A DNA stretch of 64,000 bases from Clostridia bacterium (GTDB lineage: Bacteria; Bacillota; Clostridia; UBA1381). Positions within the stretch are counted from its first letter, which is position 1, and every line of letters starts with the position of its first letter. Positions 1-64,000 of this stretch are shown here, one piece after another. A model generated the notes under the pieces. That model saw only the letters and a list, made by a program, of their open reading frames with translations. It searched no databases and was not told the DNA's origin. Location: NCBI GenBank assembly GCA_017935675.1, contig JAGBHE010000093.1, forward strand, positions 1-64,000, given 5' to 3'. The position numbers and the translations under genes are program-made.

Positions 1-144
1 ATGCTTGCTCGCAAGGGCATTTTTACGCAGCCGTCAATATCTTCATAGGCAAAATGAAATTTTGCAAGCTGTAGAATACAGCTTGGAGCGAAGCTCCTAT
101 GAAGATATTGACGGCTGCGTAAAAATGCCCTTGCGAGCAAGCAT
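1..144. repeat. Giant inverted repeat with nested hairpins (MITE-like)
   Basis: Positions 1-49 and 96-144 are exact reverse complements (49 bp, no mismatch), and the left arm may continue beyond the window edge. The 46-nt centre is itself three consecutive hairpins, each with a GAA loop: 50-55/59-64, 66-73/77-84 (8 bp) and 85-89/93-97 (5 bp, overlapping the start of the right arm). The whole element would fold into a long rod capped by a multi-branch junction. There is no credible gene in it. It resembles a miniature transposable or palindromic repeat element, but its true left end and any target duplication cannot be seen. An extended -10 promoter starts just outside the right arm. Confidence 0.9.
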
Positions 145-153
145 TTTTACTTA

Positions 154-162
154 TGGTATAAT
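154..162 (+). promoter_or_regulatory. Extended -10 promoter for the gene at 214
   Basis: TATAAT at 157-162 is preceded by TG at 154-155, giving the TGnTATAAT extended -10 pattern. No good -35 box lies 16-18 nt upstream, where the right arm of the palindrome sits. The same TATGGTATAAT core occurs upstream of the phosphodiesterase gene (37864) and of yesN (20576-20586, minus strand), so it is a recurring local promoter type. Confidence 0.6.
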
Positions 163-213
163 ATCTTCGTATAATAATAAAAATATTAATTCAGCATTGG
201 AGGTTTGATTAGC

Positions 214-828
214 TTGGCAAAAAAAAGCAGGTCTAAAAATAAAGCTACCGTTTTATCAAAGGATGACAAAAACAACAAAGGGAACTTAGTTACGGACGAG
301 CAGGGCAATGTGATAGAATTTACGAATGAAAAAGCCCCGCGTTTTCCGTTTTTATTCAGGCGCTTTCTGGAAATACTGCTTATTTCCGTTGTAAGCTCAC
401 TGCCATTTGCGATTATCTACGCACTCGGCTTTTCAAAATCAGAAACCTGGGCATTCAGATTTATGGGAGCGTCGCTCATAATATTCACATTTACGAATAT
501 TTACTTTTTCAGGGCGTTTTTTTACAGTATGGGCAACAAAAGTGTTTATTTCAACGTAAATGTCACGGCATATACTTTGTTCGCCATACTTAATCTTGCC
601 GTGCTGGCAATTTTTAAGGATAACACCCTCCCATCTCTGTATTCATTTTTATTTATGCCGATAAAGCTTGCTAATCTCGCTTTAAATAAGATTTATACAA
701 CCGGAGGCGACAGAGCTCTTGAATTCCAGATGGCAGCTGCGGTATTTACACACATATTTATGTATTTCGTGATATTTATTTCACCCCTTGAAATGTACGC
801 TTTTGAAAGCAGCAAAAAAAGAAGATAG
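214..828 (+). CDS. Unknown four-helix membrane protein
   Basis: I do not recognise the family. The 204-aa product has a Lys-rich hydrophilic N-terminus of about 45 residues, then four hydrophobic stretches (roughly residues 48-70, 78-103, 110-136 and 168-195) and ends in a basic SSKKRR tail, suggesting an integral membrane protein. The start is uncertain. A TTG at 205 is only 1 nt from the GGAGG at 199-203, so the in-frame TTG at 214 (10-nt spacing, MAKKSRS) is preferred. It is followed 12 nt later by mazG and is probably co-transcribed with it. No function is proposed. Confidence 0.7.
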   Translation: MAKKSRSKNKATVLSKDDKNNKGNLVTDEQGNVIEFTNEKAPRFPFLFRRFLEILLISVVSSLPFAIIYALGFSKSETWAFRFMGASLIIFTFTNIYFFRAFFYSMGNKSVYFNVNVTAYTLFAILNLAVLAIFKDNTLPSLYSFLFMPIKLANLALNKIYTTGGDRALEFQMAAAVFTHIFMYFVIFISPLEMYAFESSKKRR

Positions 829-840
829 AGAGGCAAAGCA

Positions 841-1608
841 ATGGACAAACCCGTATTGAAAGATAAGTATACAATAGACGACCTTTTAAATATTCTCACA
901 GCTCTGAGAGCCGAAGACGGCTGCCCGTGGGACAAGGTTCAGACCCATGAAACATTAAAAAAATGCATGATTGAAGAAGTTTACGAAGCAATTGACGCCC
1001 TTGACGCCGGTGATGACGCCCTTTTTGCAAATGAGCTCGGCGATGTGCTGCTGCAGGTTGCCTTTCATGCTCAGATAGCAAAAGAACGCGGGGCTTTTGA
1101 CTTTGACAGGATTCTTTTTGAATTGTGTACAAAGCTTATAACCCGCCACACTCATGTTTTCGGCGACGCAAAAGCCGGCAATGCCGAAGAAGCTCTTGCC
1201 ACATGGGAACAAAATAAAAAGAAGGAAAAAAAATCAGCCACCTCCGCCGAGATTCTTGATGAAGTCCCCCACCATCTTCCGGCGCTGATGCGTGCCGAAA
1301 AGGTTCAGAAAAAAGCAGCCTCCTTCGGTACTGATTTCGGAGACGCAAAAAATACGGCAGCTAAGCTGCAGGCAGCAGTTTCAGAGCTTATCGGAGATAT
1401 TGACGAAAATAAGAATCCGTCCGCAGCATTTCGGAAAATTTTACTTGCTGCAGTTTGCCTTGGCAGACATCTGCATCTTACCTCAGAAACGGAGTTAAAC
1501 GCCGCAACAAACGATTTTATAGAAAAATTTTCTTCTGCCGAAAGCTCAGAAAAGCCCCTTGACAGCGTATTTCAAGCCATTTTTTTAGATGAAATGAATA
1601 TATTTTGA
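841..1608 (+). CDS. mazG: Nucleoside triphosphate pyrophosphohydrolase MazG
   Basis: MazG hydrolyses (d)NTPs to the monophosphate and pyrophosphate, a house-cleaning role in the cytoplasm. The 255-aa length is close to the roughly 260 aa of free-standing MazG proteins. The N-terminal half shows the GCPWDKxQTH motif near residue 27 and the metal-binding pattern EEVYE (about residue 45) followed by ELGDVLLQ (about 65). A second, degenerate MazG half follows, with ALMRAEKVQKKA. It lacks the N-terminal tetrapyrrole-methylase domain of Bacillus subtilis YabN, whose locus this gene order otherwise mirrors (yabN-yabO-yabP-yabQ-divIC-yabR). ATG start with a GAGAGGC Shine-Dalgarno. Confidence 0.95.
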   Translation: MDKPVLKDKYTIDDLLNILTALRAEDGCPWDKVQTHETLKKCMIEEVYEAIDALDAGDDALFANELGDVLLQVAFHAQIAKERGAFDFDRILFELCTKLITRHTHVFGDAKAGNAEEALATWEQNKKKEKKSATSAEILDEVPHHLPALMRAEKVQKKAASFGTDFGDAKNTAAKLQAAVSELIGDIDENKNPSAAFRKILLAAVCLGRHLHLTSETELNAATNDFIEKFSSAESSEKPLDSVFQAIFLDEMNIF

Positions 1609-1658
1609 AAGAAAATTCGGGCAAAATAGAAGAAAATAGTAAAAAAATAAATAATAGC

Positions 1659-1687
1659 TTGACAATCGGTGAAATATGTATTAGAAT
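1659..1687 (+). promoter_or_regulatory. Sigma-A promoter of the HU gene
   Basis: TTGACA (1659-1664), a 17-nt spacer and TAGAAT (1682-1687) make a near-consensus vegetative promoter in the gap between mazG and the HU gene. It fits the high expression expected of HU. Confidence 0.85.
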
Positions 1688-1747
1688 AAGCATATGAAGT
1701 AAAGTTGCCGTAAGGTGAACACTTTAAAGTATAAGGAGGATATTATT

Positions 1748-2023
1748 ATGAACAAAACTGAATTGGTTGCAGCTATCGCAGAGAAAGCCGAAATCTCAAA
1801 GAAAGACGCTGAAAAGGCTCTTTCAGCATTCGTATCAAGTGTAACAGACACTCTCGTATCAGGTGACAAGGTTCAGCTCGTTGGCTTTGGTACATTTGAA
1901 GTAAGAACAAGAGATGCCAGATCAGGAAAGAACCCGCGTACAGGCGAGGTTATCCAGATTGCAGCTTCAAAGGTTCCCGCATTTAAAGCAGGTAAGGCTC
2001 TTAAGGACATTGTTAACAAATAA
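1748..2023 (+). CDS. hup: DNA-binding protein HU
   Basis: This 91-aa histone-like protein bends and compacts DNA as a dimer. The HU signature [22 protein letters not shown] (the beta-arm with the intercalating-proline segment) lies at about residues 46-67, and the N-terminal helices start [11 protein letters not shown], as in many Firmicutes. The ATG at 1748 is chosen because a strong AAGGAGGA lies 10 nt upstream; a longer in-frame reading from 1715 has no such site. The gene has its own promoter and is followed by a hairpin terminator. Confidence 0.97.
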
Positions 2024-2051
2024 GCTATCTGCAATGTAGGATATTTATCTG

Positions 2052-2080
2052 AGACAGGCTCCTTTTCGGTGCCTGTCTTT
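2052..2080 (+). terminator. Intrinsic terminator after the HU gene
   Basis: An 8-bp perfect stem (AGACAGGC 2052-2059 with GCCTGTCT 2071-2078) and an 11-nt loop are followed by only a short run of T. It may be leaky, letting some transcription continue into rqcP. Confidence 0.65.
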
Positions 2081-2097
2081 ATCATTACGGAGGTTCT

Positions 2098-2340
2098 ATG
2101 AGAATAGATAAATTTTTAAAGGTATCAAGGTTAATAAAACGCAGAACAATCGCAAATGAAGCCTGTGACAGCGGAAGGGTAACCGTAAACGGAAAGCTTG
2201 CAAAGGCTTCATATGACGTAGCTGTAGGAGACGTTATTGAAATTAAAATGGGCGAACGTATTATTAAGGTAAGAGTTGAAGATATAAGCGAGCATGTTTT
2301 AAAGGGTGACGCCTCAAAACTGTATACCGTAATATCATAA
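2098..2340 (+). CDS. rqcP: S4-domain ribosome quality-control protein RqcP (YabO)
   Basis: An 80-aa protein made of a single S4 RNA-binding domain: MRIDKFLKVSRLIKRRTIA is the typical start, then DSGRVTVNGK and GDVIEIKMG. RqcP/YabO binds stalled 50S-peptidyl-tRNA complexes and works with RqcH in C-terminal alanine tailing. Its place beside yabP, yabQ and divIC matches the B. subtilis yabO locus, which supports this over a generic heat-shock Hsp15 assignment. ATG start 7 nt after GGAGG. Confidence 0.93.
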   Translation: MRIDKFLKVSRLIKRRTIANEACDSGRVTVNGKLAKASYDVAVGDVIEIKMGERIIKVRVEDISEHVLKGDASKLYTVIS

Positions 2341-2412
2341 TTCCGCGCCCGGGTTCATATACTTAAAGTAAAAGACCGTATTGCACGCGGCCGTAAAACA
2401 GGAGGTATATGA

Positions 2413-2682
2413 ATGATACAGGAAAAAACACTTCAGAAGCAGCTTCTTACAATTGAAAACAGAAAAATACTTACACTGTCCGGCGTTACGGAGGTTGAAA
2501 GCTCAAACGAAAACTCTGTCAGGCTGAATACAAATATGGGCCGTCTTATTATCTACGGCAGCGGACTTTCAATAGGCAAAATCAGTGTTGAAACGGGAGA
2601 TTTTTCAATGACCGGAGAAATTAACAGAATAGAGTATAAAACTTCGGGAAGTTCGGGAAAGCTCTCCTCTCTTTTCCGATGA
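2413..2682 (+). CDS. yabP: Sporulation protein YabP
   Basis: An 89-aa product of the YabP/YqfC family. The core LTLSGVTEVESSNENSVRL followed by GRLIIYGSGLSIGKISVETG and GEINRIEYK is typical. In B. subtilis yabP is needed for normal sporulation and is expressed in the mother cell. The gene begins with ATG after AGGAGG and is 21 nt upstream of yabQ, so the two are co-transcribed. Its presence is the best evidence in the window that the organism belongs to a spore-forming lineage. Confidence 0.93.
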   Translation: MIQEKTLQKQLLTIENRKILTLSGVTEVESSNENSVRLNTNMGRLIIYGSGLSIGKISVETGDFSMTGEINRIEYKTSGSSGKLSSLFR

Positions 2683-2703
2683 ATTACACGGAGGTGCATC
2701 GCT

Positions 2704-3114
2704 TTGTCTGTCAATGTTAATCGTGAGGTATGCGTTTTTCTGATTTCATTTTTATGCGGTATTATATGCTCTGTGATTTTTGACCTTTTCAGAGCATCGC
2801 GAAGCGTTTACAGACAAAGCGCCGTAATAATAGGTATATCCGATTTGTTCTTTTGGCTCGTTTCCTGCACACTGTGCTATGCGTGCATATTTATTTTTAA
2901 CAACGGCAAGCTGAGACTTTATGAATTTGCCGCCGTAATTCTTGGCAGTTTTATATACTTTTTAACGCTCAGCACCGTTGTAAAGTACATATTTGTAAAT
3001 TTTTTTAAAATAATTCGTTTTATTTTTAAAATACTCTTGACACCGGCGCGATTTTTGTATAAAATGCTTATAGCAGTATTTTTAAAAATAAAGACTGCCA
3101 TTTGTGTAAAATAA
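2704..3114 (+). CDS. yabQ: Spore cortex biosynthesis protein YabQ
   Basis: A 136-aa membrane protein with hydrophobic segments at about residues 9-30, 45-68, 75-97 and a Lys/Phe-rich C-terminal amphipathic region. YabQ localises to the forespore membranes and is required for cortex synthesis in B. subtilis. The assignment rests on the membrane layout (VFLISFLCGIICSVIFDLFRA near the N-terminus is family-like) and on its position between yabP and divIC. It uses a TTG start, 9 nt after GGAGG; no in-frame ATG lies nearby. Confidence 0.88.
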   Translation: MSVNVNREVCVFLISFLCGIICSVIFDLFRASRSVYRQSAVIIGISDLFFWLVSCTLCYACIFIFNNGKLRLYEFAAVILGSFIYFLTLSTVVKYIFVNFFKIIRFIFKILLTPARFLYKMLIAVFLKIKTAICVK

Positions 3115-3127
3115 TCCGGAGGCTGTT

Positions 3128-3478
3128 ATGAATATAATTAAAACCGCACGAAAAATTAAAAATTTAAAGTCTGTAAAATCGGCCGTTACATATGCAAAGA
3201 AAAATCATATTAAGCTTAAGCTTTTTGTTTTGATTGCCGTATGCTCCGTTATGATTATACGCGGAATAATGCAGCAGCCGCAGATTCTTGCGAACAAGGC
3301 AGAAATTGAACGTCTGCAAAATGAAATAGACTATGAAAAAGAACGTCAGGAAGAAATAGAAGATATGCGAGACATGGTTGAGACTGATGAATATATTGAA
3401 AAGATTGCCAGGGACAAGCTCGGCATGATAAAAAAGAATGAGAAGATATTCATTGATGTATCAAAATCCGGAAATTAA
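3128..3478 (+). CDS. divIC: Septum formation initiator DivIC/FtsB family
   Basis: A 116-aa bitopic protein: a basic cytoplasmic N-terminus, one membrane helix (about residues 32-52), a short coiled coil (QNEIDYEKERQEEIEDM) and the conserved YIEKIARDKLGMIKKNEKIF end. Members link the FtsL-DivIB complex to divisome activation. It follows yabQ by 13 nt, the usual arrangement, and is followed by the S1-domain gene. Confidence 0.92.
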   Translation: MNIIKTARKIKNLKSVKSAVTYAKKNHIKLKLFVLIAVCSVMIIRGIMQQPQILANKAEIERLQNEIDYEKERQEEIEDMRDMVETDEYIEKIARDKLGMIKKNEKIFIDVSKSGN

Positions 3479-3538
3479 GGAGTCAATTCCTTTTGCTATG
3501 CAAAAGAAAATAATAAATTGGGAGGATAAAAAATCAAT

Positions 3539-3964
3539 ATGGCGGTAGAAGTTGGGTCGGTGGTTACCGGTAAGGTTGTCAGAGTTATGCCGTTCGGAGC
3601 ATTTGTTCAAATCGGCGAGAAGGTTACGGGGCTTGTACATATTTCCGAAATATCAAGGACTTATGTAGAAAATATCAATGACCATATAAAGGTCGGAGAC
3701 GAAGTAAGCGCGGTTGTTGTCAAGGTTGAGGATAACGGTAAAATAAGCCTCTCCATCAAAAAGGCTCTTGCCTCAAAGCCTCGTGAACAAAAAAAGAAGG
3801 AGCCTATTCGCCCGGCTGATGTTGATTGGGGTAAGAAGAATAATGTGGATATGTCCTTTGAGGACAGGCTGTCAAAATTCAAAATGGACAGTGATGAAAA
3901 CATGGCTGCGTTAAGGCGCAGCGCTGATTCAAAACGATCCGGAGGATATAAACGCGGCAGATAA
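3539..3964 (+). CDS. yabR: S1 RNA-binding domain protein YabR
   Basis: A 141-aa protein with one S1 domain at about residues 3-74 (GSVVTGKVVRVMPFGAFVQI ... GLVHISEIS ... KISLSIKKA). A low-complexity basic linker with KEPIRP follows, then a short SFEDRLSKFKMDSDENMAAL segment seen in clostridial YabR-like proteins and a Gly/Arg-rich end. It probably binds RNA or the ribosome; the exact role is not established. ATG start after GGGAGGA. Confidence 0.93.
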   Translation: MAVEVGSVVTGKVVRVMPFGAFVQIGEKVTGLVHISEISRTYVENINDHIKVGDEVSAVVVKVEDNGKISLSIKKALASKPREQKKKEPIRPADVDWGKKNNVDMSFEDRLSKFKMDSDENMAALRRSADSKRSGGYKRGR

Positions 3965-3973
3965 AAAAGGATG

Positions 3974-4013
3974 GGACGATCGTATTTTTCGGTCGTCCGT
4001 TTGTGTGTTTTTC
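3974..4013 (+). terminator. Hairpin terminator after yabR
   Basis: A 9-bp stem with one G-T pair (3974-3982 with 3990-3998) and a TATTTTT loop is followed by a T-rich tail. It separates the yab/div cluster from pncB, although the pncB Shine-Dalgarno starts at once (4014-4020), so partial read-through is likely. Confidence 0.65.
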
Positions 4014-4025
4014 AGGAGGAACTTT

Positions 4026-5468
4026 ATGAAAGATAATAATCTTACAATGCTTACGGATTTTTATGAGTTCACAATGGCAAACGGATTTTTTACCGAAGGC
4101 CTCGGTAATAAAATCGCTTATTTTGATATGTTTTTCCGCAAAATCCCCGATGACGGCGGCTTTGCAATTATGGCAGGACTTGAACAGGTGGTGGAATACC
4201 TGAGCAATCTGAATTTTGAGCCGGAGGACATTGAATATTTAAGAAGCAAAAAAATATTCTGTGAGGAATTTCTTAAATATCTGAGCAGCTTTAAATTTGA
4301 ATGTGATGTTTATGCCATACCTGAGGGAACTCCGATTTTTCCGGGTGAGCCGATAATTACGGTCAGAGGTCCCGTGGTTCAAGCTCAGTTCGTTGAAACC
4401 ATGATACTTCTCACCATAAATCATCAAAGCCTTATAGCCACAAAAACCAACAGGATCGTTCGTGCAGCGGACGGACGCGCAATAATGGAATTCGGTTCCA
4501 GAAGGGCACAAGGCCCCACCGCCGCAATACTCGGAGCACGCGCTGCATATATAGGCGGCTGCGCAGGAACAGCATGCGCAATAACCGACAGAGACTACGG
4601 TGTTCCGGCGCTCGGAACCATGGCACACAGCTGGGTTCAGCTTTTTGACACAGAATATGAGGCATTTGCCGCATATGCAAGAACATATCCCGACAGCTGT
4701 ACCCTTCTTGTCGACACATATAATGTTCTTAAATCCGGGATACCAAATGCCATAAAGGTTTTTGATGAGATTTTAAAACCGCTGGGCAAGCGCCCGAAGG
4801 GCGTCAGAATAGACAGCGGAGATATAACATACTTATCAAAAAAATGCAGAAAAATGCTTGACGAGGCAGGATATCCCGACTGTGCAATTGTTGCTTCAAA
4901 CTCACTTGATGAGTGGATAATACGCGATACGCTTATACAGGGAGCAAAAATCGACTCCTTCGGCGTCGGCGAACGCCTTATAACTTCAAAGTCAGAGCCT
5001 GTATTCGGCGGCGTATACAAGCTTGTTGCCGTTGAAAACAATGATGGTGAAATCATACCAAAAATCAAGGTAAGCGAAAATGTTTCCAAAATAACAACAC
5101 CGGGCTTTAAGCAGGTTTACCGCTTGTATTCAAGAGAAAACTCCCAGCCTCTTGCTGACCTGATAACGCTTCATGACGAAACTATTGACGATACCTCGCC
5201 CCTTGAAATATTTGACCCTGAGCATACGTGGAAAAGAAAAACCGTAACTGATTTCTACGCACGTCCGCTCCTTAAGCAAATATTCAAAAACGGTAAGCTC
5301 GTATATGACTTGCCGGAGCTTTCCGTGCTTCGGGAATACTGCAAGCTTGAGACAGACAACCTGTGGGAGGAAGTAAAAAGATTTGAAAATCCGCATAAGT
5401 ATTATGTCGACTGCTCCAGAAAGCTGTGGGACATAAAATACTACTTGCTCAGCAAATATCAAGATTAA
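4026..5468 (+). CDS. pncB: Nicotinate phosphoribosyltransferase
   Basis: Converts nicotinate, PRPP and ATP to nicotinate mononucleotide in NAD salvage. The 480-aa product fits the family: LTDFYEFTMANGFF at the start, EFGSRRAQGP near residue 155, GTMAHSWVQ (catalytic His region) near 195, VDTYNV, and GVRIDSGDITYLSKKCR near 255. ATG at 4026 is preferred to an upstream in-frame GTG at 4005 because GGAGGA lies at the right distance and the GTG falls in the terminator tail. It appears monocistronic. Confidence 0.96.
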   Translation: MKDNNLTMLTDFYEFTMANGFFTEGLGNKIAYFDMFFRKIPDDGGFAIMAGLEQVVEYLSNLNFEPEDIEYLRSKKIFCEEFLKYLSSFKFECDVYAIPEGTPIFPGEPIITVRGPVVQAQFVETMILLTINHQSLIATKTNRIVRAADGRAIMEFGSRRAQGPTAAILGARAAYIGGCAGTACAITDRDYGVPALGTMAHSWVQLFDTEYEAFAAYARTYPDSCTLLVDTYNVLKSGIPNAIKVFDEILKPLGKRPKGVRIDSGDITYLSKKCRKMLDEAGYPDCAIVASNSLDEWIIRDTLIQGAKIDSFGVGERLITSKSEPVFGGVYKLVAVENNDGEIIPKIKVSENVSKITTPGFKQVYRLYSRENSQPLADLITLHDETIDDTSPLEIFDPEHTWKRKTVTDFYARPLLKQIFKNGKLVYDLPELSVLREYCKLETDNLWEEVKRFENPHKYYVDCSRKLWDIKYYLLSKYQD

Positions 5469-5502
5469 GGAACTACTGATTAATTATTAACCTTATTCCG
5501 GG

Positions 5503-6531
5503 GTGATTACAATAAACACTCAAATTCTCGGCGAAGATGAAAAGTCAATAAAAACAGCTGCTGAAATACTGAGAAACGGTGGTCTTGTCGCCTTTCCGAC
5601 AGAAACGGTATATGGTCTCGGAGCAGATGCAGCAAACGAAAACGCCGTAAAAAAAATCTTCAAGGCAAAAGGCAGACCGTCGGATAATCCTCTTATTGTT
5701 CATATCAGTACACCCGATATGCTGCCGGAAATAGTAAGGCATATCCCTGAATGTGCAAAAATTCTAATGGATGCTTTCATGCCGGGTCCGATAACTCTAA
5801 TTATGAATAAAAATTCACGCGTGGGAAATGCTGTAACTGCGGGACTTGATACTGTTGCAGTCCGCTTCCCCTCCCATGAAACAGCCAGAAGGCTGATTTC
5901 AGAGGCCGGGGTTCCTGTTGCGGCTCCCAGCGCCAACCTGTCGGGAAAACCAAGTCCGACAATCGCCAGGCATGTTATATGCGATTTAAACGGACGTGTT
6001 GACGCAATTATAAGCGGCGGAGAATGCAGTGCCGGCGTTGAATCGACAGTAATTGACTGCACGGGAGAATATCCTGTAATACTGAGACCCGGCATCATAA
6101 CGTATGATGATATAAAGGAATATATTCCCGAAATACAGACAGATAAAAATGTACTTACCGCTTTAAAAGAAGGCGAAGCTCCGAAATGCCCTGGCATGAA
6201 ATACAAGCACTATGCACCCGATGCCGATGTAACGGTTGTTGAGGGTGAGCCTTCAGCAGTGGCCTCTGCCATAAAAAAGCTTATTTCGGAAAACGCCGGA
6301 AAAAAAATCGGCGTTTTATCCTGTACAGGCGAAAAATACGACGGTGCCTTTACGCTTTATACGAAAAACGGAAATGCCGGCTATGCACATTCACTTTTTA
6401 CCCTTCTCAGAGGCTTTGACGAGGAAGGTGTTGATATTGTATTTGCCGAATTCTGCATTAATGACAAATACTCGGTTTCTGTAAAAAACAGGCTATATAA
6501 ATCAGCAGGAAATAAAATAATCTATGTGTAA
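5503..6531 (+). CDS. tsaC: Threonylcarbamoyl-AMP synthase (Sua5/TsaC type)
   Basis: Makes threonylcarbamoyl-AMP from threonine, bicarbonate and ATP, the first step of t6A tRNA modification. The 342-aa protein is the long Sua5 form: a YrdC domain (AFPTETVYGLGADA, KIFKAKGRPSDNPLIVHI, VAAPSANLSGKPSPT, GVESTVIDCTG) at about residues 15-205, a linker with the PGMKYKHYAP motif, and a C-terminal Sua5 domain. The start is uncertain. GTG at 5503 overlaps the likely Shine-Dalgarno GGGGTGAT, and homologue-like N-termini (xNTQIL) would begin at an ATA codon, 5512. It heads a tsaC-ywlE-rimI-tsaD run. Confidence 0.95.
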   Translation: MITINTQILGEDEKSIKTAAEILRNGGLVAFPTETVYGLGADAANENAVKKIFKAKGRPSDNPLIVHISTPDMLPEIVRHIPECAKILMDAFMPGPITLIMNKNSRVGNAVTAGLDTVAVRFPSHETARRLISEAGVPVAAPSANLSGKPSPTIARHVICDLNGRVDAIISGGECSAGVESTVIDCTGEYPVILRPGIITYDDIKEYIPEIQTDKNVLTALKEGEAPKCPGMKYKHYAPDADVTVVEGEPSAVASAIKKLISENAGKKIGVLSCTGEKYDGAFTLYTKNGNAGYAHSLFTLLRGFDEEGVDIVFAEFCINDKYSVSVKNRLYKSAGNKIIYV

Positions 6532-6544
6532 GGAATGATGGCAA

Positions 6545-6988
6545 TTGAAAATTCTCTTTGTTTGTACCGGAAACACCTGCCGCAGTCCCATGGCGGCGGC
6601 ATTGATGAATAAAATAGCTTCTGAAAACGACATTGACGCAGTTTCGCAGTCAGCGGGAATTTTTGCTGAGCCCGGTCAACCGGCAAGTGAAAATGCCGTA
6701 ATTGCAATGGAGGATTACGGCATTGATTTATCAGGACATATTTCAAGACAGATTACCGATGAGCTTGTTACCGACGCCGATCTTGTTCTTACCATGACAG
6801 AAGGGCATAAAATGCTTACAGCAGGTCTCGCACCCGAAAAAACCTTTACCATCTGCGAATTTGCAGGATATGACGGTGAGATAAGCGATCCTTTCGGCGG
6901 AGATGTTGATGAATACAAATCGGTTGCAAGAGAAATATACGACTGTCTTACTGACATTGCCGAAAAAATCGTTGATATATTCGGATGA
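6545..6988 (+). CDS. ywlE: Protein-arginine phosphatase YwlE (LMW-PTP family)
   Basis: A 147-aa low-molecular-weight phosphatase. The P-loop CTGNTCRSP spans residues 7-15 with catalytic Cys7, Arg13 and, importantly, Thr11, the residue that in YwlE selects phospho-arginine over phospho-tyrosine. The second catalytic element is SDPFGG near residue 117. It would reverse McsB-type arginine phosphorylation of proteins; no mcsB is in this window. TTG start, 10 nt after AAGGA that overlaps the end of tsaC. B. subtilis also keeps ywlE close to ywlC (sua5). Confidence 0.92.
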   Translation: MKILFVCTGNTCRSPMAAALMNKIASENDIDAVSQSAGIFAEPGQPASENAVIAMEDYGIDLSGHISRQITDELVTDADLVLTMTEGHKMLTAGLAPEKTFTICEFAGYDGEISDPFGGDVDEYKSVAREIYDCLTDIAEKIVDIFG

Positions 6989-7431
6989 CCATGGAAATTA
7001 AAATAACACAAGCTTCCCCGGAAAACCTCGACGGCATTACAGCCGTTGAAAACGCAAGCTTTACAATACCCTGGAGCAGGAAATCCTTTGAGGCGGAATT
7101 AAACAATGAAACAGCAGTTTATTTTATCGCCTCAGACGGCAGTACGGTTACAGGATATGCAGGCATGTGGAAAATATCCGGTCAATGCGATATAACGAAT
7201 ATAGCCGTTCTTCCCGAATACAGAAATAAAGGGATCGGCTCCGCTCTGCTGTGCCGGCTTACAGACTATTGCAGGGAAAACAGCCTCTCCCCCATCACAC
7301 TGGAGGTCAGGGAAAGCAATTTACCTGCACAGGGGCTTTACAAAAAATTCGGCTTTGAGCCTGTCGGCAGAAGAAAACGTTATTATGCCGACACTGATGA
7401 GGATGCAATAATCATGTCGCTTTCTTTATGA
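6985..7431 (+). CDS. rimI: Ribosomal-protein-alanine acetyltransferase RimI
   Basis: A 148-aa GNAT acetyltransferase of the RimI type that acetylates the N-terminal alanine of ribosomal protein S18 or similar targets. The acetyl-CoA loop VLPEYRNKGIGSALL is at about residues 75-89, followed by TLEVRESNLPAQGLYKKFGF and RRKRYY, all RimI hallmarks. It overlaps ywlE by 4 nt (ATGA), so translation is coupled, and lies just upstream of tsaD, as in many bacteria. Confidence 0.93.
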   Translation: MTMEIKITQASPENLDGITAVENASFTIPWSRKSFEAELNNETAVYFIASDGSTVTGYAGMWKISGQCDITNIAVLPEYRNKGIGSALLCRLTDYCRENSLSPITLEVRESNLPAQGLYKKFGFEPVGRRKRYYADTDEDAIIMSLSL

Positions 7432-7462
7432 TTGACGGCTTTTTAAGGAGTACAACAAAAAA

Positions 7463-8470
7463 ATGGATAAGCTTATACTCGGTATTGAAAGCTCCTGTGA
7501 TGAAACAGCAGCGGCTGTTACCTTAAACGGACGGACTGTCTTATCAAGCATTATCAATACACAGATTGACATACACAAAAAATACGGCGGTGTTGTTCCC
7601 GAAATCGCATCGCGCTGTCATATAAACGCCATTGACGCTGTTTTAGACGAAGCTCTTGAGGCAGCCGGAATTACTTTGCAGGATATTGACGCAATTGCCG
7701 TAACCTGCGGACCGGGTCTCGTAGGCGCTTTGCTTGTAGGCGTTTCTGAGGCGAAGGCTCTTGCTTATGCTGCCGGAAAGCCTCTTATCGGCGTTCATCA
7801 TATCAAGGGGCATATCATGGCAAATCTTATTGAACACAAGGAACTGACACCTCCCTTTGTCTGCCTTGTTGCTTCGGGAGGACACAGCCATATTGTAAAT
7901 GTAAAAGACTATACGGAATTTGAAATACTTGCCCGCACACGGGACGACGCGGCGGGAGAGGCATTTGATAAAATATCACGTGTTCTCGGTCTCGGTTATC
8001 CCGGCGGCCCGCTGATTGACACTCTGGCGGCAGAGGGGAACGAAAACGCCGCAGAATTCCCGAGAGTTACACTTTCGGACGGAAGCCTTGATTTTTCATT
8101 CAGCGGAGTTAAAACAGCCGTTATCAATTATCTGCACAATGCAGAACAAAAAGGCGAGGAAATAAACAAAGCAGATATTGCCGCTTCATTTCAGGCGGCG
8201 GTAACAGATGTTTTATGTGACCATACTATTGCTGCCGCAAAAAAAGCCGGCTCGGAAATTATAACGCTTGCGGGAGGTGTAGCGGCAAACTCTGTTCTGC
8301 GCTCTAAAATGACCAAGCGGGCCGGTGCGGAAGGAATAAAGGTATTGTATCCCCCGCCTGTTTTATGCACCGATAACGCCGCCATGATTGCCTGCTGCGG
8401 CTACTATCAGCTTCTGAAGGACGATTTTGCACCCCTTACCCTGAATGCTTCTCCGTCCCTCAAACTTTAA
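7463..8470 (+). CDS. tsaD: tRNA threonylcarbamoyltransferase subunit TsaD
   Basis: The catalytic subunit that transfers threonylcarbamoyl from TC-AMP to A37 of ANN-decoding tRNAs. The 335-aa ASKHA-fold protein opens with [14 protein letters not shown]; metal-binding [10 protein letters not shown] is near residue 111, [11 protein letters not shown] near 133, [18 protein letters not shown] near 165, and [13 protein letters not shown] near 270. It works with TsaC, encoded four genes upstream; tsaB and tsaE are not in this window. ATG start after AAGGAG. Confidence 0.97.
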
Positions 8471-8501
8471 GACTACAAATTATCGGAAGGAATGACTGTA
8501 A

Positions 8502-8957
8502 ATGCTTGCATACGGCTCCGCAGCTTTAATTATAATCATAATAGATCAGATTACAAAAATCCTCATTTCATCAAGTTTTTCGGCAACAACGGAGCTGGTA
8601 TTTATACCCGGAATCATCAACCTTGTTTACCTGCAAAACACCGGTGCTGCTTTCAGCATGTTTTCGGAGCATGTAAACATACTCGGTATAGTTTCCGTTT
8701 TGTTCTGTATCGGCGTTATAATTTACGCCCTCAAAGCAAAGCCGTCACATAAGCTTCAATGCACAGCCCTGACACTTATATTTGCAGGCGCCCTCGGAAA
8801 TGCCATCGACCGCATATTCAGAGGTTATGTAATAGATTTTATTGAAACGGCTTTCATTAAATTTCCCGTTTTCAATATTGCCGACATAGCCATTACCATA
8901 GGCGCGGCACTGCTTGTTTTGTATGTCATCTTTTTTGACAGAGACTCAAAAAAGTAA
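8502..8957 (+). CDS. lspA: Lipoprotein signal peptidase (signal peptidase II)
   Basis: A 151-aa membrane aspartyl protease that cleaves diacylated prolipoproteins. Four hydrophobic segments are visible. The catalytic aspartates sit in GALGNAIDRIFRGYVIDFI and FNIADIAITIG, and IDQITK near the N-terminus and LQNTGAAFS are also conserved. ATG start after GGAAGG. It is convergent with feoB, leaving only 8 nt and no visible terminator. The lipoprotein at 35554-37215 is an obvious substrate type. Confidence 0.95.
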   Translation: MLAYGSAALIIIIIDQITKILISSSFSATTELVFIPGIINLVYLQNTGAAFSMFSEHVNILGIVSVLFCIGVIIYALKAKPSHKLQCTALTLIFAGALGNAIDRIFRGYVIDFIETAFIKFPVFNIADIAITIGAALLVLYVIFFDRDSKK

Positions 8958-8965
8958 CAGGCGTA

Positions 8966-11008
8966 TTATATGAAAAGGCTCAGAACGTGATATACAATAA
9001 ACGCCATAATCCATGCAGACGCTATCTGGTATGCTACGGAAAACAGCAAAAGCTTCCGCGAATTAAGCTCTGAACGCATGGCGCTCACAGCCGCAATACA
9101 CGGCACGTAAAGAAGCACGAAAACAAGAAATGCGCATGCCGAAGCAGGATTAAGCACTGTCGACAGAACAGACACAAGCCCTGCGGAATCCGCAGCTCCG
9201 TATAAAATACTCATAGTTGATATTACCGCTTCCTTTGCCGCAAAGCCGGAAAGCAGACTTACGGCCGCTTCGGTTGTTCCGAAGCCGCAGGGAGCGAATA
9301 CCGGCGAAATGAGCTTCCCGATTATTCCTATCATGCTCTCTGAGCTGTCTGAGGCTATGGAAAAGGTGAATGTTAGGTTTTGCATAAAGTATATAATTAT
9401 ACTGGCGGCAAGCAAAACTGTTCCCGCTCGTACAACAAAATCCTTAGCCTTATCCCACATATGATGAAATGTCGATTTAAAAGTCGGCATCCTGTACTGA
9501 GGAAACTCCAGTATGAACGGAGGCGCTGCTCCCTTCAGGATTGTTTTTGAAAATATATTTCCCGATATAACAGCCAGAATTATTCCGAGAAAATACAAAC
9601 AGAAGATTACCACTCCCGCATTCTCCGGGAAAATTGCAGCAGTTATTGTTGCATATACCGGCATCTTTGCTCCGCAGGACATAAAGGGTGCCAGCAACAC
9701 GGTAAGCCTTCTGTCTTTTTCATTATCGAGAGTTCTTGCCGACATTACCGCCGGAACGGTACAGCCGAAGCCCATAAGCAGCGGAACAAATGATTTCCCC
9801 GAAAGACCTATTTTAACAAAAAGCTTATCCATGATAAACGCTGTTCTTGCCATATATCCGCTGTCTTCAAGAAATGAAAGAAACAGGAACAGCAGCATAA
9901 TCTGCGGAAAAAACGTCACAACTGCGCCGACACCGGCAATTATCCCGTCAACAACCAGCCCTTTTGCAAAATCGGACGCGCCGGCAAGCTCAAGCAGCTG
10001 TGATGCCGCCGCCGAGAATTTAACATTTATAAGCATATCCATAAAATCAGACAGGGAGCTTCCCAATTTCCCGAAGGTTATCTGAAAAACGACAAACATT
10101 ATAAGTATAAACAGCGGTATACTCCAGAATTTATGCACTGCAACATTGTCTATTTTTTCTGTAAGCTCATCTAAATGTCTGTCCATACCGGTAAGGGATG
10201 CATCAACTATTTTTCGCACAAAGGAAAACCGCCGTGAAGCCAGCAGCGTTTCAATATCCTTTGTGTTTTCACGTATTCTGCAAATCAAATTTTCGGTCTG
10301 CACAGAGGGCTGAACCCAGTTTTCACCCTCAAGAAGCTTTACGGCGCACATTCTCGAAACACCGTCCGTTTTCTTTATCTGCTCTATAGCCTCTTCAATT
10401 TCATTCGGAAAAGGTACATAAGTCTTGCAGATTTCCTTTAAAGAGGCAATGGTCAGCGCCTCCGTAACAAGGTCCTGTATACCCGTGCCTTTGCTCGCAG
10501 AAATCGGAACAACTTTTACTCCAAGCATTTTTTCAAGCTTTTCACGGTCAAGATGCCCTCCGCTTTTCTCTACAGCATCCATCATATTAAGTGCAACTAT
10601 CATCGGGATTCCCATCTGAGCCAGCTGAGTTGTAAGATACAGATTGCGCTCAAGGTTTGTGGCATCAACAATATTCAGTATCAAATCCGGCTTTTCATTC
10701 ATCAGATATTCCCTTGTAATCAGCTCCTCCGCAGAATACGGAGAAAGAGAATATATGCCGGGAAGGTCTATTATTCTTATGTGATTATGCAGCTCGCCAT
10801 GCTTATGTACGCTCGAATGCTCATGGGTATCAAGTCTTGACGCATGCTCATGATACACATACTTGCATATGCCTTCTTTCCTCTCAACAGTTACGCCCGC
10901 CCAGTTGCCGACCTCATAATGGCTGCCTGTCAGTTCGTTGAAAAGCGTTGTTTTTCCACTGTTCGGATTTCCGGCAAGAGCGAATACAAATTCTTTTTTT
11001 TCATTCAT
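8966..11008 (-). CDS. feoB: Ferrous iron transporter FeoB with His-rich G-domain insert
   Basis: An inner-membrane Fe(II) transporter of 680 aa. The N-terminal GTPase domain has G1 GNPNSGKTT, GVTVERK (G2), IDLPGIYSLSPYS (G3) and ALNMMDAVEK (G4, NxxD). It is followed by a helical spacer and two Gate regions with GFGCTVPAVMSARTL, PFMSCGAKMPVY and GFAAKEAVISTMSILYG. Between G2 and G3 is an unusual insert carrying four HxH motifs (HEH, HEH, HKH, HNH; 10778-10852), discussed as a finding. ATG at 11008 is chosen over the one at 11017 because it gives the ATGA overlap with feoA and a 9-nt spacing from GGAG. Confidence 0.96.
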   Translation of the reverse strand: MNEKKEFVFALAGNPNSGKTTLFNELTGSHYEVGNWAGVTVERKEGICKYVYHEHASRLDTHEHSSVHKHGELHNHIRIIDLPGIYSLSPYSAEELITREYLMNEKPDLILNIVDATNLERNLYLTTQLAQMGIPMIVALNMMDAVEKSGGHLDREKLEKMLGVKVVPISASKGTGIQDLVTEALTIASLKEICKTYVPFPNEIEEAIEQIKKTDGVSRMCAVKLLEGENWVQPSVQTENLICRIRENTKDIETLLASRRFSFVRKIVDASLTGMDRHLDELTEKIDNVAVHKFWSIPLFILIMFVVFQITFGKLGSSLSDFMDMLINVKFSAAASQLLELAGASDFAKGLVVDGIIAGVGAVVTFFPQIMLLFLFLSFLEDSGYMARTAFIMDKLFVKIGLSGKSFVPLLMGFGCTVPAVMSARTLDNEKDRRLTVLLAPFMSCGAKMPVYATITAAIFPENAGVVIFCLYFLGIILAVISGNIFSKTILKGAAPPFILEFPQYRMPTFKSTFHHMWDKAKDFVVRAGTVLLAASIIIYFMQNLTFTFSIASDSSESMIGIIGKLISPVFAPCGFGTTEAAVSLLSGFAAKEAVISTMSILYGAADSAGLVSVLSTVLNPASACAFLVFVLLYVPCIAAVSAMRSELNSRKLLLFSVAYQIASAWIMAFIVYHVLSLFI

Positions 11009-11241
11009 TGTACACATCTCCGTTCACAAATTATATCTGCCGCGTCACTTCTGCGAAGGCTCAGCCTGTATCCGAGAACATAAAATTCCAGGGGATCGCC
11101 GAGAGGCGCCCGACGTTTAAGGCTTATCTCCGTGCCGGGTACGATTCCCATATCAAGAAGCCGCCGCTTCATTTTGCCTTCGGAATTTATTTCAATTATA
11201 CACGCAGTTTCATTTTCTGCCAGCTCATCAAGTGATATCAT
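11005..11241 (-). CDS. feoA: Ferrous iron transport protein FeoA
   Basis: A 78-aa SH3-like FeoA protein that associates with FeoB. The core LLDMGIVPGTEISLKRRAPLGDPLEFYVLGYRLSLRR is diagnostic. It overlaps feoB by 4 nt. The ATG at 11241 (MISLDEL) fits the family, but the only good Shine-Dalgarno, AGGAG at 11256-11260, is 14 nt away and ideally placed (8 nt) for an ATA two codons upstream. A longer in-frame extension to 11337 runs into the structured leader and looks non-coding. Confidence 0.92.
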   Translation of the reverse strand: MISLDELAENETACIIEINSEGKMKRRLLDMGIVPGTEISLKRRAPLGDPLEFYVLGYRLSLRRSDAADIICERRCVQ

Positions 11242-11273
11242 TTTTATATCCCGAACTCCTTTCACCAATACCG

Positions 11274-11394
11274 TTTGGATAAAGAGAAGCAAGCAGATTG
11301 CCGCCGGAAGCGACGCCGACGTATGTTTATACTTCAAGTCGCTAATGACGGTGAGATGCGCCGCTTATCTTTTTCCAAACTTAACCGCTCACCG
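11274..11394 (-). ncRNA. Structured 5' leader of feoAB (candidate cis-regulatory RNA)
   Basis: The roughly 180-nt untranslated leader between the promoter and feoA can form two crossing helices: a 17-bp stem with two mismatches (11274-11290 with 11363-11379) and a perfect 7-bp stem (11349-11355 with 11388-11394). One arm of the first lies inside the second, so they are either mutually exclusive or form a pseudoknot. A third hairpin with an AGCGAC/GTCGCT closing stem sits in between. This layout is typical of a regulatory RNA. I cannot match it to a named riboswitch class from memory. Confidence 0.5.
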
Positions 11395-11425
11395 GAAATT
11401 GTTTATTTAATCAAAATCAATTCTA

Positions 11426-11453
11426 ATTATAGCACATTATTTGCATTTGTCAA
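11426..11453 (-). promoter_or_regulatory. Promoter of feoAB
   Basis: On the minus strand, TTGACA (11448-11453), a 16-nt spacer and TATAAT (11426-11431). The surrounding DNA is AT-rich but I see no clear Fur or DtxR palindrome. Confidence 0.8.
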
Positions 11454-11529
11454 CAAATTCTGAGCCTTTTATATTTTTAAGTACAAATATCGCCTTTATG
11501 TCGGCGGATTTTGTATATTTACAACTATT

Positions 11530-12756
11530 TCAGCCATATAAGCGCCTTATTTCTCCTATCAAATATAAAGAGCCGCACACAACGCAGATTCCCTCTCCCT
11601 CCAGCGCTGTGCTGACAGCCTCTGCCGGCTTTTCAATAACCCGTACCGCCGCTCCGCACGCGGCAAAGCTTTCCGCAAGCTCAGACGGCGGCACTGCACG
11701 CTCCATATCAAGTCCGGTTGCGATAATATCCCCTGAAAGCCTTGACAGCTTTTCGGCTACCGATGCAAAATCCTTATCCTTCATCACAGCTGCAACTATG
11801 GTAATGTGCCTTTTTTCTCCTGCAAGTGACCTGACCAGCTCCGCCGCACCGTCCTCATTATGGCATCCGTCAAGCAGCAGACGGTCTGAAAGCCATTCAA
11901 ACCTGCCGTGCCAGACAGTTTCCGCAAGACCGCGGCGTATATTCTCATCCGTTATCGGAAATCCGTCCTCACTGAGAAGCTGTGCGGCTTTTATTGCCGC
12001 CGCAGCATTATACGGCTGATAATGACCGCCGAGAGAAAGACTGTATTCCCTGCCGCCGCAGGAAAAAGACCTCTCCCCTGCTGCCGGCTCCGGCAGCGGG
12101 GGTATAAAAAGACCGGCATTTTGTTTCCTGCAAAATCTGCGCACCGTTTCAAGCACCGAATCATCCTGCACCGGATAAAGCACTACCCTGCCGCCTTCTT
12201 TTATTATTCCGCATTTTTCTGCCGCTATTTCCTCCTTTGTATTTCCGAGATACTGCATATGGTCAAGTCCGATTGATGTAATTACGGACACAAGGCTTTC
12301 ATCAATGACATTCGTTGCGTCAAGACGTCCGCCAAGCCCTGTTTCAAGAACGACAACGCTGCATTGCTCCCTTTTAAAATACAAAAGAGCTATCACAAAT
12401 ATCAGCGCAAATTCCGACAGGAAAACATTATGCTTTTCCATGCAATGCTTAACGGTCTCCGTAAGCTCCGCAAGGCATAAATCGGGAATATTCTCACCTT
12501 CCGTACGAATCCGCTCATTAAATACCTCAAGATAAGGCGAGGTAAAAAGCCCTGTTTTTATTCCCGAGGCCCGCAGCACGGAATCGAGCATGGCGCATAC
12601 GGAGCCTTTTCCGTTCGTACCTGCCACATGCACAAATTTAAGGTTTTTCTGCGGATTTCCGAGAGCTTCGAGAAGAAAGCGCAGGCTTTCATTTCCAAGC
12701 ACCTTTGCAAGCTTCGGAGCGCTGTGTATATATTTAATCGCTTCATCATATGTCAT
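11530..12756 (-). CDS. folC: Folylpolyglutamate synthase / dihydrofolate synthase
   Basis: Adds glutamates to folates in the cytoplasm. The 408-aa Mur-ligase-type enzyme shows the ATP-binding loop VAGTNGKGSVCAML near residue 45, LFTSPYLEVFNERIR, VVLETGLGGRLDATNVI near 140, SIGLDHMQYLG (catalytic His region) and LLDGCHNEDGA near 295. The second of two in-frame ATGs (12756, MTYDEAIKYIH) is preferred: it is 9 nt from GGAAGG, while the first (12765) abuts that site. Confidence 0.95.
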   Translation of the reverse strand: MTYDEAIKYIHSAPKLAKVLGNESLRFLLEALGNPQKNLKFVHVAGTNGKGSVCAMLDSVLRASGIKTGLFTSPYLEVFNERIRTEGENIPDLCLAELTETVKHCMEKHNVFLSEFALIFVIALLYFKREQCSVVVLETGLGGRLDATNVIDESLVSVITSIGLDHMQYLGNTKEEIAAEKCGIIKEGGRVVLYPVQDDSVLETVRRFCRKQNAGLFIPPLPEPAAGERSFSCGGREYSLSLGGHYQPYNAAAAIKAAQLLSEDGFPITDENIRRGLAETVWHGRFEWLSDRLLLDGCHNEDGAAELVRSLAGEKRHITIVAAVMKDKDFASVAEKLSRLSGDIIATGLDMERAVPPSELAESFAACGAAVRVIEKPAEAVSTALEGEGICVVCGSLYLIGEIRRLYG

Positions 12757-12850
12757 TTTTTTCATGCCTTCCCATATATTTTATGAGCTTTTGTGTGGTT
12801 TCTTTGTTTATAAAATGTTAATTCTTTTTGAAACCTATTGACTTAGCTCA

Positions 12851-12859
12851 TGATATAAT
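12851..12859 (+). promoter_or_regulatory. Extended -10 promoter, probably of ssb
   Basis: TG followed by A and TATAAT (12854-12859) forms an extended -10 element. A TTGACT lies too close (10 nt) to act as its -35. The resulting 5' leader would be about 195 nt. Confidence 0.5.
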
Positions 12860-13010
12860 GTATACTTTTACTGTAAACATTTTACTACTACATTACGCTT
12901 CTGTCAAGAAGAAGATAACAATAACTGTGAAATTAAATAAATATAAAGCTTTTTTATCAGTGATTTGTCATATTTTCACTCCATTAAGCATATATATAAT
13001 GTTAAACAGC

Positions 13011-13035
13011 AAAAAAACGCATGAGAAATCATGCG
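13011..13035 (-). terminator. Minus-strand terminator-like hairpin in the ssb leader
   Basis: CGCATGA (13018-13024) and TCATGCG (13029-13035) form a 7-bp stem with a 4-nt loop, preceded by seven A on the plus strand. Read on the minus strand this is a textbook stem followed by seven T. It would stop antisense transcription out of ssb toward folC, although no minus-strand gene lies directly upstream. Confidence 0.6.
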
Positions 13036-13062
13036 GAAGAAGAAACAAGCAGGAGGATTATT

Positions 13063-13737
13063 ATGGAATACAATGGAAACAATCTGGCAAACATCGTCGG
13101 AACAGTTGATGATGAACTTATTTTCAGCCATCAGGTCTACGGCGAAAAATTTTATATTTTTACCCTTAAGGTTCCAAGACTGAGCGGAGCCTTTGACCTT
13201 ATAAAGGTTCTTGCCTCAGAGCGTCTTCTCGGCGATTGCGGATGCAGTGTCGGAGAACGCGTTGAAATCGAAGGTCAGTTCAGATCATATAACAGCACTG
13301 ATGAAAATACAAACCGTCTTGTACTTACAGTGTTTGCCAAGGATATCCGCGAATGTACCGATGAAGCAACGAAAAACCCAAATTCGCTGTATCTTGACGG
13401 ATTTATATGCAAAGCTCCCGTATACAGAACCACTCCTTTCGGCCGTGAAATCACCGATATGCTGCTGGCAGTCAACAGGACCTATAACAAATCGGACTAT
13501 ATTCCGATAATAGCATGGGGACGGAATGCGCGCTACTGCAAGAACTTTGAGGTCGGCTCCCATGTCCGCATATGGGGCAGAATACAGTCAAGAACGTATC
13601 AGAAGCGTCTTTCCGACGATGAAGTTATAACCAAAACAGCGTACGAGGTTTCGGTAAACAGGCTTGAGCTTGCACAAGATGATGAAGCAGAGCAAACGAC
13701 CGCAGACACCGATCAGCCTTCATATGAAATAGAATAA
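13063..13737 (+). CDS. Single-stranded DNA-binding protein, tandem OB folds
   Basis: A 224-aa protein with two OB-fold halves. Residues 1-105 (NLANIVGTVDDEL ... LTVFAKDIREC) form a first, divergent OB domain. Residues 108-205 (YLDGFICKAPVYRTTPFGREITDMLLAVNR ... IPIIAWGRNARYC ... VRIWGRIQSRTYQKRL) closely follow the SSB/PriB pattern. The C-terminus is acidic (DDEAEQTTADTDQPSYEIE), as in SSB tails, but does not end in the canonical DDDIPF. Clostridia commonly carry such a protein beside the standard Ssb. ATG start 7 nt after GGAGG. Confidence 0.85.
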   Translation: MEYNGNNLANIVGTVDDELIFSHQVYGEKFYIFTLKVPRLSGAFDLIKVLASERLLGDCGCSVGERVEIEGQFRSYNSTDENTNRLVLTVFAKDIRECTDEATKNPNSLYLDGFICKAPVYRTTPFGREITDMLLAVNRTYNKSDYIPIIAWGRNARYCKNFEVGSHVRIWGRIQSRTYQKRLSDDEVITKTAYEVSVNRLELAQDDEAEQTTADTDQPSYEIE

Positions 13738-13743
13738 GGTTTA

Positions 13744-13778
13744 AAAGGGATAAAGCCCCGGTGCTTTATCCCTTTGAT
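13744..13778. terminator. Bidirectional terminator between ssb and the glycosidase gene
   Basis: A 13-bp perfect stem (AAAGGGATAAAGC 13744-13756 with GCTTTATCCCTTT 13763-13775) with A-rich and T-rich flanks sits between two convergent genes and can serve both. Confidence 0.9.
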
Positions 13779-13782
13779 TATG

Positions 13783-15852
13783 CTATTTATCTGATATTGT
13801 AACCGTAACACAGTTATTTACGGATATAAATTCAGTTCCGTTTGTGCTGATATGCGGCGGCAGAGAAACGCTTATGCTTTCTCCGGCTCTTGATTCTGAA
13901 ATAACCTTCAAGGTCTTAAGAATACCTCCGTCCACGCTTGCCTCAACGCACAAACCGTCTCCGGCGGCAAGACGGAAAGAAAAGTCACCGGCTGCTTCAG
14001 GCATTGCCGGAGCGATTAGAATTCTCTCCCCGTCATACTGCAGCAGCATTTCATTAACGCTGTGAATAAGCATTCCGGCGGCAGTTGTAAACCATGGTCT
14101 GTATATAGTCTTTGTTTCAATATCGTTTATTTCAAACATTTCCCCGAAGTTTCCTGAGTTTTTCGCAGCATTTTTTACCGCCTCATACGCTTCGTCTCCC
14201 CTGAACAGCCTTGAAAATACAAGGGATTTCCAAGTCATGTACCAGGAACATACACCTGTTCCTACCGAATACATATTTCCCGCAAGCCCTTCGCTCTCAA
14301 GATAGCTTTCTATCCCTTTAAGCTGCAGCGGATTATCCTTTTCAAGTACGTCAAAGGGATATATTCCGCTTAGAAGTCCTATACTTATTTTGTCACAGCC
14401 CGGATATGGTATATACCTTTCTCCGTTATTGGGCAAACAGCGCAAAAGCTCCTCTGCAAGCTTCTTGTATTCATCCGCCTTATCTGAATCAACACCGAGT
14501 ATATCCGATACCTCGCAGAAAATCCGGAGAGTTTTTATAACGCCGCAGGTGGTCATAAATGCGTTTTCCCTTGACGAACCAAGCCGTTCAAGATCGGTGC
14601 ATTTACCTACTATAAGACGTCCGTTTTCGGTTCTGTACAGCATATGGTTTACATAAAAAGACGCACAAGCCTTTATAACAGGGTACGCGTACCTTTCCAG
14701 AAAATCTCTGTCCTTTGAAAACTTGTAATAAGAATATTCGCCGCCCGAAATAGAAGCCATATGAAACACATGGTCATGCCAGAAGCCGTTGATTGCTCCC
14801 TCAGTTCCGTTTTCAAGGGTTTCCCACGGATATCTTGCGGCAGGCTCATTAATCTTTGCCGTGGCTCTTTCAACAGCATAGTCAAGTGTTTTTGCCCTGA
14901 ATTCCGGTATTTTTTTAGCAGCGCCGAGATGGTTCGAGGTAAGAAGTCCCATAAGCATATAAAATTCATCAAATGCAAAGTATTTTCCGTGCCATGAGCC
15001 GTCATTAAGACCTACGGGAAGTGACCATTTTGTTGTGAAGCATTTAAGATGATACTGAGCTGTGCTGTAAACGCTGTTAATTTTATCATCCTGAAGCTTT
15101 ACATAGCCCTCACTGTTATATTGCGCCCATTTGGCACGGTGAGCTTCAAAAATACCGCAAAAGCCCTTGTCTTGCACCGCTTTCTTTATTTCCGCCGAGA
15201 CAGGCGCATAGCTGTCCGTATCAACATTGTCACAGAACAATATATAAAATTCCGATTCTCCGCACGCCCTGAAGCTTACCCTGTTCCCCGTCAGCTCCGG
15301 CTTGCCTGCGCCTTTTGCGAACACACGAATTATTCCTTTATACGGATACATTCCGCCTCCGACGGTATATTCTATATCAATGCCCGATTCTCCCGCCGAC
15401 GTGTTTGTTATTGTCATAAGCTCGGGGAGCTCATTTTTATCCGTCACTGCGCACAGATAATAATCAAAAAAGTATTCGGCATTAACCGACTTTCTGACCG
15501 AAATAAGGTTAAAATCATGATGCGCAAAAATCTCTGTCCGCGCATTAATATTTCCATCGTACCGGCATTCGGTAACGATTCTCGCATTTTCCGTGTCAAG
15601 CTCCTGCTCTGCCGACAAAAGCTCTGCATTTATCCTGTGTCCGAACATGCCGTAGGAAATAAGATCCTTTTGTGCCTTATGAAGATATCTGCGCCCGGCC
15701 TGCCATATTCTGAGTGAAGAATTATTTCTTATACCCTTAAAATCGGGCATATGCTGCATTGCGCCCTCATAGTCAACCTGAAATGTCATATTTCCGTTCC
15801 CGAGAAACGGCGCAACATATCCGCAATCCTTTAAATCATACTTATATTTCAT
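13783..15852 (-). CDS. Cytoplasmic six-hairpin glycosidase-like protein
   Basis: A 689-aa protein without a signal peptide. The layout is an N-terminal beta-sandwich (about 1-230), a catalytic-type (alpha/alpha)6 barrel (about 240-600; conserved-looking WSLPVGLNDGSWHGKYFAFDEFY, ARYPWETLENGTEG, GFWHDHVFHMASISGGEYSYY) and a small C-terminal beta domain. This resembles the GH65/GH95-type clans, and ARYPWE recalls the GARxPW motif of GH65, but I cannot assign a family. It overlaps the GH30 gene by 11 nt and lies in the yesNM operon, so it probably trims imported oligosaccharides. ATG at 15852 matches the domain start; the AGGAG site is 14 nt away. Confidence 0.8.
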   Translation of the reverse strand: MKYKYDLKDCGYVAPFLGNGNMTFQVDYEGAMQHMPDFKGIRNNSSLRIWQAGRRYLHKAQKDLISYGMFGHRINAELLSAEQELDTENARIVTECRYDGNINARTEIFAHHDFNLISVRKSVNAEYFFDYYLCAVTDKNELPELMTITNTSAGESGIDIEYTVGGGMYPYKGIIRVFAKGAGKPELTGNRVSFRACGESEFYILFCDNVDTDSYAPVSAEIKKAVQDKGFCGIFEAHRAKWAQYNSEGYVKLQDDKINSVYSTAQYHLKCFTTKWSLPVGLNDGSWHGKYFAFDEFYMLMGLLTSNHLGAAKKIPEFRAKTLDYAVERATAKINEPAARYPWETLENGTEGAINGFWHDHVFHMASISGGEYSYYKFSKDRDFLERYAYPVIKACASFYVNHMLYRTENGRLIVGKCTDLERLGSSRENAFMTTCGVIKTLRIFCEVSDILGVDSDKADEYKKLAEELLRCLPNNGERYIPYPGCDKISIGLLSGIYPFDVLEKDNPLQLKGIESYLESEGLAGNMYSVGTGVCSWYMTWKSLVFSRLFRGDEAYEAVKNAAKNSGNFGEMFEINDIETKTIYRPWFTTAAGMLIHSVNEMLLQYDGERILIAPAMPEAAGDFSFRLAAGDGLCVEASVDGGILKTLKVISESRAGESISVSLPPHISTNGTEFISVNNCVTVTISDK

Positions 15853-17230
15853 TTTTATAATCCGAACTCCTCTCACCAATGCCATTCGCTCCCAAAATAA
15901 CTGTTGCTATTGAATGCGCTGCAAGCTCCGTATCAAGCCTGCAGCCGTCATATACAAGCTTTACCTTCCGGCTTTCGTCTGTTCTGTTAAGTATAACTGC
16001 CGCAACGGAATTATCCTTATTGATAAACGCTGTCGCCTCAAGCTTATCCGTATAACGGCTGACCCCAAGCCTTCTTGCTCCGCGCTTTATAAATTTGCTG
16101 AAATGCCCGAAATAATAATAGGACGGCTCAGGTATTATTTCCTCATTCTCCGAATCGATCATAACAGGTGCGTCACAGTAACGTGTTGAAAACCTGTTAT
16201 GAAAAGGTCCGTTTTCCATATCAAGCATCAGATTCCAGGTAAGGTACAGGCTTATTCCGCCGTTTAAATCGCCTATGATTTCATGAGCATAATCCTCGGC
16301 AAAATCCAAGCCGCTTATTTTTTTAATGCCTCTTTCCTCAGAGCTGCGGCAGCCCTCGGAGAAAATAATCTTTTTACCCGGAAAAGCCTCACACGTAAAA
16401 CCGATTTGCTCAAAATGGTCTCCGGTATACCAGTGACATGCCGCCCCTGCCACATAAGGTGAAGCCTCACTGTCGCTGAAAACGGCAGATGCACGGTCAA
16501 AAAGAAGCTCCTTATTATGATCCCACACATAAATTTGGGCGCCCAGCTCCGTTATTCTTTTGCCGAAGCCGCTTTTAATGAGTGCACATTCCTCTTCAGC
16601 CGTATAAACACAAGACTCCCATGTCATATCTGCCGCCGCCTCGTTTTGAATTGTAACGGCATTAATCGTTATTCCCTCTGCCCTCATTTCTTCTATGTAT
16701 CTTGCAACATATTCCGTCCAGAGCCCATAATACTCCTTTTTAAGCTTTCCTCCACCAAACAATGAACCGTTATCCTTCATGTAAGCCGGAGGGCTCCAGG
16801 GCGAAGCTAAAAGCCTTAAATCGGGTCTTGCTTCAAGTGCCGCCTTAAGCATGGGTATAACTGCTTTTTTATCCTCGTCAAGCGAAAAGCTTTCAAGAGT
16901 TTCATCGCCGTCACTTACATAGCTGTACGGCTTTCTTGTAAAATCGCAGCTGCCTATATGCGTTCTTCCGACGCTGAAGCCTATGCCCTCATTTTCATCA
17001 AAAAGCATCTTTATAAGCATCTGCTGTTTTTCCTGAGGCAGCTTGCAGAAAAGACTTGCGGACGCGTCTGTGAACGCGCCGCCGAAGCCCGTTATTTCCT
17101 GATACCGGGGCTCCGTAAAAATCCTTATACAGCCCCAGCCTCCTCTTTTGTCCGTTTCGGAAATCTCCTCCGTCGTTTCATAAAAATATTTTTTTTCCGA
17201 TATATCAGTCGTATAAATTTTAACTTTCAT
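15842..17230 (-). CDS. Glycoside hydrolase family 30 (glucosylceramidase-like)
   Basis: A 462-aa cytoplasmic enzyme (no signal peptide). The N-terminal YQEITGFGGAFTDASASL and the barrel motif LRLLASPWSPPAYMKDNGSL are GH30 hallmarks. The acid/base is Glu197 in TIQNEAAA and the nucleophile Glu292 in IIFSEGCRSS. A C-terminal beta-sandwich (VAAVILNRTDESRKVKL) completes the family fold. Sequence features are closer to GH30 subfamilies 1-3 (beta-glucosidase, beta-1,6-glucanase, beta-xylosidase types) than to GH30_8 glucuronoxylanases, so an exo-acting role on an imported glycan is inferred. It starts 20 nt after yesM ends. Confidence 0.9.
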   Translation of the reverse strand: MKVKIYTTDISEKKYFYETTEEISETDKRGGWGCIRIFTEPRYQEITGFGGAFTDASASLFCKLPQEKQQMLIKMLFDENEGIGFSVGRTHIGSCDFTRKPYSYVSDGDETLESFSLDEDKKAVIPMLKAALEARPDLRLLASPWSPPAYMKDNGSLFGGGKLKKEYYGLWTEYVARYIEEMRAEGITINAVTIQNEAAADMTWESCVYTAEEECALIKSGFGKRITELGAQIYVWDHNKELLFDRASAVFSDSEASPYVAGAACHWYTGDHFEQIGFTCEAFPGKKIIFSEGCRSSEERGIKKISGLDFAEDYAHEIIGDLNGGISLYLTWNLMLDMENGPFHNRFSTRYCDAPVMIDSENEEIIPEPSYYYFGHFSKFIKRGARRLGVSRYTDKLEATAFINKDNSVAAVILNRTDESRKVKLVYDGCRLDTELAAHSIATVILGANGIGERSSDYKNEI

Positions 17231-17250
17231 ATAATCAATCCTCTGTATTA

Positions 17251-19041
17251 CTAATCGTTGTCCCCGGTATGAAGTATCGGATACTTGAGGTCTATAACAG
17301 TACCTGTGCCTTCCGAAGAAATCTCAAGTCCGTATTCATCGCCGAATATCAGCTGTATTCTTTGAGCCGTATTCTGAAGTCCTATTGACCCTACCTGTTC
17401 AAGGAGGGGACTTCTTATTTTTTCTCTTATCTCTTCAAGTCTTTCATTTTCTATTCCCGTTCCGTTATCCGCAATTCTGAGAATCCATCGATTTTCTTCA
17501 ACATGAGTGGAAATGCTTATCCCTATGCTCATTGTATCGCAGTCCATTCCGTATTTAATGGCATTCTCAAGCAAGGGCTGCATACACAGCTTAACCACCT
17601 GCATATCAAGGGTTTCCGGAGCAATATCCCATGTTATATAAACGCTGTTATCATACTTTATATTCTGAAGCTCAAGGTATTTTTCTGCATTTTCAAGCTC
17701 CTGGCGCAGAGTGCATATATACTCGCTCGTATCAAGGGAAACCCGCAGAAGGTCGGATAAAAGCGCAATAATACGCGTAATCTCCGTATCTGTTTTCATA
17801 CGCGCAAGCACCGCGCCGTTTATAAGCTGGAGAGTATTGAACAGGAAATGAGGGTTAAACTGAGCCTGCAATGCTATCAGCTGTGATTTTTGCAGCCTTG
17901 CAAGGTTCTCGGTAAGCTCAAGCTCCATATCGGATTTATTTGTCAGTATCCCGATAATCTTCTGATTTATTTCGCTCAGCTCATTCATACCCTTGCCGCC
18001 GTCTTTCCCGGACTTATCCTCAGGCAAAAGCTGCATAAGAGAATAAATATAACCGTAAAACCATGCGGCAAGAACAATCGCAAGCAAAAAGCTTACAAGG
18101 AAAACAAGAATGCATATAAACACAAAGGTTCCCGTATTTCTGCGAAGTGTTCCCACAGCATTATCCTTCATGGTTTCAACAATTATGTACATGGGTATGT
18201 TTTTCTGGCGTATACTTGTAATTATTGCGTTTTTACCAAGAAAAGAGTGGAGATAATTATTTTCCTTAGCCGCATTGAAACCGCTGTAAATATCATCATA
18301 TTTTGAAATATTCTGATCAAGAAGATGGTCGTTTCCCGAATATATAACCTCCCCATCGGAATTTACAACATAAATTACGCTTCCGGCAAGGTCTATTCCC
18401 TTTTCTATCATCGACATCATGTCATAATGCATATTGAACACAATACAGCCCCTGCCGTCCTCCGTTCTTACGGGGTTTGTAACGGATATGCATTTTGAAA
18501 ATATTCCGTAGTCAGAGTGCCGCCTGAAAAAAATCCGGTTTTCATCAAGGGAGGCCCTGTCCTTCCATGAATTATCCATGAAAGAAACTGCCGGGCCGCT
18601 TTTATAAACAGATACGGTTGATACAACATAGTCAGCCTTCTCGTTATACATATACATTGATTTTACGACGCCGTCAAGCTTATCCTGATATGATTCCATA
18701 AGCTTTTGGCAGTCTGCCGCAGCCGCTTCTGCCGAAGATGCGTCGGAAGCGTCAAGAAAACGCCTGACCTCCGGGCTCATCTCAAGCTTTTTCCGCGCAG
18801 ATGTCATTTCAGCAAAAAAGCTGTCCATAGTATTTCTTGTTGCATACGTTTTCTGCGACAAATACAGCGTAATGTTCTCATAAAACCTGTTATTCTGGTA
18901 ATGTGAAATCACAACGAGAACAATTCCGGAGATAAGCACAATAACGAAAAGCACAAGCAGCATATACTTGAAAAATACGCTTCTCCATTTATAATTCTTA
19001 AGGGCGGTAAGCAGCCTGTATCTTTTTCCTTTATCAGCCAT
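17251..19041 (-). CDS. yesM: Sensor histidine kinase, YesM family
   Basis: A 596-aa membrane sensor. Helix 1 (about residues 20-45) and helix 2 (about 300-325) bracket an extracellular, Cache-like sensing region of roughly 255 residues. The cytoplasmic part has the LytS/YesM His_kinase motif ALQAQFNPHFLFNTLQLINGA, with the phospho-acceptor His, then HATPase motifs LLENAIKYGMD and ILRIADNGTGI. Such kinases typically sense polysaccharide-derived ligands and partner a YesN regulator, here immediately upstream. ATG at 19041 lies 5 nt after GGTGAT; a TTG at 19047 is the alternative. Confidence 0.93.
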   Translation of the reverse strand: MADKGKRYRLLTALKNYKWRSVFFKYMLLVLFVIVLISGIVLVVISHYQNNRFYENITLYLSQKTYATRNTMDSFFAEMTSARKKLEMSPEVRRFLDASDASSAEAAAADCQKLMESYQDKLDGVVKSMYMYNEKADYVVSTVSVYKSGPAVSFMDNSWKDRASLDENRIFFRRHSDYGIFSKCISVTNPVRTEDGRGCIVFNMHYDMMSMIEKGIDLAGSVIYVVNSDGEVIYSGNDHLLDQNISKYDDIYSGFNAAKENNYLHSFLGKNAIITSIRQKNIPMYIIVETMKDNAVGTLRRNTGTFVFICILVFLVSFLLAIVLAAWFYGYIYSLMQLLPEDKSGKDGGKGMNELSEINQKIIGILTNKSDMELELTENLARLQKSQLIALQAQFNPHFLFNTLQLINGAVLARMKTDTEITRIIALLSDLLRVSLDTSEYICTLRQELENAEKYLELQNIKYDNSVYITWDIAPETLDMQVVKLCMQPLLENAIKYGMDCDTMSIGISISTHVEENRWILRIADNGTGIENERLEEIREKIRSPLLEQVGSIGLQNTAQRIQLIFGDEYGLEISSEGTGTVIDLKYPILHTGDND

Positions 19042-19043
19042 AA

Positions 19044-20543
19044 TCAATCACCGAAAATTCCTTTATTGTTAAGATTTCTGTAATCCTGCGCCGTCACACC
19101 GCTGTAAAGCTTGAACATTTTATAAAAATAGTTCCTGCTCTTATAGCCTATCTTCTCATAAATATCATTGATTTTCATATCTGTTGTTCTTAAAAGAAGC
19201 TTTGCCTTTTCTATGCGCGTCTTATTGACGTAATCGGAGAAATTCTCTCCCGTTTCCGTCTTGAACATACGGCAGAAATGAGATGGGCTGAAATGAACAA
19301 ATTCTGCTGTATTTTTAAGAGACACACCCTCCTCAAGATGCTCGGATATATACCGTTTTGCCATTTTCACAGCCGAAGCCCTGTCAATCTCACTGTACCC
19401 TCTTGCGGCGCGTACAGCCGTATCAAGCGCAAGAGCGCAAAGCATATCGGGGTTTTGTATATGCAGCAGCTGTTCAAGGTCCGGTCTGTCCTCTTTTTTC
19501 TGCGGAGAATCGAGACGGAGCTCCTCATAGGAATTAAGAAGCTGTTCCATTATTGACTTGCAATAAAATCTTATTGCCGCCTCATCATCTGCAAACATTT
19601 TGTAGAATCTTCCCACCTCATGCCTTATTTCTTCCGCATTACCCTGCTCCACAAGCTTCATTATTATCGCCGTCTGAAAATCCGTGCTGAGCATTCTCAT
19701 TCTGTCCTTCATAAGCTTCAGATCAGGCTCAACAGCTTCAATGATGACCGATACTCCAAGCTCGATATTTTCAAAGCATTTCACGATAATTTCACCCCTA
19801 AGCTGTGCAAGCTCCTCAGAAAATCCGTTAATGCTCCTGCCGTTTGAGAGAACAAGCCATTGCATACTGTCAAAGGTGCGTGAATACGGTATTGCAAAGC
19901 AACTGCATGTTCGTACTATATTCTGCACAGCAGTTATCAGTCTGTTTCTTCCGTAGCTCCATACCTCCCGCAAATATTTCTGAAGCTGTTCAATCTCTAT
20001 GCGGATAATAGCGGCAGGTCTTTCCATTAAAGGTATATCACATTCGCCGGGAAGCTTTTTCAAAAGCAGCTGTTCATCATGTTCCGCTCCTGTCAGGTAA
20101 TCAATAATGCTCTGCTCCTGTCCTGTCAAATCGGTATTTTCCTCTGTCAGTTCATCCCGCCGCTTCTCATCAATCCTTTCGGAAAGCTTTAAAAGCAGTT
20201 CTGTAAGAGATTGTATGCTGACCGGCTTAAGAAGATAGTCCTCTACATGATATCTTATCGCCTTCTGCGCATAATCAAAATCAGAATAACCGCTCATCAG
20301 CGCAACACAGCAGCCCTGCCTGTTTTTCCGAAGCCATTCGGCAAATTCAAGACCGTCCATTCCGGGCATACTGATATCCGTGATAACAGCATCTGCATCA
20401 TGCTCATCAAGCCATTCAATGGCTTTTTTGGCATTCTGAAAGCTTCCGGCAAGCTTAAAGCCGTACTCCTCCCAGTCAATCATTTTTGAAAATGTGTTGA
20501 GTATTAATTTTTCATCATCAACTAAAATAACCGTATAAGCCAT
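19044..20543 (-). CDS. yesN: Response regulator YesN (receiver plus AraC-type HTH)
   Basis: A 499-aa regulator. The receiver domain at 1-120 has the acidic pair DD (9-10), phospho-acceptor Asp56 in AVITDISMPGMDGL and Lys106 in YLLKPV. A roughly 250-residue linker follows, then a C-terminal AraC-family DNA-binding domain (about 395-495: YISEHLEEGVSLKNTAEFVHFSPSHFCRMFK ... NDIYEKIGYKSRNYFYKMFKLYSGVTAQDYR). It is expected to activate the adjoining carbohydrate genes. It has its own promoter and a GGG-type ribosome site 6 nt before ATG. Confidence 0.95.
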   Translation of the reverse strand: MAYTVILVDDEKLILNTFSKMIDWEEYGFKLAGSFQNAKKAIEWLDEHDADAVITDISMPGMDGLEFAEWLRKNRQGCCVALMSGYSDFDYAQKAIRYHVEDYLLKPVSIQSLTELLLKLSERIDEKRRDELTEENTDLTGQEQSIIDYLTGAEHDEQLLLKKLPGECDIPLMERPAAIIRIEIEQLQKYLREVWSYGRNRLITAVQNIVRTCSCFAIPYSRTFDSMQWLVLSNGRSINGFSEELAQLRGEIIVKCFENIELGVSVIIEAVEPDLKLMKDRMRMLSTDFQTAIIMKLVEQGNAEEIRHEVGRFYKMFADDEAAIRFYCKSIMEQLLNSYEELRLDSPQKKEDRPDLEQLLHIQNPDMLCALALDTAVRAARGYSEIDRASAVKMAKRYISEHLEEGVSLKNTAEFVHFSPSHFCRMFKTETGENFSDYVNKTRIEKAKLLLRTTDMKINDIYEKIGYKSRNYFYKMFKLYSGVTAQDYRNLNNKGIFGD

Positions 20544-20575
20544 AAAAAAACCCTTTTCATATCTATAATAATATT

Positions 20576-20605
20576 ATTATACCATAACCGGAAACAAATA
20601 ATCAA
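20576..20605 (-). promoter_or_regulatory. Promoter of the yesN-yesM-GH30-glycosidase operon
   Basis: On the minus strand, TTGATT (20600-20605), an 18-nt spacer and TATAAT (20576-20581) with an upstream TGG, an extended -10. It lies in the 68-nt gap after the 1226-aa protein gene, so the regulator operon can be expressed independently of the upstream transporter operon. Confidence 0.75.
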
Positions 20606-20611
20606 TACCTT

Positions 20612-23600
20612 TTATCCTATTATTTTTTCATCGGACGCACATTCGGGTATCATTTTGTCAGCACCGCTCCAGAGCATTGCTTTAACCGTGTATTTTTTTC
20701 CGTCATCAAGAGAACACAGAACATCTGTTACAGCGCTGTCTTTATCTGCTGCGACGCTCTTAAATGAGGAGCAGACAAGTCTTCCGTCAGAATCATATAC
20801 AGCAATCATAATCACCGGCGCGGGAAGAGCGCTTTGATAGCCTACGGTTATTTCCGACTTTTCCGTTCCGGATGTATATCCAAGGACTTTTACAAACGGA
20901 GCTGCAGGCTTAAATTCAATTATGGTTTCCGGCGCCGTGAGGTCACAGGCTTCGCCTCCCAGCATCACACCGTTTACATAAGCTGACAACCCGGCGTCCG
21001 GAACTACCGATACAGACGCCGCACCGCTCGAAGAAACATTTCCTCCGACTCCTGCCGCAACCAGATAATCATGATAGCTGTCGCATACGCCAAAATTGCC
21101 CTGTTCACCGATAAGAGGCTTAAAGCTTTCATACGAACCGCCGGTGAATATTATCTTGTTAATCTCGTCCGGCGCTTTGCTGCCGCGTCTGCTTCCGGCA
21201 AAAATTCCGCGGTTTGCAATCTTTTGGGTAATAAGACGCGCTTCAGGTCCCAAAACAATCGTCGTGCTGCCTTTTACATAGCTGTCTGTCGAATATCCGT
21301 CAAAACCATAGTTGTTATAACAGCCGCTGTAAATACGTCTTGTAACCTCTCCGCCGAGAACCTTTATTGTAATATCACCTGTCAGCGGATTATCGGACGC
21401 AAACAGGCTTTCAACCGTTCCGCCCGTCATATTGATTTCGCTTGTAATTCTTTTTCCCTCTGTAATAAAGGCAGCGGCAAATACATTCATATAGCTTCCG
21501 CCTTCTATATTAACCTTGATTTTTCCTTCAACATGACTTGTTTTCTGACCGTGAGTGCCTCCGTACACATACGCTGCCCTTGCGTTGTTCTTAAGGGTTG
21601 TTATACAGTCACCCTTAACAATTCCTCCCCATGAGCCGCCGTGAATAACCGTTTCATAAAATGAACTGTCGGAATCATTTACAGAAAATGCACTGTTTAC
21701 ATTTCCTCCGACTGTGAGCCGGCAGTCGCCGAGAACATTACATGTGGCACCGCCGCCGTAAATCTGCTGATAGTTTCCGCCGTAAACCTCAAGATTTGTG
21801 CTTTCGACATCAGCATTGGCACTTCCGCCGCGGAGTTTAAGAACTGTTTCCGTACTCACCGTATCCTTAATAATCACATGATATCCGTTTGCCGTCACAG
21901 TATTTTTTGCCGTCATGTTTTTTCCTGTTCCCTCAGACGTGCAGCCGATTGTCAGGTTTTCAAATACTGCATTTGAACGTATATCAAGGTTTGATATAAC
22001 CTTGATATCAAGCATTGCATTATTTATGCCGGATATTGTGACTGTTTTGTCGGATACCGGCCATGCAAAATCACCGGGAACCGTTATTTTTCCGTCAATA
22101 ATCACCTTGCCGCCGTCTTCCGCAGCCTCAAGAGCTTTCTGAAGGCTGCTATATGGATTTGCTTCTGTTCCGTCACCGTTTACGCTTCCAAGATCTGAGC
22201 AATATATCGGAATTTCCGGAGAGCAAAGCCTTCCCGGGCTGCTGCTTATTACAGCGCCGCCATTTATGCAGGCTGACGGAACCGGAATATTAAACGCGCC
22301 TGCTGAGTCAGCCTTTCTCTGGTCAATAAATAAAATATTATCTTCTGTCACTGCGTCCGCACTGTTTTTAAGTATGCATACAGCTTCATCTTCACCTGCC
22401 CTTTCCGATATCCCCTTGAACCCGGCATTCGTAGATAAACCGGCAAACCCCGGTGCTTCCAGCACCGGGGTGTTTCCGATTCCGCAGAGCGGACGAAGTG
22501 TGTTCAGTGAATCAAGCAGGAATATCTTTATATATCCGTCTGAAACATTGTCAATCTTCATGTCTGTAATTTCAAAATTATTTTCACCTGTTGAAATGGG
22601 AGTTTGTGCGCTGAGCGCAATATTCTTCAGCGTACCGTCGGAAGCAAACAAAGCCGCACACATAATTCCGTTTGCTGCGTCAAAATCAACTGCCGAAGCC
22701 TTAAGAGATATATTTACATTTCCGGCTCCGGTAACAGCAGCATATGTTTCGAGCGGCTCTCCCTGAGCGTTTGTAAATACAGGCTTTTCCGGGCTGAGTG
22801 ACGGCGAGGTTATGTTATTATATGTAACCGTAGGATTCCAGAATACAAACTTCGCATTTCCCGTAGCTGCGTCAACCGCATTTACTTCAAACCAAAGCTG
22901 TTCACCCTCATAAATATAAGTATTAATACCGCCTTCGGGGAATGTATAGGTTGCTGTCGAATTTGTACTTGCTGTTACTTCTTTGAAAGTAAACTTATTT
23001 GTAAGAAGCGTGTCTTTAACAGTTCCGTCACTTGTTCTTTTTGTGATCTTGACTTCCGCACCTGAGGTTTCTGTAGTTGAAAGCCGACGTGCGATTATTC
23101 TTTTTAAGCCACCCAAATCTACTGCGGAAATACTGACATTGCCCGACATCGGAGCGGTAAATGCCTTTACAAGACTGTTGTTCTCATTTCCTGTATATGC
23201 TGTTCTCATCCACCAACGGCTCATAGCTGAATTTTCGCCCGCATTTGCTTTTGCTCCGGCATAATAAACTCTGATCTTGTCCACGTTGGCTGTTCCTCTT
23301 TCAAGATATGCCGGGTTTCCCGCATCGTCAACCGGCTTGATATACAAATGAGTCGAGTTTGCTCCCGTCTTCGTTAAAGGCTGATACGGAGAAGCTGTTC
23401 CCACAGTGGAACTGTTTTTATAAAGCCATTTCCATACAGAGTCATCATTTTTCATGTTGTCAGCCGATTCCGTTCCCTCAGCAGGCCATGCGTCGGAAGA
23501 AGTATAGACGGCTTTAGCACCTGCTTTGTCTATTGCGGATACCACAGGCTTCCAATACACATATTTACCGGAACGATTATAATTTTTGTCATCGCTCTCG

Positions 23601-24292
23601 CTGTAATCTATATCACCCTCTATATCGCTGCCGTTATAAACCGAAAATCTCAGCACCTCACTTGTTGAAAGGGCTACGCGGAATGGTTCAAACTTGTAAT
23701 CCTGGGTCTGTGTTTCCGGTATGCGTAGCTCGGCGCCGTTAAAGGGCCATACCACTGTTTCATTACCTGCCGCGTCCGTTTTCGTTATTCTGACAAAGGC
23801 TGTCCTGTGACCTTTTTCTCCCGGTTTCAATGAACCGCCGTAAATATATCCGTCCTCTGTTGACAGCTCATAAAGACCGTCAGCCGGCGCCTTAAACACC
23901 CTTGAAACAGAATAAGCATCATCATTCTTTCCACTTAATGCATACGGCTTCATCCAGCCTTCGCCGACTGCAGGATGCGTCCCGTCTCCCTTCGCAGTTG
24001 TCCACGCAGGTCCCGAAGGACGATTTTGCAGCACATCACCGGGTTTCATGGAAAAGCCAATTCGTGCCTTATGAAAAACTTTCAACGGCTGCACTACCCC
24101 ACTGTCGTCTCTCTCCCACGTCCAAATTGTATTGCCGTTATAGGTATTAACTTCGTCGCCGTCCGCCGTTCCCTCGTACCAGGCATCCGATGCTTTGTAT
24201 ACCTGATTTGATTCACCCTCTGCAGAAACAGATACCATTCCCGCAAGCATTGCTGCTGACAAAAGCCATGACAACATTTTTTGTTTTCTCAT
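20612..24292 (-). CDS. Secreted 1226-aa protein: two ASDAW modules plus beta-helix
   Basis: An extracellular protein. The signal peptide is residues 1-24 (cleavage near VSA-EG). Residues 31-254 and 261-494 are two copies of an unrecognised roughly 220-aa module (starts SDAW, VWKW; core FKAP/FTAP, GYIYGG; ends YVYWKPVVS). The same module occurs twice in the 763-aa protein at 31341-33632. Residues 523-603 and about 1150-1225 are smaller beta-domains with a GYIKIFLLDSLNTLRPL-type end. Residues about 697-1090 form a right-handed parallel beta-helix rich in GGxxxxVYGG turns, of the pectate-lyase/adhesin type. No catalytic triad is obvious. It is probably a glycan-binding or polysaccharide-modifying surface protein, last in the long minus-strand operon. 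Confidence 0.85.
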   Translation of the reverse strand: MRKQKMLSWLLSAAMLAGMVSVSAEGESNQVYKASDAWYEGTADGDEVNTYNGNTIWTWERDDSGVVQPLKVFHKARIGFSMKPGDVLQNRPSGPAWTTAKGDGTHPAVGEGWMKPYALSGKNDDAYSVSRVFKAPADGLYELSTEDGYIYGGSLKPGEKGHRTAFVRITKTDAAGNETVVWPFNGAELRIPETQTQDYKFEPFRVALSTSEVLRFSVYNGSDIEGDIDYSESDDKNYNRSGKYVYWKPVVSAIDKAGAKAVYTSSDAWPAEGTESADNMKNDDSVWKWLYKNSSTVGTASPYQPLTKTGANSTHLYIKPVDDAGNPAYLERGTANVDKIRVYYAGAKANAGENSAMSRWWMRTAYTGNENNSLVKAFTAPMSGNVSISAVDLGGLKRIIARRLSTTETSGAEVKITKRTSDGTVKDTLLTNKFTFKEVTASTNSTATYTFPEGGINTYIYEGEQLWFEVNAVDAATGNAKFVFWNPTVTYNNITSPSLSPEKPVFTNAQGEPLETYAAVTGAGNVNISLKASAVDFDAANGIMCAALFASDGTLKNIALSAQTPISTGENNFEITDMKIDNVSDGYIKIFLLDSLNTLRPLCGIGNTPVLEAPGFAGLSTNAGFKGISERAGEDEAVCILKNSADAVTEDNILFIDQRKADSAGAFNIPVPSACINGGAVISSSPGRLCSPEIPIYCSDLGSVNGDGTEANPYSSLQKALEAAEDGGKVIIDGKITVPGDFAWPVSDKTVTISGINNAMLDIKVISNLDIRSNAVFENLTIGCTSEGTGKNMTAKNTVTANGYHVIIKDTVSTETVLKLRGGSANADVESTNLEVYGGNYQQIYGGGATCNVLGDCRLTVGGNVNSAFSVNDSDSSFYETVIHGGSWGGIVKGDCITTLKNNARAAYVYGGTHGQKTSHVEGKIKVNIEGGSYMNVFAAAFITEGKRITSEINMTGGTVESLFASDNPLTGDITIKVLGGEVTRRIYSGCYNNYGFDGYSTDSYVKGSTTIVLGPEARLITQKIANRGIFAGSRRGSKAPDEINKIIFTGGSYESFKPLIGEQGNFGVCDSYHDYLVAAGVGGNVSSSGAASVSVVPDAGLSAYVNGVMLGGEACDLTAPETIIEFKPAAPFVKVLGYTSGTEKSEITVGYQSALPAPVIMIAVYDSDGRLVCSSFKSVAADKDSAVTDVLCSLDDGKKYTVKAMLWSGADKMIPECASDEKIIG
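22448..22470. repeat. Perfect 10-bp GC-rich hairpin inside a coding region
   Basis: CCCCGGTGCT (22448-22457) and AGCACCGGGG (22461-22470) with a 3-nt loop lie within codons 608-615 of the 1226-aa protein, at a boundary between its domains. The strength of the hairpin is unusual for coding sequence in this AT-leaning region. It could be a small palindrome insertion or a transcription pause. Confidence 0.75.
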
Positions 24293-24325
24293 TTTAAATT
24301 CCTCCCTTTCATTTTTTACTGCTGA

Positions 24326-26932
24326 CTATCTGTATACAACAGCAGTAGAAATTGTACCGCCTTTTCTATGCATAAATATCATATCACCTTCAAGGATTTC
24401 CGAAGCCGAGGCATATTTCAGTTCGTTATCTTCTTTAATATAGAACCAAATATAGTCGGTAGCTGTGAAAGGATACAGTCTGTTCCAGCTTTCCATGGGG
24501 AAAGAATATCCCCTATCAGCTTCATCCTGTGTAGGAATATGATTATTTACAACAATACCGTCGGTAACTCTTGCCGTTACCTTTCCATAGGAAAAAATCG
24601 ATGAACCGTTAAATATATATTGACTTATACCATATTCATTGCTTGTATCTTTTTTTGATTTTTCAAAAATGAGCTCACTGTTATCCTCCATCGGCACAGC
24701 CTGAGCAGAGAATGAGATCATGCCCTTTTTGCCTTCCTTTAGCTGTATAACGGTTCCTCTCGGAAGCTCCTTTGCAGTAATCTGCCTCAAGCGATTATCT
24801 CCCGACACTACATTTCCGTTCGGCGTTTTCAGCTCTCCGTCACGGATATTGCATGTTTTCAGATTGCCGTTTCCGTCATAGCAGGACAGGCGGTAACACG
24901 CTTCTCCCGTTTCCTCATCATATACGGATGATATCGAATCCACAACATATGATGTGTTTGACAAGTCAACCCACATATCCTGCCTGAGAAGAACAACGAT
25001 GTATTCAGGCACGTAGTTTTCATCTACATTGTAAAGCCTGATATTATAACTTGTTCCCGATGTCAGTGCAAGACCGTTCTGAACATAGCACTCATCCTGT
25101 TCCGTGCTCACTCCGAAAAGCTTTGTATCGGAGGTTGGAACATATTTGGAGCCGAGAACCTTTTTACCGTTAAAGGATAAAATACGAAGGGGGTTTTCCG
25201 TCTCAGAGCTGTAATCAAGGGATAATCCCCGTCCATCGCTTGTGCTTCCCACTCCGCCGCCCAATGCGGCAGTATCAATCATGAAAATGTTTCCGTCCCG
25301 CGTATCCTTGTAAAGTATCAGCTGGGGAATAAAATCACCTTCACTTGTCACCAAAGCGTCGTAGCTTTCAAGCTTTTCCTTTGATATTCTTTGTCCGTCA
25401 ACAGTGACCTTTTCGGAAATCTTTGCAATCTCAATCTCACCGTTTTCCTTAAGCATCTTAAATTGCACATCAAGGTCATCATTTACAAGCATGTTCATGA
25501 CATATCCTGCTTTAAAGGTCGATTTTACCCGTTTTACATCTGTTACAAAGCCCTTGAAATCAAAGAAAAATTCCACTTCATCGCCCGGGCTAATTTTCTC
25601 ATAGCTGCTTAAATTGTTATAATATGCCGAAAGGGCTTCATATTTCTCTCCGGACAAATACAGATATCTGTAATCCTCCTCCATCTGTGTAAATATACCT
25701 GTTTTCTTTTCTGACGATACAATTATTTTGGTATATTCCCCGTCCTTTGACAGCAAATACGATACAATGTCATACTGGCTTATATCATCAAGACTTATTT
25801 TTTCGCCGTCAGCTTTGTATATAATTCCGCCGTCCTCAAGATATTCGCTGAAGTCATATACATGGCTGTTTGTGTCAATCATTCTGCTCTCATCCGTAAT
25901 TACGGCATCGGCCATAAAAGCATCATACTTTTCAGCTATTATAACATCAATTTTCGAGTCGTCGTCATTATCGATAAGCCTGTATCTGCCATCCTCAGCT
26001 GTCAGGTCGTTTTCCGTGAAGCTTTCCATCAAACGTCCGTTATATATGAAATCCGCCTCACTGTCAATAACCAAGGTCTTTGTTCTATGCTTCTCGTTGT
26101 AATAAGTAAGCTTCGTGATACCGGTCTTATCATGTATGATATCCTTTGAATAAACGCTGAAAACGCTGTTTAACGCATCATCCGGAATCATTGAAAGGAT
26201 TTCGCCGCTTTTATCGTTATATAAAAATCTGACGCTCATGCCGATATATTCGGAAAGATCCTTTCGGGCAACTGCGTTACCGTACCATACGCCGTCTACA
26301 GCAACGCTTTCTTTTCTGCCGTTTTTGCTTCCTTTATAGCTTACACTGTCAGTCCCCGTAACAACACCCTTGCCTTCCTCCAGCTTGAGCACGGAGCTCA
26401 GAAGCGTGGCTTCCTTGTCAACATAATACTTTCTGTTGCCGGAAGCTGATAAATCAACCTTAAGAATATTTACTTCCGAAATCGCATTATATAAAAGCTC
26501 CGCATAATCCCTCATGGTTACAGGGTCTGTATCTCTCGGCGCTGCCGGAATTTTAAAGCCCGCCACACCGGCAACTGTGCGATATGACGAGGGATTTTCT
26601 ATATCAAGCTGATTCATCTCCATATAAGACACATAGCCTGTCAGGTCCACAAGAATCATCATAAGCTGACCGAACAGAAGGGGCTGTGACATATCACGCC
26701 GCTCAAGGTAAGCATCATACGTATTCTCGGAATACAGCTTTTCAAGAGTATTCATAAGCATTTCGCGCGTTACGTTTGCCCCGGGCTCATAGCTTTCAAT
26801 AAGCCCCAGGTCAAGCAGAATTTCAGCGCTTCTGTTTATATTCCGCGCCTCATCGTTATTCTGTGCAAAGGCCGGGCACGAAAATGAGCAAAGTATTGCT
26901 GTGCAAAGTAAAAATATCAGAAATTTTTTCAA
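24326..26932 (-). CDS. Secreted 868-aa protein with divergent N-terminal SLH-like repeats
   Basis: The signal peptide is residues 1-23 (AFA-QN). Residues about 30-160 contain SLH-like units (ILLDLGLIESYEPGANVTREMLMNTLEKL and TDPVTMRDYAELLYNAISEV) that lack the usual conserved tips, so wall binding may be altered or lost. The remaining roughly 700 residues are a chain of beta-rich segments with no catalytic motif I recognise (recurring patterns such as DAVITDESRMIDTN and YDALVTSEGDFIPQLILYKD). It is encoded 14 nt after the SLH protein gene and is likely to be co-expressed with it. Possible roles are scaffold or substrate-binding protein at the cell surface. Confidence 0.8.
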   Translation of the reverse strand: MKKFLIFLLCTAILCSFSCPAFAQNNDEARNINRSAEILLDLGLIESYEPGANVTREMLMNTLEKLYSENTYDAYLERRDMSQPLLFGQLMMILVDLTGYVSYMEMNQLDIENPSSYRTVAGVAGFKIPAAPRDTDPVTMRDYAELLYNAISEVNILKVDLSASGNRKYYVDKEATLLSSVLKLEEGKGVVTGTDSVSYKGSKNGRKESVAVDGVWYGNAVARKDLSEYIGMSVRFLYNDKSGEILSMIPDDALNSVFSVYSKDIIHDKTGITKLTYYNEKHRTKTLVIDSEADFIYNGRLMESFTENDLTAEDGRYRLIDNDDDSKIDVIIAEKYDAFMADAVITDESRMIDTNSHVYDFSEYLEDGGIIYKADGEKISLDDISQYDIVSYLLSKDGEYTKIIVSSEKKTGIFTQMEEDYRYLYLSGEKYEALSAYYNNLSSYEKISPGDEVEFFFDFKGFVTDVKRVKSTFKAGYVMNMLVNDDLDVQFKMLKENGEIEIAKISEKVTVDGQRISKEKLESYDALVTSEGDFIPQLILYKDTRDGNIFMIDTAALGGGVGSTSDGRGLSLDYSSETENPLRILSFNGKKVLGSKYVPTSDTKLFGVSTEQDECYVQNGLALTSGTSYNIRLYNVDENYVPEYIVVLLRQDMWVDLSNTSYVVDSISSVYDEETGEACYRLSCYDGNGNLKTCNIRDGELKTPNGNVVSGDNRLRQITAKELPRGTVIQLKEGKKGMISFSAQAVPMEDNSELIFEKSKKDTSNEYGISQYIFNGSSIFSYGKVTARVTDGIVVNNHIPTQDEADRGYSFPMESWNRLYPFTATDYIWFYIKEDNELKYASASEILEGDMIFMHRKGGTISTAVVYR

Positions 26933-26946
26933 TTAATACTTCCTCC

Positions 26947-28638
26947 TCACAAATCACCGCAGTTTTTAAGCGTACTGTAAATAAGCTTTGCCGCTTCCGC
27001 GCGTGTTATCGTGTTTTGCGGCAAAAAGCATCCGGTTTCGTATCCCGAAATAATATCGGCCATTTGCAGCTTCTGAACGCCGAGCAACGCATATTCGGAA
27101 ATATCCTCATGGTCGGTAAAGTCCTTTGGAGGACTGCTTTCATTAATCACCTTTTTTGCCGCTTCCGCCCCGCGGCATATCATAACTGCCGCATCCTGTC
27201 TTGTTATGCTGCCGCCGGTGCCGAAGGTATTTTCATTAATTCCCTTTACAATTCCGAGAGCAACAGCCTTTGCTATATACTGTGCATACCACTCATTTTC
27301 ATCCACATCATGAAAGCTTATCCCGGGAAGACTCTCGGGCTCCGCCGGCTTTAACGCTTCAATCAGCATTTTTAAAAATTCCTCGCGTTTAACCGTATCG
27401 GCAGGGCGAACCATATTATTTCCGTCACCTGACATAATGTTTCTGTCAAGCAGGTATTGTATATACGGCTTCCCCCATTTCACTTCATCAATGTCGGAAA
27501 ATACCCTTTCGGGATTAACTCTTTCGACGATTTCCGGCGTAAGCTGTCCGGATAATACTCCGACGCCGCTCGGCGCCGCACCGCCGCCGCCACCGCCGCC
27601 GCCGGACGAATGAGGCTTGCCCGAAGGGCTCCTATACAGTGATTCGACAACTGATTTGAATTTTTCACGCACCTGCGAAACGGAGGTGTACGGTGCTTCA
27701 CCGGGTGCCATTTTCTTTATAAACTCATAAGAATCCACCTGAGCGAAATCTCCGCTCCAATCAAGCTGAAAAACATCATTAAAGCTTTTGAGTATATTGA
27801 TAATTTCATCTCTTGAAGCCTCGTTAAGTGTGCCGAGAGCTTCCGATTTCCTCAGAATTGCCTCAAACTCCGATACATTTGTAATCGGGTTTGATGCCTT
27901 ATCATTTCTAAGGCTTATAAAAGCTTTAAGCACGCTTTGATTCTTTTCTTCGACAAGCTTCGGATAATCCGCTCCCAAAATACTCTTATATTTTGAAAGC
28001 ACTCCGTAAATATCATTTTCGGGGCATTCGGAAATCTGCGCAAGAGCAGAGGCCTTTAAAAAGCTGTCCTCCACGACATCCGCCGTTTTTATAATGCTGA
28101 CAAGATTTTCATTTACTTTATCCCTGCTGCCTGTGTATATCTCATCTTCAAGGTCAAGAGTCCATGCCTTATTTTGGTATTTTCCCAAAATATCGGATAC
28201 CTCCGCAGGAGACGCTCCGCGAAGCTCTTCCAAAGCGCTGCCGTATACAGCCTCTGACGGGTATATTACACTTATGGTCTCGCCGTCCAGCTCACCGCCG
28301 CCGACTGTAACATTATAGACCGTATCCTTTAAAATCCCGTTTGCGTTCCGGTTTATTAAAATACTGTTATAATCGCTTTCGGCGGCAGGGGAAAGACGAG
28401 CCTGTTCGAGCAATATGCCGCCGCTTATCATGCCGCTTGCATTTTCGGCAAGCTCTGCATCCTTTTCCGTAAGATAAATTGTATAAAGCGTAGTATCATC
28501 GGTATCGGAAATAATGTTTACCGACAGTTTGCCTCCCTTTAATGAAGCATATGCCTCCGTATCGGCAAATGCGTTTGCCGCAAACAGGCTTATACAAAAG
28601 AATACGCAAGCTGCCGCCGTTATTTTTTTCAATGTCAC
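26947..28638 (-). CDS. SLH-domain surface protein
   Basis: A 563-aa secreted protein. The signal peptide is about 28 residues (AFA-DT). It is followed by a beta domain and helical segments to about residue 345, a glycine-run linker (eight or more Gly), and three C-terminal S-layer homology repeats (FSDIDEVKWGKPYIQYLLDR, FHDVDENEWYAQYIAKAVALGIVKG, FTDHEDISEYALLGVQKLQMADIISG, each ending with an ITR or VKR motif). SLH domains bind pyruvylated secondary wall polymer, so this protein should be anchored on the envelope. GTG at 28638 overlaps the GH10 stop by 4 nt; a TTG at 28632 is 10 nt from GGAGG and equally possible. Confidence 0.92.
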   Translation of the reverse strand: MTLKKITAAACVFFCISLFAANAFADTEAYASLKGGKLSVNIISDTDDTTLYTIYLTEKDAELAENASGMISGGILLEQARLSPAAESDYNSILINRNANGILKDTVYNVTVGGGELDGETISVIYPSEAVYGSALEELRGASPAEVSDILGKYQNKAWTLDLEDEIYTGSRDKVNENLVSIIKTADVVEDSFLKASALAQISECPENDIYGVLSKYKSILGADYPKLVEEKNQSVLKAFISLRNDKASNPITNVSEFEAILRKSEALGTLNEASRDEIINILKSFNDVFQLDWSGDFAQVDSYEFIKKMAPGEAPYTSVSQVREKFKSVVESLYRSPSGKPHSSGGGGGGGGAAPSGVGVLSGQLTPEIVERVNPERVFSDIDEVKWGKPYIQYLLDRNIMSGDGNNMVRPADTVKREEFLKMLIEALKPAEPESLPGISFHDVDENEWYAQYIAKAVALGIVKGINENTFGTGGSITRQDAAVMICRGAEAAKKVINESSPPKDFTDHEDISEYALLGVQKLQMADIISGYETGCFLPQNTITRAEAAKLIYSTLKNCGDL

Positions 28639-31322
28639 TGCGCCTCCTTTTCTGAAACACTTATGTATTTTATCATGGCAGGAATATCTATAAGTCCCGA
28701 AATTCTTATTTCGCACGTTCCGGGATTTTCAAAATAAAATCCCGCTTCTCCGCCGCTGCTTTCGCCGGCATAGATTTTTTTCCATTCTCCGTCCCGGGAG
28801 CGGGCTTCGGCAGAAAACAAAGCGGCGTCGCTTCCTCCTGTTTTCAGCTTTATAAATCCGCCGTCAACGCACTTTTTTAATTTCACATCTATGGCGCTTT
28901 CGCGGCTCACGGCACAAGGTAAGGTATTACCGTCCCGCAAAAGAAAATCAGCGTTTTCTCCTGTGCTCTTTTTCGCATGCTCCCCTTTATTTTCGTAAAG
29001 CTCAAGATAAGCAAGCTCCGCCTCCTTATCTGTGAACAAAGCAGTTTTTAACTCTGTATTTATTGCTGTCTTTTTTGGGACTTCCTCCGAGGAAGCAAGC
29101 TCAATTCCTCCCTCCGTCACAATGGCTCTGACGGTGTTCTCGCCGTCCTTTGTGAGAACAAGTGTTGTTTTTGATACTGCTCCGTCAGCCTCAACGGTTA
29201 TATCATAATTTCCTCTGTGACCTCTGATTACCGCCTCACCGTTTTCATCGGTTACGGCTGTTTCGTTTGTAAACCATTCTCCCCATACATATTCATCCCA
29301 GTATTTTAATGCTGGCTTCGGATTATATGATGCAAAATACAAAGGTGCGTTTCCTCTCCAGTGCCCGTGGTCGGTAAAACCCCACATGGTAAAGCTTGTC
29401 GTTTTCGGATGGGAATAAGCAAGAATTATGGAATCCCTCAGATAATCCGCTTCAATTTCAAGAGCGTCTACCGTGTCCGGCAGCTTGCTGAGATAATCGT
29501 ACTCGGTTATTGCAATACAATCTAAATTCGCCGCTATATAATCAAGAGCATTATAAAACTTCTGAGGATATATAAAGCCGGCAGCATGGTTTTGTATTCC
29601 TATACCGTCAACAGGTGCACCCGCTTCAAGAAGGGAATCCACTATTTTGCGAATCTTCTCAATCGACGCCTGATTTGTGTCGGCGCCGGTGATTCCCGTT
29701 TCATTTACAAAAAGCCTTGCACCGGGCAGAACATCACGTGTCATTTTAAATATATCGGCTATAAAATCACATCCGTACCACTGCCGTGCAACATCATTAT
29801 TAAGCGGCTCATTAAGAACATCTACTTCGTCAATATTGTCTCCGAAAAAATAGGCAAGCTTACTTGCATATTTATAGCAGGCATCTTTTATTTCATCTTC
29901 GTCAGGCTTATCTGACAGCTCTGCCGGCCACAAATCCTGTCTGTCCCAGAAAATTGCGTGGGCTCTGAAATAAAGGTTGTTCTCCCTTGCGAAATTCACA
30001 CCTGCAACACAGTTTTCCATGCGGAAATTTCCGGACTTCATTCCGGTTTCACAGGTAAAGGAATTAAACTTATGCGCCTGTATGTCCTGATAATAACCGG
30101 CGTTTTTTCCGCCCTCAAAGCACTTCTGATGATTTGCCGCATTTCCCCATAAAAACTCGCTCTTTGTCATATTCGCAGAAATTTTTGCCCCGGTCACGGG
30201 CTTTCCGCTTTCGTCACGGACACTTATTTTAATATCATTCTTTCTGTATTTTTCAATTCTGCGAAGGGCTTCTTCTCTCCACAGCGCCCCTTCCTCTCTG
30301 CCATAATAAGTAGTTTCTATAACCTTATCGGGCGCGATAAGTGAAATATCCACCTTTTTCCCGTAGTTCAGAACCTCAACGGCTCCGAACTGAATTGTTT
30401 GCAGCCGGAAGCCTATCCGAAATCCAAGCTGCGCTCCGCCTCCGTTCAGCTTTGCGTTGACAACAAAGGGGTAGGTGTATTTTGTCCACTCCTCCGAAAG
30501 CTCCGTTTCCGTTGCATTATGGTATTTCGTCCAGATGCCGTCAAGCGCCTCATATGTTGTATTGAAGGAAGCAAAGCCCGATTCGTCAACGCATTTGATT
30601 TTTCTTGCCCAAAAGCTCAGATACAGGACATCGCCCGGTGAAACACTTGTTTCTATCGGGATTGTAATCTGTGAGTCGTAATACAGCCTTGGCTCCGTCA
30701 GATTTTCAACCTCCACAGCCCTCGTAAATCCCGGAGCATCATCTACCTCAACCGTGCGCATTGAAATAAGCTCCGGATCGCTGATCTCCGCGTCAAACAG
30801 GCTGTCATTCGATATATGTACACTTTTCGGCGTTATTGAAGAAAGATATGCGTTTACATCAAAATCGGTGTTTTTCTCTTTGCTTTTCTCATCTTGAAAA
30901 ATCCGAGCTGTGAAATCTATTTTGTTTTCACCGACCATGCAGTCAATCCCGTAAAACATATCGATAAAACGAAGCTCCACAAGAACATCATCCTTCAGGC
31001 TTTGCAGCGGATTGTCAAGCTCAATAGGCACCAAATCATAGGAAGCTTCTGAACCTGATATCGGCACTACCGCCTCCGCGCCGTTTACCTCGCCCTTATA
31101 AACCTTCTGCTGTTCATCATAACCGATAAAAAAACCAAGCCTGCCCATCAGCTCCTTAAACGGGAACAGCCATTCTCCGTTTTGGAGAATTATCTCTCTC
31201 GAAAATGTAACGTTTCTGCCGTTTATTGTAACGCACGGACCGAGACTATAGTCTGCGTACACAGGTAATGCTGACTGCATAATTAATAACGATAAAATAA
31301 CAATACTTATTATCCGTTTCAT
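28635..31322 (-). CDS. Secreted GH10 endo-beta-1,4-xylanase, multidomain
   Basis: An 895-aa extracellular enzyme. The signal peptide ends near VYA-DY (23). Residues about 28-140 resemble the copper-amine-oxidase N-terminal-like domain (VTINGRNVTFSREIILQNGEWLFPF) seen in many Firmicute surface proteins. Residues about 160-320 look like a CBM4/9/22-type jelly roll (SPGDVLYLSFWARK, FRIGFRLQTIQFG). The GH10 barrel (about 355-690) has acid/base Glu505 in DVLNEP and nucleophile Glu607 in AITEYDY (usual family form TELD). The end carries a beta-sandwich. The preferred substrate is inferred to be xylan. It is the only clear secreted glycanase in the locus. Confidence 0.9.
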   Translation of the reverse strand: MKRIISIVILSLLIMQSALPVYADYSLGPCVTINGRNVTFSREIILQNGEWLFPFKELMGRLGFFIGYDEQQKVYKGEVNGAEAVVPISGSEASYDLVPIELDNPLQSLKDDVLVELRFIDMFYGIDCMVGENKIDFTARIFQDEKSKEKNTDFDVNAYLSSITPKSVHISNDSLFDAEISDPELISMRTVEVDDAPGFTRAVEVENLTEPRLYYDSQITIPIETSVSPGDVLYLSFWARKIKCVDESGFASFNTTYEALDGIWTKYHNATETELSEEWTKYTYPFVVNAKLNGGGAQLGFRIGFRLQTIQFGAVEVLNYGKKVDISLIAPDKVIETTYYGREEGALWREEALRRIEKYRKNDIKISVRDESGKPVTGAKISANMTKSEFLWGNAANHQKCFEGGKNAGYYQDIQAHKFNSFTCETGMKSGNFRMENCVAGVNFARENNLYFRAHAIFWDRQDLWPAELSDKPDEDEIKDACYKYASKLAYFFGDNIDEVDVLNEPLNNDVARQWYGCDFIADIFKMTRDVLPGARLFVNETGITGADTNQASIEKIRKIVDSLLEAGAPVDGIGIQNHAAGFIYPQKFYNALDYIAANLDCIAITEYDYLSKLPDTVDALEIEADYLRDSIILAYSHPKTTSFTMWGFTDHGHWRGNAPLYFASYNPKPALKYWDEYVWGEWFTNETAVTDENGEAVIRGHRGNYDITVEADGAVSKTTLVLTKDGENTVRAIVTEGGIELASSEEVPKKTAINTELKTALFTDKEAELAYLELYENKGEHAKKSTGENADFLLRDGNTLPCAVSRESAIDVKLKKCVDGGFIKLKTGGSDAALFSAEARSRDGEWKKIYAGESSGGEAGFYFENPGTCEIRISGLIDIPAMIKYISVSEKEAQ

Positions 31323-31340
31323 ATAAAATCTCCCTGCATA

Positions 31341-33632
31341 TCATGGCTTGAATATCTTAACCGGAAGCAGTGCCCTTGCGGAAGGAATACTTTCTGCAAG
31401 CAGAGCCTTAATCATATACCCCTCTGAAGAGTCAAGCTGCACCTTAAGACTTAAGCTGTCATTTTCTCCGATATCCTCGCGTCTTACATACAAAATACGC
31501 TCAATTTCATAATTATTCTCATCTCCACGGCAGACAGCCGCAAGAAGGGTTGCGCCGTACGGCGATACATCGGTGTTATTTATACCGACGCTTATAATGT
31601 TTTCACCGGCTTTCAGGGCACCGTCTGAAATTGAAATTTCTCCGAACGAAACGGCTGAGCCTGTCGTAAAGGAATATTCATATACTCTTGTGTTCTCATT
31701 GGGAACACCGGGAATACGGATATTCTGAAGCCTTACCGTATATTTTGTATAAGACTTAAGACCCGAAAATACAAGCAGAAGCGTTTTATCATTTACTTCA
31801 ACCGTTTTAACCTCTGCTCCGTTGTCAATCTCTATGTCATAAAAATCCGGAGTCTCAATTTCATGGTCAAAAGCAATCTTATGAACAAAGTTGGTGTCAA
31901 TATCCGCCGAATTATTTTCGGGTATTGTGCTTTCAACGTTTGGAATAATATTCATGTAGCTTACAACAGGATTAAAAAATACCTGCTTTGAATAAGCGCT
32001 GCCGCCAAGCTCACCGCTTATTACAAACCACAGCTGTTCTCCCTTGCTTACCTCAGCCTCAAATGGCTCTAATGTGCACTCCGCGACTCCGTCAGACGGA
32101 ATCACAGCATTTATATAATTAAATGAATGCGACCACAGAACCTTATCTTCCCCGCCCTCGGGGGCTTTTCTGATGACCTTTACAACTGCACCGAGCCTGT
32201 TATTTTCACTTATATCCCTGTTATATATTTTTGACTGACCCTCCATATCCTTTGCACTGATTTTGACCGTTCCGCTTTCCGGCGCCGTAAAGGATTTTAC
32301 AATCGCATTATTCGGGTTCTGCAAAGGCTCTGTGCTGGTCCCAACCGAAAGCCGCGCCCAGTATCTTCCGACGGAGTTTCTCATATATGCGTTTGACTGA
32401 CTGTCACAGAAAACAAAGGTTCTTTCCGACTTTTCTCCGACATGCGAATAATCATATGTACCGTCACTGCCTTTTACGGGCGCAACGTAGTTATTCGTAT
32501 TGTTCTGCGCGGTAAGGGTATATTCCACAAACCTGTCCCCTGAAAGGGTATTCCTGTACAGCCATCTCCATACCGGGTCATTGTTCGAGGATTCTGACCA
32601 TGCGTCGCTTGCTTCATATACGGGGTATCTGAAAATATCTCCCGTTGTAAAGGAAAAGCTGCAGCTGTGCTCGGTGTCTTCTCCCATGGGCACAATCCCC
32701 GTTATGTTAACCGTATAACTTGTATATCCCATAAGACCGCTGAAGCTGAAGGATATGCTTTTTCCGTCCTCATTCATGGAAAAGCTGCTGACAGCAGCCT
32801 CATTATCCTCAGACAAAATTTCAATGTTATCTTTTGTCATGTCGGAAATCATGTCGGGAAAGGTTACGGTAAAGACCTGGTTTTCTCCGATATTTTCAAG
32901 GTTTTCGGGGTATATGCTCTCCGGAACATAATTATAGCTTACAACCGGTGCCCAGTAAACATATTTTCCGTAGCCCTTGCTTCCGTCACCGTTATATGCT
33001 TCAAACCGTATTACATCACCCTCATTCACATCAAGGGTTATGGGAGAAAAGCTTACTGTCTGCACAGGCACGGTGCTGCACGGTATCTGATACTCCCCGC
33101 CGCCTGAAGGCCATATCTGCTCCCCGTTTTTTGTAATTCTTATAAAAGCCGTAGTATTGTCCTTATCCTTTGACTTTGCACCGCCGTAGATTTTTCCGTT
33201 TTCACAGCTGAGGGTAACATTTCCGCTTTTCGGAGCCGTAAAGCTTTTGCATACTCCGTACTTGCTTCGGATGCTTTCGTCAGTGCCTGTTGTTTTGATA
33301 AGGGGTATCATCCAGTACCTGCCGACAGCCGCCGTATTCCATGCGGAACCGGAGCACCAGCCGCCCCCAGTCGGTGCATTTTCATTTACCGGGTTTTCCG
33401 GGTCAACACCGAACCTGCCGCGGCTCTTATTATACACGTCAAGCTCCGTATATGTATTACCCATATCGGTATAGCTTTCCCATTTCCAGACATCATCGGA
33501 AGAGGCAGCGTCACTCCAAGACTCCGATGCTTTAAAAATCTCTCCGGAGGCCGCCCCGGCGTCAGCAATAATCAGAAAAAAGCAGAACAATAAGGATACC
33601 GTCAAAAGCATTATATTCTTTTCAGTTTTCAT
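31341..33632 (-). CDS. Secreted 763-aa protein: two ASDAW modules and Ig-like domains
   Basis: The signal peptide is about residues 1-28. The order is module copy B1 (31-237), an Ig-like domain of the Big_5 type (about 238-333: YPENLENIGENQVFTVTFPD ... SCSFSFTTG), module copy B2 (337-562), a second Big_5-like domain (about 563-668, IPENNSADIDTNFVHKIAFD ... YEYSFTTG) and a final beta-domain with a GYMIKALL motif. The modules match those in the 1226-aa protein. There is no catalytic motif. The Big_5/module alternation suggests a stalk that displays binding domains. It lies 32 nt after the transporter permease gene. Confidence 0.85.
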   Translation of the reverse strand: MKTEKNIMLLTVSLLFCFFLIIADAGAASGEIFKASESWSDAASSDDVWKWESYTDMGNTYTELDVYNKSRGRFGVDPENPVNENAPTGGGWCSGSAWNTAAVGRYWMIPLIKTTGTDESIRSKYGVCKSFTAPKSGNVTLSCENGKIYGGAKSKDKDNTTAFIRITKNGEQIWPSGGGEYQIPCSTVPVQTVSFSPITLDVNEGDVIRFEAYNGDGSKGYGKYVYWAPVVSYNYVPESIYPENLENIGENQVFTVTFPDMISDMTKDNIEILSEDNEAAVSSFSMNEDGKSISFSFSGLMGYTSYTVNITGIVPMGEDTEHSCSFSFTTGDIFRYPVYEASDAWSESSNNDPVWRWLYRNTLSGDRFVEYTLTAQNNTNNYVAPVKGSDGTYDYSHVGEKSERTFVFCDSQSNAYMRNSVGRYWARLSVGTSTEPLQNPNNAIVKSFTAPESGTVKISAKDMEGQSKIYNRDISENNRLGAVVKVIRKAPEGGEDKVLWSHSFNYINAVIPSDGVAECTLEPFEAEVSKGEQLWFVISGELGGSAYSKQVFFNPVVSYMNIIPNVESTIPENNSADIDTNFVHKIAFDHEIETPDFYDIEIDNGAEVKTVEVNDKTLLLVFSGLKSYTKYTVRLQNIRIPGVPNENTRVYEYSFTTGSAVSFGEISISDGALKAGENIISVGINNTDVSPYGATLLAAVCRGDENNYEIERILYVRREDIGENDSLSLKVQLDSSEGYMIKALLAESIPSARALLPVKIFKP

Positions 33633-33664
33633 TCAACTCTCATTCCCTTTCTGCCAAACTAAAT

Positions 33665-34567
33665 TTATCCCTTTATTGAACCTATCATTATCCCCTGTAC
33701 AAAATATTTCTGTACAAACGGATAGAAGCACCATACCGGCAAGCTTGCGGCAACTATAAGCGAATATTTAAGCAAATCCGCAATATTCTGCCTTTGCACA
33801 AGCTCCTCTCCCGTTGTTATCATATCGCCGTCAACCTTGAAGGATATAAGAATTTCACGCATTACAAGCTGCAGCGGAAACTTTTCCTGTGACGACAAAT
33901 ACAAATATGCGTTAAAGTATGAATTCCAGTGGCTTACCGCATAGAAAAGCACCAATACAGCAATAATCGGCTTTGAAAGCGGCAATGCAATCTGTGCAAA
34001 AAATCTGAAGTCGGAACAGCCGTCAATCATTCCGGCCTCTCTCAGACCGGCCGGTATATTCGTTGCAAAATATGTTCTTGCAATTATCATATTATAAACG
34101 GAAATTGCTCCGCTTATAATAAGAGAAAATCTTGTATCCAGCAGTCCCAAGTTCATCATCAGCAGATAATTCGGGATTATTCCTCCCGAAAACATCATCG
34201 TAAAGGTAAACAGCCCCATAAGCACGTTCCTTGCGGCAAAATCCGGACGTGAAAGAGGATATGCCGCCAGCATTGTCATGATTATGTTCACTATTGTTCC
34301 GACAAAGGTGTAAAAAATTGTGTTGGCATAGCCCGTAAGTATTTTATCGCTTGCAAAAAGTGCCTTATAGCCTTCAACGCTGAAATCAACAGGCCACAGA
34401 AAAACTCTGCCCGATACAACAGCCTCACCTGACGAAAACGATGATGCTATTATGTTCACTATCGGAACAAGAACCACGCCAAGAATAATTATCATGATTA
34501 CATTCACAACGGCATAGAACACCTTGTCAGACCTTGGTATTGCAACATTATTTTTTTGTTTATGCAT
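33665..34567 (-). CDS. Carbohydrate ABC transporter permease (LplC/YtcP type)
   Basis: A 300-aa inner-membrane permease with about six membrane helices. The ABC permease EAA-type loop is EAGMIDGCSDFRFFAQIALPLSKPI near residue 185, and the C-terminus VQKYFVQGIMIGSIKG is characteristic of the LplC/YtcP subgroup of CUT1 importers. It forms a pair with the permease encoded just upstream. No ATPase gene is present, as is usual for this subgroup, which shares an MsmX-type ATPase encoded elsewhere. Confidence 0.95.
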   Translation of the reverse strand: MHKQKNNVAIPRSDKVFYAVVNVIMIIILGVVLVPIVNIIASSFSSGEAVVSGRVFLWPVDFSVEGYKALFASDKILTGYANTIFYTFVGTIVNIIMTMLAAYPLSRPDFAARNVLMGLFTFTMMFSGGIIPNYLLMMNLGLLDTRFSLIISGAISVYNMIIARTYFATNIPAGLREAGMIDGCSDFRFFAQIALPLSKPIIAVLVLFYAVSHWNSYFNAYLYLSSQEKFPLQLVMREILISFKVDGDMITTGEELVQRQNIADLLKYSLIVAASLPVWCFYPFVQKYFVQGIMIGSIKG

Positions 34568-34582
34568 TTTATCAACCCTTCC

Positions 34583-35539
34583 TTACCACAAGCTTGTATC
34601 CGAAACTCTTTTTGAAATTCCGTTCACGACTACAAGTAAAATAAGGTTTATCACCGAATTGAACATACCTATTGCCGTACCGTACGAAAAATCTCCTCCG
34701 CCTGCTGAAAGTCCTGCCTTGTATGAATAGGTTGATATAACCTCACTTGTGCTTATATTCAGATTATTCTGCATAAGAAGCACCTTTTCAACACCTACAT
34801 TCATCATCTGTCCGGCATTCATTATAAGAAGTATAACCGCCGTGGGAACTATTGCCGGGAAGTCGATATACCATACTCTCTGTAATCTTGTTGTGCCGTC
34901 TATCAGCGCTGCCTCAGTCTGCTCCGAGTCAACATTGGACAGGGCGGCAAGATAAATTATGGAGGACCATCCCATGTTCTGCCAGATTCCCGACCAGACA
35001 TACATATGAACAAACGCCTTCGGTGACGCGTTTATATCCTGCATAAGCTGTCCTGTCATAAGGCTGTACAGATTTCCGAACATTCCGACTCTCGGGCTGA
35101 ACATCTGTATAAGCATTCCGACCATAACAACAGATGAGATAAAATGCGGAAGATAGGTTGCCATCTGTACTGTTTTTTTCAGAATCTTGTTCCGCATTGC
35201 ATTAAGTCCGAGAGCAAGTATTATCGGTATGGGAACACCAGCCGCCAAATTATAAAACGACAATACAAGCGTGTTCACAATAACATTGCCGAACTGCGGC
35301 GAATTGAAAAATCTTCTGAAGTGCTGCATTCCAGCCCAAGGGCTTCCCATTATTCCGAGAGCGGGATTGAATTTTCTGAATGCAATCTGCAATCCGTACA
35401 TGGGATAATACGCAAAAATTATTATGTAGATTACCGGCAAAATTATCATGACATAAAGCTGCCCGTTGCGTTCAAGCTCTCTTTTAATCCTGCCCGCAAA
35501 GCTGCGGGCAGGCGGTTTTAAAACTGTCTTTGATTTCAA
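34583..35539 (-). CDS. Carbohydrate ABC transporter permease (LplB/YteP type)
   Basis: A 318-aa permease with six predicted helices. LPVIYIIIFAYYPMYGLQIAFR near residue 35 and the EAA loop TEAALIDGTTRLQRVWYIDFPAI near residue 205 place it with LplB/YteP. It starts at TTG 35539, 8 nt after GGGGAG; it is 14 nt from the solute-binding protein gene and 15 nt from the second permease gene. Confidence 0.95.
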   Translation of the reverse strand: MKSKTVLKPPARSFAGRIKRELERNGQLYVMIILPVIYIIIFAYYPMYGLQIAFRKFNPALGIMGSPWAGMQHFRRFFNSPQFGNVIVNTLVLSFYNLAAGVPIPIILALGLNAMRNKILKKTVQMATYLPHFISSVVMVGMLIQMFSPRVGMFGNLYSLMTGQLMQDINASPKAFVHMYVWSGIWQNMGWSSIIYLAALSNVDSEQTEAALIDGTTRLQRVWYIDFPAIVPTAVILLIMNAGQMMNVGVEKVLLMQNNLNISTSEVISTYSYKAGLSAGGGDFSYGTAIGMFNSVINLILLVVVNGISKRVSDTSLW

Positions 35540-35553
35540 GGCTCATACTCCCC

Positions 35554-37215
35554 TTATTCATTACCTTCAAAACGGTCATAGCCGATCTGTGTCAGCTCAA
35601 GCATTCTTTCACAGCCCATGGATTTCAATTTTTCCTGCATACTGTTCCATCCGGACTCAAGCTCCTTTTGACCTGACATAATAGCCACAACCTCTGTTTC
35701 AACATAGGGCTTTATTTCACTTCTGAGAATAGCAAGCTCCTCGCTTTCCTCAGCAGTATTGAGCAGCTTGACAATAAGCTTTTCCGGTCCTTTTCCGATA
35801 TAAACCGAAAGTCCGTCAGCCTTATACTTCTCCGAGTCAAAGGGGTCTCCGCTCCAAGCCATGCCGTCTGCTATTTCGGCAAATCTGAATTCGGGACAGA
35901 ACTGTCCCCATGTAGAATTCTGCGCCTCTGAAAATACGGATTTCTTTGTAACTATAACAGGCTTTGCGCCTATGGCTTCAAAAAGAGCTTTGTCATTTTC
36001 GGTTGCCTTATCCCAATCCTGACCTTCAACACCGTAGCGGCTGAATATTGTAGCCTCCTCGCTCAGCATAAAATCAAGAAGTCTGAAAGCTGCAAGGGGA
36101 TGCTCACAGTATTTTGTTATCATTCCGCTTATTCCAGCGGTTACAGGCATTTTAAGAGCATATTCCACGCCGTCGGGACCCTTTAAAGGCGGAAGTGCAG
36201 CATACTCATACATTCTTTCCGGATTTGCGGAAAATACGCTGTCAGGCGAGCCTGTTACATGTATTCCTATTACGTTATCGGGCTGCTGAGCTATTGCCTT
36301 AAGAGTATTGTTATCCTGCGTAAATGACAATGTATCAAACAATCCTTCTTCAATAAGCGAATGTATGTACTCAAGTCCTTTTTTATACTCAGGCTGCGTA
36401 TAGTTTAACATGAGCTTGCCGTCATCACCGACAACAGCGCCGTATGCGCCGTCATGAGGCTCATATATAAAGGAATTCATAAGGAACTGATATGGCTTTG
36501 CTCCCCAGCCGTCCTTTGAACCGGTTATTCCGATTTCATCAGCTTTTCCGTTTCCGTTCGGGTCTTGTGTAACAAAAGCTCTTAATACCTCTTTCAGGTC
36601 ATCTGTCGTTTCCGGCATCTCAAGACCGAGCTTATCGAGCCATGTTTTATTGATCCATGCCTTTCTCGGATATCTGTTTCCCGTCTGTTCAACAACCTGA
36701 GGCATAAAATACCTGTGACCGTCAGCGGATACAAGCTGCTTTTCAATGTCGGGCTCCTGACTCTTTGTATAGATGTGGTCAAGCCAATAGCCGTAATTTT
36801 TCATATAATCCTCAAGATCAATGATTGTGCCCGTTCCGTTGCAGCCATACTTCATAAGCACATTGTCATCAAAGGAACGTCCTCCGAATATGATATCCGG
36901 AAGCTTTGTATTTGACGCAAGCATAATCTGTATTTTATTCTGATAATCTGCAAGAACTTCAAATTCAAGATTGATTCCCGTCTTTTCCTCAAGAAACTTT
37001 GTGTATTCGTTCGTTTCATAATCCTTAATCATTGAGCTTGACGGAACTGCCAGTCTCAGCGTTATCTGATCCTTGACAACAGGCAACTCACCGGGAGCCG
37101 TTACATTCGGGTCATCAACCACCACAACCGTATCTGCCGTTTTTTGCTTTCCGCAGCCGGATGCTGCTCCCAATGCTATGGCAAGCGCTGCGGCTAATGC
37201 TGTAATTTTTTTCAC
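35554..37215 (-). CDS. Extracellular solute-binding lipoprotein (LplA type)
   Basis: A 553-aa lipoprotein: a signal peptide with lipobox-like GAASGC, where Cys21 is the lipid anchor, then the mature binding protein (PVVKDQITLRLAVPSSSMIKDYETNEYTKFLEEKTG). The large size is typical of binding proteins paired with LplB/LplC permeases that import oligosaccharides or uronate-containing sugars. It is first in the operon with a strong ribosome site (GGGAGGT) and a well-formed promoter. The substrate is inferred to be the breakdown product of the GH10 enzyme. Confidence 0.95.
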   Translation of the reverse strand: MKKITALAAALAIALGAASGCGKQKTADTVVVVDDPNVTAPGELPVVKDQITLRLAVPSSSMIKDYETNEYTKFLEEKTGINLEFEVLADYQNKIQIMLASNTKLPDIIFGGRSFDDNVLMKYGCNGTGTIIDLEDYMKNYGYWLDHIYTKSQEPDIEKQLVSADGHRYFMPQVVEQTGNRYPRKAWINKTWLDKLGLEMPETTDDLKEVLRAFVTQDPNGNGKADEIGITGSKDGWGAKPYQFLMNSFIYEPHDGAYGAVVGDDGKLMLNYTQPEYKKGLEYIHSLIEEGLFDTLSFTQDNNTLKAIAQQPDNVIGIHVTGSPDSVFSANPERMYEYAALPPLKGPDGVEYALKMPVTAGISGMITKYCEHPLAAFRLLDFMLSEEATIFSRYGVEGQDWDKATENDKALFEAIGAKPVIVTKKSVFSEAQNSTWGQFCPEFRFAEIADGMAWSGDPFDSEKYKADGLSVYIGKGPEKLIVKLLNTAEESEELAILRSEIKPYVETEVVAIMSGQKELESGWNSMQEKLKSMGCERMLELTQIGYDRFEGNE

Positions 37216-37249
37216 AATAATACCTCCCTGAAAATTTTATTATGCTGTT

Positions 37250-37278
37250 ATTATATATTATCATCGCGATTTTTTCAA
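37250..37278 (-). promoter_or_regulatory. Promoter of the transporter-surface protein operon
   Basis: On the minus strand, TTGAAA (37273-37278), a 17-nt spacer and TATAAT (37250-37255). Genes from 37215 down to 20612 all lie on the same strand with gaps of at most 33 nt and no strong terminator, so this may drive the transporter and all five secreted proteins. Confidence 0.8.
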
Positions 37279-37293
37279 TCCCTCATTAATGTT

Positions 37294-37309
37294 CAAAAGA
37301 CCTCTTTTG
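37294..37309. promoter_or_regulatory. 16-bp palindrome upstream of the operon promoter
   Basis: CAAAAGA (37294-37300), CC, TCTTTTG (37303-37309): 7-bp arms separated by 2 bp. It is centred about 24 bp upstream of the -35 box, an activator-type position, and is a candidate operator for YesN or another regulator. It could also be a hairpin on RNA. Confidence 0.5.
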
Positions 37310-37330
37310 CACCACTATTTTGCGACCCGC

Positions 37331-37366
37331 AAAAAAAAGCGCAAAAGGGTTTTACCCCCTCCGCGC
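37331..37366 (-). terminator. Terminator of the small membrane protein gene
   Basis: On the minus strand, a GCGC...GCGC stem enclosing GGG...CCC with G-T pairs overlaps the stop codon and is followed by eight T (37331-37338). It insulates this gene from the transporter operon downstream. Confidence 0.6.
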
Positions 37367-37762
37367 AAGCTGTACATCAGTCAAAAAGCTGTGCACCCTC
37401 TCGAAAATAAGACCGACTGAAAACCACACCGGCGCGTAATCAAGCCTTATAAGCCCGAAAAGCGCAAAGGTACCGTCATACTCCCAGGGATGAATATCAA
37501 ACAGCGCAAGCAGCGCACCGCTTGTAAGCTCTGCCGCAAAAATAAGGTACATCCATATCAATCCGCGTTCATACCATCTCTTGTCCTTGATTTTATTATG
37601 GATAAATTCAAACCCTATTCCGGATAAGCCGTATATGACAAACATCCATACCGATGTATGACCCATCATATTCAAGTCGCCCTTTAAAAGTGAGCCGAGC
37701 CCGGTCCAGAAAACTTCAAGATTCCAGCCGAGAAGTCCGTAAATAATTAATCTGAATATCAT
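37352..37762 (-). CDS. Putative ABC-transporter type IV family membrane protein
   Basis: A 136-aa protein with about four membrane helices and the pattern FRLIIYGLLGWNLEVFWTGL ... HTSVWMFVIYGLSGIGFEFIHN ... YERGLIWMYLIFAAEL, which I associate with the small CmpB-like membrane family (PF06541). Its function is unknown. The ribosome site upstream is weak. It is divergent from the phosphodiesterase gene and not obviously part of the sugar operon. Confidence 0.7.
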   Translation of the reverse strand: MIFRLIIYGLLGWNLEVFWTGLGSLLKGDLNMMGHTSVWMFVIYGLSGIGFEFIHNKIKDKRWYERGLIWMYLIFAAELTSGALLALFDIHPWEYDGTFALFGLIRLDYAPVWFSVGLIFERVHSFLTDVQLARRG

Positions 37763-37815
37763 AGCTTTAATATTATTACCGGAATATCAAAATTTAGTAC
37801 CGTTTTTTAAACAAA

Positions 37816-37827
37816 ATTGTTAACAAT
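37816..37827. promoter_or_regulatory. Perfect 12-bp palindrome between divergent genes
   Basis: ATTGTTAACAAT reads the same on both strands. It lies about 40 bp upstream of the extended -10 box of the phosphodiesterase gene and about 54 bp upstream of the divergent membrane protein gene, a natural place for an operator. Confidence 0.45.
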
Positions 37828-37865
37828 ATTTTTACAAGATATATATTTATTTATATAAAAGACTA

Positions 37866-37874
37866 TGGTATAAT
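37866..37874 (+). promoter_or_regulatory. Extended -10 promoter of the phosphodiesterase gene
   Basis: TATAAT (37869-37874) preceded by TGG. It shares the TATGGTATAAT core with the promoters near 154 and 20576. Confidence 0.65.
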
Positions 37875-37928
37875 TTTCATGCTTTAAGCATAATTCACAG
37901 CAAATTACTGTTGAAAGGATAACTATAT

Positions 37929-38387
37929 ATGAAGATACTCGTTTTTTCCGACACACACGGCAGCTTTATGCATGCAATTGATATAATTAATAACACCGAC
38001 AGAGTTGACGCGGTAATTCATTGCGGAGATATGCTTCATGACTGCATTGAAATAGAAAAGGCAATTCCCGAGGCAATTCCGTTTTATTATGTATGCGGAA
38101 ACAATGATTTAAGCTTTGATACGCCGCGTGATTTAAGCATTGAACTGGGCGGTAAAAAAATATTCATCACCCACGGTCATCTGTACGGCGTCCGCCGCGG
38201 CACGGAAATGCTGAAAAATAAAATATATGAAGGCTTTGACATTGTTCTTTACGGTCATACACATCAGAAAAACATTGAGTACTGCAAAAACGGTATCATT
38301 TTGAATCCCGGTTCAATGTCATTCTACGCAAATAACTACGCTGTGATTGAAATTGAAAACGGCGCTGTGCGAGCAAAGCTTATGTAA
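37929..38387 (+). CDS. yfcE: YfcE-family metallophosphodiesterase
   Basis: A 152-aa calcineurin-like phosphoesterase. Metal ligands appear in order: VFSDTHG (D8, H10), IHCGDM (D33), CGNND (N58), THGH (H76 and H78 region) and YGHTHQ. This is the MJ0936/YfcE subgroup, active on phosphodiester bonds; the physiological substrate is unknown. ATG start after GAAAGGA. Monocistronic, ending in a strong hairpin. Confidence 0.93.
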   Translation: MKILVFSDTHGSFMHAIDIINNTDRVDAVIHCGDMLHDCIEIEKAIPEAIPFYYVCGNNDLSFDTPRDLSIELGGKKIFITHGHLYGVRRGTEMLKNKIYEGFDIVLYGHTHQKNIEYCKNGIILNPGSMSFYANNYAVIEIENGAVRAKLM

Positions 38388-38403
38388 TAAATAATTTGCA
38401 TAA

Positions 38404-38455
38404 AGGTCCGGATTGTTATACCGAAAAATGCGGTAACAACGGACCTGTTTTGTAT
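38404..38455 (+). terminator. Terminator after the phosphodiesterase gene
   Basis: Outer stem AGGTCCG (38404-38410) with CGGACCT (38440-38446), inner stem TTGTTA/ACCG with CGGTAACAA, then GTTTTG. A long hairpin and a modest T-run. Confidence 0.8.
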
Positions 38456-38483
38456 TAATGTGAAAGTTTTTTTGTGAATTTGC

Positions 38484-38512
38484 TTGAAATTGCTTTTTAT
38501 TAATGATATAAT
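38484..38512 (+). promoter_or_regulatory. Sigma-A promoter of the 821-aa secreted protein gene
   Basis: TTGAAA (38484-38489), a 17-nt spacer and TATAAT (38507-38512). The -10 region is repeated 102 bp downstream (see the repeat at 38503-38615). Confidence 0.8.
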
Positions 38513-38615
38513 AATTACAATTAATGAACAAAATCCTGACGGATTTTGAACCGTTGTAATTATTGTATCGGTGTGAAGCAAAGCCGATTGGCGGCTTTGC
38601 ACTTATGATATAATA
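38503..38615 (+). repeat. Hairpin-rich insert flanked by 11-bp direct repeats of a -10 region
   Basis: ATGATATAATA occurs at 38503-38513 and 38605-38615. Between them are an 11-bp stem (38510-38520 with 38554-38564) enclosing an 8-bp hairpin (38529-38536 with 38541-38548), and a separate 9-bp hairpin (38578-38586 with 38592-38600). The downstream copy also has TG one base before TATAAT (38609-38614), making a second possible promoter. This could be a small palindromic element with target duplication, or a structured leader with tandem promoters. Confidence 0.6.
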
Positions 38616-38659
38616 TATTAAAACCCAATTAAAATTTTCCGGAAAGGAATTGTGCATAA

Positions 38660-41125
38660 ATGAAAAAAGCAATATTTGTACTTATTTTTATGGTCTGCGC
38701 CGGCTTCTCCGTTCAGGCTGAGGACAGAAATGATCTTAATTTTACACCTGTCGGAGGCGGAAGCTATATATACTGCAACAACAGCGAGGGAATTTTAAAC
38801 ACCGACCTTGCGGATAATACATACGGCGCGCCGTCATATATTATGAACAATGACGGACTTATGCCCGGCAAATACGAAATATACCTCACGCATTTCAATA
38901 TGACAACAACCGACCTTCCTGACGGTACGAAAGGTCCGGGTCCGGATATTGTTCTCGACGTTGTCTTTACTGCGGCTGAGGACAGCACCATTATAATCAA
39001 CCGCTCTTCCTGTGAGGTACCGGAAAGCAGGGTATATTACAAAGGTGGGATAAGAGGCGCGGTTGAAAGCGAGTGGTCAGCTCTTTTCGGAGCTGCGGAT
39101 ATCCTCGGCGAAGATATATGCGAGCTTCATACTGGGCGGGTATATAAAAGCCGCGAAATCGAGCCGGTCACAGTTCATCTGAAAAAAGGCGATGAGTTTT
39201 TTTTAAGCAGCTTCACGGATAATTACCGAAGCGTTCCCTTTCCGAAGCACGTATTTTTAGCTTCGCTTTTTGAAATAAGCTCAGGTAAAATAAATGCAGG
39301 TGTTATTGCTCTTAAGGCAAAGGACGATATTTTTGACAGAAGCTCCTTTGTCCGCGGGGCGGCGTTCGGAGCATATAAGCGTGACAGAACGCAAAAGGGC
39401 ATTGCGGACAGTCTTCCCGAATCAGAATGTACGCTCTCCTTTACCGTTGACGACGAAACCGAGGACGGTGCATATCTTCCCGTTACGGTTCACAATCAGT
39501 ATACAGATGCAAATCTGTGCTATGAATGGTGTACCCATCTGAATCCTCAGGATGATATTTATTCAAAAACAAAAACCGCCGAATCGGATATGCTTACATA
39601 CCGTTACAAGGATCCCTCCAAGCTCAGCTTTTACGGAAGTGCTGTGCCTGACGAGGAAAAGGATGATGTATGGGTATTCAACCCCTTCCGCAGCGATACT
39701 AAGGAATATGTGGGAGAACGTTCCGGCTACACCGCAGAAAACTACATTCCAAACTATCCCCTTTCTCCGGAGAGGGACAACAGCGGCTTTGCATGCAGCA
39801 TGGGAAACTACGGCGTATTTGCCACATATAATATCACAGTCAACAACGAGGGAGCAAGGGACAGGTATTTCAATTATCTTGTTACAACCACCGCAAACGT
39901 TGTTGTGCGTGCCGCCGATTCAAAAAACAAAACAATCGGCTCCGTAACATCAAAAAATTCCTCCTTTACTCAATCAACAGATACAATGGCGTGTATAAAA
40001 CTGCCGAAAAACAAAAAAACGACATTTTCCGTATCGGTTATGCTGCCGCCGCAGAACTTCGGCGGAATACGCCAGTCCTTTATGATTTCAGACAAATATC
40101 AGCCCCTTGATTACAGCAAGGATTCAAATGTGTATCCTGTTTTATCGGACAGCGTCTACCCGGCTGCCGCGCTTATGAAAAAGTCGGACATGCAAACAAA
40201 AAGGCGGTTTGAAGGCACCGAAAAAAACCTTGATGTCGTAAAAACAGATTTCGGTTATGCCGCGGTATATAACACTGTTTCCGGTCAGCCGAACTATTAC
40301 GCGTCAAATTGGTCCGGCTTCTGCAAGGTATTTCTCTTTAATAAGCGGTTTGAGCTTATCAAGCAGTATTCACTTTCAAGTCCGCCTGTTGAAATAGGAT
40401 ATGCAAACAAAAAAATATATGTTAAAACAGCAAGAAACGGCATACTTCAAATGTCGGATACACTGCCGCCGCTAAGTACCGCATTTGTAAACATTCCCAG
40501 GCAAACCATGCGCGGCTGCTCGGTTGTTCAGTCAGAAAACGGATTTTCTCTTTCCTTTGACGGAGAAAACTACTATAAAATTAAGTTTCAATCGAAAGCA
40601 CCGGAATTTGTTGAGCAGTCTGACGGTTACGTTTATTACTGCGACGGGAACAAAGCCGGAATTTCAGCTGACGGAATATACTTCTCGTCTGTTGAAAGCT
40701 CTGAGGATATAACCTCCGTAAAAACAGAAAAAGGCATTCTTACATGCAGTGACGGTTCAAAGCTTGTTCCGTTTTCAAAGGAAACACCTATCGTCCGTCT
40801 CGGCGACAGCTATCTTGCCTTTGATTCTCCTCCTGTAATAATAAACGACAGGACAATGGTTCCCATGCGCTTTATATTTGAATGCTACGGCATGGACGTA
40901 ACCTGGGACAGCATAGGACGCCGCGCCGCCGCCCGCAAAGGAGATACATCTCTCATATTTACTGTCGGTCAGAAAACCGTCAGCGTAAACGGTGAAGAAA
41001 CGGAAAGCGATACGGAAAGCATGATTATAGCGGACAGAACATACATTCCCCTCCGTTTTCTCAGCGAAACCCTTGGATATTCCGTAGACTGGGACGCAGA
41101 TAACAGAGTTATTTCGATAAATTAG
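38660..41125 (+). CDS. Orphan secreted protein with C-terminal copper-amine-oxidase-like domain
   Basis: An 821-aa protein with a signal peptide (cleavage near VQA-ED, residue 20). The N-terminal roughly 700 residues are beta-rich and I do not recognise them; a segment around 500-700 reads like a small beta-propeller or repeat (FGYAAVYNTVSGQPNY, FCKVFLFNKRFELIKQY). The last roughly 105 residues are a clear Cu-amine-oxidase N-like domain (PPVIINDRTMVPMRFIFECYGMDVTW ... IIADRTYIPLRFLSETLGYSVDWD), despite the name usually a cell-surface module without copper. The GH10 protein carries a related domain at its N-terminus. It has its own promoter. Confidence 0.85.
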   Translation: MKKAIFVLIFMVCAGFSVQAEDRNDLNFTPVGGGSYIYCNNSEGILNTDLADNTYGAPSYIMNNDGLMPGKYEIYLTHFNMTTTDLPDGTKGPGPDIVLDVVFTAAEDSTIIINRSSCEVPESRVYYKGGIRGAVESEWSALFGAADILGEDICELHTGRVYKSREIEPVTVHLKKGDEFFLSSFTDNYRSVPFPKHVFLASLFEISSGKINAGVIALKAKDDIFDRSSFVRGAAFGAYKRDRTQKGIADSLPESECTLSFTVDDETEDGAYLPVTVHNQYTDANLCYEWCTHLNPQDDIYSKTKTAESDMLTYRYKDPSKLSFYGSAVPDEEKDDVWVFNPFRSDTKEYVGERSGYTAENYIPNYPLSPERDNSGFACSMGNYGVFATYNITVNNEGARDRYFNYLVTTTANVVVRAADSKNKTIGSVTSKNSSFTQSTDTMACIKLPKNKKTTFSVSVMLPPQNFGGIRQSFMISDKYQPLDYSKDSNVYPVLSDSVYPAAALMKKSDMQTKRRFEGTEKNLDVVKTDFGYAAVYNTVSGQPNYYASNWSGFCKVFLFNKRFELIKQYSLSSPPVEIGYANKKIYVKTARNGILQMSDTLPPLSTAFVNIPRQTMRGCSVVQSENGFSLSFDGENYYKIKFQSKAPEFVEQSDGYVYYCDGNKAGISADGIYFSSVESSEDITSVKTEKGILTCSDGSKLVPFSKETPIVRLGDSYLAFDSPPVIINDRTMVPMRFIFECYGMDVTWDSIGRRAAARKGDTSLIFTVGQKTVSVNGEETESDTESMIIADRTYIPLRFLSETLGYSVDWDADNRVISIN

Positions 41126-41154
41126 TGAATTTATCCAAAACAGAACCTGCACTG

Positions 41155-41174
41155 CGGAGAAAATTCTTCGTTTT
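41155..41174 (+). terminator. Weak terminator after the 821-aa protein gene
   Basis: A 6-7 bp stem (CGGAGAA with TTCTTCG, one G-T pair) with a very small loop, followed by TTTT. Confidence 0.45.
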
Positions 41175-41177
41175 AAT

Positions 41178-41187
41178 GTGATATCAC
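41178..41187. promoter_or_regulatory. 10-bp palindrome upstream of the his promoter
   Basis: GTGATATCAC is a perfect palindrome ending 13 bp before the -35 box. It is a candidate operator for the histidine operon; no regulator gene is next to it. Confidence 0.4.
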
Positions 41188-41200
41188 TTTAATATTTTAC

Positions 41201-41229
41201 TTGACTAAAGCGATAAAGTATGCTATAAT
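41201..41229 (+). promoter_or_regulatory. Promoter of the histidine operon
   Basis: TTGACT (41201-41206), a 17-nt spacer and TATAAT (41224-41229). The leader is only about 32 nt, too short for a T-box or peptide attenuator. Confidence 0.85.
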
Positions 41230-41267
41230 ATTATCAGCAAATTAATATACCGGAAAGGATTTAGCCG

Positions 41268-42374
41268 ATGAATAACGAAATTACATATTCACAGGAGCTG
41301 CTCATTCCGAAGCTGCGCTCTATTTACGAGCAGCGCGGATATAAAAAATATAAAATGAGCAAGTTCGAGGAATACGACCTGTATCTTGAAAACAAAAGCT
41401 TTTTAAAAAGCGAAAACATAATCACCTTCAACGACTTAAACGGCAGACTTCTTGCCCTTAAGCCGGATGTCACGCTGTCAATCGTAAAAAACTCCGCCGC
41501 AACGCCTCAGAAGGTTTATTACACCGAAAACGTTTATCGTGTAAAATCCGGACAATATAAGGAAATTATGCAGGTGGGACTTGAATATATCGGGAAAATA
41601 GATATGTACACCCTGTGTGAGGTTATATCCCTTGCAGCTGACAGCCTTTCGGCAGTATGCGAAAACTACATTCTCGATATTTCGCATATGGGCTTTATCT
41701 CCGGATTTCTTGACGAGCTGAAGCTGCCTGCCTCCGCATGCGATGAGATGCTTGAGCTCATAAGCCGCAAGGATGCTCATGAAATCAAAGGGCTTTGCGA
41801 AAAATACGGCGTTGACCGGGAACTTACCGAAAAAACAGTCTCCATGGCAACCCTTTACGGCAGCATGGATAAAATGCTTCCCGCCTGCGAGGCATTATCG
41901 GTAAACCAAAAAACAAAGGACGCAGCCGCAGAGCTTCGTGCGCTTTATACGGCTCTTGCAGCAATCGGCTGTGAGAAAAACATAAACCTTGATTTTTCAA
42001 TAACAAGCGATTTGAGCTATTATAACGGAATTATATTTCAGGGCTTTATAAACGGAGTATCCGGCAGTGTGCTGTCAGGCGGCAGATACGGAAATCTTCT
42101 TTCCAAAATGGGAAAACACACAGATGCAATCGGTTTCGCCGTATACCTTGACATGCTGGAATACCTGGAAAGCGGCGACGGCGATTATGATGTTGACGTT
42201 ATGCTGCTTTACGGTGAGTCCTCAGACACAGTGGCGCTTACAAAAGCCGTGAAAATGCTCAACGGAAACGGAAACACCGTTCTTGCTTCAACGGAAATAC
42301 CGCAGAGGCTTCGATACAAGCAGCTTTTGCAGTTTAACGAAAGGGGGCTTGAAATAATTGAAGGAAATGATTAA
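41268..42374 (+). CDS. hisZ: ATP phosphoribosyltransferase regulatory subunit HisZ
   Basis: A 368-aa class II aminoacyl-tRNA-synthetase-like protein that lacks tRNA charging and activates the short HisG. Motif 2-like LLALKPDVTLSIVKNSA and KVYYTENVYRVKSGQYKEIMQVGLEYIG are present; the HisRS anticodon-binding domain is absent, and the C-terminal part with LSYYNGIIFQGF and GSVLSGGRYGNLL follows the HisZ pattern. First gene of a ten-gene operon. ATG start after GGAAAGGA; its end overlaps hisG. Confidence 0.95.
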   Translation: MNNEITYSQELLIPKLRSIYEQRGYKKYKMSKFEEYDLYLENKSFLKSENIITFNDLNGRLLALKPDVTLSIVKNSAATPQKVYYTENVYRVKSGQYKEIMQVGLEYIGKIDMYTLCEVISLAADSLSAVCENYILDISHMGFISGFLDELKLPASACDEMLELISRKDAHEIKGLCEKYGVDRELTEKTVSMATLYGSMDKMLPACEALSVNQKTKDAAAELRALYTALAAIGCEKNINLDFSITSDLSYYNGIIFQGFINGVSGSVLSGGRYGNLLSKMGKHTDAIGFAVYLDMLEYLESGDGDYDVDVMLLYGESSDTVALTKAVKMLNGNGNTVLASTEIPQRLRYKQLLQFNERGLEIIEGND

Positions 42375-42984
42375 TATCGCTCTTCCCAAAGGCAGGCTGG
42401 GCGAAAAGGTTTATAATATTTTTGAAAGCCTCGGCTACGGCTGCCCGTCAATACATGAAAATTCAAGGAAGCTTATTTTTGAGGATGAAAAAAATCTTGT
42501 CAGATATTTCTGGGTAAAGCCTTCAGATGTTGCTATTTATGTCGAAAAAGGCGCGGCTGACGTGGGCGTTGTGGGAAAGGACATTCTTCTTGAATACGAG
42601 CCGGACATATATGAGCTTCTTGACCTCGGAATCGGAAAATGCAGGATGTGCGTTGCCGGTGAAAAGGGCGCGCGTCGGCATGAGGACAGAACAATACGCG
42701 TAGCAACAAAATTTCCGCATATTGCCCTCAGCTACTACCAGAGCCGCGGACTTGATATCGAAATTATCAAGCTCAACGGCTCAATTGAGCTTGCTCCGCT
42801 CCTTCGCATGTCGGATGTTATAGTTGATATTGTCGAAACGGGAACAACCCTTAAAGAAAACAACCTTGAGGTCATAGATGAGATAGTAAACATAAGCGCA
42901 AGGTTTATTTCAAACAAGTCAAGCTTTAAGTTTAAAACCGCCCAGATAAATGAAATGAAAAACCGCCTCTTGGGGGCGGTCTGA
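42358..42984 (+). CDS. hisG: ATP phosphoribosyltransferase HisG, short form
   Basis: Catalyses the first committed step of histidine synthesis (ATP + PRPP to phosphoribosyl-ATP). At 208 aa it is the short form, which needs HisZ. Motifs: ALPKGRLGEKVYNIF at the start, VKPSDVAIYVEKGAADVGVVGKD near residue 55, and the PRPP loop DIVETGTTLKENNL near 160. The start is TTG 42358 (10 nt after GGGGG) or ATG 42367 (MINIALPKG); both lie inside the end of hisZ. Confidence 0.95.
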   Translation: MKEMINIALPKGRLGEKVYNIFESLGYGCPSIHENSRKLIFEDEKNLVRYFWVKPSDVAIYVEKGAADVGVVGKDILLEYEPDIYELLDLGIGKCRMCVAGEKGARRHEDRTIRVATKFPHIALSYYQSRGLDIEIIKLNGSIELAPLLRMSDVIVDIVETGTTLKENNLEVIDEIVNISARFISNKSSFKFKTAQINEMKNRLLGAV

Positions 42985-42998
42985 AAGGATTGATATAA

Positions 42999-44288
42999 AT
43001 GATAAAAATATTTAACGGTCTGTCACGTCCGGTAGATGAAATAATGGGGCGCACCAAGGAGGAAACAAACAGCGTTTCCGATATTGTTGCCGATATAATA
43101 AAAAATGTAAGAGAAAACGGTGACAGGGCTGTTCTTGACTACACAGAACGTTTTGACGGTACCCGTCCGTCGGCAATCGAAGTAACCAAGGAGGAAATCA
43201 ATGCGGCATTTTGCCGCACGGGCAGCGATTTTTTAGCGGTTATTGAGGAAGCAGCGGCACATATACGTGAATACCACGAAAAGCAGCTCAGGCAGAATTA
43301 TATTATTACACCGCGCAAAGGAGCCGTACTCGGTCAGAAAATTACTCCCATCGAAAAGGTCGGTCTTTACGTACCGGGCGGAACAGCACGCTATCCGTCC
43401 TCTGTTCTCATGAACGCCGTTCCGGCAAAAATTGCCGGAGTTTCGGAGGTTTACATGGTAACTCCTCCGGACAGTGATGATACCATCCCGGACATTCTCC
43501 TTGCAGCCGCAAAAATCGCGGGTGTTGACAGGGTATTCAAAGCGGGAGGCGCTCAGGCCGTTGCAGCTCTCGCCTACGGAACAGAATCAATTCCGGCTGT
43601 TCATAAAATTGTCGGCCCGGGAAACATTTTTGTTGCTGAAGCGAAAAGACAGGTCTTCGGCAAGGTAAGCATTGACATGATTGCAGGTCCAAGCGAAATT
43701 CTCGTTATTGCTGACAAAACCTGCAAGCCGTCAAATGTCGCGGCAGATCTCCTTTCACAGGCGGAGCATGACAAGCTTGCCTCAGCAGTTCTCGTAACAG
43801 ACAGCAGTGAGCTTGCACAGGCGGTTGCGGAAGAGATAGAAATACAGATACCCCTTTTGGAACGCGCCGATATAGCAAGGGCATCGATTGACAATAACGG
43901 AAAAATATTTATTACCGACTCCCTTGAAGACTCAATAAGCGTTGCAAACGAAATTGCTCCGGAGCATCTTGAGCTTTGTGTTGAAAATCCCTTTGACTAT
44001 CTTTCGCAGATAAAAAATGCCGGCTCAATCTTCCTCGGAAAATACAGTCCGGAAGCGCTCGGAGATTATTTTGCAGGGCCGAATCATACACTGCCTACCG
44101 GCGGAACCGCAAAGTTTTCAAGCCCCCTCTCCGTTGATGACTTTATTAAAAAATCATCATTTATATATTACACCGGGGACGCGCTTAAATGCGAATATAA
44201 AAAGGTTGCGGAATTTGCAAAAAGAGAAGGACTTACCGCACATGCAAAATCCGCCGTTATAAGATTTGAAGAAGGAACAGACAAATGA
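42999..44288 (+). CDS. hisD: Histidinol dehydrogenase
   Basis: A 429-aa zinc enzyme that oxidises L-histidinol to histidine in two NAD-dependent steps. It shows the signatures GLYVPGGTARYPSSVLMNA, KAGGAQAVAALAYGTE, KIVGPGNIFVAEAKR, DMIAGPSEILVIAD, ADLLSQAEHD (zinc-binding Gln/His), and EHLEL plus GPNHTLPTGGTAKFSSPLSV. ATG start 14 nt after hisG ends. Overlaps hisC by 4 nt. Confidence 0.97.
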   Translation: MIKIFNGLSRPVDEIMGRTKEETNSVSDIVADIIKNVRENGDRAVLDYTERFDGTRPSAIEVTKEEINAAFCRTGSDFLAVIEEAAAHIREYHEKQLRQNYIITPRKGAVLGQKITPIEKVGLYVPGGTARYPSSVLMNAVPAKIAGVSEVYMVTPPDSDDTIPDILLAAAKIAGVDRVFKAGGAQAVAALAYGTESIPAVHKIVGPGNIFVAEAKRQVFGKVSIDMIAGPSEILVIADKTCKPSNVAADLLSQAEHDKLASAVLVTDSSELAQAVAEEIEIQIPLLERADIARASIDNNGKIFITDSLEDSISVANEIAPEHLELCVENPFDYLSQIKNAGSIFLGKYSPEALGDYFAGPNHTLPTGGTAKFSSPLSVDDFIKKSSFIYYTGDALKCEYKKVAEFAKREGLTAHAKSAVIRFEEGTDK

Positions 44289-45346
44289 GCAGATATCTTA
44301 GCAAAAGGCTGGAAGACCTTGAGGAATACGTTCCGGGTGAACAGCCCCGTGACAAAAAATATATAAAATTGAATACAAATGAAAGCCCCTTTCCTCCCTC
44401 ACCCGCGGTATACGAGGTACTCAGCCGAAGCGCCGCAGACAACCTGCGGCTTTACAGTGACCCTTGCTGCACTTCCCTTACGGAAACTCTGTGCGGTGTC
44501 TACGGACTTAAGCCTGAAAATGTGGTATTCGGTAACGGCTCAGATGAAATTCTGTCCTTTGCCTTCACAGCTTTCTGCGATTCGGACACACCTGCTGTTT
44601 TCGCTGATATTACATATGGCTTTTACAAGGTTTTTGCCGCGCTTAACTGCATACCTTTCAGACAAATTCCGCTGAAAAGCGATTTTTCCATATGCCCTGA
44701 GGATTATATAAACGCGGGAGGAACAATATTTATAGCAAATCCCAACGCTCCGACGGGTCTTATTCTCACAGAGTCGGAAATACGACGAATACTCGAAGGA
44801 AACCCCGATAATGTTGTTGTTATAGATGAGGCTTACATCGATTTCGGAGGACAAAGCATGCTGCCGCTGATCGGCGAATACAAAAACCTGCTGATTGTGC
44901 AAACCTTTTCAAAATCACGCTCTCTTGCCGGAGCAAGGCTCGGATTTGCTGCAGGATGTCCGGAGCTTATCGCGGATCTTCAGAAAATACGCAATTCAAA
45001 CAATCCGTACAACATAAACAGGCTTACTCAAGCTTTGGGAGAAGCGGTTTTAAAGGACAATGAGTATTTTATAAAATGTACCTCGGAAATTATAAAAAAC
45101 AGAACCTATATGACAGACGGTCTTAAAAGTCTCGGTTTTTCCGTTATTCCCTCCTCCGCCAATTTCGTATTTGCAAAACACGAAGCATATGACGGAGGAA
45201 TGCTCTACCGCGCACTTAAAAATAAGGGCGTTCTTGTTCGCCATTTTGATGCGCCGCGTATTTCGCAGTACAACAGAATTACTGTAGGCTCAAAGGCTGA
45301 AGCTGATGCGCTGCTCAAAGCAGCAGATGAAATATTAAGGATGTGA
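44285..45346 (+). CDS. hisC: Histidinol-phosphate aminotransferase
   Basis: A 353-aa PLP-dependent class I/II aminotransferase that converts imidazole-acetol phosphate and glutamate to histidinol phosphate. KLNTNESPFPPSP at the start, FGNGSDEILSFAF, FIANPNAPTGL, VVIDEAYIDF, and the PLP-lysine motif TFSKSRSLAGARLGF near residue 215. The ATGA overlap with hisD indicates coupled translation. Confidence 0.96.
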   Translation: MSRYLSKRLEDLEEYVPGEQPRDKKYIKLNTNESPFPPSPAVYEVLSRSAADNLRLYSDPCCTSLTETLCGVYGLKPENVVFGNGSDEILSFAFTAFCDSDTPAVFADITYGFYKVFAALNCIPFRQIPLKSDFSICPEDYINAGGTIFIANPNAPTGLILTESEIRRILEGNPDNVVVIDEAYIDFGGQSMLPLIGEYKNLLIVQTFSKSRSLAGARLGFAAGCPELIADLQKIRNSNNPYNINRLTQALGEAVLKDNEYFIKCTSEIIKNRTYMTDGLKSLGFSVIPSSANFVFAKHEAYDGGMLYRALKNKGVLVRHFDAPRISQYNRITVGSKAEADALLKAADEILRM

Positions 45347-45351
45347 TTATT

Positions 45352-45942
45352 ATGAGAAAAACTGCTATGCAAAGAAAAACGGCGGAAACAGACATATCCG
45401 CAAAGCTGTGTATCGACGGCAGCGGCAAATACAGCATTGATACAGGCTGTGGTTTTCTTGACCATATGCTTGAGCTTTTCACACGCCACGGAAGCTTTGA
45501 TTTAGAGCTTTCCTGCAAGGGAGATACACACGTAGATTATCACCACACCGCAGAGGATATAGGCATTGTTCTCGGCTCATGCTTTCTTGATGCTCTCGGC
45601 GACATGAAAGGGATTACAAGGTACGGATATATGCTTCTGCCGATGGACGAAGCCCTTATTTTGACTTCCGTTGATATTTCTGGAAGAGCCCACCTTGAAT
45701 ACGGTCTTGAAATTCCGACTCAGAAGATCGGTGATTTTGACACGGAGCTTGTAAGGGAATTCTTCGAGGCATTTGTGCGAACCTCAAAGCTTACACTGCA
45801 CTTAAGACAGGTTTCGGGCTTTAATTCGCACCATATAACGGAATGTGCTTTCAAGTCCTTTGCCCGCGCACTTGCCGCCGCAGCTGCTGTGGACGAAAAG
45901 CACAAAAATGAAATTCCCTCAACTAAGGGTACTTTGCTTTAA
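45352..45942 (+). CDS. hisB: Imidazoleglycerol-phosphate dehydratase
   Basis: A 196-aa manganese enzyme that dehydrates IGP to imidazole-acetol phosphate. Metal-binding His clusters are clear: GFLDHMLELFTRHG, DTHVDYHHTAEDIGI, SGRAHLEY and GFNSHHITECAFKSFARAL. It is monofunctional, with no phosphatase domain; the phosphatase is the separate hisK gene. ATG 45352 is chosen because GGATGTGAT lies just upstream; a GTG at 45343 would overlap that site. Confidence 0.96.
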   Translation: MRKTAMQRKTAETDISAKLCIDGSGKYSIDTGCGFLDHMLELFTRHGSFDLELSCKGDTHVDYHHTAEDIGIVLGSCFLDALGDMKGITRYGYMLLPMDEALILTSVDISGRAHLEYGLEIPTQKIGDFDTELVREFFEAFVRTSKLTLHLRQVSGFNSHHITECAFKSFARALAAAAAVDEKHKNEIPSTKGTLL

Positions 45943-45962
45943 AAACGGAAGGAGTTTAATCT

Positions 45963-46574
45963 ATGATTGCAATTGTTGATTACGGCGTGGGAAACATCTT
46001 CTCCCTGTCCTCCTCCTTTAAAAGCATAGGTGCGGACGCCGCTTTAACAGGCGACAAAAAGGAAATCGAGAAAGCCGACAAAATAATTCTTCCCGGCGTC
46101 GGAGCCTTTGCCGACGCTGCGGACAAGCTTAAAAGGAGCGGTCTGTTCTCATTTTTACAGGAGCAATGCGCAGGCGGCAAGCCAATGCTCGGAATATGTC
46201 TCGGAATGCAGCTTCTTTTCGAGAAAAGCTATGAATACGGAGAAAGCGAAGGCTTGGGACTTATAAAAGGAAGCGTAAAGCCTATCAGCGAATACATTGA
46301 GCCGGGGCTGAAAATACCGCATATCGGCTGGAACAGCCTTCAGTTTCCGTCAGAAAAAAATGAGCTTTTCAAATATATTAACGAAGGGGATTTTGTTTAC
46401 TTCGTTCACTCCTATCACGGTGCCGACTGCGACGATTCCCTGATCGCATCAACACAATACGGCGGAACGCTTACTGCAGCCGTTGCCGACAAAAACGTGT
46501 ACGGAACACAGTTTCATCCGGAAAAAAGCGGAGAAACCGGGCTTTCAATTCTGAAAGCCTTCTGCGAGCTTTAA
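45963..46574 (+). CDS. hisH: Imidazole glycerol phosphate synthase subunit HisH
   Basis: A 203-aa class I glutaminase that supplies ammonia to HisF. Nucleophile Cys in MLGICLGMQLLF (about residue 79), catalytic His/Glu in GTQFHPEKSG near the C-terminus, and the VDYGVGNIFSL start. ATG after GGAAGGAG. Confidence 0.96.
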   Translation: MIAIVDYGVGNIFSLSSSFKSIGADAALTGDKKEIEKADKIILPGVGAFADAADKLKRSGLFSFLQEQCAGGKPMLGICLGMQLLFEKSYEYGESEGLGLIKGSVKPISEYIEPGLKIPHIGWNSLQFPSEKNELFKYINEGDFVYFVHSYHGADCDDSLIASTQYGGTLTAAVADKNVYGTQFHPEKSGETGLSILKAFCEL

Positions 46575-46591
46575 ACAGGAGGATATACATT

Positions 46592-47320
46592 ATGAACATT
46601 TTTCCCGCAATTGATATAAAAGACAAAAAAGTAGTAAGACTCCTTAAGGGCGACTACGGCAAAATAACAGTGTACGGTGACAATCCCCTTGAAACCGCTC
46701 TGTCCTTTAAAGAGCATGGCGCGGAATATCTGCATACGGTTGACCTTGACGGAGCAAAAAACGGAGTAAGCGAAAACTCCGATATTATCTGTGAGCTTAT
46801 AGCCTCCTCAGGCCTTAAGGTACAGACCGGAGGCGGAATAAGAAACGAAGCAACAGTTGAAAAGTATATGTCCGCCGGAGTATTTCGGGTTATTCTCGGA
46901 ACCGCATCGGTAAAAGACCCTGCGTTTCTTAAAGAAATGGTGAAGGAATACGGAAGCAAAATAGCTGTCGGCGTCGATATCGACGATGGGTATGTTGCTA
47001 TAAACGGATGGACGGAAAAATCAGATTTAAGCTGCTTTGAATTTTGCGAGGAGCTTTGCAAAATAGGGGTAAGCACCATAATATGCACGGATATTTCAAA
47101 GGACGGTGCAATGGCAGGCACAAACCGCGGTCTGTACAGGGAGCTTTCAAAAAGATTTCCGATCGACATAATCGCCTCCGGCGGCGTTTCGGATATGGAG
47201 GATGTTACAGCACTTGCTTCTGAAGGAATATACGGAGCAATTATAGGACGTGCTCTTTACAATGGCGCCATAAACCTTTCGGAAGCTATCAAAGCAGCAA
47301 AGGAGGCAGACGCCAAGTGA
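46592..47320 (+). CDS. hisA: ProFAR isomerase HisA
   Basis: A 242-aa TIM barrel that isomerises ProFAR to PRFAR. FPAIDIKDKKVVRL with the catalytic Asp near residue 8, QTGGGIRNEATVEKY, LGTASVKDP, CTDISKDGAMAGTNRGLY and IASGGVSDMEDV are all typical. Overlaps hisF by 4 nt (GTGA). Confidence 0.96.
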   Translation: MNIFPAIDIKDKKVVRLLKGDYGKITVYGDNPLETALSFKEHGAEYLHTVDLDGAKNGVSENSDIICELIASSGLKVQTGGGIRNEATVEKYMSAGVFRVILGTASVKDPAFLKEMVKEYGSKIAVGVDIDDGYVAINGWTEKSDLSCFEFCEELCKIGVSTIICTDISKDGAMAGTNRGLYRELSKRFPIDIIASGGVSDMEDVTALASEGIYGAIIGRALYNGAINLSEAIKAAKEADAK

Positions 47321-48105
47321 TTACAAAAAGAATTATTCCCTGTCTTGACGTAAAAGACGGGCGGGTTGTCAAGGGTGTTAATTTTCTTGGTCTGTCAGAT
47401 GTTTCGTCACCTGTGAGCCTTGCGGATTTCTACAGCAAAAACGGTGCGGATGAGCTTGTATTTTATGACATCACAGCCTCCTCAGACGGAAGAAAGCTTT
47501 TTACCGATATACTGCGTCAGGTGGCTTCAACAATATTTATACCTCTGACTGTGGGCGGAGGAATTAATACAATCGATGATTTTGACAGAGTTCTGAAATG
47601 CGGAGCGGACAAGGTAAGCGTAAATTCCGGTGCAATTAAAAATCCGAAGCTTGTAAGCGAAGCTGCTAAAAAATACGGTGACCAGTGCGTTGTTCTGTCT
47701 GCCGACATCAAGCGCGTGGACGGGAAATATACCGTTTTTGCCAAGGGCGGACGGGAGAATACGGGCATGGAGGCAATAGAATGGATTAAGCGCTGCACGG
47801 AAAACGGTGCCGGAGAAATTGTTGTAAACAGCATAGATACGGACGGGGTTAAGAACGGATTTGATATTCCGATGCTCAAAGCCGTATGCGACGCGGTTTC
47901 AGTTCCGGTAATCGCCTCAGGCGGTGCAGGCTGCTCTCAGGATTTCACCGACCTATTCAAGGCGGTGCAGGGAGTTGACGCAGGACTTGCCGCTTCAATT
48001 TTCCATTTCGGCGAGGTTTCCATACCGGAGCTGAAAAAAAAGCTGCTGAAGGACGGAATTAATGTACGAATAAGAAAGGATTATAGCTATGATTTCCATA
48101 AATGA
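47317..48105 (+). CDS. hisF: Imidazole glycerol phosphate synthase subunit HisF
   Basis: A 262-aa cyclase barrel that forms IGP and AICAR from PRFAR and ammonia. Catalytic Asp in [18 protein letters not shown] (about residue 11) and a second Asp in [13 protein letters not shown] (about 131); [13 protein letters not shown] and [10 protein letters not shown] are conserved. It is slightly longer than average at the C-terminus. GTG start, overlapping hisA. The 3' end overlaps the hisIE start by 17 nt. Confidence 0.96.
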
Positions 48106-48739
48106 ATTAAAATTTGACGAAAAGGGACTTATTCCCGCAATCGTTGTTGATGCGGAGACAAAAAAGGTTCTCACTCTTGCATATATGAACGAGGAAAGCC
48201 TCAGAATAAGCATTGAGGAAAAAAAGACCTGCTTTTTCTCACGTTCACGGCAGTGTCTGTGGCGAAAAGGTGAAACCTCCGGAAATTATCAGCATATTGT
48301 AAGCATAACGGCAGACTGTGACAGAGACGCCCTTACAATTGAGGTTATAAAGGACGGTCCTGCATGCCATACAGGAACAGATTCCTGCTTTACTGCCGGA
48401 GTGTTTGAAAACAATGAGCTCAGCCCATTTTCGGCAGAGGGACTTTATGAGCTGATACGCGGACGAAAGACAGAAAAAAAGGAAGGCTCGTATACAACAT
48501 ATCTTTTTGAAAAGGGCATTGACAAGATACTTAAAAAGGTTGGCGAGGAAAGCACTGAGGTTATCATAGCAGCGAAAGCAGCCGATAAAAAAGAAACCAT
48601 TTATGAAATCTCGGATCTTGCATATCATGTTATGGTGCTTATGGTAGAAGCCGGAATATCCCTTGACGATATTAAAAAGGAGCTTGCCTCACGCCATGTT
48701 ATCGACAAAAAGGTTAAGCAGGAGAAAATGACCCAATGA
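48089..48739 (+). CDS. hisIE: Bifunctional phosphoribosyl-AMP cyclohydrolase / phosphoribosyl-ATP pyrophosphatase
   Basis: A 216-aa fusion. The HisI cyclohydrolase domain is at about 1-110 ([60 protein letters not shown] with Zn/Mg ligands). The HisE pyrophosphatase domain is at about 118-210 ([29 protein letters not shown]). Steps 2 and 3 of the pathway. ATG start inside the end of hisF with AGAAAGGA upstream. Confidence 0.96.
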
Positions 48740-49545
48740 TACTGTCAAATCTTCATACACATACCGTTTACTGTGACGGAATAAATACTCCTGCCGAAAT
48801 GGCGGCAGAGGCGGCAAAGCTCGGCTTTAAATCTCTCGGCTTTTCCGGACATGCCTACACCCCATTTGACAACGGCTTTTGCATGTCAATTGAAAATACC
48901 GAAAAATACATTTCTGAAATTTCAGAGCTGAAAAAAGAATACGAAGGTCAGATGAGTATATTCACAGGTCTTGAATATGACCTGTATTCAGAATATGACA
49001 CCTCCTTATGCGATTATGTTATAGGCTCGGTTCATTATATAAAAAAAGACGGTGCCTATCTTCCCGCAGATGAATCGGCACAAAAAACGGAAGCTGTCAT
49101 AAACGAATATTTTGGCGGCAGCGGCATCGCATATGCGGCAGCGTATTTTAAAGAAGCCGCCCGGCTCAGAGACCTTGACTGTGATATCGTGGGACACTTT
49201 GATCTCGTATCAAAATTCTGCGAACAATCATCGCTTTTTGATACGGAATCCGAAAAATACAAAAGCGCGGCTCTTGACGCGCTTCATATAGCAGCGGAAA
49301 AAAAGAAAATATTTGAGCTTAACACCGGAGCAATGGCAAGAGGATTTCGCCGCGCTCCATACCCGGCGGATTTTCTCATTAAGGAAATACACGAGCTCGG
49401 CTGTGAAATTATTATAACATCAGACTGCCACGACAGCAGGAAGCTAACCTACGCATTTCCCGAAGCAGCTGCGCTCCTTAAGGCGTGCGGCTTTGACCAT
49501 GCTCTTGCGCTTACGGAAAAGGGCTTTGAAGAGTATGGGATATGA
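48736..49545 (+). CDS. hisK: Histidinol-phosphatase, PHP family (HisK/HisJ)
   Basis: A 269-aa PHP-domain phosphatase that completes the pathway missing from monofunctional hisB. Metal-binding motifs [10 protein letters not shown] near the N-terminus, [36 protein letters not shown] and TSDCHDS are in PHP order. ATGA overlap with hisIE, the last gene of the his run. Confidence 0.94.
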
Positions 49546-49581
49546 CTATTTAACTATCGGATTGGATGGAGAAAGTATTAA

Positions 49582-50772
49582 ATGATGAAATTCATAAAAC
49601 GGCTTATAGTTTTTTCAGCTGTACTGTTTGTTTTGGTTTACGCTGTTAATTCTGAAACAGATTTTTTTAAAAGCTTTGATACAAATTTCCCGGGGCTTGC
49701 CGAAAACGCTCCTGTTCTTTCATCTGCGGCTGCCGGAATATCAGATACCTTTTCAAAGCTGCCTTCGATTTCTCAGCTTATTGAGCATTTCACAAAAGAA
49801 GAAATGCCCATGACACCGGACACCTTTGCGGAAAACGCATATATTAAAGACAGTCCGCTGCTGAATTTTTTTGAAAACGAAAGTATAGGCATAATCGTAA
49901 ACGAGGGAAAATCCATAACGGTATTCGGGCTTTTGGGTGAAATTGCAAGATCCAATCTTGCCCTTCAATTAAATGATAAAGCGGGAAACACCGTTTATGA
50001 AACCACCTTTGCTGCCGATACGTCATTTCAGTTTACAAAAACCGTTGAAATTCCTCAGACTGACGCTGAAAAGCTCAGCGTTGAAATATACACCGGCGAA
50101 AAAAAATACGGAAATTATCAGGGTTTTGTAAACTCATATGTTTACCTCGTAAAAAACGACGGCTTATGGGAGCTTTATAAATCACCCGTATCGGAGCAGA
50201 ACGATGCGGCATATTCTCAAAAACGTTCTGTAACCAAAGCTCTTAAGGCAACAGATTCAATACAGTCCGAAAACAAAAGCATTAAATCTGTGGCACAGCA
50301 GCTCACCGCAGACTGTCAGACCGAATATGACAAAACAAAGGCAATACATGACTGGATATGCACATATCTTCACTATGACAACGACAGCTTATCAAAAAGC
50401 AATATTGCTCCCTATTCGGCAACAGAGGTTCTGAAATCACGAAAAGCCGTATGTCTCGGCTTTGCAAATCTTTATGCCGCACTGTGCAGAAGTATCGGAA
50501 TTCCATGCTCCGTTGTAACCGGATACGCTCTCGGAATTTCTTCCGGCAGCTCGGAATGGACGGAAAAAATAGTTTCCGGAAACGAAGAAAACCATGCATG
50601 GAATGAGGTATATGTTGACGGAAGATGGATAATAGTAGATTCCACATGGGATACGTTTAACAGCTATGAAAACGGAGAAATGAAAAAAGGCGGTCACATA
50701 TCCCATCTTTATTTCGATGCAAACATAGATTTTTTCAGTGCAAATCATAAAATAATGCATTATGATGAATAA
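49582..50772 (+). CDS. Transglutaminase-like domain surface protein
   Basis: A 396-aa protein with an N-terminal membrane anchor or signal (about residues 5-24) and a C-terminal transglutaminase-like/cysteine-protease fold. The catalytic triad candidates are Cys in SRKAVCLGFANLYAALCRS, His in NHAWNEVYVDGRW and Asp in IIVDSTWD. Such proteins in Clostridia are usually extracellular, possibly proteases or cross-linkers; the substrate is unknown. It follows the his operon by 36 nt without a visible terminator, so may be read through from it. Confidence 0.88.
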   Translation: MMKFIKRLIVFSAVLFVLVYAVNSETDFFKSFDTNFPGLAENAPVLSSAAAGISDTFSKLPSISQLIEHFTKEEMPMTPDTFAENAYIKDSPLLNFFENESIGIIVNEGKSITVFGLLGEIARSNLALQLNDKAGNTVYETTFAADTSFQFTKTVEIPQTDAEKLSVEIYTGEKKYGNYQGFVNSYVYLVKNDGLWELYKSPVSEQNDAAYSQKRSVTKALKATDSIQSENKSIKSVAQQLTADCQTEYDKTKAIHDWICTYLHYDNDSLSKSNIAPYSATEVLKSRKAVCLGFANLYAALCRSIGIPCSVVTGYALGISSGSSEWTEKIVSGNEENHAWNEVYVDGRWIIVDSTWDTFNSYENGEMKKGGHISHLYFDANIDFFSANHKIMHYDE

Positions 50773-50810
50773 AAGCACGGGAGTTATCATGCCCCCGTGC
50801 TTTGTTTTTT
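50772..50810. terminator. Bidirectional terminator
   Basis: AAAGCACGGG (50772-50781) with CCCGTGCTTT (50794-50803), a 10-bp perfect stem, then a G and seven T. It ends the plus-strand his/transglutaminase transcripts and, on the other strand, is A-rich/T-rich enough to help end the polysaccharide operon. Confidence 0.9.
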
Positions 50811-51295
50811 TATTCAATTGGCTTTACGGAAACAATTTCACCAGTAGTAGCAACATCACGCGAGCATATTTTATGGCCGCGTCCGGCGCCTATTTCCGTT
50901 TTATCATTATCGTAATATGTTCCCTGACTGCATGTTCCGTTTACCCTTATCGTAACATATGCCGTAAATTTTTCGGGCGTTTCGGCAAATTTCTGCTCAC
51001 CCTTTGTAGTTATTGCTTCCTGCTTATACGGCTGCACTGTAACCGAAACAATTTCACCGGTCTCAACATTATTTTTGTCCGCGTAAACCTTACCTTTTTT
51101 CTCAAGAGCCTGGGCAGTCTGCTGCCTTATATTATCAACACGAACGACATACTCAAAATTCTGCATGTCCCTTACTTCCGCAGAACGCGCGCCGAGGAGC
51201 CTGTAGCCTATTCCGGCAATAGCGGCAATCAAAACAATGATGACCAACAAATCAATTATATTTATTTTTCCGAAAATCTTACCGTCTTTAATCAT
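50810..51295 (-). CDS. DUF4330 family protein (copy 1)
   Basis: A 161-aa bitopic membrane protein: MIKDGKIFGKINIIDLLVII with one N-terminal helix (about 12-31) and an extracytoplasmic beta-rich domain (DMQNFEYVVRVDNIRQQTAQAL ... ETGEIVSVTV). This fits the DUF4330 family, often found at the end of exopolysaccharide gene sets; its biochemical role is unknown. A paralogue lies directly upstream. Good GGAGG site before the ATG. Confidence 0.82.
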   Translation of the reverse strand: MIKDGKIFGKINIIDLLVIIVLIAAIAGIGYRLLGARSAEVRDMQNFEYVVRVDNIRQQTAQALEKKGKVYADKNNVETGEIVSVTVQPYKQEAITTKGEQKFAETPEKFTAYVTIRVNGTCSQGTYYDNDKTEIGAGRGHKICSRDVATTGEIVSVKPIE

Positions 51296-51311
51296 GCTTT
51301 ATATACCTCCA

Positions 51312-51767
51312 TTAATATTGAACGCCCACAATATAACCCGTAGCCGCAAAGCCGCGTCCTGATACAATCTGCTTTTCGCCCACTCTGATATGCTGCTCTC
51401 CGATATCATAGCCCCATTCATTTTCCGATGCCGTTACACTGACTGTAATATATACATCCTTACGTTCCTCTGTCGTACGAAGGACATATCTGCCGGACTC
51501 AGCATCAAGAAAAGCGTCGGAGGCGGGCTGAACGTCTACCGCCGTAACATCACCGTATGAATTGGTTGTTGTATCAAGCAAAACATTTTCTTCAGGTACA
51601 ATATTCTCTGCTACCTCAGGCAGCTGATTCGCAATAAGCACCGTGTATGTGACCGTCTTTCCACCGGCCGGTGCTGCGGAGCGAAGCTTAAACAGTGCAA
51701 AAGCAGCAATAATAATTACAAGTAAAACTATCAATATGTCTATAATGGTTATTCTTTTCTTTTCCAT
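51312..51767 (-). CDS. DUF4330 family protein (copy 2)
   Basis: A 151-aa paralogue of the next gene: short basic N-terminus, one helix (about 8-27), then a domain with TVTYTVLIANQLPEVAENI and YGDVTAVDVQPA matching the DUF4330 layout. The pair probably arose by tandem duplication followed by strong divergence. It lies 13 nt after the GT4 gene. Confidence 0.78.
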   Translation of the reverse strand: MEKKRITIIDILIVLLVIIIAAFALFKLRSAAPAGGKTVTYTVLIANQLPEVAENIVPEENVLLDTTTNSYGDVTAVDVQPASDAFLDAESGRYVLRTTEERKDVYITVSVTASENEWGYDIGEQHIRVGEKQIVSGRGFAATGYIVGVQY

Positions 51768-51780
51768 GCCTTTCCCTCTC

Positions 51781-52896
51781 TTATTTCATACTTATTATTT
51801 TATCATAAAATTCTTCCGTCTGCTTTGTCATTGCAACAGCAGTAAACTTTTCCGAAAATATCCGGGCGGCTCTGCGGCTCATGGCAGCGTACAGCTCGCT
51901 GTCACAAAGCAGCTTTCTTATTCCGTCTGCAAGCGCGTCGGAATTACGCTTTCTGACAAGGAAGCCGTTTGCACCGTCCGAAATAACACCGGGATTACCG
52001 CCGAAATCCGATACAACAGCCGGGATTCCGAGACTCATGCCCTCCAGAAGGGAAAGACTCGTTGCCTCCGTGCCATAAGAAGCATTGCATTGAATATATG
52101 TTATATTCATAAGTGAATTTACATCATCAATGAAGCCTGTAAAAATTATATCATTTTCGCGGCTGAGACTTTTCACCTTTTCCTTCAGATGCTCCTCATA
52201 TGAGCCGGTTCCGGCTATAACAAATTTTGCGCTTATTCCCTCGCTCAAAAGCTTATCGGCAGCCTCGATAAAATAATCATGACCCTTAATATCCTCAAGC
52301 CTCGCAACTATTGAAATGACTTTATCCTCCGGCGCGATTCCGAACCGATTCCTTGTTTGCGCACGTGTATTCTCGCTTTGCGCTTCAAGTCCTTTTATTC
52401 CGTTCAGAATAACGGTGATTTTTGACTCATCAATTCCTGTTTCGGTCAGGTTATCCTTTGCCGCCTCAGCGACAGCAATTATTCCGTCGGCAAGAAAATT
52501 ATTAATCATACCGTTAATCACTTTTCCTATCCCCGCGGAAATAGAACGCGGAGGCGGGAAAACGCTGTGCCGCGTGTAAACAATGCGGCTTCCGGCAAGC
52601 CTTGCTGCAATACGCGCCGACATTGAGGCATGAGTATGAACAAGGTCGGCATTTTCCTCCTTGATAATTTTACGCAGCCTTCCTATCACCTTTAAATCAA
52701 GAGATTTATCGGCAATACCGTCAACTTCAATTATTTCCACACCAAGCACTTCAACATGGGGCTTCAGAAGGCTGTTCTTCGGCAGTATCACCTTTATCTC
52801 ATATCTGCTTCTGTCAAATTCCGATAAAAGCGTAAGCAGACACTTCCCGGCGCCGCCTATGTTAGTATCACTTGACACCTCAATTATCTTTTTCAA
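51781..52896 (-). CDS. Glycosyltransferase family 4
   Basis: A 371-aa GT-B enzyme. N-terminal SSDTNIGGAGKCLLTLL, DLVHTHASMSARIAARL and a C-terminal nucleotide-sugar site with IVARLEDIKGHDYFIEAA, GTGSYEEHLKEKV, YGTEATSLSLLEGMSLGIPAVVSDFGGNPGVI (the EX7E region). It would add a sugar to a lipid-linked polymer on the cytoplasmic face. TTG start inside the end of the polymerase gene (17-nt overlap). Confidence 0.93.
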   Translation of the reverse strand: MKKIIEVSSDTNIGGAGKCLLTLLSEFDRSRYEIKVILPKNSLLKPHVEVLGVEIIEVDGIADKSLDLKVIGRLRKIIKEENADLVHTHASMSARIAARLAGSRIVYTRHSVFPPPRSISAGIGKVINGMINNFLADGIIAVAEAAKDNLTETGIDESKITVILNGIKGLEAQSENTRAQTRNRFGIAPEDKVISIVARLEDIKGHDYFIEAADKLLSEGISAKFVIAGTGSYEEHLKEKVKSLSRENDIIFTGFIDDVNSLMNITYIQCNASYGTEATSLSLLEGMSLGIPAVVSDFGGNPGVISDGANGFLVRKRNSDALADGIRKLLCDSELYAAMSRRAARIFSEKFTAVAMTKQTEEFYDKIISMK

Positions 52897-54754
52897 GTGC
52901 TGTTTCCTCCTTTTCAGAAATCCTTACCAGAGCGCCTCCAAGTGCAAGAACCATAAAGAATATTCCCATAACACGGTAATTATAAAAAGTGTAGTCAAAC
53001 ATGCTCTGCACCAGGAACCCTGCAACGCCGCTCATAAGTGCTGCGGCTATAAGCCCTTTATCTCTGCCGGTTCGCTGAATATTTATCATATCCTTGAAGA
53101 ATAAAAGCATACACGCAAGGAACACAAGGAGGTTTGCAATGCCGGAGTCAACAACAAGCTGCAAATAAAGATTGTGCGAATGAGGCGCTATAATACCCAT
53201 ATACGAATAATAGGGATAAACACTCCTGAATGCAGCCTCTCCCGGTCCTATACCGCCAAGCCAGAAACATCGCAGCATAAGCAGTGTACCAAACCAGATA
53301 TAAACTCTGTAAGAGGTTGAAGAATCGGACATGTCACCAACACTGAGAAGCCTGTTTATAACAGTATCCGGCAAAACGAAGGGCAGCAGGATAATTATAA
53401 ACGGGAGAACCTTCCAAAGCTCGCTTCTGTAATATGTCACAAATATTGCCGCCGAAAGGAAAAAGCCTATCCAGCAGCCCCGTGACTGTGTAAGCACCAG
53501 GCACAAAAGCGCAGCTGCAAAAAAGAGTGCATAAACTATCTTCTGCCAAGTGCCGCGCGCCCAGCGCACAAACACAAGTGCGCATACAGGCAATGCAAGA
53601 ATAAGATATTCTCCGAGCACATTCGGGTTTGCGAGGGTTGAGTATGCTCTCATGGTGGAGGACTCAAACATATCTGTGTCTATCCAAGCATTTTTTGTTG
53701 TCCAGCCAAATGCGTACTGCATTATACCATAAACAGATACAATTGCAGCACTTAATGCAAATATCTTTAAAATACCCTCAATTGTATTCCGGCTTTTTAC
53801 CGAATTGAGAACACAATAGTAAAAGCCTATAAAAATCAGATACATTCCAAAAACACCGATGCTTCCTTTATGCGCAAAGGAAAACAAGGTTGAAATAAAT
53901 GCAATCACAAGAAAAAGCATGAGGCATATTCCGCAGCGTCCCATATTTATTCTGAAATTACCGGTATACGCTCTCCGGCAAAGGCTTGAAAATACAGTAA
54001 GCACGCATATTCCTACAACCGCCATAGTCGGCAGTATCGGTGCAAGAAAAAACGCAAAAAATATTCCGGAAATCGGGTAACACATCAGGGCAGTAAGTCC
54101 GAATGCGGCTGCCGGCAGAGCATACAGAATTGCGTTTATGCTTCCAAGCCCTGCAAAAAGTCCGGCAATTGCCCCGGAAAAATAGACATATTTTGAAATA
54201 GCACCGGTGCAAACTCTGAAGCTGATATCCTCAAAACCCAAGCTTGCTTTAATAAATCTCACCGTAACACTTTTATCAAGATAATCTGCAAGCTTTATCC
54301 TGACAAAGAAGAGAACAGCACCAACCGCAGCCATAATAAGCGGCGCAGCTCCGGCATTATCCCGAAGAACTGAAAAAACACAGGAGGATATACCGGCAGA
54401 AAAGAGCATTATGCCGAAAAAACGCACATCAAGAGCAAGGAATCCGGCTGTATATCCGCGTCCGAGAGCCGCCAGCACACTGTTTTCGGCAAAGCTTCTT
54501 ACCGCTTTGCTGAAAATCCGGCAAACAGCTGAGACAACGGCAGTAGGTATCCTAAGCAGGGTGCACATCAGGCTTGTACGCTCAACCTCCCCGCCGCCTC
54601 CGTATTTTACAGTATTTACTATTAAACTTTTATTAAAGTTTTTTCTGAAAAAAGTATGAATCCTACAGAGCAGCCCCCAGAACCTGCTTGACAAAAGCTC
54701 ATCATACAGTCGGAGCACAAAGCCATATATAAATGACAGTATAACGCTATTCAT
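52880..54754 (-). CDS. O-antigen ligase/polymerase-like membrane protein
   Basis: A 624-aa protein with a long N-terminal extension and more than ten hydrophobic segments. The Wzy/WaaL-type periplasmic loop region is around 450-555 (AYSTLANPNVLGEYLILALPVCALV, CLVLTQSRGCWIGFFLSA, GIIAPHSHNLYLQLVVDSGIANLLVF). The HSHNLYLQ motif is typical of O-antigen ligase family proteins. In this operon it would polymerise or ligate a wall glycan. ATGA overlap with the flippase gene. Confidence 0.9.
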   Translation of the reverse strand: MNSVILSFIYGFVLRLYDELLSSRFWGLLCRIHTFFRKNFNKSLIVNTVKYGGGGEVERTSLMCTLLRIPTAVVSAVCRIFSKAVRSFAENSVLAALGRGYTAGFLALDVRFFGIMLFSAGISSCVFSVLRDNAGAAPLIMAAVGAVLFFVRIKLADYLDKSVTVRFIKASLGFEDISFRVCTGAISKYVYFSGAIAGLFAGLGSINAILYALPAAAFGLTALMCYPISGIFFAFFLAPILPTMAVVGICVLTVFSSLCRRAYTGNFRINMGRCGICLMLFLVIAFISTLFSFAHKGSIGVFGMYLIFIGFYYCVLNSVKSRNTIEGILKIFALSAAIVSVYGIMQYAFGWTTKNAWIDTDMFESSTMRAYSTLANPNVLGEYLILALPVCALVFVRWARGTWQKIVYALFFAAALLCLVLTQSRGCWIGFFLSAAIFVTYYRSELWKVLPFIIILLPFVLPDTVINRLLSVGDMSDSSTSYRVYIWFGTLLMLRCFWLGGIGPGEAAFRSVYPYYSYMGIIAPHSHNLYLQLVVDSGIANLLVFLACMLLFFKDMINIQRTGRDKGLIAAALMSGVAGFLVQSMFDYTFYNYRVMGIFFMVLALGGALVRISEKEETALEKDN

Positions 54755-56283
54755 TCCGCACTACCTTTCTTTTTAAAAAAATTTTGTAATATATCCACAC
54801 GCAGTAAAAATGATAAAACGAAATAAACAATTACTCCTGTGCCTCCGCACACGGCGCATGCCAGTATATTGCCGGCAAAATCCGACGCCTCAGGTCTGCA
54901 CATGCTGTATACAGGGACAATCACCGCCGTCATAGCCGCTGTGCAGATAAACATTTTCAGAATATTTTGTATGTCGGATTTTGCTAATATTTGTTTATCT
55001 CTCAGCGAAAAAGCATTTATTGATGCATTGCATATGCTGCCTGCCGCTGCCGCCAGGGCAAGTCCGGGCGTTTTGAAAAAATAAAACAAAATATATGCAA
55101 GCACTATGTTTACCGCCATGCTGATAATCGAATTTCTCATAGGTGTTTTTGAATTCTTCATCGAGAAGAAATATTTGCTTAAAACCTCATTTACGGCAAG
55201 CCCCGCCATTCCGACACTGTAGCATCTGAGCGCATTTGCAACTCTTGCGGCACTTTCGCTGTCAAATTTGTTATGCTCATATATAATACCGGTAATCGGC
55301 CGAGCGAGAACTATTACTCCTAAAGTCAGCGGAAGCAGGATAAAAAACATTGATTTTATGCTTATAACTATTAAAGCCTTTGCCTCCTCCTCATTTTTTT
55401 CCGCGTTCGCCTTTGCAACCTTAGGGAATATAAGATTTGTAACAACAAAGGAGAATACTCCTGTCATAACAACATACAGTCTGTTTGCAAGCTCAAGCTC
55501 CGTTGCAGCACCGCTTATACCGGAAGCAAGCCTTGCGTTTATCACTGAGTAAAGGGGCTGAATCCATGTGCTTACCAGCATAGGCAGCGCAAGCTTTACC
55601 GCCGCCGCAATATTTTTGTCTCTGAACCTGAAATCAGGTCTGAACCTGAATCGGAATTTAATAAGCGACGGAATCTGTATCAGCACCTGCAAGCTCCACG
55701 CTGCAAGCATTGTGTATGCAAGCCCGTATATACCGAAACGGTCGGCAAGCAAAGGAAAGTACGCAATAATTACAAGATTTGACACAAGGCTTATTACCGC
55801 CGGTATATTAAACTCGCCGTATGACTGCAAAAGTCCCACAAACGAAAATGCAAGCCCCGTAAATATTATCATCGGGAACATTATTGCCGTAAGCTTTGCC
55901 GTGAGTATATGCTTGTCCCCCGAAAACCCCGGAGCAATCAGCTGAACCAATTGGTCAGAAAATAGTATACCGAGCACAGAAATCAAGGCAGCCGCCGAAA
56001 CTATCATCATTATAAAACGGCTTGCAAACTTTTCTGCTTCGCCGCGTCCGTCATTTTCCCTGACGGAATTGAAAATAGGGATAAAAGACGCTGAAATAAC
56101 GCCGCCGATAACAATATCAAAAAGCATTGTCGGCAGCTTTGTAGCCATCATAAAGGCGTCGGTTTCCGTTCCTGCGGAAAAGTATCCGGCAAGCATTGAA
56201 TCACGTACAAGACCGCATGCTTTTGCAAGCAGGGTTGCCATTGCTATAAATCCGGCAGTTCTCAACAATTTATTTTCTTTCAA
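54751..56283 (-). CDS. murJ: MurJ/MviN-family flippase
   Basis: A 510-aa MOP-superfamily flippase with about 14 helices: TAGFIAMATLLAKACGLVRDSMLAGYFSAGTETDAFMMATKLP is a classic MurJ N-terminus, with the conserved Arg and Asp residues. Family members flip lipid II. Its position between csaB and a polymerase gene suggests it may instead, or also, export lipid-linked wall polysaccharide units. TTG start; the only ribosome-like site is a GAGG 11 nt upstream, within the csaB end. Confidence 0.93.
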   Translation of the reverse strand: MKENKLLRTAGFIAMATLLAKACGLVRDSMLAGYFSAGTETDAFMMATKLPTMLFDIVIGGVISASFIPIFNSVRENDGRGEAEKFASRFIMMIVSAAALISVLGILFSDQLVQLIAPGFSGDKHILTAKLTAIMFPMIIFTGLAFSFVGLLQSYGEFNIPAVISLVSNLVIIAYFPLLADRFGIYGLAYTMLAAWSLQVLIQIPSLIKFRFRFRPDFRFRDKNIAAAVKLALPMLVSTWIQPLYSVINARLASGISGAATELELANRLYVVMTGVFSFVVTNLIFPKVAKANAEKNEEEAKALIVISIKSMFFILLPLTLGVIVLARPITGIIYEHNKFDSESAARVANALRCYSVGMAGLAVNEVLSKYFFSMKNSKTPMRNSIISMAVNIVLAYILFYFFKTPGLALAAAAGSICNASINAFSLRDKQILAKSDIQNILKMFICTAAMTAVIVPVYSMCRPEASDFAGNILACAVCGGTGVIVYFVLSFLLRVDILQNFFKKKGSAE

Positions 56284-56286
56284 TTA

Positions 56287-57390
56287 CTATTCTACCTCAA
56301 CTTCCGAATACAGTCTTACCGCAGTATTCATATTTTCTTCAGCAAACGCACAAAGCTTTTTTCTTACCTCTGCAAGCGAGGCGCTGAGTGCTTCCCTCTC
56401 GGACATACATCTGTCTGCCAGTTCAAAAAGCTTATCTTCCGTAAGAGCTTCAAGGTCGATATAAAGCTCCTGCTCCGCATACTCCATAAATCCGCTGACC
56501 TTAGGATCATATACTATGCCGACAATCGGGACTCCCATAGCAGCGGCATAAATCAGCATGTGCAGTCTCATTCCGATACACATTCTGCATCGTGATACGA
56601 AAGACAAAATCTGTCCCGGTGACAGACGCTCCCTGATAACGATTCCGCCTGAGTGCATCTTTCGGCATATCTCATCGGAAATATCCCCATCAATGCTCTG
56701 CAGCGGCAGGAGCACAGCGCGCATTCCGTATTTTTCAGACAATCTATCGGCAGCAAAGGCAAGCTTTTCGGCAAACTCCCCGCTTCCGCTTTTTGGACTG
56801 CGCACAGCAATACAGAATATGTCATTGTCAAGACCATGCTTTTGAAGCAGCTCATCAACACTTTCATCCTTTTCCAGAAGGAATACGGGATCTGCCGTAA
56901 GTCTTATTTCAGGCACTGTTATTCCGAGAGCCTCAAGCTCCGATAAGGATTTTTTGTCACGGACTGTTATGGCATCAACTCGGTTCAGTACCTTTTTGCA
57001 AAGCCTTCTGTTTGACTTTTTCCTAACCGGTCCGATACCGTTTGCATAAAGCATAACCTTTTTTCCAAAAAGCTTTGCCAGCCTTATAAGGCTGAGATAA
57101 TATAAAAGCGATTTTGTGCTTGTTCCGTCCTGAATAAGAGTACCTCCGCCGGAAATAAAAAGCCTTGCTTTTAATATGCTTAAAAACACAGCAAAGGGAT
57201 TCATACGGCTTACAGCCTTAACTCCGTATTCACGCTCTGTTTCCTCGGGTCTGTAGGACAGAACAACTACTCTGTCTTTTAATCCCTTTCTCTCAAAATC
57301 CTTTATAATCGACAGCAAAAGCGCATCATCGCCGCTGTTCCCAAAGCCATAATATCCGGAAATCAAAATTTGTTTCATTATTATAGCCAT
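56287..57390 (-). CDS. csaB: Polysaccharide pyruvyl transferase CsaB
   Basis: A 367-aa enzyme of the CsaB/WcaK family: LISGYYGFGNSGDDALLLSII, ARLFISGGGTLIQDGTSTKSLLYYL, YANGIGPV, DAITVRDKKSLSELEALGI, GMRLHMLIYAAAMGVPIVGIVYDPKV. CsaB adds the pyruvyl ketal to secondary cell-wall polymer that SLH domains recognise, so it ties this operon to the SLH proteins at 24-29 kb. ATG 57390 is 3 nt from AGGAG, a tight spacing; a second in-frame ATG at 57378 starts MKQILISG. Confidence 0.93.
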   Translation of the reverse strand: MAIIMKQILISGYYGFGNSGDDALLLSIIKDFERKGLKDRVVVLSYRPEETEREYGVKAVSRMNPFAVFLSILKARLFISGGGTLIQDGTSTKSLLYYLSLIRLAKLFGKKVMLYANGIGPVRKKSNRRLCKKVLNRVDAITVRDKKSLSELEALGITVPEIRLTADPVFLLEKDESVDELLQKHGLDNDIFCIAVRSPKSGSGEFAEKLAFAADRLSEKYGMRAVLLPLQSIDGDISDEICRKMHSGGIVIRERLSPGQILSFVSRCRMCIGMRLHMLIYAAAMGVPIVGIVYDPKVSGFMEYAEQELYIDLEALTEDKLFELADRCMSEREALSASLAEVRKKLCAFAEENMNTAVRLYSEVEVE

Positions 57391-57436
57391 AATCTCCTTT
57401 CGCACATGAACGTTTCCAAGGAAGAGGCGGATATCA

Positions 57437-58570
57437 TCAACCGATTCTGTCAAGGCTGTCATATGCCCTAATACAGTCGTCCGTCATTTTTGCCACCGAA
57501 TAATATTTCATTACAGTGCTTCTGCAATACTCTGACATTGCCGCTTTCTCCTCTTCGGACCGGCTATAGTATTTTGCTATATCACCATAAATAAGCTCCT
57601 CCGTAGCAGCCACGCAGCCGCGGCAGCAAAAATTTGTATCTATGCCGATGCCAAGCTTGCTTTCATCGAATAATCCTATAAAGCCCTCATTTCCCGCAAT
57701 CACCGTATTCTTTCCGGCGGCCATTGCTTCAAGGGCGGCGCGGCTTACTCCGACAAACAAATCCGAGCATGCGACAAGCTTGTTGATATCAGTACGGGCG
57801 CCTGTAAGAATAACTCTTTTCTCTCCGCATTTTTTGTTTGCTTCCGCAGCAAGCTCTGCAGCCGCAGCCTCATCATTTCCTCCGCCTACAATAAGAAGCT
57901 TAAGATTCGGAATCATTTCCGAAAGTCTTGGTGCAAGCTTTATTAAAAGCTTTGAAGCAAGGCTTCTGTCCGCATCCATACGGCTTACTGCGCATATGCA
58001 GAAATCATTATCACCTATTCCGAACTCTCGGCGCACATCACTGCATGAAGTTGTGGGTGAAAACTTATCGGTATCTATTCCGTTTATAGTAACAAAAATA
58101 TCTTTATCGGGAAGCTTATAGTTTTCCTTGAGATATTTTTTTATGTCCTCGCTTACGGCAATGGTTTTCTCGCCCCAATCAGTTATATATTTAAGACCGT
58201 ATTTTGTAGTAAAAACCCAGTGTGCCGTTGTTACAAAGGGAAATCCCATTTTTTTGTGCAGTTTCCCGAGAATAAAAGACGGTATACGTGCATGAGAATG
58301 AACAAGGTCAATTTTTTCTGTTTTTATTATATTTTCAAGAGTTTTATATGCCGAGTAAACGTTAAACGGATTTTTATTCTGCAGAGGAACCTTATAATGC
58401 TTTATTCCCGCTTCTGCAACCTCTTGTTCATACGCTCCGCCGTTTGAAGCGATAAAAACCTCAAAGCCTCTGCGCCTCAGCTCCTTTGCAAGCTCAACAA
58501 CATGGGTCTCGGCTCCGCCGATATCAAGCTGCATAAGCGCAAGCAGAATCCTTGTACCCTTTTTCAACAA
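57437..58570 (-). CDS. Glycosyltransferase family 4
   Basis: A 377-aa GT-B glycosyltransferase, first gene of the surface polysaccharide operon. N-terminal LMQLDIGGAETHVVELAKELRRRGFEV, KIDLVHSHARIPSFILGKL, donor-site VSRMDADRSLASKLL, LLIVGGGNDEAAAAELA, and SDLFVGVSRAALEAMAAGKNTVIAGNEG (EX7E-like). It starts at TTG 58570 or 58567, downstream of GGAAGGAAG. The longer reading from 58603 would swallow that site and is rejected. Confidence 0.92.
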   Translation of the reverse strand: MLKKGTRILLALMQLDIGGAETHVVELAKELRRRGFEVFIASNGGAYEQEVAEAGIKHYKVPLQNKNPFNVYSAYKTLENIIKTEKIDLVHSHARIPSFILGKLHKKMGFPFVTTAHWVFTTKYGLKYITDWGEKTIAVSEDIKKYLKENYKLPDKDIFVTINGIDTDKFSPTTSCSDVRREFGIGDNDFCICAVSRMDADRSLASKLLIKLAPRLSEMIPNLKLLIVGGGNDEAAAAELAAEANKKCGEKRVILTGARTDINKLVACSDLFVGVSRAALEAMAAGKNTVIAGNEGFIGLFDESKLGIGIDTNFCCRGCVAATEELIYGDIAKYYSRSEEEKAAMSEYCRSTVMKYYSVAKMTDDCIRAYDSLDRIG

Positions 58571-58613
58571 TAAACACTTCCTTCCACATCTTTTTCGATG
58601 CATACATACTTAT

Positions 58614-58642
58614 ATTATAAAACATATTTATAAAATAAGCAA
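58614..58642 (-). promoter_or_regulatory. Promoter of the surface polysaccharide operon
   Basis: On the minus strand, TTGCTT (58637-58642), a 17-nt spacer and TATAAT (58614-58619). The seven genes downstream have gaps of at most 46 nt and frequent overlaps, so one transcript is likely. Confidence 0.8.
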
Positions 58643-58816
58643 CATTATCACCAATTTGTAACAAAAATAAAATATTTGCGTTTACTGCTTTTCATATTAT
58701 TCCCAATAAAGTCTTGTAAATACTGACGCTTTTTATTTAATTTATATTGCAAAACGCCTTCTTCCGAGCTGTTTAAAGCAAATACAAACAATACTGTACA
58801 ATTTTTGGTTTTTGGC
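58643..58816. other. AT-rich gap between divergent promoters
   Basis: The full gap from 58571 to 59013 is about 440 nt. Its outer parts hold the two promoters and the trkA leader. In this central 174-nt stretch I see no gene, strong hairpin or tRNA. Confidence 0.6.
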
Positions 58817-58845
58817 TTGACATTGTTATGGTTTTTTAGTATAAT
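58817..58845 (+). promoter_or_regulatory. Promoter of trkAH
   Basis: TTGACA (58817-58822), a 17-nt spacer and TATAAT (58840-58845), close to the sigma-A consensus. Transcription would begin near 58852, leaving a leader of about 160 nt. Confidence 0.85.
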
Positions 58846-58861
58846 ATTTAAAGCTAAGAAA

Positions 58862-59005
58862 CAGGAGCTCTCCTGCATATAACTAAAAGCAAGATGTCCC
58901 CCGCCTCTATAGGCGGCGGGTTCCACTTACTTTTTTCAGTGGGGGGATACAATCCCCCACTGAAACGTTGAATGACGGGGCTTTGCCCCTTATTGAAAAG
59001 TGGGG
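58862..59005 (+). ncRNA. Hairpin-rich leader of trkAH that can mask the ribosome site
   Basis: Four successive hairpins: 58862-58875; 58898-58920 (CCGCC/GGCGG core, TCTATA loop); 58934-58945 with 58954-58965 (12 bp, perfect); 58977-58981 with 58985-58989. In addition 58921-58928 can pair with 58998-59005 (8 bp, two G-T), closing over the last two hairpins and covering the GGGG that serves as the trkA Shine-Dalgarno. Two other C-rich arms could pair with the same GGGG. This suggests translational control. I do not recognise the ydaO c-di-AMP class. The second hairpin also recalls IS200/IS605-type element ends. Confidence 0.5.
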
Positions 59006-59013
59006 AAAAAAAT

Positions 59014-60384
59014 ATGAATATTATTATTGTCGGCTGCGGCAAAATCGGGCAGAAGCTTGCTCAGCAGCTGAACTACGAGGAAGATCTGAACATAACGGTT
59101 GTAGATATTCGCTACAATGTTGTACAGGACATTATCAACCAATATGATATAATGGGTGTTGTCGGAAGCGGTACAAGCATAGAAACCCTGACCGAAGCAG
59201 GCATCGAGACAGCGGATATACTGATAGCCGTCACAGGCTCAGACGAGCTTAATCTTCTTACCTGCCTTATTGCAAAAAAAACAGGTAACTGCCAGACTAT
59301 AGCGCGTGTGAGAAAGCCGGAGTACAGCAAGGAAATAAACCTTATAAAAAAAGATCTCGGTCTGACGCTTGTTATTAATCCGGAACAAACCGCTGCCGCC
59401 GAAATAGCAAGAAGCCTTCGTCTCCCCTCCGCAATAAAAATAGATTCCTTTGCAAAAGGACGGGTCGAGCTGCTTAAGCTTAAAATTCCCGAAAATTCCG
59501 TGCTTGATAATTTAACCGTAATGGACATAGCGCCAAAGCTGAACTGCGACATACTTCTGTGCGGCGTTGAGCGAAACGAAAGTGCATTTATTCCGCGCGG
59601 TAATTTCGTTCTGAAAAGCGGCGACCGTATAAGTGTTATAGCTTCTCCGAAAAATGCGGCATTTTTCTTTAAAAAAACCGGTATAAAAACAAACCGCGTA
59701 AAGGATACAATAATAGTAGGCGGCGGCACAACCGCTGTATATCTTGCAAAATACCTTCTTCAGAGCGGGATAAGCGTTAAAATAATTGAGCGCGACACCG
59801 AAAGATGCGAAACTCTTTGCCGGCTGCTGCCGAAAGCAAGCATTGTAAACGCAGACGGAACGGAAAACAGGGTTTTGCTTGAAGAAGGCATTGAGTATGC
59901 CGAATCCTTTGTTGCCCTTACGAATATTGACGAGGAAAATGTACTTCTGTCCCTTTTTGCAAAGAGCAAATCAAATGCCAAGCTTGTTACAAAAATCAAC
60001 AGGATTGCATATGATGAGGTTATCAGCAGCCTTGAGCTTGACACAATCGTATACCCAAAAAATATCACTGCCGAATACATAATTAAGTTTGTACGGGCAA
60101 AAAAGAATTCAATCGGCAGTAACGTAGAAACAATGCATCTTATTCTTGACGGCAAGGCGGAAGCTCTTGAATTCAATATCAGAGAAAATTCCCCCGTTTC
60201 GGGCATACCCCTTGAAAGCCTGTCTCTCAAGGAAAATATTCTGATTGCATGCATCAACAGAAACGGAAATATAATCACGCCGCGAGGCAAAGATATCATT
60301 AAATGCGGAGATACGGTTATTGTTGTTACAACAATAACCGGGCTTAAAGATATAAGCGACATTCTGGAGCAAAGGAAGAAATAA
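59014..60384 (+). CDS. trkA: Trk potassium uptake regulator TrkA
   Basis: A 456-aa cytoplasmic NAD-binding ring protein that gates TrkH. Two RCK units: Rossmann 1 starts MNIIIVGCGKIGQKLAQQL (GxGxxG) and Rossmann 2 DTIIVGGGTTAVYLAKYLLQSG near residue 232. Each is followed by a TrkA_C domain (VLDNLTVMDIAPKLNCDIL and PVSGIPLESLSLKENILIACI). ATG 59014 is chosen for its 8-nt spacing from GGGG; upstream in-frame codons lie in the leader hairpins. Directly followed by trkH. Confidence 0.96.
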   Translation: MNIIIVGCGKIGQKLAQQLNYEEDLNITVVDIRYNVVQDIINQYDIMGVVGSGTSIETLTEAGIETADILIAVTGSDELNLLTCLIAKKTGNCQTIARVRKPEYSKEINLIKKDLGLTLVINPEQTAAAEIARSLRLPSAIKIDSFAKGRVELLKLKIPENSVLDNLTVMDIAPKLNCDILLCGVERNESAFIPRGNFVLKSGDRISVIASPKNAAFFFKKTGIKTNRVKDTIIVGGGTTAVYLAKYLLQSGISVKIIERDTERCETLCRLLPKASIVNADGTENRVLLEEGIEYAESFVALTNIDEENVLLSLFAKSKSNAKLVTKINRIAYDEVISSLELDTIVYPKNITAEYIIKFVRAKKNSIGSNVETMHLILDGKAEALEFNIRENSPVSGIPLESLSLKENILIACINRNGNIITPRGKDIIKCGDTVIVVTTITGLKDISDILEQRKK

Positions 60385-60388
60385 GTAA

Positions 60389-61825
60389 ATGAATTTTAAA
60401 ATTATCTTTCATACTCTCGGCTGGGTACTGAACTTTGAAGCAGCATGTATGCTGCTTCCTCTTATATGTGCTGTGACATATAACGAGCCGCATTCACTGA
60501 CCTTTATCGCCTGCATGGCAATTTGCCTTGCTGCCGGTGTGCTTCTTACCTTCCGCACACCAAAGAATAAGTCAATCTATGCAAAGGAAGGCTTCATAAT
60601 AGTTGCACTGAGCTGGATTGCTCTCAGTATTTTCGGCGCACTGCCCTTTGTAATATCAGGAGCCATACCAAGCTTTATTGACGCTTGGTTCGAGACTGTT
60701 TCAGGATTTACAACGACAGGTGCAACAATATTAAGCGACATTGAGGTTCTCCCGAAATCAATTCTGTTCTGGAGAAGCTTCACACATTGGATCGGCGGTA
60801 TGGGAGTGCTTGTTTTCCTTGTAGCTATTCTGCCTCTTGCAGGCGGAAGCAATCTGTATCTTATAAAAGCTGAATCCCCAGGCCCGTCGGTAAGCAAGCT
60901 TGTACCGAAAATAAAATCAACCGCAAAAATTCTCTACGGTCTTTACACACTTTTATCCTTTGCAGAGGTATTTTTCCTTCTTGCAGGCAAAATTGACTTG
61001 TATGAGGCACTGACAATAACCTTCGGCACTGCCGGTACAGGAGGCTTTGCAGTTAAAAACTCAAGCATTGCCGAGTATTCACCGTATATTCAGAATGTAA
61101 TAACGATTTTTATGATACTGTTCGGAATAAATTTCTCCGTTTATTATCTGCTGCTTATACGGCGTTTTAAAGAAGCTGTTCATTCGGATGAATTAAAGGC
61201 ATATCTTATCATAATCGCAGCTTCAACCGCCGTAATATGCTTTAATTCCCGTCATCTGTTCGCAAGTCTGCCAGACGCAGTAAGGCACAGCGCTTTCCAG
61301 GTGGCATCCATCATAACAACAACAGGCTTTGCAACCGAAAACTTTGATAAATGGCCGGAGCTTTCAAAAACAATACTTGTAACGCTCATGTTTATCGGTG
61401 CCTGTGCAGGCAGTACAGGCGGAGGTATAAAGGTTTCAAGAATTGTTATACTGCTTAAATCAATCTCAAAGGAGCTGCGTATAACCGCGCATCCGAAAAG
61501 AATTTATAAAATCAAAATGAATGGAAGAATAATTGAACATGAAACAGTCCGCTCCATAAACGTTTTTCTTGTTGCTTACGCCACTATTTACGTTGCTTCC
61601 ATGCTGCTCATCAGCATTGACAACTTCGGCTTTACAACAAATTTTACAGCGGTTGCAGCCACAATAAACAATGTAGGACCGGGACTTGAGCTTGTCGGAC
61701 CGACTCAGAATTTCTCAATTTTTTCACCGCTTTCAAAGCTTGTTCTTGTCTTTGATATGCTGGCGGGAAGGCTTGAAATATTCCCTCTGCTCATCCTCTT
61801 TTCTACATACACATGGAAAAAATAA
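60389..61825 (+). CDS. trkH: Trk potassium channel subunit TrkH
   Basis: A 478-aa membrane protein built of four M1-P-M2 repeats. Selectivity-loop glycines are visible in ETVSGFTTTGATIL, FGTAGTGGFAVKN, SIITTTGFATENF and ATINNVGPGLELVG. SFTHWIGGMGVLVF and MFIGACAGSTGGGIKVSRI are further Trk/Ktr signatures. It imports K+ together with TrkA. Starts 4 nt after trkA; the terminator stem begins 4 nt after its stop. Confidence 0.96.
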   Translation: MNFKIIFHTLGWVLNFEAACMLLPLICAVTYNEPHSLTFIACMAICLAAGVLLTFRTPKNKSIYAKEGFIIVALSWIALSIFGALPFVISGAIPSFIDAWFETVSGFTTTGATILSDIEVLPKSILFWRSFTHWIGGMGVLVFLVAILPLAGGSNLYLIKAESPGPSVSKLVPKIKSTAKILYGLYTLLSFAEVFFLLAGKIDLYEALTITFGTAGTGGFAVKNSSIAEYSPYIQNVITIFMILFGINFSVYYLLLIRRFKEAVHSDELKAYLIIIAASTAVICFNSRHLFASLPDAVRHSAFQVASIITTTGFATENFDKWPELSKTILVTLMFIGACAGSTGGGIKVSRIVILLKSISKELRITAHPKRIYKIKMNGRIIEHETVRSINVFLVAYATIYVASMLLISIDNFGFTTNFTAVAATINNVGPGLELVGPTQNFSIFSPLSKLVLVFDMLAGRLEIFPLLILFSTYTWKK

Positions 61826-61828
61826 AAA

Positions 61829-61876
61829 AAATCCTCTCAGAGAAAGCAGCTGAAAACTGCCAATCTAAGGGGATTT
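61829..61876. terminator. Terminator between trkH and rubredoxin
   Basis: A 13-bp stem (61829-61841 with 61864-61876, one mismatch and one G-T pair on the minus strand) with an inner GCAG/CTGC hairpin. On the minus strand it is followed by a run of T, so it mainly ends the rubredoxin transcript; plus-strand termination after trkH is possible but lacks a good T-run. Confidence 0.8.
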
Positions 61877-61882
61877 CTTCTC

Positions 61883-62041
61883 TTAAGCCTCTGAAAACTG
61901 ATCTTTTCCGACTCCGCAAAGAGGGCATACAAAATCATCAGGTAAATCCTCAAACTTTGTTCCGGGAGCAATTCCGTTTTCAGGATCACCTGCAGCTTCA
62001 TCATATTCCCAGCCGCATACGTCACATACATACTTTTTCAT
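61883..62041 (-). CDS. Rubredoxin
   Basis: A 52-aa one-iron electron carrier. Both Fe-binding pairs are present: [20 protein letters not shown] with Cys6 and Cys9, and [13 protein letters not shown] with Cys39 and Cys42; [12 protein letters not shown] between them is typical. A perfect AAAGGAGGTGA lies 6 nt before the ATG. In anaerobes rubredoxin shuttles electrons to peroxide or superoxide detoxification enzymes. It is too short for usual ORF cut-offs and easy to miss. Confidence 0.97.
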
Positions 62042-62065
62042 GAAATTCACCTCCTTTAAAAATCA

Positions 62066-63022
62066 TTATCCGCTGTAGCCGAGAAGTCCCCGTACAGATA
62101 CCTCACCGGAAAAAACAGCTTCCGATACACCGTTTTCTCTTTCTATTATAAGCTCGCCTGCCGGAGAAATATCAACAGCCTTAGCCTGAAAGCTTTCATC
62201 CCTGCGGACTATGCTGACATCCTTTCCGAGGGTAATACATTTTTTTCTGTATTCATCAATACAGCCTTCAAAACCCTTATCAAGAAAAATAAGATAGTAC
62301 TTTTCAAAGCTTTCAAGTACTGACGCCAAAAACTGCGCCTTCGACGTAAGAACTCCGGTTTCAATATAAACCGAGGTTGCCTTACACTTAAGCTCTGCCG
62401 GAAACTCTTTAATATTCAGATTAATGCCGATTCCGCAAACCACGTAACTGAGACTCGTAATCTCCGAGGACATTTCTGTCAGTATTCCGCATATCTTTTT
62501 TCCTGAAAGAATTATATCATTAGGCCATTTAATCCCTGACCCGTCAATAACAGCGCTGACGGCAAGACCTGCCACAAGAGTGATAAGCGACACCTCTGAC
62601 GGCCGTATATCCGGCTTGAGCAGCAATGAAAACCAGATCCCGTCCTCTCCGGAAAACCAGTTCCTGCCCAGTCTTCCCCGTCCGCCTGTCTGATTTACAG
62701 CAACAAAAACCGCACCGTCGGCAGCATCGCGGCAATCCTTTGCCGCCGCATTTGTTGAACCAATCTCATCATAAAAATATATTTCCCGTCCGATAAGCTT
62801 TGTATGCAGATTTCTTTTTATTTCAAATGCGGAATACACTTCTGTATCCTTTTCAATCAAATACCCTTTGTTTGTTGAAGAGGTAATTATGTACCCTTCC
62901 CCGCGCAGCTTATTTATATGCTTCCATACAGCAGTACGCGATATTCCGAGGGCAGAGCTTATATCCTCGCCGGAAAGATATCCCTCCGACGAAAGCAGCA
63001 GTTTTAAAATTTTTTCCTTCAA
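62066..63022 (-). CDS. birA: Biotin-protein ligase / biotin operon repressor BirA
   Basis: A 318-aa bifunctional protein. An N-terminal winged helix (about 1-60: LSGEDISSALGISRTAVWKHINKLRGEGYII) binds biotin operators; the catalytic domain has STNAAAKD, the biotinyl-AMP loop NQTGGRGRLGRNWFS near residue 110, GIKWPNDIILSGKKICGILTE and VCGIGINLNI; an SH3-like C-domain completes it. TTG 63022 is chosen because GGAG lies 8 nt upstream; the ATG at 63046 lies before that site. Confidence 0.95.
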   Translation of the reverse strand: MKEKILKLLLSSEGYLSGEDISSALGISRTAVWKHINKLRGEGYIITSSTNKGYLIEKDTEVYSAFEIKRNLHTKLIGREIYFYDEIGSTNAAAKDCRDAADGAVFVAVNQTGGRGRLGRNWFSGEDGIWFSLLLKPDIRPSEVSLITLVAGLAVSAVIDGSGIKWPNDIILSGKKICGILTEMSSEITSLSYVVCGIGINLNIKEFPAELKCKATSVYIETGVLTSKAQFLASVLESFEKYYLIFLDKGFEGCIDEYRKKCITLGKDVSIVRRDESFQAKAVDISPAGELIIERENGVSEAVFSGEVSVRGLLGYSG

Positions 63023-63056
63023 AATATCATCTCCGCAATTCCGCATTATGCATTAT

Positions 63057-63073
63057 GATTGCATTTTGCAATC
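63057..63073. repeat. 17-nt hairpin between birA and the isomerase gene
   Basis: GATTGCA, TTT, TGCAATC form a perfect 7-bp stem with a 3-nt loop, next to a tandem GCATTAT GCATTAT. No T-run follows on either strand, so it is not a convincing terminator. It may be part of a short interspersed repeat. Confidence 0.55.
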
Positions 63074-63077
63074 GCCA

Positions 63078-63929
63078 TTAGTTGTTGTTAATCACATGCT
63101 TCAGAAACTCAACCGCCATTTTAATATCCGAGGTTGGATTTTCTCCGCATTCTCTTTCTATTGTAAGAAAGCCCTTATAGCCGATTTCCTCAAGCGCACG
63201 CAGATATTTCGGAAAATCAACGTCTCCCTGACCCATCTGCATTTCTCTGAAGGCAGGCTCGCCGTCCCATGCGTCGTGCTCAATCACATTATAGATTATC
63301 TCCGGATTGCAGTCAAGAAGCTTGACTCCATCCTTTGCATGGGTGTGAACTATATAATCCTTAAGAGTATATACGGCAGCCACAGGGTCATCACCCGTAA
63401 CCATAACAAGATTTGCAGGGTCAAGATTTACCGCAACACCTGTTGAACCAAGGCTGTCAAGAAACTCCTTAAGGGTCTGCGCCCGCTCAGGTCCTGTTTC
63501 TATTGCAAAGTGAGAACCCATGCTGTCAGCATACTGAGCAAGCTCAAAGCATGCCTCCTGCATTATTTTATAGCGTTCATGGTTCTTATTCTCAGGTACA
63601 ACGCCGATATGTGTTGTTACAACATCGCTTTCAAGCTCCTTTGCAAGCTCCATTATCCGCTTTGACTTTTCAATAAGCTCCGGATTTTTATCCTTGTTTC
63701 CAAAACCCATTCCCAAATCACCGCAAATAGCTGAAAATACGAGGCCGTGAGACTTTACATAATCAAGAAGCTCTCTGCGCTTTTCTCCCTTAAGCTTTTC
63801 AGGTGAATTTTCACCTGTTGTTGAGTACATCTGAAGTCCTTTCGCACCGATTTTTGCGGCAAGCCTTACCGCTTCTCTCGTTTCAACTCTAAAAGAATCC
63901 ACCATTACTCCTATCGGAAAATTATACAT
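63078..63929 (-). CDS. Sugar phosphate isomerase/epimerase-like TIM barrel
   Basis: A 283-aa protein of the AP-endonuclease-2/xylose-isomerase-like superfamily. Divalent-metal ligands fit the family order: Glu in FAIETGPERAQTL (about residue 145), Asp/Asn in VAVNLDPANLVM (about 177), His in IVHTHAKDG (about 205) and Glu in GFLTIERECG (about 262). Such enzymes isomerise or epimerise keto-sugars or inositols; the exact substrate cannot be told. Good AAGGAAGGG site before the ATG. The truncated gene upstream on the same strand is probably in the same operon. Confidence 0.88.
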   Translation of the reverse strand: MYNFPIGVMVDSFRVETREAVRLAAKIGAKGLQMYSTTGENSPEKLKGEKRRELLDYVKSHGLVFSAICGDLGMGFGNKDKNPELIEKSKRIMELAKELESDVVTTHIGVVPENKNHERYKIMQEACFELAQYADSMGSHFAIETGPERAQTLKEFLDSLGSTGVAVNLDPANLVMVTGDDPVAAVYTLKDYIVHTHAKDGVKLLDCNPEIIYNVIEHDAWDGEPAFREMQMGQGDVDFPKYLRALEEIGYKGFLTIERECGENPTSDIKMAVEFLKHVINNN

Positions 63930-63946
63930 TTAAATCCCTTCCTTCA

Positions 63947-64000
63947 TTATTTTTTATCCGTAATTGAAATTCCAAGCTCCCGGAGCTGAACATCATCAAC
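63947..64000 (-). CDS. C-terminal end of an unidentified protein (truncated by window edge)
   Basis: The last 17 codons (VDDVQLRELGISITDKK) and TAA stop of a minus-strand gene that continues past the window. It ends 17 nt before the isomerase-like gene starts, suggesting co-transcription. By context a Gfo/Idh/MocA-type sugar oxidoreductase would be common, but the fragment is too short to say. Confidence 0.6.
   Translation of the reverse strand, partial: VDDVQLRELGISITDKK

Follow-up and report, generated by a model that had tools for sequence, protein, structure and literature searches.

A probable carbohydrate-binding jelly-roll module without a family name in a GH10 gene cassette of a Clostridia bacterium

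Two proteins encoded in a 64,000-nucleotide stretch of a Clostridia bacterium (contig JAGBHE010000093.1; the whole stretch is called the window here) carry four copies of a module of about 220 amino acid residues, which we assume, with a probability of about 0.65 and judging from sequence comparison and predicted models, to be an unclassified non-catalytic jelly roll of the carbohydrate-binding type, probably of the TNF/C1q type, holding the substrate of a neighbouring GH10 enzyme at the cell surface. Both the sugar binding and its target are what we infer from the companions of the module. Polysaccharide holding at the surface is less worked out for Gram-positive gut and rumen Clostridia than for Bacteroides. 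Since the unnamed module occurs on proteins with GH10, GH95, GH2 and esterase domains, the annotation of such degraders misses likely glycan receptors, and the module proteins of a repeated surface cassette would be a concrete set of candidates for this role. If the reading is true, polysaccharide degraders would be using a TNF/C1q-like fold as a carbohydrate-binding module (CBM), a scaffold rarely employed in their recognition of sugars.

Four copies of one module in two proteins

The two proteins and their modules are as follows.
20612..24292, minus strand: protein A, 1226 aa, an open reading frame with a signal-peptide-like start and two modules
23531..24202, minus strand: module A1 (type 1) of protein A, 224 aa, open segment
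22811..23512, minus strand: module A2 (type 2) of protein A, 234 aa, open segment
31341..33632, minus strand: protein B, 763 aa, with a signal-peptide-like start followed by module B1, Big_5, module B2 and Big_5
32922..33542, minus strand: module B1 (type 1) of protein B, 207 aa, modelled
31947..32624, minus strand: module B2 (type 2) of protein B, 226 aa, modelled

The initial annotation had described a module of roughly 220 aa repeated four times in two proteins with a common order of motifs, and this description holds, as the copies are 207–234 aa long, all six pairs align by BLASTP, and the motifs are present in the four translated segments, all of them open. The E values are lowest for the type-matched pairs (A1-B1, 1e-32; A2-B2, 9e-33) and higher for the other pairs (B1-B2, 5e-15; A2-B1, 1e-9; A1-A2, 8e-8; A1-B2, 1e-5), and the Smith-Waterman scores of the pairs lie 11.5–44 SD above those of 500 shuffles. 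Identity among the copies is 22–39%, with several tryptophans kept; the columns invariant in all four are W8, W27, W29, W83, F103-x-A-P-x-x-G109, F186 and K213-x-V-x-x-x-P-x-V. From the N-terminus, the module begins with S-[DE]-x-W, followed by a strand with W-x-W and an aromatic middle that varies; towards the C-terminus come F-x-A-P-x-x-G-x-x-x-[IL]-S, a further strand with [VI]-x-[VI], the hairpin [GS]-[DE]-x-[IL]-x-F and, at the end, K-x-V-[YF]-[WF]-x-P-x-V.

In the tree, which also included L009, another Oscillospiraceae MAG with the same two-module protein, the first copies A1 and B1 group together (100/97), as do the second copies A2 and B2 (100/99), each pair with the matching copy of L009. 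Because the copies pair by position, proteins A and B probably derive from one two-module ancestor that was duplicated as a whole. Both begin with a signal-peptide-like stretch, and neither carries a recognised anchor; we infer that they are located at the cell surface. The C-terminal 100 residues or so of protein B have no domain assigned. The C-terminal half of protein A reads by eye as a beta-helix-like repeat region and is a separate frame in L009; it gave no Pfam match. A beta-helix serves as the xylan binder CBM89 in a GH10 system (PMC8810776); the likeness to it lies in this half of protein A and not in the module, and differs in that phmmer of this half against the PDB returned no beta-helix entry.

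Comparison with named families

In hmmscan, neither the two whole proteins (searched against Pfam-A and NCBIfam) nor the modules taken singly (searched against Pfam-A) had a credible match in the module region. When 63 relatives of the module were scanned singly against Pfam, none of the matches named it: there were two stray matches to unrelated families and a weak match to CBM_35_2 (E 0.047) in two of the 63, and the C1q model of Pfam matched no member. This agrees with the initial annotation, which had called the module unrecognised; the clear Pfam match that would speak against it was looked for, and none was found over the module. Sequence searches of the PDB with the four-copy, 28-row and 63-row queries returned no match spanning the module. 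With 28 and 63 rows, fragments of flagellin, cerebellin and CBM77 were listed, and the antibody chains found with the four-copy query (E 0.08) are noise; the 1.4e-7 of entry 5kca adds up three repeats that bring about 10 bits apiece and does not count as independent evidence. No account of the module came up in the literature searches, which is weak evidence in itself. By sequence comparison, the module appears to be new at the family level with respect to Pfam and NCBIfam, the CBMs covered being those in Pfam or the PDB.

Predicted fold and profile comparison

AlphaFold models of B1 and B2 were computed from six sequences of the window and L009; more sequences in the alignment would probably give better models. 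Each is a beta-rich single domain with weak loops (B1, pTM 0.78 and pLDDT 72; B2, pTM 0.82 and pLDDT 78), and the module is a beta jelly roll in both predicted structures. The comparison of these models with CBM folds gave a mixed answer. For B1, the best Foldseek match is CBM35 (8.9e-6), followed by C1q-like proteins and ExsFA near 4e-4, and VIA-align ranks the Epf adhesin (Z 9.6) and CBM51 (Z 8.2). For B2, the TNF family prevails in Foldseek near 1e-4, with CBM70, CBM35 and a porphyran CBM also listed, and VIA-align gives meprin (Z 9.3), TNF (Z 8.6) and many TNF/C1q rows, the TNF-family matches having Z values of 7.6–8.6. Besides TNF/C1q, the fold neighbours of the models include CBM35, CBM51, CBM70, the porphyran CBM and CBM4. 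Values of Z between 7 and 9.6 can reflect a shared arrangement rather than kinship. The Epf adhesin, the meprin MAM domain and the Kgp adhesin appear in the fold lists mostly with an rmsd of at least 3.6 Å and 8–13% identity.

In hhalign, the profile of the module scored 29.6 (P 1.6e-4) against a C1q set, made of six domains whose sequences were checked against the PDB and one bacterial sequence; random half-sets gave 26.8–31.8, and the set minus the bacterial C1q 27.9. Against CBM6, CBM35, CBM51 and CBM4_9 the scores were 13.4–15.8, at noise level, while no column-permuted decoy exceeded 12.6 and CBM6 against CBM35, as the positive control, gave 29.0. These scores suggest that the module is kin to the TNF/C1q jelly roll more than to CBM6, CBM35, CBM4 or CBM51, and the link stays suggestive because single modules did not rise above noise against the C1q profile and because C1q was chosen for hhalign after PDB-wide searches had pointed there. 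In order along the chain, the module shares with C1q (PF00386) and TNF-like jelly rolls F-x-x-P-x-x-G, a V-x-[IL] strand and [VL]-x-x-G-[DE]-x-[VI]; it differs from them in about 60–100 extra N-terminal residues, in giving no Pfam C1q match, in its tandem occurrence, and in its location on proteins of polysaccharide degradation. PF00386 itself had one match in the 299 genomes of the phylum searched.

The module could instead be a far-diverged member of the galactose-binding-like CBMs (CBM6, CBM35, CBM51 and related families), in a family that is known already or has a CAZy number, which we consider unlikely. The CBM35 match of B1, the Z value of CBM51 and the weak CBM_35_2 matches all point this way, and the module shares with CBM35, CBM6 and CBM51 (NPCBM) the jelly roll, a similar size class and the same kind of host proteins, and with CBM35 also an F-x-x-P-x-x-G-x-Y strand. 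Against it stand the profile scores of 13–16 for these families, compared with 29 between CBM6 and CBM35, and the 63 relatives among which no Pfam match names the module. CBM70 (4d0q), a hyaluronan-binding module (PMC4175358), and the porphyran-binding CBM (8xmz) are neighbours of the B2 model at E values of 1e-4 to 5e-4, and differ from the module in having no sequence match and at most 10% identity.

Genetic context and enzyme fusions

The genes around those of proteins A and B are the following.
28635..31322, minus strand: GH10 protein, 895 aa (Pfam GH10, 2.4e-36), with a copper-amine-oxidase-N-like domain
26947..28716, minus strand: SLH protein, 589 aa, with three SLH stretches (Pfam SLH, 1.9e-34), in a conserved place
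24326..26932, minus strand: 868-aa protein, a conserved companion of module proteins
33665..34567, minus strand: ABC importer permease (PF00528), in a conserved place
34583..35539, minus strand: ABC importer permease (PF00528), in a conserved place
35554..37215, minus strand: extracellular solute-binding protein (PF01547)
17251..19047, minus strand: sensor histidine kinase that matches Cache weakly, partner of the response regulator
19044..20543, minus strand: response regulator with an AraC-type DNA-binding domain, partner of the sensor histidine kinase
15842..17230, minus strand: GH30 enzyme with no evident signal peptide
13783..15885, minus strand: GH65/GH95-like enzyme with no evident signal peptide

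Xylanases are the closest solved relatives of the GH10 protein. By blastp of the window proteins against the fetched loci, the gene order importer, module protein B, GH10, SLH protein, 868-aa protein and module protein is repeated on contig C6 of the same genome, and the same order is found in genomes G218 (L063) and G122 (L066), as far as their contigs extend. The 868-aa protein, which has no Pfam or NCBIfam match, is the most constant companion, since its homologues occur in nine other module-bearing regions, in several of which no GH10 was found.

Moreover, the module is fused to a variety of domains in other loci: to GH10 (L025, L027 and L063), GH95 (L028), the esterases SASA (L029) and PF00756 (L030), GDSL (L070), SLH (L064, L067 and L070) and beta-helix domains (L065, weakly, L067, L069 and L072), and in L073 to GH2, NPCBM, F5/8C and FIVAR. 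Big domains stand beside it in protein B, L065 and L066. A CBM is recognised as a discrete domain attached to carbohydrate-active enzymes, and the module is such a domain in these relatives; some modules, including those of the window, have no enzyme on their own chain, a point against the binding reading. The GH10 domains no farther than 10 kb from a module numbered 8 against 0.57 expected (P 1.8e-7), or 6 when counted by loci (P 3e-5), these being rough counts with hand-set cluster spans and GH10 genes that are not independent within one locus. In the tree, the window copies fall into a 26-row clade (99/97) composed of the GH10 cassette loci together with L009 and L026, which stand on contigs too short for a decision; modules carried by esterases, GH95 and GH2 branch outside this clade. 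Modules and enzymes have accordingly stayed together in part.

Proposed function and alternatives

The carbohydrate-binding reading of the initial annotation stands in part: the jelly roll of the two models and the CBM-like companions (GH10, GH95, GH2, esterases and the GH10 cassette) favour it, whereas both the profile comparison and the second model place the module nearest to the TNF/C1q type and not to the CBM families compared. Sugar-binding domains of the TNF-like and C1q-like kinds exist (PMC3164656, PMC12914763, PMC6409975), among them the bacterial TNF-like lectins BC2L-C, in its N-terminal domain (PMC3164656), and PLTL (PMC12914763).

The main rival to glycan binding is a domain for surface assembly or oligomerisation, like C1q, TNF and the ExsF/BclA heads of the Bacillus exosporium, which would link the GH10, SLH and module proteins in a single complex at the cell surface without any sugar contact. 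The TNF/C1q and ExsFA matches in the fold searches, the fact that surface proteins and not one particular enzyme are the constant companions, and the fusions to SLH and beta-helix proteins would all suit it. We regard it as improbable, as two to nine non-identical copies per chain fit avidity better than homotrimers, the module is fused to diverse catalytic domains, and the TNF/C1q kinship is itself suggestive only. A plain structural spacer, in the manner of alternating Big and Fn3 domains, appears still less probable: Big_5 alternates with the module in protein B and Big domains accompany it in relatives, but 170–230 aa is long for such a role, several tryptophans are kept among copies of such low identity, and the module takes the CBM-typical place at enzyme ends, namely at the C-terminus of GH95 (L028) and at the N-terminus of GH10 (L025, L027 and L063). 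A point against glycan binding itself is that the conserved aromatics could be core residues.

Under the glycan-binding reading, proteins A and B, with two modules each for avidity, would hold a hemicellulose-type polysaccharide, probably xylan, at the surface, where the neighbouring GH10 enzyme would cut it; the ABC importer would bring in the resulting oligosaccharides, which the GH30 and GH65/95-like enzymes may finish inside, and the histidine kinase and the AraC-type regulator may control the locus. Furthermore, a clostridial CBM of TNF/C1q fold, the 868-aa protein, the SLH protein and GH10 might form a conserved surface glycan-capture apparatus in Gram-positive bacteria with a role like that of the surface glycan-binding proteins of Bacteroides, a proposal we put forward tentatively and hold to be somewhat doubtful.

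Distribution of the module

Short peptide patterns were too strict for the module family, so its spread was assessed by whole-genome profile searches. The distribution is patchy, because carriers are few in each sample: 6 of 70 genomes of the family (E 0.01), 15 of 391 of the class (E 1e-6) and 4 of 398 of the phylum, the window's own genome counted. A scan of a contig collection with the four-copy alignment gave one locus; viral contigs and the plasmid collection gave no match to the module. The genome of the window itself has three more module proteins with two copies each, on contig C6 at 17–32 kb. The copies occur singly or in tandem, in non-identical sets of two to nine per chain; six modules precede the GH10 domain in L027, and nine, mostly weak ones, are present in L079.

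Accessory regions and neighbouring genes

Several further regions of the window and two fetched loci (L079 and L080) were recorded as follows.
20903-22141, minus strand: beta-helix-like repeat region of protein A, as it reads from the sequence
20612-20887: final ~90 aa of protein A
31341-31659, minus strand: C-terminal ~100-aa domain of protein B
24326-26932, minus strand: 868-aa protein
28635-28716: overlap of the GH10 and SLH-protein ORFs (82 bases as listed)
27574-27603: short 12-base tandem repeat within the SLH protein gene
38660-41125, plus strand: 821-aa protein
L079:5120-10300 and L080:4305-9230: protein(s) with module-like tandem repeats

The beta-helix-like region, which begins GDGTEANPYSSLQKALEAAEDGG..., had no match in PDB or Pfam, and its counterpart in L009, from another Oscillospiraceae MAG, is a frame of its own (3838-4776, 48% identity). 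By analogy with CBM89, a beta-helix that binds xylan in a GH10 system (PMC8810776), a similar role is possible for this region. Proteins A and B end in the same domain (A-x-Y/C-D ... K-A-L/M-L-W/A), which also closes the L028 (GH95), L029 (SASA esterase) and L030 (PF00756 esterase) proteins and has no Pfam name in any of the five. Weak and divergent module-like repeats, 4-9 in tandem, were found with the module profile in the L079/L080 proteins, where that profile recognised nothing else; these proteins may form a separate branch of the module family.

Neither Pfam nor NCBIfam gave a match to the 868-aa protein with an E value of 0.09 or below. Its homologues lie alongside module proteins in nine of the fetched regions besides the window; by eye, residues 1 to ~150 resemble degenerate SLH repeats. 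The only domain found in the 821-aa protein is copper-amine-oxidase-N-like (4.5e-33), C-terminal here and N-terminal in the GH10 protein. The listed start codon of the SLH-protein ORF is GTG, and the real start may lie downstream; homologous GH10/SLH pairs in the fetched loci L024 and L063 likewise overlap, as stop-to-stop frames. The 12-base repeat encodes a glycine run.
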